From contig NZ_VOHR01000010.1 in assembly GCF_009192725.1 (NCBI RefSeq), positions 1 to 32,904 of the forward strand: a stretch of DNA of 32,904 bases. The letters are read 5' to 3'. This document shows, piece after piece, positions 1 through 32,904 of this stretch. The notes under the pieces are model-generated. The model saw only the letters and a program-made list of their open reading frames with translations. It searched no databases and had not been told where the DNA came from. Each line of letters opens with the position of its first letter. Position 1 is the first letter of the stretch. Source of the DNA: Segeticoccus rhizosphaerae (GTDB taxonomy: Bacteria > Actinomycetota > Actinomycetes > Actinomycetales > Dermatophilaceae). The position numbers and the translations under genes were made by a program.

Positions 1-1
1 C

Positions 2-172
2 GGCACGCCGATACGCGCAGGCCACACCCCCGGAGGCAGGCGTGGCCTCGCCGGGCTGCGGGAGCGGGCCGCCGCCCACGGTGGCGAGCTGGGCTGGGGA
101 CCGTGCGAGGACGGCGGCTTCGAGGTGCGCGCCGTGCTGCCCGTCCGTCGTCTCGAGGAAGCCGGACGATGA
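2..172 (+). CDS. Sensor histidine kinase, C-terminal end (partial)
   Basis: The frame starting at base 2 is open to a TGA at 170-172 and reads like the last part of a NarX/DesK-type histidine kinase ATPase domain: a GLAGLRERAAAHGG segment (the G2-box region that closes the ATP lid), then a GGFEVRAVLPV strand. Only about 56 residues are present; the rest lies left of the window. Its stop overlaps the start of the response regulator (ATGA at 169-172), so the two are translationally coupled as a two-component pair. The sensed signal cannot be told from this fragment. Confidence 0.8.
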   Translation, partial: GTPIRAGHTPGGRRGLAGLRERAAAHGGELGWGPCEDGGFEVRAVLPVRRLEEAGR

Positions 173-828
173 TCACCGTCGCCCTCGCCGACGACCAGCC
201 TCTCGTGCGCAGCGGGCTTCGGATGATCCTCGAGGGCGAGCCAGACATGGAGATTGTGGGCGAGGCTGCGGACGGCGCGGAGGCGGTCGCTCTCGTGACA
301 GCCGCGCAGCCCGACGTACTCCTGCTGGACGTGCAGATGCCCTGCGTCGACGGGCTGGAGGCGCTGGCGCAGCTCGCGGCGACCACAATCACTACGCGGG
401 TCCTCATGCTGACGACCTTCGACCTCGACGAGTACGTCTACCGCGCCATGCGCGCCGGTGCCTCCGGGTTCCTGCTCAAGGACATGCCCGGCGAGGACAT
501 CGTCGCCGCCGTGCGCCAGGCAGCCCGCGGCGCTGACGCACTGCTCGCTCCCGCGCTCACCCGTCGGCTGGTCGACCGGTTCACCAGTGACCGTCCACAG
601 CCAAGTACGGCAGCACTGGGTCGGCTCACAGCCCGGGAGCTCGACGTACTGCGGCTGGTCGCTCGCGGCCTGTCCAACGCCGAGATCGCCGCCGACCTCT
701 TCATCGGCGAGACCACGGTCAAGACGCACGTCGCCAGGGTCCTCATGAAGCTTGGCCTGCGCGACCGCGTCCAGGCCGTTGTCGTCGCCTACGAAGCCGG
801 TCTGACGAGAGGAACGATGGGGTCATAA
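169..828 (+). CDS. NarL/LuxR-family response regulator
   Basis: A 219-residue DNA-binding response regulator. The receiver domain (about 1-120) has the acidic pair ADD near residues 7-9, the phospho-acceptor Asp54 in LLLDVQMP, the switch Thr in MLTTFD and the conserved Lys in FLLKDMP. The C-terminal LuxR helix-turn-helix (about 150-215) shows LTARELDVLRLVARGLSN followed by EIAADLFIGETTVKTHV. I chose the ATG at 169, where MITVALADDQ begins a canonical receiver; an in-frame upstream start would only add 22 non-homologous residues. It overlaps the kinase gene by 4 bases, so it is phosphorylated by that kinase by inference. Target genes are not evident. Confidence 0.93.
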   Translation: MITVALADDQPLVRSGLRMILEGEPDMEIVGEAADGAEAVALVTAAQPDVLLLDVQMPCVDGLEALAQLAATTITTRVLMLTTFDLDEYVYRAMRAGASGFLLKDMPGEDIVAAVRQAARGADALLAPALTRRLVDRFTSDRPQPSTAALGRLTARELDVLRLVARGLSNAEIAADLFIGETTVKTHVARVLMKLGLRDRVQAVVVAYEAGLTRGTMGS

Positions 829-1190
829 GGCGGCCGAGCTCGTCGCGGATAAGCCTCGAACTCCGGCACACTGCGGGCGCCGCCAGAGCCCAGACCGTCT
901 GCTCGAGACCGGCGACACCGATCCGACCCTGGCTACCCGAAGACCTAGCAGTAGCTAGGATTGGGCGTGGCTCGAGCAGTTCATGGATCAATCGTGCCGT
1001 CGTGAATCAGCGTCACTCTGGCGCACAGACGCGGCGAAAAGATGCGCGCACCGGCGGTAGCCCGTGCGGACGTCCAGGGTGATTCGGTCGTGATGGCCGA
1101 CGGCTCTCGTCCTGGTGACCAGCGGCACACGGGCCGGAAAATCGGGTTCGCCCGTTGGCGTGGCACTGACCGGTCTGCCATGGTGTGCGC
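829..1190. other. Non-coding junction, core-like to accessory DNA
   Basis: No convincing gene on either strand. A small perfect stem-loop (CCTAGC, loop AGTA, GCTAGG) sits at 944-959 and could be a weak terminator or structure. From here on the codon usage becomes less G/C-rich, so this may be near the left boundary of the accessory region. No attachment site or tRNA was recognised. Confidence 0.4.
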
Positions 1191-2600
1191 ATGGGCAGCA
1201 TTGATATCGGAAGGGGCGCCGACGTCAGCGATAGGACGGTCTCGGGGAGTTGGCATCTGCACGGCGTGCCCGCCGAAATGGTGATGGGCGCCTTGACGAT
1301 TGTTCCTGGTCAGGCACTTGTATTGCGACTTTCTGGCGGTTTCCCTGATTCGCGCGGGGGTGCGCGGACCATCTTCGGTCGTGCGGCGACCAAAAACTTC
1401 ACTCTGCGTCGTGCCTTCTGCTCCGCAGAAAGCACTCAAGGCGAGCTCATTACTGAGCAGGAGTGGACTTGCTACGAAGCATTTGAGGGGTGGTCCTACT
1501 TTCATGGTGACGACGACACGCTCTACGACTATGTAGATCTGCGGACGTTTCGCTTGGAAGACTGGCTCCCGGGCCCGGCTCGCGAATTCGATGCGGAGTT
1601 CGATGAATCACGTGTGTCAATCGCAATGCGCCTCCCGGGCAGAGTTAAGTTCAGTCTTCCGGGACGAATGGATCTCGACATGGGCTGGCATCGCGGGGGG
1701 GAGTCGACTGGACGCCGTGGTTCGTCTATTGAGTTGGAGCCCGCGATTACTGCACGATTGGCACAGCCATCTACTCTGGATCGGGTTTGGGCGGAGGTCG
1801 TGAGCCCGCTAACGTACTTCGTCATCTTGGCGACAGGAGGACCAGACCGTATTCGCCACATCGGTGTAGGTGAACGGGTGGACGCCGCCGCTGAGCAGGA
1901 AGATCCGGACTTTATCCCTCCGGGCTACGAATGGCTGTCTACTGGATGGAGGGGAACGCGACCTACAGCGGCAGCCGTCTATTGGGGAGAGCACTTCATC
2001 CCTTTCACCGAGTTCGAGCAACGAATGCCAGATCTGATGGAGGCTTGGTTTTCACTTTACGACAAGGCGGCATATCCTCTACAGGAATACTTCTTGAGCG
2101 ACGTCTTCGAAGGGCCGAGTGTGTTTGAAGAAGACTTCGCACGTTCCGTGCGCTGTCTGGAGGTATACCACCGAGTTACTAAGGGCGGTGAATACCTTCC
2201 TAGAGGCGTGTTCAATGATCTCGTCGGGCGCCTCAAGGACGCAGCTCATGATGTATCGGAGCGCTCATTCGTGGCTATGCGTATGAATTTCGCAAACGAA
2301 TTGACGCTCAAGCAGCGGCTGGAAGATCTCATCGCACACTCGTGTGGACTGCTCGAAATGGAAGTGGGCAGACGGCCAAAATTCGTGAGAAGAGTGGTGG
2401 ACACACGAAACAACATCACGCATCAGTCGACGACCGGCGAGTTCTTCTCGCCGCCGCAGATGGCGGAGGCGAGAGACATCCTACGGCGGATCATGAGAGC
2501 CAACATTCTTCGTGACATCGGCTTCGCCGAGGATGAAGTTCAGGCCGCGCTGGTCAGGTCTCCAGAGTATGCGCGCGGCGGCGTGCGGTACGAACTGTAG
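1191..2600 (+). CDS. ApeA-like HEPN-domain protein, probable anti-phage abortive-infection RNase
   Basis: The 469-residue protein starts with the hallmark of the ApeA N-terminal domain: SGSWHLHGVP, then a GALTI strand and an L.LRLSGGF segment, followed by a beta-rich region. The C-terminal third is helical and carries RNNITH near residue 406, an R-x4-H motif of HEPN ribonucleases. ApeA-type proteins are known from phage-defence screens, where the HEPN domain is thought to cleave RNA after infection. The start is ATG 1191 or GTG 1185, two codons upstream; neither has a clear ribosome site. Codons ending in A or T are commoner than in the metabolic genes further right, consistent with transfer. 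It stands alone except for the ATPase-TOPRIM gene 295 bases downstream on the same strand. Family assignment is by motif; activity is inferred. Confidence 0.8.
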   Translation: MGSIDIGRGADVSDRTVSGSWHLHGVPAEMVMGALTIVPGQALVLRLSGGFPDSRGGARTIFGRAATKNFTLRRAFCSAESTQGELITEQEWTCYEAFEGWSYFHGDDDTLYDYVDLRTFRLEDWLPGPAREFDAEFDESRVSIAMRLPGRVKFSLPGRMDLDMGWHRGGESTGRRGSSIELEPAITARLAQPSTLDRVWAEVVSPLTYFVILATGGPDRIRHIGVGERVDAAAEQEDPDFIPPGYEWLSTGWRGTRPTAAAVYWGEHFIPFTEFEQRMPDLMEAWFSLYDKAAYPLQEYFLSDVFEGPSVFEEDFARSVRCLEVYHRVTKGGEYLPRGVFNDLVGRLKDAAHDVSERSFVAMRMNFANELTLKQRLEDLIAHSCGLLEMEVGRRPKFVRRVVDTRNNITHQSTTGEFFSPPQMAEARDILRRIMRANILRDIGFAEDEVQAALVRSPEYARGGVRYEL

Positions 2601-2895
2601 GACTAGGGAACTGTGCCGAGCGCTTCAGTTCAAGTGTTTCAGGCTGCGAGAACTGACTCTGATCGCAAATGACATCTACTCGTACTGGCCCAAATAGTTG
2701 GCCACAGATCGACGGACTCTCGGGCTTGCTGAGTCGCACTCCGACTCAAGCAGGTGAGTCGAGCCCCCGCCCGAACGACGGCCCAGTGCGATCGGCGCAC
2801 ATGTCGCTTCGCCGAGGGCCGTCGCGAGCCTCGGGCGACGGGTGCCTAATGCACCAACTAATGTCGGGCCCGGTTAACACTAGAAGGGGATTGGA

Positions 2896-4524
2896 TTGCA
2901 CCTCAAGAATTTAACGTTCACAGGCTTCAAGCGGTTCACGGACTTCAAGGTCGACGGGATCCCGGAGACCGCCCGGCTGATCGTGCTTGGAGGACCCAAT
3001 GGATCAGGCAAGTCATCCGTGTTCGACGGGCTCAAGACCTGGCACTGGGCCCATGGCGGCCAGGGGCATGCGTGGGATGAGACTTACGGGACAAAGGTTG
3101 GTTCTCAGCCCGTTGCGTGGAGCCAACATGTCAGCGTCGAGTTTCATGAACCGATCCCGACCGGGCAAGACGAGCGAAAGCGCTTGGTATACGTGCGGAG
3201 CGCCTTCCGAAACGAGGCTGACTTCAACATTGGTGGCATCACTAGGTTGGCCTCGCCCTTGGACCAGCCAAAGGTTCGGCGCCTCATCGACACGGACGTG
3301 AGCGTTTCTGATAACTACCAGCGACTGATCCTTCAAACTCTGGACGGAATCTACAGCGACGACCTTCCCGCCGACATGACTCGGCTTCAGCTGAGAGACC
3401 GCATCATCGGTCGGGTTCGCGACGCCCTCGGTCAGGTCTTCCAGGACCTGCAATTGGAGGGGGTGGGAGGTGTAACGGTGGGTTCGGACTCTGTTGGGAC
3501 ATTCTACTTCTCGAAGGGCACGGCGAGGAGATTCCTTTACAAGTATCTTTCCGCGGGTGAGAAGGCGTGCTTCGACCTGATCCTTGACGCAGTGGTCAAG
3601 TCTGAGTATTTCGATAACTCGATCTGGTGCATCGACGAACCGGAAACGCACTTGAACACCCGTATCCAAAACACCCTTTTGGCTACCATCTTCGACCTGG
3701 TTCCAGCGAACTCACAGCTGGTCATCGCGAGCCACAGCATCGGCTTCATGCGGAAGGCGTGGGAGATTGAGAAGGCTACGCCAGGGCTGGTTGCGTTCAT
3801 CGATATGCACGGGCACGACTTCGACTCGCCTGTCTCTCTGAAGCCAGTGAAGCCTTCGCGAGAGTTGTGGACCAGAACCCTCGACGTGGCGTTGGGGGAT
3901 CTCGCCCAGTTGATGGCACCGGAACGGATCGTCCTCTGCGAGGGGCGCCCGAACCGCGGCGCCGGGGATGCCCGAGCGGAGTTCGACGCAAACTGCTACC
4001 GAACAATCTTTGCTTCGGAGTTTCCAGAGACGGACTTCATGTCCGTAGGATCGAGCAGCGAGGTGAGCCAGGACCGGCTTGAGACCGGGAAGACGATTCA
4101 AACCATCGCCTCGGGGACATCCGTGGTGCGTCTGATAGATCGAGACCTACGCAATGAGGGAGAGGTCGCGCAACTGCTCGAGGGCGGCGTGCGCGTACTG
4201 TCTCGTCGACACATCGAGGCGTTTTTGATGGACGACGAGGTCATCGACGCGCTCTGTGAACATGTGGGTGAAGCGGCCAGAGCCGGGGAGATCAAGAACA
4301 TTCGCGACGGAGCGATCGCGGCATCGGTGCAACGCGGCAACGACCCTGATGACTGGAAGAGCGCTGCGGGGGAATTCTTCATCGGCACGCGGCGCGCGCT
4401 CACACTCACCAGCTCAGGCAGCAACTGGCACGCGTTTGCAACCGAAACGCTTGCTCCGCTGTTACAGCCGGGGATGAGAGTCTACGACGACTTGAAGCAA
4501 GACATCTTCGGTCGCCGGCCCTGA
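2896..4524 (+). CDS. OLD-like AAA/ABC-type ATPase with C-terminal TOPRIM-like domain
   Basis: A 542-residue protein with an SMC/RecF-like ATPase: Walker A GPNGSGKS (33-40), an ABC signature-like LSAGEKACFDLIL (about 218-230), Walker B IWCIDEPETHL (243-253) and switch His280 in IASHS. The C-terminal part has TOPRIM-like acidic motifs, LCEG near 347-350 and LIDRD at 413-417, then VLSRRHIEAFLMDDEVI (434-450), a pattern seen in OLD nucleases and DUF4435-like proteins. Related ATPase-nuclease proteins (OLD, PARIS, Gabija A) act in phage defence by cleaving nucleic acid. It starts at TTG 2896, supported by AAGGGGA at 2884-2890; no ATG is available before Walker A. The 295 bases between it and the ApeA-like gene hold no gene but may hold its promoter. 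The insert between ATPase and TOPRIM is short, as in single-gene OLD proteins. Confidence 0.78.
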   Translation: MHLKNLTFTGFKRFTDFKVDGIPETARLIVLGGPNGSGKSSVFDGLKTWHWAHGGQGHAWDETYGTKVGSQPVAWSQHVSVEFHEPIPTGQDERKRLVYVRSAFRNEADFNIGGITRLASPLDQPKVRRLIDTDVSVSDNYQRLILQTLDGIYSDDLPADMTRLQLRDRIIGRVRDALGQVFQDLQLEGVGGVTVGSDSVGTFYFSKGTARRFLYKYLSAGEKACFDLILDAVVKSEYFDNSIWCIDEPETHLNTRIQNTLLATIFDLVPANSQLVIASHSIGFMRKAWEIEKATPGLVAFIDMHGHDFDSPVSLKPVKPSRELWTRTLDVALGDLAQLMAPERIVLCEGRPNRGAGDARAEFDANCYRTIFASEFPETDFMSVGSSSEVSQDRLETGKTIQTIASGTSVVRLIDRDLRNEGEVAQLLEGGVRVLSRRHIEAFLMDDEVIDALCEHVGEAARAGEIKNIRDGAIAASVQRGNDPDDWKSAAGEFFIGTRRALTLTSSGSNWHAFATETLAPLLQPGMRVYDDLKQDIFGRRP

Positions 4525-4549
4525 GGATGCCGGCCACCCTATGGGATGC

Positions 4550-4579
4550 ACGCGAGCACGCCAGTTGTCGTGCCTGCGT
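4550..4579. terminator. Stem-loop between convergent genes
   Basis: ACGC, a 2x2 internal mismatch and GCACG pair with CGTGC and GCGT around an 8-base loop (4561-4568). It lies between the OLD-like gene on the plus strand and the recombinase remnant on the minus strand, where a bidirectional terminator would be expected. There is no U-tract, so the call is tentative. Confidence 0.35.
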
Positions 4580-4605
4580 CTTAGTGGGCGGCATGGACGC
4601 ACCGA

Positions 4606-4923
4606 TCAGACTCCCGCGACGTAGGCGGTGAGGAAGTGGACGGCGTGCCGGTCGAGGTTGCCGCGAGCGCGGTCGTAGTGCTCGGTCGTGCGCGGGTCGG
4701 CATGCCGGGCCAGGATTTGCGCGTCGCGCAACGGGACGCCGGCGTCCAGCGCGTTGGTGATCGCGGCGTGCCGTAGCGAGTGCGGGCTCACGTGGCGCGG
4801 GATGCCGGCCACCTTCGCGATGCGCAGCACCATGCGGTAGACGTCCCGGCGGTCGACCGGTTTCCCTGAGGTCGGACGCAAGATCAGCGGCCCGTTGGTG
4901 CGCTCGCAGCGGCAAGCCTCTAA
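4606..4923 (-). pseudogene. Tyrosine recombinase (XerD-like integrase), C-terminal fragment
   Basis: This minus-strand remnant retains the last ~105 residues of a tyrosine recombinase: HSLRHAAITN (the H-x-x-R box), LARHADPRTTEHY with the catalytic Tyr, and its own native C-terminus ending LTAYVAGV. It begins abruptly at the equivalent of LEACR, exactly where the IS left end starts, so the N-terminal domain and first catalytic Arg are gone. It is closely related to the larger recombinase at 8770-9641 but not the other half of that gene: the two overlap over ~93 residues and differ in places (RCERTNGPL versus RGQRTTGPL, KVAGIP versus KISGIP). It is therefore the remains of a second, neighbouring integrase gene. 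Confidence 0.85.
4645..4806. repeat. Direct repeat, left copy (162 bases)
   Basis: Identical by eye over 162 bases to 8769-8930, in the same orientation. It covers the recombinase segment from HVSPHSLRHAA to the RGNLDRH end. Past 4806 the two genes drop to clearly lower identity. The sharp edge suggests gene conversion or a recombination exchange point. Confidence 0.85.
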
Positions 4924-4939
4924 CCTGAGTTGCACAGGT
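4924..4939 (+). repeat. IS terminal inverted repeat, left
   Basis: CCTGAGTTGCACAGGT, found inverted at 8754-8769. The motif is itself partly palindromic (ACCTG...CAGGT when the preceding A is included). The transposase stop codon lies immediately inside it. Confidence 0.75.
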
Positions 4940-5956
4940 TTAGTGGGTCAGTGAGTTGAGGATGTCTTGCGCGGCCGGCGATATTTGGGGCTCGGCGGTG
5001 ATGTGTTGCCCGGCGACGCTGATGGTCACTTGCTGCAGGGGCTGCAGGGTGCGCACGATGTGTCGGATGGACGATCCGGTCGCCTGCTGTAGGTAGCGGG
5101 CGATGGCCAGCGCGGTGAACACGATGGTCAGGTGCGCCTCGATCGACTCACGGGTGTGGCTGAACAGGGGCCTGGCCCTCAGGTCGGTCTTGGACATCCG
5201 GAAGGACTGCTCGACCTGCCAGAGGTCGTGGTAGGAGCCGATGACCTCGCCGGCGGGCATGACGGTTGCGGGGATGTTGGCGACGTACCCTTTGAGTCCG
5301 GCCAGCTGCCGGGCCCTGGCCAAGGCCGCCTCGTCGAGGCTGCGAGCACCGTTGGTGGTCTTGACGAACCGCGGTGTGCGGGCGGCCTGCTCGCCTGCGA
5401 TCACGGCCTTGGCCCGGTTTTCCTGCAGCGTGAGGGTCTTGCCGTCCCGGGCGGCGCGCTTGGCCGAGTAGGCCCAGACCGCTCGCCACGAGCCGGGATG
5501 CTCGCTCGGGTCCCAGACCGGTTCGGCCCGCAGGTTGGGGTTGTTTTCGCTGCGCCGGCCGCTGCGGGGAGTGATGGTGTCGACCAGTTGCCCGTCGGTG
5601 AACGCGTCGCCATGCCAGCGGAAGTGGGAGGCCAGGTCCAGCGGGGCCTTGACCGCCCGGGAGCCGACGATGAACCGCAGGTTCGCCTCGTCCAGCTCAC
5701 GCAGATTGTTCGCGGACAGCATCCCGGCGTCGGCGACCACGACCATGTCAGCCAGGTCGTGGCGGTCCTGGAAGGCCTTGATGACCGGGATGATCGTGGT
5801 GGTCTCGGCCTTGTTGCCCTCAAAGCAGCCGATCTCCAGCGGGAACCCTTCGCGGTCGACCAGCAGCCCGACCACGATCTGCGGGTCGACCCGGCGTTCC
5901 TTGGAGTAGCCGACCTTGCGCAGGTCGTCCTCCTGCTCGGCCTCGAAGTACAGCGT
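4940..5956 (-). CDS. IS1634-family transposase, 3' exon
   Basis: Residues 178-515 of the transposase, read from ACG at 5956 to TAA at 4940. It begins TLYFEAEQEDDLRKVGYS and continues through VVGLLVDREGFPLEIG, the second catalytic Asp in VVVADAGMLSA (Asp253), and a helical segment with the catalytic Glu in QVEQSFRMSKTDLRA, the IS4-like Y-R-E-K signature. Spliced to the 5' exon (8130-8660) it makes 515 residues, normal for the family. Unspliced, an internal GTG (5875) could at best give a 311-residue product without the first Asp. The protein would cut and join the IS ends. Confidence 0.9.
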   Translation of the reverse strand, partial: TLYFEAEQEDDLRKVGYSKERRVDPQIVVGLLVDREGFPLEIGCFEGNKAETTTIIPVIKAFQDRHDLADMVVVADAGMLSANNLRELDEANLRFIVGSRAVKAPLDLASHFRWHGDAFTDGQLVDTITPRSGRRSENNPNLRAEPVWDPSEHPGSWRAVWAYSAKRAARDGKTLTLQENRAKAVIAGEQAARTPRFVKTTNGARSLDEAALARARQLAGLKGYVANIPATVMPAGEVIGSYHDLWQVEQSFRMSKTDLRARPLFSHTRESIEAHLTIVFTALAIARYLQQATGSSIRHIVRTLQPLQQVTISVAGQHITAEPQISPAAQDILNSLTH

Positions 5957-5959
5957 GTT

Positions 5960-6016
5960 GGGTCGGCCCGGGGCGCGGTGGCGGCATTGCTGCTGCTCCG
6001 TTTCCCCGGGCCGCCC
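5960..6016 (-). ncRNA. Group II intron domain VI with branch-point A
   Basis: GGG (6016-6014) followed by CGGCCCGGGG pairs with CCCCGGGCCG, then a single unpaired A (5963) and CCC (5962-5960). The bulged A, seven bases from the intron 3' end, is the expected lariat branch point. Confidence 0.85.
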
Positions 6017-6019
6017 GCC

Positions 6020-6053
6020 GAACCCGCCGTGCGCCTCTCAACGCAACGGGCTC
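6020..6053 (-). ncRNA. Group II intron domain V
   Basis: Exactly 34 bases: lower helix GAGCCC-GT / GC-GGGTTC, a two-base CG bulge, upper helix TGCGTT / GGCGCA and a GAGA (GNRA) tetraloop. The catalytic triad is AGC. All elements of the splicing active site are present, so the intron looks functional at the RNA level. Confidence 0.93.
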
Positions 6054-6071
6054 TCCACGAGGTGGTGCCGG

Positions 6072-7532
6072 TCAGGCGGCTGTGGCCGGGTCGTAGGGGC
6101 TGGGGATTTTGGTCCCGCGGTACCTGTAGCGCTCGATCCGCACTTTGGTGGGGTCGAACAGGGCCACGTCCTCGGTTGCGATGGGTCTCCAACTGCCCTC
6201 GGGGCGACGGAGCCATCGTTTGACCTTGGACCAGTTCCAGCGGTGCTGCTCGCGCTGCCACGCGACGAACCGTCGCCAGGTGAAGTACCTGAGGAACGAG
6301 AAGCGTCGCCCGGCGATCGCGTGGCGGAAGTAGTACGTCCAGCCGCGCAGCGCCGCGTTGACCTCGGTGATCACCTCCGCCAAGGGCCGTGGAGACCGGC
6401 GAGGGGTCAGGGTGCGGATGGTCTGCTTGATCCTCGCGAACGCCTTGTCGGCGATGAAGACCATGCAGTACCACTTGCCGCCTCCCCGACGTTTCCTCCA
6501 CTGGATGTGGAAGCCGAGGAAGTCGATTCCCTCGCTCAGGTGCGTGACTCGGGTCTTGGTCTCGGACAATCTCAGCCCGATCCCGGCCAGCACCTCGGTG
6601 GCCTGTTCCTTCAGGGCAAGCACATCATTCCGGCTGCCGTTGGTCATGATGACGAAGTCGTCCGCGTAGCGCACGATCCGCCAGTTGCCCAGCCCGTGGT
6701 AGCGGCGTTTGGCGCGACCAGCCTGGGTCGACTGATCACCGCCTCGCGCCCACGGGGCCATGATCGCCTCGTCCAGTACGGACAGGGCGATGTTGGCCAG
6801 CAGCGGCGAGATGATCCCGCCCTGCGGGGTGCCCTCGCCGGTTGCGGCCGCAAGACCGAGTTCCTCAAGAACTCCGGCCTTGAGGAACGCGCGGACCAGC
6901 GCCACGGCCTTCTTGTCCTTGGTCCGTGCCCGCACCAGTCCCAAGAGGGCCGTGTGGTCGATGTGGTCGAAACACCCTTCGATGTCTGCGTCCAACACCC
7001 ACCGGTACCCACGGGTGGCGTAGTAATGGATCTCGGCGATCGCGTCGTGGGCTCGCCGCTTGGGCCGGAACCCGTACGAGACCGGCATGAAGTCGGCCTC
7101 GAAGATCGGCTCCAACACCATCCTGAGCGATTGCTGCACCACCCGGTCGGTCACGGTCGGGATCCCCAGCGGACGCGACTTGCCGCCCGGCTTGGGAATC
7201 AGTACCCGCCGCACCGGCGCCGGTCGATACGTTCCATCCCTCAGGCTCGCGGCGATCCCCGCAAGGAACACCCCGACCTCGCCCCGCTGGCTGATCTGGC
7301 GCACGGTGACGCCATCGACCCCAGCGGTGCGGGCCCCTTTGTTGCGTGCCACGTGCTCCCAGGCCACCAACAGGAAGTCCGGGTGTGACACCAGGTTGAA
7401 CAAGTCCCCGAACCGCGTGTCGCGGTCGGTCTTGGCCCACCGGTGATACTTGATCTGCGTCCGCGCTACCCGCCCGGTGATGATGTCCATCAACGAGGGA
7501 CCGTCGGAGTTCACCAACGTCTCTTGCGTCAT
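6072..7532 (-). CDS. ltrA: Group II intron reverse transcriptase/maturase
   Basis: 486 residues. It starts at ATG 7532, 6 bases after a strong AGGAGGT site on the minus strand; the longer frame upstream is intron RNA. The reverse-transcriptase domain shows fingers motifs (RNKGARTAGVDGVT, VLIPKPGGKSRPLGIPT), the first catalytic Asp in WVLDADIEGCFDHIDH (Asp181), TPQGGIISPLLANI, and the active-site YADD at 289-292 in RIVRYADDFVIM. The thumb/maturase domain X follows (VNAALRGWTYYFRHA...RYFTWRRFVAW). No HNH endonuclase domain follows; the C-terminus ends soon after the maturase region, so retrohoming would rely on a nicked or replicating target. The protein binds the intron RNA, helps it splice and copies it into DNA. 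Confidence 0.96.
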   Translation of the reverse strand: MTQETLVNSDGPSLMDIITGRVARTQIKYHRWAKTDRDTRFGDLFNLVSHPDFLLVAWEHVARNKGARTAGVDGVTVRQISQRGEVGVFLAGIAASLRDGTYRPAPVRRVLIPKPGGKSRPLGIPTVTDRVVQQSLRMVLEPIFEADFMPVSYGFRPKRRAHDAIAEIHYYATRGYRWVLDADIEGCFDHIDHTALLGLVRARTKDKKAVALVRAFLKAGVLEELGLAAATGEGTPQGGIISPLLANIALSVLDEAIMAPWARGGDQSTQAGRAKRRYHGLGNWRIVRYADDFVIMTNGSRNDVLALKEQATEVLAGIGLRLSETKTRVTHLSEGIDFLGFHIQWRKRRGGGKWYCMVFIADKAFARIKQTIRTLTPRRSPRPLAEVITEVNAALRGWTYYFRHAIAGRRFSFLRYFTWRRFVAWQREQHRWNWSKVKRWLRRPEGSWRPIATEDVALFDPTKVRIERYRYRGTKIPSPYDPATAA

Positions 7533-8129
7533 CGCAGCACCTCCTATCCATCCTCGCTGCCGCCCTTCCCGATGTGGCCGGCTCTCCCGGCCTCGCAGTA
7601 CTACGGCGGCTCCGCCAGCCCTTGATCCGGTCGGCGGACGACGCACCCAGCCACCCCGACCGCGCTGGCGGCGCGATTCACGATGGCAGGACCAAGGGCC
7701 TTCCCGTGTTCACTCGCTGTTCGCTCACCGAAGGAGGCACCCGGCTATCTGCCTGCGGCTCTCGTCGACGACTACTCCGTAGTCCTTCGCCGCCGACCCG
7801 CCCGGGACATGTAACTCGTGTCCCGGACGGTCCACCCACCCATCACTGCGGCAGATGACCGACCGCGCCCGCCCCATATCCACTGGGTTTAAGGCGGTTG
7901 TACGTCAAGACAGGTGATGACACCGGTTCCTCGCGTATACCTCTTCGGCATGCTCGCCGCGCTCACGCCATCCAACGGTTCTGACGCGACACGACTTCGT
8001 CAGGGCTGCTCCCGCCCTCCCGGACGTCTCTCCGGTCAGGCTGCCCCCAGCTTCAAACTCCCTGCCACGGCAGGGAATCAGGCAAAGGTCTCTCACCTCC
8101 ACTCGAACAACAAGCGCCTCACGGCGCAC

Positions 8130-8660
8130 CGTCACGTCATAGAGCACCAGCGACACGTCGCCGCTGCTGGCCGCGTGCTCGAAGCAGGCCGTGGCGATCT
8201 GGTCGCGGTACTTCTTGTGCTGGCAGCGTTTGAGGGCCGCCACGAACGAGTTGCGGTGCTTGGCCGCCACGCCCAAGTTGGTCAGAACCCGGCCCGCGTC
8301 GCGCACCGAGGTGGGCTCGGTGACCCGGGCCAAGACCAGCTGGAAGAAGGCTTCGTCCTTGATCACGTGGAACCCGAGCCGATGCCACGCGGACTGGATC
8401 ACCTCGATCAACAGGCGCGAGGTGGTGGCCTGCACCAGCGCCGCACCCGAGCCCGGTCCATCCTGCTCGAGCTCGACCGGCAGCATGCCTTGACCCGGAT
8501 ACAACCTCTCGCGGCCAACCTGCATCAACGCGGCCAGCTCCGCCTCGGTATGGGCTGAGCCCAGGTGCTCCAGCACCCGATCGCGACCACCGCGCCGCTC
8601 GGTCAGTTGCACCGCCGTCGCGCCCGAGGCGGTCTTCACCTTCCGCAGAAATGGCGCCAC
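8130..8660 (-). CDS. IS1634-family transposase, 5' exon
   Basis: The first 177 residues, from GTG 8660 to the intron border. The N-terminal region has the family's PFLRKVKTASGATAVQ opening and helical segments such as VIQSAWHRLGFHVIKDEAFFQLVLARV. It ends VSLVLYDVT, placing the first catalytic Asp (Asp175) two codons before the splice junction. Exon length is exactly 531 bases (177 codons), so the intron sits between codons. Reading through into the intron adds about 75 unrelated residues before a stop, so the unspliced product would be inactive. Confidence 0.88.
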
Positions 8661-8753
8661 GGCATCACACTACCGACCCGTTAGTGGGTCACCGAACCCC
8701 CACACAAGCCCGTGACCAGCACAAACGCCGGCCGACTCACGAAAAGCGTCCAC

Positions 8754-8769
8754 ACCTGTGCAACTCAGG
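8754..8769 (-). repeat. IS terminal inverted repeat, right
   Basis: Reverse complement of the left terminal repeat, 16 of 16 bases. About 90 non-coding bases separate it from the transposase GTG. It cuts the flanking recombinase gene just before its final ~9 codons. Confidence 0.75.
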
Positions 8770-8930
8770 TGCCGGTCGAGGTTGCCGCGAGCGCGGTCGT
8801 AGTGCTCGGTCGTGCGCGGGTCGGCATGCCGGGCCAGGATTTGCGCGTCGCGCAACGGGACGCCGGCGTCCAGCGCGTTGGTGATCGCGGCGTGCCGTAG
8901 CGAGTGCGGGCTCACGTGGCGCGGGATGCC
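8769..8930. repeat. Direct repeat, right copy (162 bases)
   Basis: Identical to 4645-4806 and in the same orientation, beginning at the IS tip. Homologous exchange between the two copies would delete the IS and intron and regenerate one recombinase C-terminus. Confidence 0.85.
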
Positions 8931-9641
8931 TGAGATCTTGGCGATCCGCAGCACCATCCGGTAGACGTCCCGGCGGTCGACCGGCTTACCGGAGGTTGGG
9001 CGCAAGATCAACGGCCCGGTGGTGCGCTGGCCGCGGCAGGCCTCCAGGACGCGCAGCACCGGTACGGTCAGCGGCATGGTGGCGGGCTTGGCGCCCTTGC
9101 CGACCAGGTGCAGCACGCGGTAGCCACGTAGCGTCTCGTGGTAGTCCTCGACCCGGACCGCTGCAGCTTCAGAAGCGCGCAGCGCGTTGATGCCTAGCAG
9201 GTAGGCCAGCGCGCCGTGGTGCACGGACAGCGTCTGTGCCACCTGGAGGAACCGGATCAGCTCGAGCCGGTCCAGGCCCTGGGTACGCGACTCGTCCGAG
9301 TGGATCTTCGGCAACCGGGCGTACACGGCGGGGTCGGCGGCGATGCGCCCGTCGATGTGGGCGAACCGGAAGAAGCCCCGCACCGCGTGCATCATCGTGT
9401 TGACCGAGGACACCTGCAGCCCGTCGTCGCCGAGCTGTCGGATGTACAGCTCGATGTGCGCTCGCTGGATCCCGACCAGCGGGTCCAGGCCGCTGGTCTC
9501 ACACCAGGTGAACCACCGGCGCAGCTGGTAGGCATACAGCGTGTGGGTGTGCCCGGTGTATCGGGCCAGGTAGGACACGGCCGCGAGTTGCGCGGGTGTC
9601 ATCGCATCGGGCTGGAACGGAAGGAGCGTTGTGCTGGTCAT
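8770..9641 (-). pseudogene. Tyrosine recombinase (XerD-like integrase), lacking its last residues
   Basis: The start is ATG 9641 after GGAGG on the minus strand. The N-terminal SAM-like core-binding domain (about 15-105, with YARLPKIHSDESRTQG as linker) and the catalytic domain are present: Arg in LRASEAAAVRVEDY, HSLRHAAITN, and HADPRTTEHY with the nucleophilic Tyr. The IS right end replaces the last ~9 residues; the frame then runs on into IS DNA to 8670, adding about 30 foreign residues (LSCTGVDAF...). All catalytic residues remain, so activity cannot be excluded, but the C-terminal tail that docks neighbouring subunits is altered. Together with the fragment at 4606 it shows that two related integrases once stood here. 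Confidence 0.85.
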
Positions 9642-10220
9642 GGCCGCCTCCGGCGATCTGGCGGCCACACCTCGATCGCGGACCGCCGCACACGGCGAGG
9701 TCACCGGGCATGACGCTAGCCCCACCAGGCGACGCAGTTGGACTGCTCGCCGCCACCTCTTGAGACCGCCACGCGGCTGATAGACGCGGTGGCCGAGACA
9801 CCCGATGACATTCGGAGCGTACCGTGAGGAGCACTGGCCGTCCGGGCGGTAAGGGATAGGGGCCGGTCCCGTCGAGAGGCGAGAGAAGTGCTCGGAAGTA
9901 GACCCGGCCTGTCCGCCAGGCTCACGTTTGCGCGATCTGCTTAAGAGTTCGCGGCGGTATGAAGCTTCTGTTCCCGCCAGCTGCGTTGTGAGGGCGGTGG
10001 GACGGAAGTTCTGGGTAGTGTCAAGATGGCAGCGTGACTTCGGACACGCGGATGGTGGCTCTGGGCTTCGGCAAGTTCGCGCGTGCGGACCGCATCTTCG
10101 CGCTCGAGCGATTCACCGGAGAGGAACGGGGTGATGGACGCCGCACCCTGGGTGTGAGTGTCTTGAAGCCCCTTCGCGACCGAACAAGTCAGGATGGCCA
10201 GGTAGGCAGGAGGTCTTGTC
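9642..10220. other. Non-coding stretch between recombinase and DrHyd-type operon
   Basis: No convincing gene. The right end should hold the promoter of the plus-strand operon; a clear ribosome site (AGGAGGT, 10208-10214) sits 6 bases before its ATG. No integration site or repeat was recognised. Confidence 0.4.
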
Positions 10221-11597
10221 ATGGCAGGTGTCCGCTCCATGGTCTTCGTCGTGATGCCATACGGCGAGAAGAAGGACCCCCACAGCGGTCGCACGATCGA
10301 CTTCGACCACATCTGGAATGAAGCATTTCGGCCTGCCATCGATGCTGCGGGCATGGATGCAGTGCGGGCAGATGAGGAGACGAGCGGCGGTTTCGTGCAT
10401 GTCGCAATGTTCGAGCGATTGCTGCTTGCGGAGGTTGTACTGGCCGACTTGACGCTCGCAAGCCCGAATGTCATGTACGAGCTCGGCATCCGACACGCGG
10501 CTCGACCAAGAGCAACAGTTCCTGTCTTCGCACGCACGCAGCCGTTGCCCTTTGACCTCTCGCCGATCCGTGCCGTCCCGTACCGGTTGGAGCGTGACGG
10601 GACTCTCGCTGACGGATCGCGAGCTGCGCTAGTGCATGAACTCGAGAGCCGTCTCGCGGATGCTTTGGCGCACCACAGGCCGGACAGTCCTCTATTTCAG
10701 GTAATCGCGCGATATCCCGGAGTTAATCTGCCGCACGACGTCACTGAGTCCTTTCAAAGCCGCGTGAACGCACTATCAAATCTGAGCAACAAGATAAGGT
10801 CCACGCCAGCCCGCCTTTCCCAAGACGAAGCGCTAGCGGCGTTAAGTCGCCTGCAGGCCGAGGTGTTGTCGGAGGTCGGGACCCCTACAGAACTCCTCCT
10901 GGATCTGCTCTTGGCCTACCGAGACATCGAGGCATACGACAACATGGTGTCCCTGTGGAGGAGCTTCCCGGAGCCCGTTGGCAGGAGCCCCTCGGTACTT
11001 CAAGTCATCGCCTTCGCGCTTAATAGACGAGGGGGTGATGGCGACGTGGAGGAGGCGATCGAGATCCTTGAGGGGATTGTGGAAAGTTACGGTCCCGACC
11101 CCGAGACGCTCGGTCTGCTCGGCCGAGTTCACAAAGACCGGCATCAATCCCTTGTGGGTAATGACCAGTTGCGCGCAGAGGCTGCGCTTGATGCCGCGAT
11201 AGACGCATATGAGCGCGGGTTCCAGGCAGATATGCGCGATTACTATCCGGGCATCAATGCAATAACTTTGTTGCTGTTGAAGGGTACCGAGGAGGGCTAT
11301 CAGCGTGCCCGCAGCCTCTCACCGGTGGTCGCCTTCGCGGTCGCAGGGCGTGGCGGCTTGGAGTCGACAGACTACTGGGATCTCGCGACCATCCTGGAGT
11401 TGTCCGTAGTGAACCTCATGCGTGAGAATGCTGCAGCGGCGATGCGTCGCCTACTGTATGTCGGGGGTCTTCCGTGGCAGTGGCGCACGACCCGTGAAAA
11501 TCTTGAACGGCTTCAGGAGGCGCACCGGCAACGCAGCCTTGCCGAGCCTTGGATCGGTGAAGTGGTGGAGCGGTTGCGTACAGAAGAGGGTCGATGA
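10221..11597 (+). CDS. DrHyd/nucleoside-deoxyribosyltransferase-like domain fused to a TPR-like (TRAFs-binding-type) region
   Basis: 458 residues. The first ~110 form a Rossmann-like domain: MVFVVMPYG strand and loop, DADEE-type acidic loop (RADEETSGGFVH, 49-60), VVLADLT (72-78) and PNVMYELGIRHA (82-93) with Glu87 at the catalytic position of nucleoside 2-deoxyribosyltransferases and of many TIR-like NAD-cleaving domains. From about 130 to the end the protein is helical, with repeat-like segments (DPETLGLLGRVHKDRH, LDAAIDAYERGFQADM), matching the bacterial TRAFs-binding/TPR-S type seen in ASK-kinase-like architectures. In known conflict systems such DrHyd domains are proposed to act on nucleotides. 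The next gene overlaps by ATGA and has the same kind of domain, so the two probably work as one system. The exact activity is inferred. Confidence 0.8.
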   Translation: MAGVRSMVFVVMPYGEKKDPHSGRTIDFDHIWNEAFRPAIDAAGMDAVRADEETSGGFVHVAMFERLLLAEVVLADLTLASPNVMYELGIRHAARPRATVPVFARTQPLPFDLSPIRAVPYRLERDGTLADGSRAALVHELESRLADALAHHRPDSPLFQVIARYPGVNLPHDVTESFQSRVNALSNLSNKIRSTPARLSQDEALAALSRLQAEVLSEVGTPTELLLDLLLAYRDIEAYDNMVSLWRSFPEPVGRSPSVLQVIAFALNRRGGDGDVEEAIEILEGIVESYGPDPETLGLLGRVHKDRHQSLVGNDQLRAEAALDAAIDAYERGFQADMRDYYPGINAITLLLLKGTEEGYQRARSLSPVVAFAVAGRGGLESTDYWDLATILELSVVNLMRENAAAAMRRLLYVGGLPWQWRTTRENLERLQEAHRQRSLAEPWIGEVVERLRTEEGR

Positions 11598-12124
11598 GTC
11601 AGCCTTCAGACGCCAAGGCGAGTGTCGGCTGCGCGCCGGGTAACAACTGGACATCGGAATCACGTCATGGCAGTAACATAGTCAATACCCTTGAGTTGGG
11701 GGCTCCGGAGGGTGGTGAGCGACCGCGGTTCACGATTTTCGCGGCAATGCCCTTTGACCCAACCTTCGAGGACGTGTTCTATGTGGCGATTGAGTCGGCG
11801 GCACGCGCACTCGGTGGACGAGGCGTACGAGTGGACAAGGTCATGCACGGTGGCGATGCAGTGGTTGAGACTCAACGCGAAATTAGCCAATGCAAGGCCG
11901 TGGTGGCTGATATATCGATGAACGAACCGGACGTGCTCTACGAGCTCGGCTTGGCACATGCCATGGAGAAGCCGACAGTACAGATTTGTCGAACGGCCCA
12001 CCGGGATCTACCCTTCATGGTTCGGAATCGGGAGACGCTGCTCTATGGAGTGGGACGCACTCACCTCCTTGGTTTGCATCTGACGGCCTATCTGAAGAGG
12101 ATTTTGGCGAAGGTGGACGGATGA
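11594..12124 (+). CDS. Stand-alone DrHyd/nucleoside-deoxyribosyltransferase-like (TIR-like) protein
   Basis: 176 residues. After a ~45-residue low-complexity N-terminus come FTIFAAMPFD (47-55), a helix, VVETQREISQCKAVVADIS (90-108) and PDVLYELGLAHAMEKP (112-127), with Glu117 where the deoxyribosyltransferase nucleophile or TIR-type catalytic Glu lies. It overlaps the upstream gene by four bases (ATGA) and is therefore coupled to it. It has no TPR region or membrane segment, so it may be the effector with the larger protein as sensor or scaffold, or the reverse. True nucleoside salvage enzymes of this fold are shorter at the N-terminus and not usually paired this way, so defence or signalling is more likely. 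Confidence 0.78.
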   Translation: MSQPSDAKASVGCAPGNNWTSESRHGSNIVNTLELGAPEGGERPRFTIFAAMPFDPTFEDVFYVAIESAARALGGRGVRVDKVMHGGDAVVETQREISQCKAVVADISMNEPDVLYELGLAHAMEKPTVQICRTAHRDLPFMVRNRETLLYGVGRTHLLGLHLTAYLKRILAKVDG

Positions 12125-12183
12125 CTGCAAAGGCAGATGAGTTTGACTGAGTTCAATTTCCTTATTGCTGGTGCAACTGGCGA

Positions 12184-12204
12184 CAGCCGCAGATGTTGCG
12201 GCTG
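12184..12204. terminator. Stem-loop between convergent operons
   Basis: Perfect 8-base stem CAGCCGCA / TGCGGCTG with loop GATGT, 60 bases after the stop of the DrHyd-type gene and 184 bases beyond the end of the convergent minus-strand TIR operon. A U-tract is missing, as is common in actinobacteria. The rest of 12125-12387 holds no gene. Confidence 0.55.
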
Positions 12205-12387
12205 ATGCGATGTAGGAGCGTGGCCTCCGGTCCTCGTGGCCGTTCTAGCGATGCCAGGAGTTGTCCGCGGCTCACGCTGAAAGAGGCCCTGGTGGAAGGA
12301 TATGCCGGCTGGAGCTGCCGGCGCGCTACGGGGCCCGGATCGCCTCGCTGCGCCAGGAGAGCACGAGAAGATCTGTTCACCGGAAGC

Positions 12388-13122
12388 CTAGGCCGGGCGG
12401 CCACCATGCGGGCCAGCCCAAGTCCCAATCATGGCCTCGACGAGGAACTGGAGTGGCGGCGCATCGCCTTCAAGTAGCAACACCTCGGTAGCAAGCTCAT
12501 GTTGCTGGGGCTCCGGGCGGTCCGTCCACTCGACCGCGGTGATTTCGTCGGCCATCGATAGCAACTGTCGGTCGGCGTCTCTGATGTCGTCGGTCTGAAG
12601 GAGGAGGCCATGGTGTCGTCCCGGCCCCGGAGCCTGTTGCGTATCTGCGTTGATGAGCTGTAGCCGCACAAGCCCTGTATCGGCGAATGCGGCCGCGAAC
12701 GGCTCCGTTCGGCGCTCGTGGGCGTCACGATTTCTCCTGCCAGCGTTCGTATACCCGACCAGTTCATCCTCCGACGTAGTCAGCACGTACAGCAACGGCT
12801 CAGTCAGAGGGTCTCCGGGCTCGGCGTCGAGTGGCACAGCATACGTTTGCGCTATTCCCCACACGAACGGTAGCAACTGTTCGTCGAGAGTCATGGCGAC
12901 TGCTCCGCCCCTGGCGAACACCGAGTGCAGCACGGTGCTGACGGTCGGTTCCCACATCCAGTGCCTGAACGACACCGGCCCAGAGTCATCAGTGTTCCGT
13001 CGGCGACCGTCTGGCTCACCGTCCCCGGCGCGTTCAACGAAGGGGTCGGGTGAACCGGCCACAAGTATGACAGTGAACGCTTCGCCGCCAGGTTCGCGGT
13101 GCGCGGCATACGGGGAGCTCAT
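12388..13122 (-). CDS. Unrecognised partner of the TIR protein
   Basis: 244 residues, starting at ATG 13122, which overlaps the TIR gene stop as ATGA; the longer frame upstream lies inside the TIR gene. I do not recognise a family. Visible features: an N-terminal strand FTVILVAGSPDP, a helix-strand unit with VLHSVFARGGAVAMTLDEQLLPFVWGIAQTY (about 74-104), then LLYVLTTSEDELV, and strands VRLQLINADT and ATEVLLLEGDAPPLQF near the C-terminus. The alternation of strands and helices is compatible with a Rossmann-like or SLOG-like ligand-sensing fold, but this is only a guess. Context makes it the sensor, inhibitor or second subunit of the TIR protein. No membrane segment or signal peptide. Confidence 0.72.
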   Translation of the reverse strand: MSSPYAAHREPGGEAFTVILVAGSPDPFVERAGDGEPDGRRRNTDDSGPVSFRHWMWEPTVSTVLHSVFARGGAVAMTLDEQLLPFVWGIAQTYAVPLDAEPGDPLTEPLLYVLTTSEDELVGYTNAGRRNRDAHERRTEPFAAAFADTGLVRLQLINADTQQAPGPGRHHGLLLQTDDIRDADRQLLSMADEITAVEWTDRPEPQQHELATEVLLLEGDAPPLQFLVEAMIGTWAGPHGGRPA

Positions 13123-14291
13123 GGAGTCGCCACCCACCGCGCGAGTGCAACAAGCGTCCCCTCTGCGTACGCGGCAGCGCTTGCCCGCGTGTGGATCCAA
13201 TTCCGGTCGGTTCGCTTGATCTCCAAGACCGGTAGGGGCGAGTAGGTGGCGACCCGAAGCCCCATGGCTTTAGCGGTCTCGCAAGTTCGTCGCAGTTGCC
13301 GAACCTCGACAGGGCGCTCATGGATGCCAATCAAGTAGCCGTTCGCTCGGATGTTCGCCCCCTCCACGCTCGTTACAACCCCTTGCGACCGCAGGGCCGC
13401 GAGCACGGATTGCAGCCGTACCTCCCGTTGTGCGGACAGACGGAGTCGGTGCTGCTCGGCAATGAAGGGGCCGGCGCTTTTAGGCGGGCCGACGTAACGA
13501 GCGGAGGCTGCTCTGAAGGCGTACGGGCCGCCCGTGGGTTGCACTGCGATCACGCCTGCCCCGCGGGCAAGCGCGAGACCGAGTTCCTTCTTCACCCACC
13601 TGGATTTGTACGAGTTAGCCGTCTCGAGGACGACGACGATGCCGGCGTCCACCAGTGCGTCTCGAAGAACGTCGTCCCAGATAGAGCCAGCAGGGTTGCT
13701 GCGGGTATCCAAGTAGACGGAAAAGCGCTGATCGGCCAAGGCCTCCGCAAGGTCCAATGCGTGAGCCGCATCGGCGCGGGAGTACGATAGGAAGACCTTT
13801 CGCTCCTCGAGGTCTGCGCCGGCGGCGGCCAGAATGTCCTCAACCGACTCGCCGACGTCTGCGACGAAGCGTACGGCTTGGAACGGCCGGGCGCTTGGGG
13901 GCAGCACCGTGATCGCTTCTGCTGCGGGTAACAAGCCAAGGGCGCGTGCATCGGCTTGAGCCAAGAAGGTCTGTACTGACGATTCCAACGCCGAACTCCA
14001 AGAGCTGGCGCCGCTGACCGCAACAACGACGAGTTGCGTGACCCCGGAAAGAGAGTGTGCACGGCAGCCGGTGATACACCGGCCACCGGCATTACCTCCG
14101 CAACCACCCTCGGTGCCCCCTTGTACTTGTAGAGCGGCTCGCAGTGCATCAGCGACCCGGATAGACATGGCAAGGGACGGCGAGATAACGGTGATTCTGC
14201 AGGACCGGTCGAGCGGGAGATCACCGTACGACCAGCACCCGTGCAGGTCGCCGTGCTCGTCGGCGACCTGCACGATGGCCTCGACGGCCAT
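13119..14291 (-). CDS. TIR-domain protein, probable NAD-degrading defence effector
   Basis: 390 residues from ATG 14291, preceded by GGAGGAGGC on the minus strand. A central TIR domain spans about 164-255: KVFLSYSRADA (first strand and box), YLDTRSNPAGSIWDDVLRDAL (BB-loop region), AGIVVVLET, and SRWVKKELGLA with the catalytic-type Glu236. The N-terminal ~160 residues (RITVISPS, LVVVAVSG, AVRFVADV strands) and the C-terminal ~130 (GVVTSVEGANIRANGYLIG...) are unassigned and may sense a signal or form filaments. In Thoeris and related systems TIR domains cleave NAD on infection. The gene is coupled to the unknown gene at 12388-13122. The first codons have very high GC3, supporting this start. 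Confidence 0.82.
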   Translation of the reverse strand: MAVEAIVQVADEHGDLHGCWSYGDLPLDRSCRITVISPSLAMSIRVADALRAALQVQGGTEGGCGGNAGGRCITGCRAHSLSGVTQLVVVAVSGASSWSSALESSVQTFLAQADARALGLLPAAEAITVLPPSARPFQAVRFVADVGESVEDILAAAGADLEERKVFLSYSRADAAHALDLAEALADQRFSVYLDTRSNPAGSIWDDVLRDALVDAGIVVVLETANSYKSRWVKKELGLALARGAGVIAVQPTGGPYAFRAASARYVGPPKSAGPFIAEQHRLRLSAQREVRLQSVLAALRSQGVVTSVEGANIRANGYLIGIHERPVEVRQLRRTCETAKAMGLRVATYSPLPVLEIKRTDRNWIHTRASAAAYAEGTLVALARWVATP

Positions 14292-14655
14292 GAGCGCCTC
14301 CTCCGCGCGTTCGTCGACGGAACGCCCACTCCGTCAACGGCTCGCACCTGCACAATGCGTCAGCCAGCGGCATCGTTACGAGCTGATGATAGCGAAGGCC
14401 GGGAAGCCTCGATGGTACGCGATCGCAGTGACGGAGGATACCTCCCAACGCACCTAAAATCGGTCGCTTGCCGGCGCCTCCCTTGGTCATCCAAACGACC
14501 TGATGTTCCGCAAACCACGCGAAACGCTCCTCTTGGGCGCAAAAAGAAATAGGCCACGCTCGGGCGGCGCTCCGAATGGACGGGCCAGAACATGTCGAGT
14601 AGCACCAACTCAGTGGCCTTCCACTCTGCAGTTTCAGTTCGAGAATTGCGTCCAT
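14221..14655 (-). pseudogene. Possible frameshifted gene upstream of the TIR gene
   Basis: One frame opens at ATG 14655 with MDAILELKLQSGR and later gives AWFAEHQVVWMTKGGAGKR and GLRYHQLVTMPLADAL, which read like real protein. In between, a neighbouring frame is better (ATELVLLDMFWPVHSERR, PSVAYFF, high GC3). Two frame changes, near 14620 and at a T-run near 14555, would join these into one protein. The last ~70 bases overlap the TIR gene and do not look coding. It could be a decayed gene, a sequencing error, or chance; no family is recognised. Confidence 0.35.
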
Positions 14656-14670
14656 AATGTACCAAGAGCC

Positions 14671-14704
14671 GGAATTTCCACCCACTCCGCGGAGTGGAAG
14701 TTCC
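14671..14704. promoter_or_regulatory. Long imperfect palindrome
   Basis: A perfect CCACTCCG/CGGAGTGG core is extended, after a four-base bulge on one side, by GGAATTT pairing with AAGTTCC. It lies between the RipA-like gene and the start of the TIR-side genes on the minus strand. It could be an operator, a terminator for the RipA-like gene, or an attenuator. Confidence 0.45.
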
Positions 14705-14787
14705 GCCAGCACCGTACGAGCGCGTGTAGTACATTTCGGGCGCTCGCGTTCGTCCTTCGCTCCCGCACGGCGGTCTGCCGGTCGAAC

Positions 14788-15405
14788 TTAAGTGGTAAAC
14801 AGAGCAGTTAGGAAGCCGACGACGTAGGTTAGGGCGAAGAGCGCGGGAAGCCACTGCTCAATGTGTGTCATCGGCCAGTACAGCGACTTGTCCTTTCCCT
14901 GGCCCAGCGCCGTCCACTCGCCATCCGAAAATGCACGGGCAGGCAGGCGCCGCTCCAACGTTGCGATCACCGCGAACTTGCCCGAGTTTAGTTGTCGATA
15001 AGAGCGCACAAGCCAGAACCAAGCGGCGCATGTCGAAACCACAAGGACGAGTGGGAACAGAAGCAGTGTCGGTGAAGCGGCGGGCTTATCCTTCCAAAAG
15101 ACACCGATAACGGTGAGAACGGCGGCCTGCAACGTCAAGAAGAAGGTGTTGGCGAGAGCACGGCGCGCACTGACTCGATCTGCCATCTCGACACACAGTT
15201 TATACTGGTCAAGGATTGCAGCCTGATAGCGGTCCTTCGCGTCCACATAATCCTCAGCGCTGAGATCCTTATTCCACAGCGTCGGTTGGATGTCCTCTAC
15301 CCATTTTGGTGTCGACGTGCCGAAGAGTTTGTTCCACACGTTAGGCGGCGTCATAGTCTGGGCGTCCCCGGTAGGCTGAGGGTCGGGCGAGACGACATCC
15401 TTCAT
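14788..15405 (-). CDS. RipA-like three-TM integral membrane protein
   Basis: 205 residues with start ATG 15405 (a TTG at 15423 is also possible; the frame stays open further upstream but has no other start). After a ~90-residue cytoplasmic-looking N-terminus come TM1 (about TFFLTLQAAVLTVIGVFW), TM2 (TLLLFPLVLVVSTCAAWFW) and TM3 at the C-terminus (LPALFALTYVVGFLTALF). Between TM2 and TM3 is the loop LVRSYRQLNSGKFAVIATLE then RAFSDGEWTALGQGKD, the pattern I associate with RipA-family (octameric) membrane proteins. Its function is unknown; beside TIR and DrHyd genes it may be a membrane effector or a passenger. It is transcribed towards the TIR operon, about 500 bases upstream of it, with the palindrome in between. 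Confidence 0.65.
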   Translation of the reverse strand: MKDVVSPDPQPTGDAQTMTPPNVWNKLFGTSTPKWVEDIQPTLWNKDLSAEDYVDAKDRYQAAILDQYKLCVEMADRVSARRALANTFFLTLQAAVLTVIGVFWKDKPAASPTLLLFPLVLVVSTCAAWFWLVRSYRQLNSGKFAVIATLERRLPARAFSDGEWTALGQGKDKSLYWPMTHIEQWLPALFALTYVVGFLTALFTT

Positions 15406-15655
15406 GTCCAGACCTGCTTTCAAGGATTGTAGTTCGATCTCTCGGGCCGCGGTGACACAGACGAGTGGGACGCCAGCGAATGTATCCGATCGTCTGCATC
15501 CAAGCCTGATGATGCAGCGCTTGGGGATGCGAGCTTGGAGCAGCCATCTCCGCTTTAGCTTGGATCTCTTGCTGGAGCAGGTACCGTTCTCGATGGGCTC
15601 CAGACATCGTCGCCAACATCTCTCGTTCTTCTTCCGAGAGAGTAGCCCGAATCAC
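15341..15655 (-). CDS. Doubtful small ORF overlapping the RipA-like gene
   Basis: A GTG-started frame of 104 residues. Its first half is helical and charged (LSEEEREMLATMSGAHRER, YLLQQEIQAKAEM) and looks like genuine protein, but the second half is arginine-rich and looks like a shadow. The RipA-like frame becomes the better one from about 15480 on (GVPLVCVTAAREIELQSL). One frame change near 15500 would fuse them into a longer protein. Either a small upstream gene, or the true N-terminus of the membrane protein with a frameshift. Confidence 0.3.
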   Translation of the reverse strand: MIRATLSEEEREMLATMSGAHRERYLLQQEIQAKAEMAAPSSHPQALHHQAWMQTIGYIRWRPTRLCHRGPRDRTTILESRSGHEGCRLARPSAYRGRPDYDAA

Positions 15656-16043
15656 TGGTGGGGCAGCCGCAAAGAGAGCCGCCCGACCATCGCCTAGTTA
15701 GACCGGGTCTGGCCCGGAGACCGGCCTACTGGAATCGTCTAACAGCCGCGAGTGACGCCCTGCCGTGGCCTGCGCCCAGTGTCCTTCATGCCGCGGGTCG
15801 CGCGGTCGTCAAGCTGCGTCATAGTGGGCGTGTGTGACGCAGCTGGATGGGCGGTGTGATGCAGCTGGCCATCGTGTCGAGGCCCGCCCACCGAGACCCG
15901 TTGCCCCGCCCGTAGCAGAATCAAGGCCACACGAGTGTCTGCCTCTGGACGAAAGGTTCGAGGCACGCCGAGGTGCTGGAGGTGAGTCGGAGTCCGCTTC
16001 CGGCGGCACTGACCAGCGAGCCTACGAGGACTCGAAGGCCGGG
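15656..16043. other. Non-coding stretch with inverted repeats
   Basis: No gene seen. It separates the defence-like zone from the catabolic cluster. A small hairpin (CCGGGTCT...AGACCGG, 15703-15724) and the repeat array at 15812-15866 are the only structures noticed. Confidence 0.5.
15812..15866. promoter_or_regulatory. Ten-base repeat array (one inverted, two direct copies)
   Basis: AGCTGCGTCA at 15812-15821 is the exact reverse complement of TGACGCAGCT at 15835-15844; a third near-copy, TGATGCAGCT, follows at 15857-15866 within a longer direct similarity. It lies about 400 bases upstream of the RipA-like start and beyond the end of the flavoprotein gene. It could be an operator array or a terminator hairpin with a 13-base loop. 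Confidence 0.5.
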
Positions 16044-18020
16044 TCAGAGGGTGCTGGCGACCTGTAGCCCCTCGAGCACTGCTTCCTCCACGGTTCGCGG
16101 GGCGAGGCAGTCACCGATTGCGTGGATCTCACCGGCGTACCGGGGCAGATCTGACAGCAGGTCGTCGACGGGTTCGTGGCCTTGGGCGAGGACCAGCGAG
16201 GTCACGTCGTCGATGATGACGGGGTCGCCGGTGAGGAGGTGCTGCAGGTAGACGCTGTCTTCGTCCGCGCCGTAGGGCCGCACCAACGGCACGATCTCCA
16301 CTTTGGCCCGGTAGGCTGCGGCGACCATGTCGTCGCGGACGTATTGCTGCAGGAGCTGACCAGGCTGGTAAGCGTTGACGGCCAAGGTGACCGGGTGGCC
16401 GGCTCGGGCCAGGCGCAGCGCGATACCCAGGCCGATCCAGTCCGAGCGCCAGTCGGTCACCACCACCCGCCCCGGCGGAAGCTCGGCGCCCTGCAGCAGC
16501 TGCCAGGCGTCGACCACCGGCATCGCGTCGGTCAGCTCGAGGGAGACCGTTCGGGGGCGCGCTCCGGTGGCGACAATCACTGCGTCGGGCGCGTGCTGTT
16601 CCACCGTGTCGAGGGTGACGTGGGTGTTGGTGAGCATCCGGACGCCCGCCCGTTCGGCCTCACCGATCAGGTTCGTGGCCGCTCCCCCGAACTCGGCACG
16701 CCCAGGCAACTGCTCGGCCAGCAGCACCTGCCCGCCGAGGCGACGGTTCGCGTCATACAGCGTGACCTCATGTCCCCGCTCCGCAGCGACGGCAGCGGCC
16801 TTGAGACCACCCGGGCCGCCGCCGACAACCATGACGCTCCGAGGGTGTGCGGAGCGGCTCCGGATGCCGTAGGTCAGCTCGCGACCAGTCTCCGGATGCT
16901 GGATGCAGGAGATCGGATAGCCGGCGTGGAAGTGGCCGATGCACGCCTGGTTGCAGCCGATGCAGGCCCGGATCTCCTCGGATCGCCCCGATTCCGACTT
17001 CTCGGGCAGTTCGGGGTCGCAGATCAGCGCGCGGGTCATGGCGCAGGCGTCGGCGGAACCACCCGCCACGATCAGCTCGGCCTCCTGCGGCTGGTTGATC
17101 CGCCCGGCGACGAGCACCGGGACGTCGACCGCCTCTTTCACCTTGGCCGCCAGCGGAGCGGTGTAGGCGTTGGCCCAGGCCATCGATGGCGCGATGTGGT
17201 CGGATCCGGCTATGGTGGCGGACGATCCGGCGCAGACACTGATGTAGTCGAGTCGGTTCGACTCCGCCAGCGCCGCGAAGGCTCGGACGACTTCGTCCGA
17301 GGTGAACCCGTCCTCGCTCTTCTCGTCGCCGGAGATCCTGATGCCGATGGCGAAGTCGGGCCCCACTGCTTCGCGTATGCCGTCCACGACCTCGCGCAGG
17401 AACCGCAGCCGAGCCTCTTGGTCACCGCCGTACTCGTCGGTGCGGCGGTTGGTGTGAGGGTTGAGGAACTGGGCGGGCAGGTAGCCATGGCTCGCGACGA
17501 CCTCCACGCCGTCCAGACCCGCGGCCTGGAGCCGTCGGGCGGTAGCCGCGTAGCCGTCCTGGACCTCGCGGATGAGCTCGACCGGCATGGCCCTCGGCAT
17601 GACGTGAAACCGCTCATTGGGCACCGCGGACGGCGCCAGGGCGACTGGCGCCGAACCGTCCTGTGACTCCATGATCTCTCGGCCCGGGTGGAACAGCTGG
17701 GCGAACAGCACCGTGCCGTGGCCGTGCACGGTCTCGGCCAGCCGACGGAACCCCGGCACCGCGGTGTCGTCGGTCGCCATCAGCACGTGCGAGGTGTAGC
17801 GCGCCGACTCGTGAACCCCGACGACCTGCAGGACGATGAGCCCGACCCCGCCCGCGGCCCGTGCCTCGTGATAGGCGATCAGGCGGTCGGTGACCGCGCC
17901 GTCCTGCGCCATCACGGTGTCGTGGCCGGAGGAGAAGATCCGGTTCTTCAGCGTGTGAGGCCCGATCCGCAATGGGCTGAACAGGTGCGGAAACCCGGTT
18001 CGGGCATCGAGCTCGTTCAT
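16044..18020 (-). CDS. Fe-S flavoprotein oxidoreductase (trimethylamine dehydrogenase / N-demethylase / dienoyl-CoA reductase type)
   Basis: 658 residues. The N-terminal FMN TIM barrel (about 10-345) has LFSPLRIGPHTLKNRI, the active-site segment GVEVVASHGYLPAQFLNPHTN and VLVAGRINQP. A 4Fe-4S cluster motif follows: C353-x2-C356-x3-C360 and C372 in ACIGCNQACIG and ISCIQHPETGR. The C-terminal NAD(P)/FAD-binding part opens with VMVVGGGPGGLKAA (397-410) and ends with IHAIGDCLAPRTVEEAV. Such enzymes oxidatively demethylate amines or N-methylated amino acids (trimethylamine, stachydrine/N-methylproline) or reduce enoyl-CoAs; the CIGCNQACIG pattern favours the demethylase branch. ATG 18020 overlaps the aminotransferase stop (ATGA), making it the last gene of the operon. 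Confidence 0.9.
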   Translation of the reverse strand: MNELDARTGFPHLFSPLRIGPHTLKNRIFSSGHDTVMAQDGAVTDRLIAYHEARAAGGVGLIVLQVVGVHESARYTSHVLMATDDTAVPGFRRLAETVHGHGTVLFAQLFHPGREIMESQDGSAPVALAPSAVPNERFHVMPRAMPVELIREVQDGYAATARRLQAAGLDGVEVVASHGYLPAQFLNPHTNRRTDEYGGDQEARLRFLREVVDGIREAVGPDFAIGIRISGDEKSEDGFTSDEVVRAFAALAESNRLDYISVCAGSSATIAGSDHIAPSMAWANAYTAPLAAKVKEAVDVPVLVAGRINQPQEAELIVAGGSADACAMTRALICDPELPEKSESGRSEEIRACIGCNQACIGHFHAGYPISCIQHPETGRELTYGIRSRSAHPRSVMVVGGGPGGLKAAAVAAERGHEVTLYDANRRLGGQVLLAEQLPGRAEFGGAATNLIGEAERAGVRMLTNTHVTLDTVEQHAPDAVIVATGARPRTVSLELTDAMPVVDAWQLLQGAELPPGRVVVTDWRSDWIGLGIALRLARAGHPVTLAVNAYQPGQLLQQYVRDDMVAAAYRAKVEIVPLVRPYGADEDSVYLQHLLTGDPVIIDDVTSLVLAQGHEPVDDLLSDLPRYAGEIHAIGDCLAPRTVEEAVLEGLQVASTL

Positions 18021-19444
18021 GGTGCCGCCACGACTTCGCGGGCGGCGTCGGCGACTTGTCGGCAGGACCAGCGGAAGAGTTCGGGTTCCATGGTGAGCGC
18101 CGGCTGCATCCGGTACAGCGGTTTGCTGGGCTCGCTGATGGCCAGGACGCCTCGGCGCAGCGCGGCCAGGTGCAGTGCATGCTGCAGGTCTGGCGCCGGC
18201 GTCACCGCCCCCGGCGCGGCGACCATCTCGACGCAGGTCCACGCACCGACCGCTCGCACGTCACCGACCAGGGGAATCTCGTCGACCAGCGGCAGCAGCT
18301 CTTCGAGCGCGATGGCCTCGAGTTCATGGACGTTGGCCAGGACTGTGTCGTCCGCGAGCAGATCGAGGCCGGCCAGTGCCCCGGCACATGCGGCCGGTTC
18401 CCACGCGTAGGTGCCGCCCAGGTGGGCGTGCGAGTCGGCCATCACTCGTTCGGTGCCCAGGACTCCGGCGACGGCCTGGCCGCCTCCGGTGACTCCCTTG
18501 CCGACCAGGAGCAGGTCGGGTTCGAGTCCCCATCGCTCGGCCGCGAAGACGGTGCCGCAGCGCCCCATGCAGGTCTGCACCTCGTCCAGGATGAGCATCC
18601 AGCCGAACTCATCGCACATGGCGACCAGTCCGTCCCAGAAGGCCTGAGAGGGGGCAAGGATGCCGGCTTCACCGGCGACCGGCTCGATGAGAACCCCGGC
18701 GATCTGATCCGGTTCCACCTGATAGCGCAGGACCCACTCTCGCAGGTAGTCCAGCACCATCGTGTCGTCGTAGGGGCCGGGGCCGCGGTGGAAGGGGGCT
18801 CGGAACGACTGGGGGTAGGGAACCAAGATCACGCCCGGGACGTATTGCGCGTAGCCGCTGGTGTTGTCCGGCAGGTCGGTGGAGGAGGTCGCGGTGAGAT
18901 ACGTTGACTCGCCGTGGTACTGGCCGAGGAAGCCCAAGATGATCGGCCTGCCGGTGGCCTCTCGAGCGAGCTTGACGGCGCCCTCGACCGCCTCGGTGCC
19001 GGTGACGGTGGGTGCCACCCGGGTGATCCCGGCCGGAGCGAGCGCGACGAGCCGCTCGGCCAGCTCGATGACCGGCGCGCTGGAGATGTACTGGGAGATC
19101 TCCATCCCGTAGCGATCCCAAGCGCTGGTCACGGCGTCTCTCACGAGCGGGGGCTGCGCACCATAGGGTGCCGCGCCCCAGGCGGAGACGTGGTCGGCGA
19201 AGACGTTGCCGTCCACGTCCGTGAGCAGGTGGCCCGACTTGCTGCCGAGGACGAGCGGGATGTTCGCACTGTCGCGAAGCGGCCCCTGCGACACTGCGTC
19301 TCTTCGAGCCAGCAGCTCGCGACTGCGTGGGCCCGGCAGGTCGGTCAGCACGCGTGGCCAGCCCGCGAGGGCGGGATCCGGGGAGGGATGGTGGAGGGAC
19401 TGTGCCATGCGAGGGCCTCGGCTCTCTGGTGAAGGGTCGGTCAT
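18017..19444 (-). CDS. Class III (PLP) aminotransferase
   Basis: 475 residues of a fold-type I, class III aminotransferase. Visible are the small-domain opening HLLTDVDGNVFADHVSAWG, the phosphate-binding VTGTEAVEGAVKLARE (148-162), aromatic stacking in GFLGQYHGES, the PLP-N1 Asp287 in MLILDEVQTCMGR and the PLP Lys316 in LLLVGKGVTGGG. It moves an amino group from an omega-amine, beta/gamma-amino acid or related substrate to a keto acid. Its start overlaps the upstream ATPase stop and its stop overlaps the flavoprotein start, both as ATGA, so expression is tied to uptake by the ABC importer. The precise substrate cannot be read from the sequence. Confidence 0.92.
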   Translation of the reverse strand: MTDPSPESRGPRMAQSLHHPSPDPALAGWPRVLTDLPGPRSRELLARRDAVSQGPLRDSANIPLVLGSKSGHLLTDVDGNVFADHVSAWGAAPYGAQPPLVRDAVTSAWDRYGMEISQYISSAPVIELAERLVALAPAGITRVAPTVTGTEAVEGAVKLAREATGRPIILGFLGQYHGESTYLTATSSTDLPDNTSGYAQYVPGVILVPYPQSFRAPFHRGPGPYDDTMVLDYLREWVLRYQVEPDQIAGVLIEPVAGEAGILAPSQAFWDGLVAMCDEFGWMLILDEVQTCMGRCGTVFAAERWGLEPDLLLVGKGVTGGGQAVAGVLGTERVMADSHAHLGGTYAWEPAACAGALAGLDLLADDTVLANVHELEAIALEELLPLVDEIPLVGDVRAVGAWTCVEMVAAPGAVTPAPDLQHALHLAALRRGVLAISEPSKPLYRMQPALTMEPELFRWSCRQVADAAREVVAAP

Positions 19445-20247
19445 GGTGTGCTCCGCAGGCGCGCGCCGGGGACCGCCGCGAGGAGCTCCTTGGTGTAGTC
19501 GTGCTGCGGGTCTTGCAGGATCTGCTCGGTGGGTCCCTGCTCGACCAGATGACCTTGGTACAGCACCGCGACCCGGTCTGCCATCTGTCGGGCCAGGCTG
19601 ACGTCGTGGGTGATGAACAGCAGGCTCAGGCCGCGGTCGCGGCGCAGACCTGCGAGCACCTGCAGCACCTGCGCCCGCACCGAGATGTCCAGTGCCGACA
19701 CCGGCTCGTCGCAGATCAGCACGGACGGAGCCAGGGCCATCGCCCCGGCGATGACGACCCGCTGCCGTTCACCCCCGGAGAGCTGGTGTGGGTAGCGGTG
19801 CCAGTAGGTCTCCGGCGGCCGCAGTCCGGCCGCGTCGAGAGCGGCCAGGCCGATGGCGACACGTTGCGGTCCGGGCCGGCCGACGCGGTGGATGTCCAGC
19901 CCGGCTGACACCTGTCGGCTCACCGGGCTGCGCGGGTTCAGGGACTGGTAGGGGTCTTGGAAGATGATCTGGACCTCCCGCCGGAAGGAGGTGCGGTCGA
20001 CCGAACGCAGCTCCTGTCCCCGGTAGCGGACCGAGCCGCTTGCCGGCTGTATGAGCCCGAGCAGTGCCCGGCCGAGTGTGGACTTGCCGCTCCCGGACTC
20101 GCCGACGAGCGCCAGTGTTTCCCCTTGGTTCCACCTCAGGCTGACACGATCGAGAGCCTTCAGGTAGCGGCCGGCTCGGGCTTGTCGCCGTCGCATCCGG
20201 TAGCGCACGGTCAGCTCGTCGATCTCGAACAGGGCGTCGTCAGTCAT
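19441..20247 (-). CDS. Peptide-type ABC importer ATPase (OppF/DppF-like)
   Basis: 268 residues. ABC ATPase with Walker A GESGSGKS (49-56), Q-loop IIFQDPYQSLNPR, signature LSGGERQRV, Walker B VLICDEPVSALD and switch ITHDVSL. The N-terminal TVRYRMRRR-type extension and Q-loop DPYQSLNPR are typical for the F subunit. It is shorter than most OppF proteins (about 320) and lacks the usual C-terminal Cys-containing tail. I chose ATG 20247, which overlaps the stop of the D subunit by 8 bases. It powers the importer together with its D-type partner on the cytoplasmic face. Confidence 0.93.
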   Translation of the reverse strand: MTDDALFEIDELTVRYRMRRRQARAGRYLKALDRVSLRWNQGETLALVGESGSGKSTLGRALLGLIQPASGSVRYRGQELRSVDRTSFRREVQIIFQDPYQSLNPRSPVSRQVSAGLDIHRVGRPGPQRVAIGLAALDAAGLRPPETYWHRYPHQLSGGERQRVVIAGAMALAPSVLICDEPVSALDISVRAQVLQVLAGLRRDRGLSLLFITHDVSLARQMADRVAVLYQGHLVEQGPTEQILQDPQHDYTKELLAAVPGARLRSTP

Positions 20248-21301
20248 GGCTGCTCCTGCTCCCCTGCCGATCGTCGCTGGGCGCCAGGCGGCCGGGTCCG
20301 CTGCCCGGCCATGGCGCGAAGTGGCAGCGGGCTTGCTGGTCGGTTCCGGCGGTGAGCAGCTCTGGTGGTTCGGCGGCACACCGTTCGGTGGCGTACTCGC
20401 ACCGATCATGGAACCGGCACCCGGACGGGCGGCGGTCGGGTGCTGGCTGGGCGCCCGGGATGGGCGTTGGCAGCGTGCCCGGGGTGTCGTCGGCGCCGAA
20501 CAGATCCAGCAGCCGCGCGGTGTAGGGGTGCTGCGGCTGGCGGTAGACCTGTGCGACCGGGCCGGTCTCCACGATCTGTCCGGCGTACATGACGGCGACA
20601 CGGTCGCACGTGTCGGCGAGGACGGACAGGTCGTGCGTGATCAGCAGCATCGAGAGCCCGAGGTCGCGTCGCAGCTGGCCGAGCAGCTTGAGGATCTGGG
20701 CCTGGGTGATCACGTCCAGCGCGGTCGTGGGTTCGTCGCCGATGACGAGCGCGGGTCGGCAGGCGAGGGCCAGCGCGATCATGACGCGCTGCTTCTGTCC
20801 ACCGGAGAATTCGTGCGGGAAGTGTCCGGCGCGCCCGGATGGGACCCCCACTTGGTCGAGGAGATCTGTCACCCGGCGCGCCACTTGGGAGCGGCCTGCC
20901 ATCGGTTCGTGGAGGCGGATCGCCTCGGCGATCTGTTGGCCGACGCTCTTGACGGGGTCGAGCGCGTTCATCGCGCCTTGGAAGATCATCGAGATGGATG
21001 CCCACCGCACCTGCCGCCACTGCGCTGCCCGCAGGCGGTGCAGCGGGCGGTCGCCAGATGGTCCGTGCAGGGTGAGTTCACCGGAAGATCGGCGCAGCCC
21101 GCTCGGCAGGAGTCCCAACACGGCCAAGGCGGTGGTCGTCTTGCCGCAGCCGGACTCGCCGGCGAGCCCGACGGTCTCGCCCTTGCCGATGGTGAAGCTG
21201 ACGTCGTCGACGATGCGGACCTGTGGATTGTCGCGCCGCACCACGGTGAGGCCTTCGACCGAGAGCAGCGGCTCTGGACAGCGGTCATTGGGGGTGCTCA
21301 T
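20240..21301 (-). CDS. Peptide-type ABC importer ATPase (OppD/DppD-like)
   Basis: 353 residues from ATG 21301, which overlaps the permease stop (ATGA). Walker A GESGCGKT, Q-loop MIFQGAMNALDPVKSV (typical of the D subunit), signature FSGGQKQRV, Walker B LVIGDEPTTALD and switch ITHDLSV. The C-terminal oligopeptide-transporter tail is present: HPYTARLLDLF, then GCRFHDRCEYATERC, whose cysteines in homologues bind an Fe-S cluster. It forms the ATPase heterodimer with the next gene product. Confidence 0.94.
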   Translation of the reverse strand: MSTPNDRCPEPLLSVEGLTVVRRDNPQVRIVDDVSFTIGKGETVGLAGESGCGKTTTALAVLGLLPSGLRRSSGELTLHGPSGDRPLHRLRAAQWRQVRWASISMIFQGAMNALDPVKSVGQQIAEAIRLHEPMAGRSQVARRVTDLLDQVGVPSGRAGHFPHEFSGGQKQRVMIALALACRPALVIGDEPTTALDVITQAQILKLLGQLRRDLGLSMLLITHDLSVLADTCDRVAVMYAGQIVETGPVAQVYRQPQHPYTARLLDLFGADDTPGTLPTPIPGAQPAPDRRPSGCRFHDRCEYATERCAAEPPELLTAGTDQQARCHFAPWPGSGPGRLAPSDDRQGSRSSHD

Positions 21302-22245
21302 CGTCGCTCCCGTAGGCGAGGGTCGAACATTGGCTCGATGCTGTGCCCAACGAAGGAGAATCCGAGCACCGCCACGGTGATGCAGATCCCCGGCGGCAGG
21401 TAGTACGCCCAGTTGCCGGCCGCCATCGCGCCGGCCCCCTGGGCGTGCTCGAGCATCTGTCCCCACGAAAACCTGTTCGGGTCGCCCAGTCCGAGGAAGG
21501 ACAGGGTCGACTCGGTCAGGATCGCCAACGAGACGTAGATGACCGCGTTGGCAAGCACCAGCGGCATCACGTTCGGCAGGATGTCGTGGGACATGATGCG
21601 CCAGTTGGACGCTCCAAGCGCGCGGGACCGCTCAACGAACTCTCGCCGCTTGAGCGACATGACCTCAGAGCGAACGATGCGGGACGTGCCGGCCCATCCG
21701 AAGGCACCGATGACGATGATGAGCACCATGGTCTGCCCGAGTGGTAACCCGTTGGCCCGTTGACCGAGCAGACTGGCCGCCAGCACGGTGATCGGCACGA
21801 GCGGCAGTACGAGGAACCAGTCGTCGAGAAGGGTCAGCCCGCGGTCCACCCAACCGCCGGAGAAGCCCGCGATGATGCCGATCGCGGTGCCGATGACCGA
21901 AGACACCATGGCGGCGACGAAGCCGACGAGCATGGAGGTTTGGGTGCTCAGGATCAGCTCGGACAGGACGTCTCGACCGTTCTCGTCGGTCCCCAGCCAG
22001 TGCGAGGAGCTCGGGCCGGTCAGGATCTGCGAACTGAAGGAGGTGGGTGCATTCGGATCCTGCGGAGCTATCCAGGTCCCGAATACTGCCACGACGATGA
22101 GCATCGTGAGCACAACCACACCGATCTGCCCCTGGCGGGTCCGTAGGACGGGATGCAAGGCACGACCGAGCTTACGCGCGCGGCCGGCACGGTCGGTCGC
22201 CACGATCACGTGCGCCGCCTCAAGGTGTGCATCGCTCGGCTGCAT
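21298..22245 (-). CDS. Peptide-type ABC importer permease (OppC/DppC-like)
   Basis: 315 residues with the OppC N-terminal domain (a TM near residues 43-60, VVVLTMLIVVAVFGTWIAP), the HWLGTDENGRDVLSEL segment before the main domain, five further TM segments and the EAA loop EFVERSRALGASNWRIMSHDILPN that contacts the ATPases. The start is ATG 22245, 7 bases after the OppB-like stop, with GAGGGA as ribosome site. It pairs with the B-type permease to form the channel. Confidence 0.94.
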   Translation of the reverse strand: MQPSDAHLEAAHVIVATDRAGRARKLGRALHPVLRTRQGQIGVVVLTMLIVVAVFGTWIAPQDPNAPTSFSSQILTGPSSSHWLGTDENGRDVLSELILSTQTSMLVGFVAAMVSSVIGTAIGIIAGFSGGWVDRGLTLLDDWFLVLPLVPITVLAASLLGQRANGLPLGQTMVLIIVIGAFGWAGTSRIVRSEVMSLKRREFVERSRALGASNWRIMSHDILPNVMPLVLANAVIYVSLAILTESTLSFLGLGDPNRFSWGQMLEHAQGAGAMAAGNWAYYLPPGICITVAVLGFSFVGHSIEPMFDPRLRERR

Positions 22246-22252
22246 TGGTCCC

Positions 22253-23215
22253 TCAGTCCCTGATTCTGGGGTCGAGCCTGCTGTAGAGCAGGTCAGTCAG
22301 CAGGTTGAACAGGATCACCATGGCCGAGGTCAGCAGGAAGAGTCCCTGCAGCACCGGGTAGTCCTTGTTGTCGATGGCGGTCAAAGTGAGCTGCCCCAGG
22401 CCGGGCCAGGAGAACACCGCCTCGATGGTGATCACGCCGCCGAGCACCAGGCCGAACTGCAGACCGATGACCGTGACGACCGGAAGCAGCGCGTTCGGCA
22501 CGACGTGGCGCCGGCGGACCTGCAACGGTGAGAGACCGATGGCCCGCGCGGTGAGGATGTAGTCCTCGTGCAACACATCGATGACCGACGAGCGCATGTT
22601 GACCGTGTACTGCGCCAGAAGGCTCAACGTCACCGTGGTGATCGGCAGCACCGCGTGACGGGCGACGTCGACCAGATGGCCCACCCCGGTCACCGTCGAG
22701 CCGGGTGTCACGTGCAACCCGGTGGGCAGGATGGGCCAGGCCACCGCGAACAGCGAGATCAACAACATGCCCATCCAGAACTCGGGCATCGAGTACAAGA
22801 CCACCGATCCTTGAGTCAGGAATGTGTCGCGCTTTCGGCCGCGATTCCACCCGGCCACCATGCCCATCCACGGCCCGATGACCGACGCCAACACCGTACC
22901 GATCCCGATCAGGATCAGAGTGTTCGGCAACGCCTGCATCAGTACGTGGCTGACCGGCTCCCCGTTGGCAAAGGAACTGCCCAGGTCACCACGCAGGGTC
23001 TGGGTGACATACCTCTCGAACTGCACCCACAGGCTGCGGTCCAGGCCGCGCTCGTGGATGACGGCCTGCTGCCCGGCAAGGGTCAGGTGCGGGTTGCGGG
23101 CCAGGTCGGTCTTGGGGTCGCCAACCGCTCGGAACAGGAAGAAGTTGAAGACGAGCACGAAGACCAGCGTGACGACGGCCGAGCCGATACGCAGCAGGAT
23201 CGATCGCAGTCTCAA
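22253..23215 (-). CDS. Peptide-type ABC importer permease (OppB/DppB-like)
   Basis: 320 residues. Six TM segments are predicted by eye, beginning with SAVVTLVFVLVFNFFLFRAV; the periplasmic loop contains LGLDRSL-type text (ERGLDRSLWVQFERYV) and LRGDLGSSFANGEPV, typical of OppB. The EAA loop is DYILTARAIGLSPLQVRRRHVVPNALL. The first in-frame start is TTG 23215; no ATG is available before TM1. The 48 bases between it and the binding-protein gene are the largest gap in this operon and show no clear terminator. Confidence 0.92.
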   Translation of the reverse strand: MRLRSILLRIGSAVVTLVFVLVFNFFLFRAVGDPKTDLARNPHLTLAGQQAVIHERGLDRSLWVQFERYVTQTLRGDLGSSFANGEPVSHVLMQALPNTLILIGIGTVLASVIGPWMGMVAGWNRGRKRDTFLTQGSVVLYSMPEFWMGMLLISLFAVAWPILPTGLHVTPGSTVTGVGHLVDVARHAVLPITTVTLSLLAQYTVNMRSSVIDVLHEDYILTARAIGLSPLQVRRRHVVPNALLPVVTVIGLQFGLVLGGVITIEAVFSWPGLGQLTLTAIDNKDYPVLQGLFLLTSAMVILFNLLTDLLYSRLDPRIRD

Positions 23216-23263
23216 GACGATCCGATCGGGACGGGACCCGGCCGGACCGGCTTGGTCGGGCGT

Positions 23264-25168
23264 CTACATGAACGGTGCGTCATCGGCGTCCTCCTCGCCC
23301 CCGGCGCCCCGCTTCTTGCCGGCCCGGAGTCCGACACCTACCCCGAGGCCGCCGACCACCACGACCACGATCAGCACGATGAGCCACGTCGGGACGCCGC
23401 CCGAGCTCGAGGGTGCCTGCGAGCCGGACGTGCCCTGGGACGCAACGGTCGCGCCAGGTGTGGAAGCGGCTGCTGGCTCGGGACCGGGCTGCAGCTGCGT
23501 CATCTGCAACCAGTTGGTGCTGATCGGCGAGCCGGTCGGCCCGGATGGTGACGGCTGGTAGTTGTGCCAGGTGTCGGTCCGGGTCAAGTTGTAGCTGTTG
23601 GCGTAGATGAGGGGGATGTACGGCAGATCTTTCATGGCGATCTGCTCCGCTTGGTGCAGCAGCGAGACGCGCTTGGGGAAGTTTCGCTCTCGAAGTGCCT
23701 TCCCAGTGAGCTTGTCGTAATCCGGGTTGCAGTAGTACGAGTCGCTCCACACGCTGCCGCAGTTGAGCACCGAGAAGTCGAAGTCCGGAGTCGGGTCTCC
23801 GATCCACGCCCAGTAGAACGCGTCGAAGTCCGGCGCGTACTTGCCGCGCGCCCCCGGTGCGTAGATCTTGTTGTTCAGCGCGTCTTCGCTGACGATGGAC
23901 AAGTTGATCTTGATGCCGATCTGGTCGGCCCAGGCGACGACGCGGCGCATCGCGTTCTGGCCGGGCTGGTCGTCGGTGCGCACGTACAGCGTGAACTCGG
24001 CCTTGGCGCCGCTCTTCGTGCACGGCCTGCTCGAGCAGTCCCACCCGCCCTCGGTGAGGACCTGCTTGGCCTTGGCTTGGCTGAACTGGTAGCCGATGGT
24101 GGGGTCGTTGCTCCAGTCCTTGTAGTACTCCTTGTAGTACGGCGAGATGATGCCGTGGGCAGGCAGGTTCTGACCGGCATACACGGTTTGGGCCAGGTTC
24201 TTCCGGTCGATGCCGTAGGCCAGCGCCTCCCGGATGGCGTGGTCCTGCACCACCTTGGTGTTCACGTCCTTGCCAGGGCCGCTGCACCCGCCCGCCCCGC
24301 GCGGTGGGCACGAGTTGAACGCGATCTCGGAGAAGCCGGGGGCCACCCCGCTCCATTGCCGAATGTCTTTGGACTTCTTGAGCAGCGTGGTCCACCTGGT
24401 GTTACCACCGACGATCATGTCGAGGTTGCCGCCCTGCAGGTCGCGAAGTTCGCTGTCCTCGTTGCCGTAGAAGGTGACCAGGATTCGCTTCATCGCGGGC
24501 TTCTGGCCGCGGAAGTGCGGATTGGCCGTCAGCACCGTAGTGCCGCGCTTGTCGAAGGAGGTGATCTGGAACGGCGCGGTGGTCACCGACGGCAGCGGCA
24601 GCTGGATCTTGTCGAGCTTCTTGACTGGATACTTGTCAAAGACGTGCTTGGGCAGGATCGGCACGAAGATGCTGGAGATCCGTACGTCTGGGGACGATAG
24701 TTGCAGCCTCACGGTCGTGGGGTCGGGAGCGTCGATGCTCTTCATGTGCACGAGGTAGGCGTTCATGACGTTGGTTTTGTTCTGGTGCACGGACCGGTAG
24801 GTCCAGACCACGTCAGCCGCGGTGAACGGGACTCCGTCCGACCACTGGATGCCACTGTGCAGCTTGAACGTCCACGTCTTTCCATCCGGCGAGACCTTGT
24901 ACGACTTCGCCAGCGAGTGGGCGAAGTCGGGCTGCAGGTCGGAGGTCTTGTAGTTAAGCAGCATGTCGTAGGTGAGCGACGTGACGTCGTAGGCGATGTC
25001 GTTCTGCTCGTTGAACGGGTTGACACTGTCGACGGGCTGCGCGCCGCCGATGCGGTAGTCCGTCTGCGTGGCAGCCGTTGCCAGTTGTGCCGGGACGATC
25101 ATGCTCAGGGTCGCCATCGCGGCGGCGGCGCCCGCGGCCACCAAAGCCCGGATGCTGTGGCGGGTCAT
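23264..25168 (-). CDS. Peptide-type solute-binding protein with C-terminal membrane anchor
   Basis: 634 residues of SBP family 5 (OppA/DppA). An N-terminal signal peptide (RALVAAGAAAAMATLSMIVP, cleavage likely after ATA near residue 32) lacks a lipobox Cys. The mature protein shows YDMLLNYKTSDLQPDFA, the family hallmark LAKSYKVSPDGKTWTFKLH with GIQWSDGVPFTAADVVWTY, and IREALAYGIDRKNL. The C-terminus has a Ser/Pro/Gly-rich linker (about 560-590), a TM at about 594-613 (WLIVLIVVVVVGGLGVGVG) and a KKRG stop-transfer, then an acidic tail. So the protein is tethered by its C-terminus rather than by lipid. The start overlaps the peptidase stop (ATGA). Confidence 0.93.
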   Translation of the reverse strand: MTRHSIRALVAAGAAAAMATLSMIVPAQLATAATQTDYRIGGAQPVDSVNPFNEQNDIAYDVTSLTYDMLLNYKTSDLQPDFAHSLAKSYKVSPDGKTWTFKLHSGIQWSDGVPFTAADVVWTYRSVHQNKTNVMNAYLVHMKSIDAPDPTTVRLQLSSPDVRISSIFVPILPKHVFDKYPVKKLDKIQLPLPSVTTAPFQITSFDKRGTTVLTANPHFRGQKPAMKRILVTFYGNEDSELRDLQGGNLDMIVGGNTRWTTLLKKSKDIRQWSGVAPGFSEIAFNSCPPRGAGGCSGPGKDVNTKVVQDHAIREALAYGIDRKNLAQTVYAGQNLPAHGIISPYYKEYYKDWSNDPTIGYQFSQAKAKQVLTEGGWDCSSRPCTKSGAKAEFTLYVRTDDQPGQNAMRRVVAWADQIGIKINLSIVSEDALNNKIYAPGARGKYAPDFDAFYWAWIGDPTPDFDFSVLNCGSVWSDSYYCNPDYDKLTGKALRERNFPKRVSLLHQAEQIAMKDLPYIPLIYANSYNLTRTDTWHNYQPSPSGPTGSPISTNWLQMTQLQPGPEPAAASTPGATVASQGTSGSQAPSSSGGVPTWLIVLIVVVVVGGLGVGVGLRAGKKRGAGGEEDADDAPFM

Positions 25169-27198
25169 CGTTGTGCTCCTTGGCCGAGGTGGCTGTCGAA
25201 CCAGTCCAGTACCCGCTGGTGGCGGTCGATCCGGCGGTCGATGCGTCCGGTTGCCTGCATGAGATGACTCTCCTCGGGATAGATGACGTACTCGACTGGA
25301 CGGCGCAGTGTCCGCAACGCGACAAACAGCTGCTCGTTGTCCGATGCTGGGCAGGTGCGGTCGTCCGCGCCCTGCAGCATCAACAAGGGGGTGTGAATGG
25401 CCGCGACATTGCGCAACGGAGAGGCGGCCCAGAGCCGCTCGACACCGGCGGCCGAGAGCGGGTCACCCAGGCCCGAGGATCGGCAGAAGGCGGGCCCGGT
25501 GTCGCACCCTGCCCAGGCGGACACCTGGTTGGTGACGCCGTTCTCGCTCACTGCGGCGGCGAACCGGTCCGTGATCCCGATCAGCCACTGGGTCAGGAAG
25601 CCGCCGTAGGACAGGCCGATCACCCCGAGCCGGCCCGCCTCGGCCAGTCCGGCAGCGACCAGCCCGTCGCACACCGCGAGCGCATCGGTGGCGTCCACGC
25701 GCCCCCAGGCCCCGCGCAGGGGGGCAACCCAGGCCGGTCCCCGATCGATGGACCCGCGGATGTTGGGCATGGCAACCCGGTAGCCGGCCGAGGCCAGCAG
25801 CAGCGCCTCGACCGGCGGGACCACGCCCCATTGCCCGGTGGGACCGCCGTGCAGCGCCAGCACCGTGCCCTTCATGGGGACTTTGTCGACCGGGTGCAGT
25901 AGGTGGACGGTGATCGGGCCTGCCGGCCCGGCGAATTCACGTCTCTCCCACTGTGGGCGGTGGTATTCGTCCAGCCACGCACCGTGGCGGGTGATCCGGC
26001 GCACGTCGCCCTCGAGCGCGTAGACGTCCGGGGCTTGGGCTCCGGTGCCCAGGCTGAGGATCGCCACCTGCCGGGTTCCGTCCTGCGCGACGGCCCCACA
26101 CACTCCCTGCCCGGGATACAGCGGCGTGCCGGTCTGCGTCCGCGACGGCATCGTCGAGCCGCGCCAGCTCGAGGTGGTGATGTCGAACGCGTCGTCGAGT
26201 TCGAGTTGCCACTCGTGCAAGTCAGTCTCGTCACCGAGCAGGCCGGTCCAGCGCGGGAGCTGGTCCTCGCCGCCGAGCGGGGTGAGCTTTCCATCGTCGG
26301 CGACCTCGTACCAGCGCGCGGGCTCGTCGTCCGGCCTGTGGGCAGACGGGTGCCCCAGCACTCGCAGCCGTCGACCCTGCACGTGATACCGCTCCACCCC
26401 GCTGGGAAGGCTCGTGAGCTGGCGGGTTGCCGGACCGCCGTCAGTGTCGGAGTCGAGGCGGTGGACCTGTGGGGAGGGGTGCAGGTCCGCGTCGACGTGG
26501 GTGTCGGCCAGAAAATGGACGCGATCCAGGTCGTCAACCCTGGGGCGGGCGGCCGACCATGTCCCGTGCGTGAGCCTGCGCGTGGGTCCGCCGTCCAGCG
26601 GGACACGATGCAGGTGCCGAGGGTGCAGACGCAGGCCATGATGGCCGTCGCCGTCGCTCCTCCAATCGATCGTGGTCAACCGCAGCGCGGTGGCCCGGTC
26701 CTCGACGCTGATTCCCGGGGCCCGATAGACGGACGCAGAGTCGGTGTCCTCGGCCAACACGATCAGTGCCGACTCATCAGCGCTCCAGGCCAAGCCATGG
26801 GCGCCACGCCCGAAGTCGGTGAGCCTTCTCGGCAGCCCGTCAGGCTCCGGTAGATCCAGCACGTAAGCCTGTGCGTACCCGGATTCATCCGTGCGTAGGA
26901 ACGCCAGCCGGGCTCCGGACGGACTGACAGTCGGCTCGTGGTCATGGTGAGCACCAGATGTCAGGGGGCGAGCCGGCCCGCCGTCGTAGGGGAGGGCCCA
27001 CAACTCAGTGCGCTCCGTCCCGCAGACCACCCGACGCAGGGTGTAGACGATCAGGTCGCCTGCGATGACGAGCTGTCCGGGGACTTCTTGCTCCACCAGG
27101 CAGGGAGGCGTGAACAGGCCCCCTGTGATCGAACTCGCTGCCAGTGCCACGCGACGCCTCCACGCCTTCGTCGATGACCGTTGTCCATCCTGTCCCAT
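25165..27198 (-). CDS. S9 family (prolyl oligopeptidase/acylaminoacyl-peptidase-like) serine peptidase
   Basis: 677 residues if ATG 27198 is used. The N-terminal beta-propeller is indicated by repeated blades with PTVSPSGARLAFLRTD, GLAWSADESALIVL and similar. The C-terminal alpha/beta-hydrolase has the oxyanion strand VLALHGGPTGQWG, nucleophile Ser530 in GLSYGGF, acid Asp612/613 in QGADDRTCP and His645 in PEESHLM. Such enzymes trim short or N-modified peptides in the cytoplasm. There is no signal peptide. It heads the importer operon and is divergent from the AsnC-type regulator; the stop overlaps the binding-protein start. Together this suggests that peptides or peptide-like compounds are imported and hydrolysed. 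The first ~35 residues are weakly conserved-looking, so a later start is possible. Confidence 0.9.
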   Translation of the reverse strand: MGQDGQRSSTKAWRRRVALAASSITGGLFTPPCLVEQEVPGQLVIAGDLIVYTLRRVVCGTERTELWALPYDGGPARPLTSGAHHDHEPTVSPSGARLAFLRTDESGYAQAYVLDLPEPDGLPRRLTDFGRGAHGLAWSADESALIVLAEDTDSASVYRAPGISVEDRATALRLTTIDWRSDGDGHHGLRLHPRHLHRVPLDGGPTRRLTHGTWSAARPRVDDLDRVHFLADTHVDADLHPSPQVHRLDSDTDGGPATRQLTSLPSGVERYHVQGRRLRVLGHPSAHRPDDEPARWYEVADDGKLTPLGGEDQLPRWTGLLGDETDLHEWQLELDDAFDITTSSWRGSTMPSRTQTGTPLYPGQGVCGAVAQDGTRQVAILSLGTGAQAPDVYALEGDVRRITRHGAWLDEYHRPQWERREFAGPAGPITVHLLHPVDKVPMKGTVLALHGGPTGQWGVVPPVEALLLASAGYRVAMPNIRGSIDRGPAWVAPLRGAWGRVDATDALAVCDGLVAAGLAEAGRLGVIGLSYGGFLTQWLIGITDRFAAAVSENGVTNQVSAWAGCDTGPAFCRSSGLGDPLSAAGVERLWAASPLRNVAAIHTPLLMLQGADDRTCPASDNEQLFVALRTLRRPVEYVIYPEESHLMQATGRIDRRIDRHQRVLDWFDSHLGQGAQR

Positions 27199-27269
27199 CC
27201 CGTTGGATGCGCCATTCCAGACAAGAACGCGTGTTGATAATACTGATTCCGACGCGTAGTTTTCGTCAA
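27199..27269. promoter_or_regulatory. Divergent promoter region of catabolic operon and AsnC-type regulator
   Basis: Two ACGCGT palindromes (27227-27232 and 27252-27257) have centres 25 bases apart and flank a GATAAT (27236-27241) that could be a -10 element for the regulator. The A/T-rich stretch stands out. Binding by the neighbouring regulator is inferred from position only. Confidence 0.45.
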
Positions 27270-28241
27270 GTGCAGATTTCCGACACGCTGTACGCCTTGG
27301 ACCGGCAGATCATCGCAGCCCTCCAAGTCAATGCCCGCGCCAGCTTTCCCGCGATCGCGTCGGCGCTGCGTGAGCAGGAACGCACCGTCGCCCGCCGCGC
27401 CCAACGGCTTTTGGACACCGGTGCAGTCCGCCTGACCGCCTTCGTCGACGAATTGAAGACCGGCTTGGGCCAGCCGGTCTCTCTGCGTATCTCCGTGCGG
27501 CCCGGGTCCACCGACGCGGTCGCAGACGCGCTCTCCGCCCGCCCCGACACTCGGGCTGTGATGGCCGTGACCGGCGACGCCGACATCTGCTGTGAACTCG
27601 TCGCTGCCGACAAGCCGACGCTGCACCGGGTCCTGAACACCGACCTGCCAGCGATCACCGGACTGCGCCACACCCGCACCTACGCGGTGCTGCATCACGT
27701 GAAGCCCACCTCCGCATGGCAGCTGCCGGTGCTGACCAGCGCGCAGACGCGGCTCTTGCGGCGTCCTCGGGCACGCAGCCAGGACGGAGGGCGGCTGCAG
27801 CTGTCGTCAGACGACCTGGAATTGCTCGAAGCGCTACGCGGCAATGCTCGGTGCAGCTACGTGGATCTCGCCGGCCAACTCGGAGTCACCGCCACGACAG
27901 TCCGGCGTCGCCTGGACCGAATGCTGACTTCCGGCGCCGTGTCGCTACGGGCCTCCGTCGAGCCGGAGCTGCTCGGACTGCGGATCGAGGCCGACGTGTG
28001 GTTGCGGGTTCGACCAGACTCGATCGCCAAGACCGCCGCACAGCTCGCCCGCCGCAGCGAAGTCACCTACTGCGGGGTCGTCACCGGAAGCTACGGGCTC
28101 GAGCTGATCTTGGCGCTGCCTGACCTCGACCAGTTGCACAGCTTCATCGCCGACGTCATCGCAGCCCAGCCCGCCGTCCTCGACAGCGAACCCACGCTGG
28201 TGACACGAACCTACAAGCGCGGTTACCTGCGGACCAGCTGA
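27270..28241 (+). CDS. Double-domain Lrp/AsnC-type transcription regulator
   Basis: 323 residues if GTG 27270 is used; ATG 27207 would add 21 residues that would cover the likely promoter. Two AsnC units in tandem: helix-turn-helix 1 (about 7-55, LDRQIIAALQVNARASFPAIA) with an effector-binding domain (about 65-135, LRISVRPGSTDAVADALSARP), then helix-turn-helix 2 (LELLEALRGNARCSYVDLA, ATTVRRRLDRMLTSGAV) with its own effector domain (ADVWLRVRPDSIAKTAAQLA). Lrp/AsnC proteins sense amino acids and control transport and catabolism genes. It is divergent from the peptidase-importer operon and most likely controls it. No ribosome site precedes the GTG, so a short or leaderless mRNA is possible. Confidence 0.9.
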   Translation: MQISDTLYALDRQIIAALQVNARASFPAIASALREQERTVARRAQRLLDTGAVRLTAFVDELKTGLGQPVSLRISVRPGSTDAVADALSARPDTRAVMAVTGDADICCELVAADKPTLHRVLNTDLPAITGLRHTRTYAVLHHVKPTSAWQLPVLTSAQTRLLRRPRARSQDGGRLQLSSDDLELLEALRGNARCSYVDLAGQLGVTATTVRRRLDRMLTSGAVSLRASVEPELLGLRIEADVWLRVRPDSIAKTAAQLARRSEVTYCGVVTGSYGLELILALPDLDQLHSFIADVIAAQPAVLDSEPTLVTRTYKRGYLRTS

Positions 28242-28299
28242 CCACAGCCCGAGTTGGTCCTTGCAGCCGGTATGCCGCTCTGCCAGTTGGCCCCGCCGA

Positions 28300-29328
28300 C
28301 TATTCCGCGAGCGCCTGATCGCCCAAAATCTCCTTGACTGCCTGATCGATAAACTCGGTGTCGGGAGAATTCGCGCCGATACCGGCGAAGTGGCCCCAGA
28401 CCCCCGGGATTTCCCGGAACTCGCTCCCCTTGATGAACTCACCAGCCCGCTGGTCCTCTTCCGGAGCGAAGTACCGGTCCTCGTGGGCCGGCATCTGGAT
28501 CAGTCGCGCCTTGATGGCGCCAAGCGCCTTCTTGGTGTCCCCGTTGAACCCCGTGGTCTTGCCGACATCACCGTGCTTCCAGGTCCACGCCATCGCCAGC
28601 AGGTTGTTGGCGTCGCGGCCGAGGAAGTGGCCTTCCCAGAAGCCCACCAGGAAGTCATCCAGAGTCGCGAACCCCAGTTGGCGCCACTGCTCGTCCCAGT
28701 AGAACTGTGCCGACAGGCCCCAACCCGAGTACACCCGAGCAAAGGCGCGGAGCCCGACGTCAGGCTGCCGCTCGTACCATCCGTTGTTCCACGCAGCGTC
28801 CGCCGTGAGCGCCGCCTCCAGGGAGTTCAGGAAGACCACGTTGTTCGGAGACGTCTTGGACGACCCGCAGAAGGGGATCAGTCCGTCCATCATGTCGGGG
28901 TACTGCACTCCCCACTGGTACGTCTGCCCGGCGCCCATGGACCAGCCGAGAACCAGCCGCAGGTGCTCGATGCCGAGGTGCTCGGTGACCAATTGGTGCT
29001 GGGCCCTGACGTTGTCGTAAAACGTGCAATTCGGAAACCGCGGGCCGTTGCGTGGCTTCGGCGTATTGCTCGGGGATGATGATTCGCCGTTCCCGAACAG
29101 GGCCGGGATGATGATGAAGTACTTGGTCGGATCCAGCCCCATGCCTTCACCGACCAGCCAGAAGTTGTCCTCGATGAACCCCGAGAACCAGGTCGGGTAG
29201 ACGATCGCATTACTCTTCTCTGCGTTGAGCTGACCGAAAGTCTTGTATGCCAACTTCGCCGACCCAAGGGTCATGCCGGACTGCAGCTCAAAGCTCCCGA
29301 GCTCGTAGGTATCGTAATCGCCACTCAT
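28300..29328 (-). CDS. MetX-like alpha/beta hydrolase (homoserine acetyltransferase family)
   Basis: 342 residues, ATG 29328 with GGAAGGA upstream on the minus strand. The fold matches the MetX group: LAYKTFGQLNAEKSNAIVYP, the nucleophile elbow GWSMGAGQ with Ser130, acid Asp284 in AHEDRYF and His313 in VWGHFAGIG. Many members of this wider group are hydrolases rather than acyltransferases; the usual MetX residues that bind homoserine cannot be confirmed here. It stands alone between the regulator (convergent) and the amidase pair (divergent). It may release an acyl group in the same catabolic route. Confidence 0.85.
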   Translation of the reverse strand: MSGDYDTYELGSFELQSGMTLGSAKLAYKTFGQLNAEKSNAIVYPTWFSGFIEDNFWLVGEGMGLDPTKYFIIIPALFGNGESSSPSNTPKPRNGPRFPNCTFYDNVRAQHQLVTEHLGIEHLRLVLGWSMGAGQTYQWGVQYPDMMDGLIPFCGSSKTSPNNVVFLNSLEAALTADAAWNNGWYERQPDVGLRAFARVYSGWGLSAQFYWDEQWRQLGFATLDDFLVGFWEGHFLGRDANNLLAMAWTWKHGDVGKTTGFNGDTKKALGAIKARLIQMPAHEDRYFAPEEDQRAGEFIKGSEFREIPGVWGHFAGIGANSPDTEFIDQAVKEILGDQALAE

Positions 29329-29514
29329 TATTGATCCTTCCGGTCGCTGACCACGCGCAGGGAACGGGGCTGCTCGAGCACGGGGCCGCGGGGTTGAGTA
29401 TGAGCATCGTGCGGCTCCCTGGTGGCGTCAAGGCCCGTCACGACGCTCGAGCAGCTGCTGTCCGTTCCGCCGATCGGCAGATTCGCGGCAGCGTGTCTGG
29501 CATAGTCTTGAGAC

Positions 29515-29712
29515 ATGCCGCAGACGCCGCGCACGTTCGATGACAGGACGCTCGAACACGCTTGCCGCACAGCCCGGCTGGAGCTCGAGCCAGACCGACG
29601 CGCAAATCTCGGGGCACTCATGGAGGCCGTCTACGGCCTGATCGACGCGATGGATGTCGTGGATCTGGCCGAGACACCCCCGGCGACCGCCTTCGACCCC
29701 CGGTGGGAGTGA
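29515..29712 (+). CDS. AtzG/GatC-like small amidase subunit
   Basis: 65 residues, two-helix protein (DDRTLEHACRTARLELEPD, ANLGALMEAVYGLIDAMD) ending in a PPATAFDPRW tail. AtzG-type proteins wrap around and stabilise the amidase AtzE, much as GatC does with GatA. The PPATAFDPRW end is typical of these partners. It is four bases from the amidase start on the same strand. Small size and the neighbour fix the assignment. Confidence 0.82.
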   Translation: MPQTPRTFDDRTLEHACRTARLELEPDRRANLGALMEAVYGLIDAMDVVDLAETPPATAFDPRWE

Positions 29713-29716
29713 ACAC

Positions 29717-31111
29717 GTGCAGCCCTACGAGCTGAGCCTGACCGAGGCTGCCGAGCAGATCCGGTCCAGGCAGCTCTCGCCCGTCGAGCTCGTGGACTCC
29801 TGTCTGGCCCGGTTGGACGCGGTGGAGCCGAGCATCTCGGCGTTCGCCACCGTCACCGCCGACCGAGCGCGCGCCGCGGCCACCGCCGCCGAGCGCGACA
29901 TCGCCGGTGGCGACTACCGCGGTCCGCTGCACGGAATACCAGTGGGCATCAAGGACCTGTACGACGTCGAAGGCGTGCCCTGCACTTCCAGCTCACGAGT
30001 GCGAGCCGGAAGGGTCCCGACCGCTGACAGCGCGGTCGTGGAGCGGCTGCGCCGCGCGGGCATGGTGTTGCTCGGCAACACCCACACCCATGAGTTCGCG
30101 TACGGCGCGATCACCCCGACGACCCGAAACCCGTGGAACACCGACCGCATCCCCGGCGGCTCCAGCGGCGGCTCCGGTGCCGCCGTCGCCGCAGGCGTCT
30201 GCACGGTCGCGATGGGCACCGACACCGCGGGATCCATTCGCATCCCCTCGGCACTGTGCGGCACGGTCGGACTCAAGCCGACCTACGGACGGGTGTCACG
30301 GCGCGGGATCACGCCCCTGTCCTGGTCGCTGGACCACGCCGGGCCGCTGACCCGCGACGTCTCCGACGCGGCGCTGGTACTGGCTGCGACCGCCGGCCAC
30401 GACCGCGCCGACCCCGCCAGTCTCGACGTCCCAGTGCCGGACTACCTGGCGACCCTCGACCACGGCATCGACGGGCTCCGGGTGGGCGTCCCGAGCAACT
30501 TCTACTTCGACCAGGTCTCCCCCGAGGTGGACCGTGCCGTGCGCGCCGCCCTCGCGGTCCTGGAGGGCGCCGGTGCCCGGTTGCGCGAGGTCACCATCCC
30601 TTATGCCGACCAGATCCTCAGCGCCGAATGGGCGATCATGCTGCCGGAGGCCAGCGCCTACCACCAACTCACCGTGCGTTCCTCGGCAGAGCTGTACCAG
30701 CCCGACGTCCGCGGTCTGCTCGAGGCCGGCGAGCTCGTCCTGGCCACCGACTACATCAAGGCACTACGCGTCCGCACGCTCATGCAACACGCATGGGAGA
30801 CGATGTTCCAGGACATCGACATCCTCGTGACCCCCGGGATGCCGGTCGCCGCTCCCCTGGCCGGCGCCGAGACCCACCAGTGGCCGGACGGGACGACCGA
30901 GGACGTCACCACGATGCTCGTCCGGCTGACGTCACCGACGGACCTGACCGGACTGCCCACCCTCGCCATACCGGTGGGCTCCGACGCGGATGGTATGCCG
31001 TTGGGCATGCAGATCACGGGCCGCCCCTTCGACGAGCAAACCGTGCTGCGGGCCGGTCAGGCGTACCAGACCGCCTCCGACACAGTCGGTCAGATAGCGC
31101 GCGTCACCTGA
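29717..31111 (+). CDS. Amidase-signature amidohydrolase (AtzE-type)
   Basis: 464 residues from GTG 29717 (MQPYELSLTEAAEQIRSR). The Ser-cisSer-Lys triad is visible: Lys79 in LHGIPVGIKDLYD, the cis-Ser in PGGSSGGSGAAVAAG (Ser150) and the nucleophile Ser173 in GTDTAGSIRIPS. The following ALCGTVGLKPTYGRVS and DHAGPLTRDV are standard. With the AtzG-like protein it would hydrolyse a small amide or urea-type compound (the known AtzEG pair deaminates 1-carboxybiuret). No GatB follows, so it is not the tRNA amidotransferase. It ends before a non-coding stretch. Confidence 0.93.
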   Translation: MQPYELSLTEAAEQIRSRQLSPVELVDSCLARLDAVEPSISAFATVTADRARAAATAAERDIAGGDYRGPLHGIPVGIKDLYDVEGVPCTSSSRVRAGRVPTADSAVVERLRRAGMVLLGNTHTHEFAYGAITPTTRNPWNTDRIPGGSSGGSGAAVAAGVCTVAMGTDTAGSIRIPSALCGTVGLKPTYGRVSRRGITPLSWSLDHAGPLTRDVSDAALVLAATAGHDRADPASLDVPVPDYLATLDHGIDGLRVGVPSNFYFDQVSPEVDRAVRAALAVLEGAGARLREVTIPYADQILSAEWAIMLPEASAYHQLTVRSSAELYQPDVRGLLEAGELVLATDYIKALRVRTLMQHAWETMFQDIDILVTPGMPVAAPLAGAETHQWPDGTTEDVTTMLVRLTSPTDLTGLPTLAIPVGSDADGMPLGMQITGRPFDEQTVLRAGQAYQTASDTVGQIARVT

Positions 31112-31452
31112 GGTCGGAGGGCCCATGGTGCATCTCAGATTTCTGCGAGCCGATGAAGTCGCTGGTGACGTGTTCTCAGGCTCAGCGACACCGCACCGCA
31201 ACGCTTCGGACTGAGAGGTGGGCACCTCGGCCAACCGGACTGATGCTGAGAACGATCGCACAGGCCTTCCCGCATGAGCCGGATCCGCCGATGGATGATC
31301 GTGAGTTCATCGCGATCGGACGTGGGCGGCACCTGATTCCCGATGTGGAACTCCGAGGCCGCACGAAGACCGCATGAGCAGCTAAGCATCGGTCTGCGCG
31401 GATGGTGCCCCCTGACTTCCGTAGTCCGGTCAGAACCGACCGGAGGTGGACC
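31112..31452. other. Stretch between amidase and primase module
   Basis: No firm gene. A small frame (ATG 31243 to 31377, 44 residues, ending DVELRGRTKTA) has mildly coding-like composition but no ribosome site or recognisable family. A clear GGAGG at 31441-31445 belongs to the next gene. Confidence 0.4.
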
Positions 31453-31830
31453 ATGGGTCATCCGACATTCGCAGACGAGATGCCTCAGCCCGAGTGGATC
31501 GGGCCACTCGCATTCGCCAGGCAGCACCCAGACTCGGATGGGTCGGACCTGCTCCTGGGCGACACGTGGGGTCCGCGGGTCGACCAGTCCATCTTCTGGC
31601 GCCAAGACCCGCACGCCACCACGGGGACGCTGTGCGCCTTTGACCCGCTCTGGGATGAGTACACGGTCCTGGCCACCAACGTCGGTCGCGACCGCGCCCT
31701 CGATGCCTACCTGTCCGCGCTCAGAGACCCTCGCGCGAACACCGTCGAACGCTTGGCTGTCCTGGCCCGGCACCGGCAGCGACCCCGTCCGGTCCCGGTG
31801 GATGGAGCCTCCTGGGAGCCGCAGCTATGA
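31453..31830 (+). CDS. Small conserved-looking protein coupled to a primase
   Basis: 125 residues from ATG 31453, 7 bases after GGAGG. Not recognised. Visible segments: PEWIGPLAFARQHPD, LLLGDTWGPRVDQSIFWR, TLCAFDPLWDEYTVLATN, and a basic C-terminal part. The TGA lies in an ATGA overlap with the primase gene, so the two are coupled. Such small genes beside primases are common in integrative elements and plasmids of actinobacteria. High GC3 supports that it is real. Confidence 0.75.
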   Translation: MGHPTFADEMPQPEWIGPLAFARQHPDSDGSDLLLGDTWGPRVDQSIFWRQDPHATTGTLCAFDPLWDEYTVLATNVGRDRALDAYLSALRDPRANTVERLAVLARHRQRPRPVPVDGASWEPQL

Positions 31831-32904
31831 GCCTCACCGGCCGGGTTGACGTTGAGCAGATCCGGGCGGCGCATCCGATCGAGGGCGTGGTGGCCGCCTC
31901 TGGGGTCGAGCTGATCCCTCGCGGCCGCGGCTACATGGCCTGTTGCCCGTTCCACGACGACTCGACCGCCTCGATGTCGGTGGGCGGCGTGCCGGGCCGG
32001 TTCCACTGCTTCGGTTGTGGCGCCGGCGGCGATGTCATCGACTTCGTCCGCCGCCAGCGCGGCCTCGGCTTCACCGAGGCCGTCCACGCCCTCGAACACG
32101 ACTCCCCCGCTCCCCCGTTCCCGGCCCGTGTGCCGCGCAGCTCGCCCGCGCGCCGGTTCACCACGACGGCCGAGCGGGTCATCGAGATCAACGAGCTGGC
32201 CTGGCGCCATTTCACCACCGTTGGGGCGGTCGAGCGGGCTCGGGCCTACCTGCGTGACGAGCGCGGCATCGACGTCACGCATCTGCGGGGCGCGAGCGGC
32301 GGCGCACCCGTCGCCGGGTACGCGCCCGCAACCTGGACCGACCTGACCAGCCACCTGCGCACCCAGGGCGTGACGGACCAGGAGTTGCTCGACGCCGACC
32401 TCGCGCAGACCTCTCGGCAGGGTCGGGTGATCGACACCCTGCTCGACCGACTCGTCCTGCCGGTCCGGGACCCGAACGGACGGGTCCGCGGCTTCATCGG
32501 TCGCGACCTGACCGGCGACCGGCGAGCACCCAAGTACCGCAACCCGACCCGCACCCCCGCGTTCGACAAGGCCACCGTCCTCTACCGGCCCACCGTCCGC
32601 CAGCCGTCCCCCGACGCGACCGTGGTCATCGTCGAGGGCGCGCTCGACGCCCTGGCTCTCGCCGTCCACGCCGCCGTGAACGGCCAGAGCGAGCGGTTCG
32701 TGCCGTGCACCACCAGCGGCGTGACCGTCTCCCGCGCCCAAGCAGTGCAGGTACTCGCTCTGCACCCGCGTCCGCCGGTGATCGCGCTGGACGGCGACAC
32801 CGCCGGCGCCGAGGGCACCGCCCGTTGGGTCCGCGCGCTCTGCCTGGACCGGCACCGACCCGCGCTGGTCACCCGCCTACCCCACGGCCTCGACCCCGCC
32901 GACT
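31827..32904 (+). CDS. DnaG-like primase (CHC2 zinc finger plus TOPRIM), partial
   Basis: The frame is open from ATG 31827 to the window end (359 codons), so the C-terminus is missing. The CHC2 zinc ribbon is clear: Cys40-Pro-Phe-His43 in MACCPFHDD and Cys61-x2-Cys64 in FHCFGCGAGGDVIDF. A linker region contains DTLLDRLVLPVRDPNGRVRGFIGRDL, and the TOPRIM core shows VVIVEGALDALAL and VIALDGDTAG with the metal-binding acidic residues. It makes RNA primers for replication. The compact arrangement and the small coupled partner look like a plasmid or integrative-element primase rather than the chromosomal DnaG. Confidence 0.9.
   Translation, partial: MSLTGRVDVEQIRAAHPIEGVVAASGVELIPRGRGYMACCPFHDDSTASMSVGGVPGRFHCFGCGAGGDVIDFVRRQRGLGFTEAVHALEHDSPAPPFPARVPRSSPARRFTTTAERVIEINELAWRHFTTVGAVERARAYLRDERGIDVTHLRGASGGAPVAGYAPATWTDLTSHLRTQGVTDQELLDADLAQTSRQGRVIDTLLDRLVLPVRDPNGRVRGFIGRDLTGDRRAPKYRNPTRTPAFDKATVLYRPTVRQPSPDATVVIVEGALDALALAVHAAVNGQSERFVPCTTSGVTVSRAQAVQVLALHPRPPVIALDGDTAGAEGTARWVRALCLDRHRPALVTRLPHGLDPAD

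Follow-up and report, generated by a model that had tools for sequence, protein, structure and literature searches.

The DNA analysed here, a 32,904-nt window from Segeticoccus rhizosphaerae, carries a group II intron within the transposase gene of an IS1634-family insertion sequence (IS). Very probably, this intron belongs to a lineage of endonuclease-less mobile introns that retrohome to a single site, the Thr-Thr codons of LYDVT-TLYFE (the hyphen marks the insertion point), located at the first Asp of the DDE residues of IS1634-family transposases. Judging from sequence comparison, introns of this lineage home into these active-site codons repeatedly and without co-conversion.

The intron and its maturase

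The complete intron has 2,173 nt and occupies 5957..8129 on the reverse strand, reading from 8129 to 5957; it starts with GTGCG and ends with GACCCAAC, and its borders follow from the sequence, Rfam and the junctions of relatives. At the curated gathering threshold Rfam has no match in the window, and domains V and VI are found in E-value mode only: RF00029 matches 6055-5957 with 37.3 bits (E = 4e-5, gathering cut-off 40), terminating exactly at the last intron base, which is the proposed 3' splice site. Domain V (6020..6053, reverse strand) consists of 34 nt with an AGC triad and a GAGA loop. Domain VI (5960..6018, reverse strand) has a predicted branch-point A bulge at 5963, the seventh base from the 3' end and invariant across 13 aligned introns. 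Compensatory changes are seen in 17 of the 37 domain V/VI base pairs of the aligned introns. The Rfam match and the conserved fold thus agree with the earlier note, which had described both domains in these terms.

Introns of class IIC are devoid of the EBS2-IBS2 interaction and are sited after terminator hairpins. In the present case both EBS2 and EBS3 covary with their targets, the site is coding and domain V has AGC, so that the RNA looks IIB-like rather than IIC.

The intron encodes a reverse transcriptase/maturase of 486 residues (6072..7532, reverse strand), with AGGAGG ahead of its start. It scores 381.5 bits against TIGR04416 (cut-off 300) and contains the RVT_1 (PF00078) and GIIM (PF08388) domains. 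The YADD motif pointed out earlier is present in this ORF, and the profile search found no endonuclease domain in the maturase, as had also been proposed.

The interrupted insertion sequence

The host element, assigned by its sequence and by NF033559, spans 4924..8769 on the reverse strand (3,846 bp, or 1,673 bp without the intron) and has 16-bp terminal inverted repeats CCTGAGTTGCACAGGT at 4924-4939 and 8754-8769. Its transposase frame, read from 8660 to 4940, is broken at 8130/8129 and resumes at 5956. Exon 1 (8130..8660, reverse strand) provides 177 codons ending in LYDVT, and exon 2 (4940..5956, reverse strand) provides 338 codons and a stop, beginning with TLYFE; both were delimited by profile match and by the joined frame. 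Excision of 5957-8129 does join DVT to TLYFE as claimed at the outset, with the flanks GACGTGACG and ACGCTGTACTTC fusing in frame into a 515-aa ORF that runs through VLYDVT-TLYFE. The IS1634 transposase model NF033559 gives 268.7 bits for exon 2 alone (cut-off 100) and 58.4 bits for the 5' half, and PF01609 matches the joined protein from residue 171 onward. The putative DDE residues D175, D253 and E426 are invariant in all seven transposases compared; a profile search of the PDB matched no transposase structure on which to map them. The intron had been placed directly after the first catalytic Asp; it indeed lies at the Asp motif, but two codons past D175. From the sequence we infer that the intron is spliced and the exons are ligated in vivo.

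Inspection of the sequence at the ends of the element (4924..8769) reveals no target-site duplication. Its flanks (4606-4939 and 8769-9725) are pieces of two tyrosine-recombinase (XerC/D-like) genes with a 295-bp stretch in common at 91% identity, the left piece missing the 5' part and the right one the 3' end. Two partial paralogous integrase genes together with the lack of a target duplication suggest recombination between two IS copies inserted in them; the IS in the window is probably a rearranged copy. Defence-like genes surround it at 1185-4524 and 10221-15423: those for an ApeA-like HEPN protein (1185-2600), an AAA ATPase most like PADLOC AriAB (2896-4524), a TPR-S/TRAF-binding-like protein (10221-11597), a nucleoside-deoxyribosyltransferase-like protein with a weak match (11594-12124), a TIR protein with ThsB-like matches (14291-13119) and an 8xMP membrane protein (15423-14788). 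Further on, at 16044-31111, ORF translations point to an apparent catabolic/uptake cluster that includes FMN oxidoreductase-like, aminotransferase-like, oligopeptide ABC transporter, prolyl-oligopeptidase-like, Lrp/AsnC-like regulator, acyltransferase-like and amidase genes.

Relatives share the insertion site

To find relatives, maturases were scanned for in 84,980 species genomes and also in plasmids, and DNA searches covered about 790 genomes of the order and class. Including the window, 15 loci, mainly from Actinomycetota, have an intron at the same site, and these introns are roughly 78-93% identical to that of the window. They come from Tessaracoccus (L003), Mycobacterium sp. 141 (L004), two Propionibacterium MAGs (L005 and L010), Pseudonocardia parietis (L006), an Acidobacteriaceae assembly (L007), Rhodococcus plasmids (L049-L052), G213 (L056, with exon 2 broken) and G492 (L095), whereas only 3' remnants are left in a Spirochaetia MAG (L045) and in G033 (L063). 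In L010 and L006 the 3' end is decayed. All preserved junctions read DV(T/S)-TLYFE or a close variant (DVT-TLHFE in L050, DCT-TLHFE in L095) and lie in IS1634 transposases. Across the same-site loci the exons (about 50-76% identity) are far more diverged than the introns. No relatives of the intron were found in viral contigs. In the maturase tree, 12 same-site maturases form one clade (support 100/100), and its sister clade (94/93) occupies varied other sites.

The host element also occurs without the intron. In Rhodococcus pyridinivorans DNHP-S2 there is a filled IS on plasmid 1 (L052) and an intron-less one on plasmid 2 (L089), the latter aligning with the exons of the former at 95% identity and without a break across the junction. 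Eight intron-less plasmid copies are 90-95% identical to the exons of filled elements, and where a differing sequence at the junction would have spoken against the proposed intron borders, they match the proposed junction exactly. Domains V and VI, the maturase, the EBS pairings described below and these empty sites all agree with the initial description of a complete group II intron within a transposase gene. Among 395 genomes of the class, 15 hold a total of 30 exact empty sites, as against two full-length introns of the same-site clade; therefore, the site is usually empty. The earlier suggestion that the target is present in all IS copies holds insofar as the same codon junction recurs in 15 loci, but "all" is too strong, and filled sites are rare compared with empty ones.

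Target recognition

To locate the guide sequences, 11 introns inserted at different sites were scanned for alignment columns that pair with their own exon better than with the exons of others, using 1000 permutations. Covariation identifies EBS1 as AGUUAC (intron nt 314-319; 7811..7816, reverse strand), which pairs with IBS1 GTGACG in the Val-Thr codons (8130..8135), and EBS2 as ACGUAC with the core CGUA (nt 225-230; 7900..7905), which pairs with IBS2 CTATGA in the Leu-Tyr-Asp codons (8137..8142), all on the reverse strand; neither signal was reached in any permutation (0/1000 for each). EBS3, a U at nt 383 (7747, reverse strand), faces IBS3, the A that opens exon 2 (5956, reverse strand); in 10 of the 11 introns this column complements the first base of the 3' exon, against 7 of 11 for the next-best column. 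A hairpin of roughly 12 bp presents EBS1 in its terminal loop, and a location in the loop region was seen in 12 of 12 same-site introns examined. An earlier candidate for EBS1, UGUCAU at 7917-7922, could pair with GUGACG, but the corresponding bases in relatives mismatch the targets there; covariation places EBS1 at 7816-7811 instead.

Within the same-site clade, the EBS2 core CGUA pairs with TAYG, its G facing either base at the wobble position of Tyr, and EBS1, whose form here is AGU(U/C/A)AC, base-pairs with the invariant GT.AC bases of the Val-Thr codons. Almost every copy leaves -1 unpaired with EBS1, and about half of the copies pair at -4. With about 4-5 of 6 pairs, and a lower number in some copies, the EBS1-IBS1 helix is weaker than that of the sister clade. 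Of the varying target positions, most (-1, -4 and -10) are third positions of codons. There are departures: in L004 and L006, where Ser replaces Thr, -3 varies too, L005 lacks the pair at -6, and L095 deviates more strongly. In Rhodococcus sp. LW-XY12 an identical intron RNA follows GTC ACG in one copy and GTG ACC in the other. Taken together, the pairing positions across copies indicate that most of the tolerated differences are at third codon positions, and since the varying positions are loosely paired or wobble-faced, one guide could serve divergent IS1634 elements. It is tempting to go further and propose that the guide is adapted to a target defined at the protein level, pairing mainly with codon positions fixed by the transposase active site while skipping or wobbling at most of the varying third positions, so that one RNA could enter any IS1634 element across many bacteria. 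This proposal is tentative, and we give it slightly less than an even chance.

Possible effect on the host element

A separate matter, compatible with retrohoming, is whether the intron acts mainly as a brake on the IS, poor splicing in vivo inactivating the transposase. RmInt1, which is endonuclease-less as well, ligates exons at <1% in vivo, and its insertion has been read as limiting ISRm2011-2 (PMC4238363). The unpaired -1 base might fit such a role. So might the single copy of the IS in the draft genome from which the window comes; the intron, too, is present there once, and there is no empty site. On the other hand, the spliced transposase frame is kept open in most loci that have both exons. 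Differences between maturases are concentrated at third codon positions, and intron-bearing transposases likewise differ mainly there; this bias points to purifying selection on both, although much of the exon divergence may predate the insertion. We regard a braking role as possible, but somewhat less probable than its absence.

Evidence for repeated homing

The most direct evidence that the intron homes comes from LW-XY12, in which the introns of plasmids pLW1 and pLW3 are 100.0% identical over 2,176 bp while the 5' exons are only 69.7% identical and the 3' exons, as far as both extend, about 82%. In strain PD04 (L051) the intron of LW-XY12 recurs at 99.9% identity. Similarly, the introns of the window and L056 are 93.0% identical, compared with 60.6% for their 5' exons. 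The 82% figure comes from comparing the first 420 bases of the shortened 3' exon of L050 with L089, an element of the L049 type. Finding the same site occupied in quite different IS copies implies that the intron homes to the site and is not just carried along.

Since the targets are homologous genes, the intron might instead owe its movement chiefly to DNA recombination or gene conversion between them. The 3' flanks of the window and L056, which are 92% identical over 85 bp, would fit such exchange, but this stretch encodes the most conserved motif of the protein. In the LW-XY12 pair exon mismatches start at -1 and -4 on the 5' side and at +4 and +7 on the 3' side, and there is no shared flank tract beyond what protein conservation accounts for. 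Differences this close to the junction argue for RNA-templated insertion without co-conversion, and the precision is what RNA-templated reverse splicing would predict. Together with the maintenance of EBS/IBS pairing, this makes recombination as the main route very unlikely.

Even less credible is a single entry into an ancestral IS1634 element followed by spread only with the IS, by transposition and horizontal transfer: although one ancient insertion would place all copies in one IS family at one site, as observed, this history is refuted, unless both LW-XY12 plasmid assemblies err alike, by the identical introns in elements about 70% identical, by the conflict between the intron and host transposase trees, with intron-bearing elements dispersed between empty ones, which takes at least seven changes, and intron-less copies nested among filled ones, and by the AU test, which rejects the transposase groupings {L049-L052} (p = 6.5e-4) and {window, L056} (p = 6e-49). 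Hitchhiking as the sole means of spread was rejected on the identical introns in divergent elements and the tree conflict.

Retrohoming thus remains the preferred explanation, although the weaker EBS1-IBS1 pairing of the clade, the low occupancy of the site and the single copy of intron and IS in the draft genome weigh against it. Its steps can be sketched. The transposase pre-mRNA would be transcribed, and the maturase would aid splicing of the intron and presumably remain bound to it as an RNP. EBS1, EBS2 and EBS3 would then recognise the Tyr-Asp-Val-Thr codons and the following Thr codon of another IS1634 copy, the intron RNA would reverse-splice into the target DNA, and the reverse transcriptase would copy it. 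Because there is no endonuclease, copying would probably take place at the replication fork, by analogy with RmInt1. The IS would transpose the intron, and the intron would home among IS copies. The double mobility that the earlier note ascribed to an IS-nested retroelement gains support from the 15 shared junctions, the identical introns in divergent elements and the tree conflict, the movement of the IS itself being predicted.

Relation to known introns

The closest parallel is RmInt1 (IIB3/class D), which lives in ISRm2011-2 and its close relatives in Sinorhizobium meliloti; RmInt2 lives in ISRm17. Without an endonuclease, RmInt1 homes to ISRm2011-2 and related elements, the transposase of which requires splicing (PMC4238363, PMC5894124, PMC4496777). 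The present clade resembles RmInt1 in having an endonuclease-less maturase, a home in an IS transposase gene whose product would depend on splicing and, as far as can be deduced, spread among IS copies by retrohoming. However, the host of RmInt1 belongs to the IS630 family rather than IS1634, and RmInt1 is reported from Sinorhizobium/Rhizobium, whereas the window clade extends over several actinobacterial families with single loci in other phyla, and its host exons go down to about 50-60% DNA identity. The pSymA copy of RmInt1 (L138, S.me_1021_pA_1), recognised by its published coordinates and IBS1/EBS1, has a maturase 33-37% identical and falls far outside the same-site clade on a very long branch; in the maturase tree the window clade does not group with class D (RmInt1, L138).

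The sister clade contains the intron of R. jostii RHA1 pRHL2 (L054, 54% maturase identity), which is plausibly Rh.js.I1. According to the available part of Toro and Martinez-Abarca 2013 (PMC3552965), ORF variety g1 includes Rh.js.I1 and Ca.ac.I1, and the position of the pRHL2 intron suggests that the present lineage may belong to this variety, with which it shares the lack of an endonuclease domain and an actinobacterial distribution. The same part of that paper makes no mention of homing to the IS1634 active site. Sister-clade introns, roughly 55% identical, are often found in transposase genes in the sense orientation: IS1380 (L054), IS5 (L055), IS3 (L059 and L065) and IS256-type (L104). Of L053-L055, L059, L065 and L104, the majority possess matching EBS pairs of their own. 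L057 runs antisense to a tyrosine integrase gene, and L009 lies inside an unassigned gene. Specialisation on transposases may predate the IS1634 site. Two Streptomyces introns (L017 and L018) share nearly all of their aligned domain I. Their EBS1 loops differ (TGGCAG versus TGACAG), and their targets differ correspondingly (CCGCCA and GTGTCA), which suggests recent retargeting.

Other IS1634 elements (NF033559) have the profile and the motif in common with the window copy, which differs in bearing a group II intron. A full-text literature search, judged by titles and the beginnings of abstracts, returned no association between group II introns and IS1634. This lifestyle is known from one rhizobial intron, RmInt1, and the present lineage and its target appear to be undescribed.

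The lineage offers a natural experiment on target choice and retention by endonuclease-less group II introns: identical RNAs are found in targets with differences at known positions, a single strain has both filled and empty copies, and sister-clade guides covary with other sites. The choice of target, active-site codons whose third positions the guide largely bypasses, merits experiment, and the intron is a candidate for a programmable group II intron for GC-rich actinobacteria. It becomes testable whether such introns brake IS elements outside rhizobia or merely ride them, and whether they lock on functionally constrained codons so that targets cannot escape. If the guide is indeed adapted to the protein-level target, the intron would parasitise the only part of the host transposon with no freedom to mutate away.
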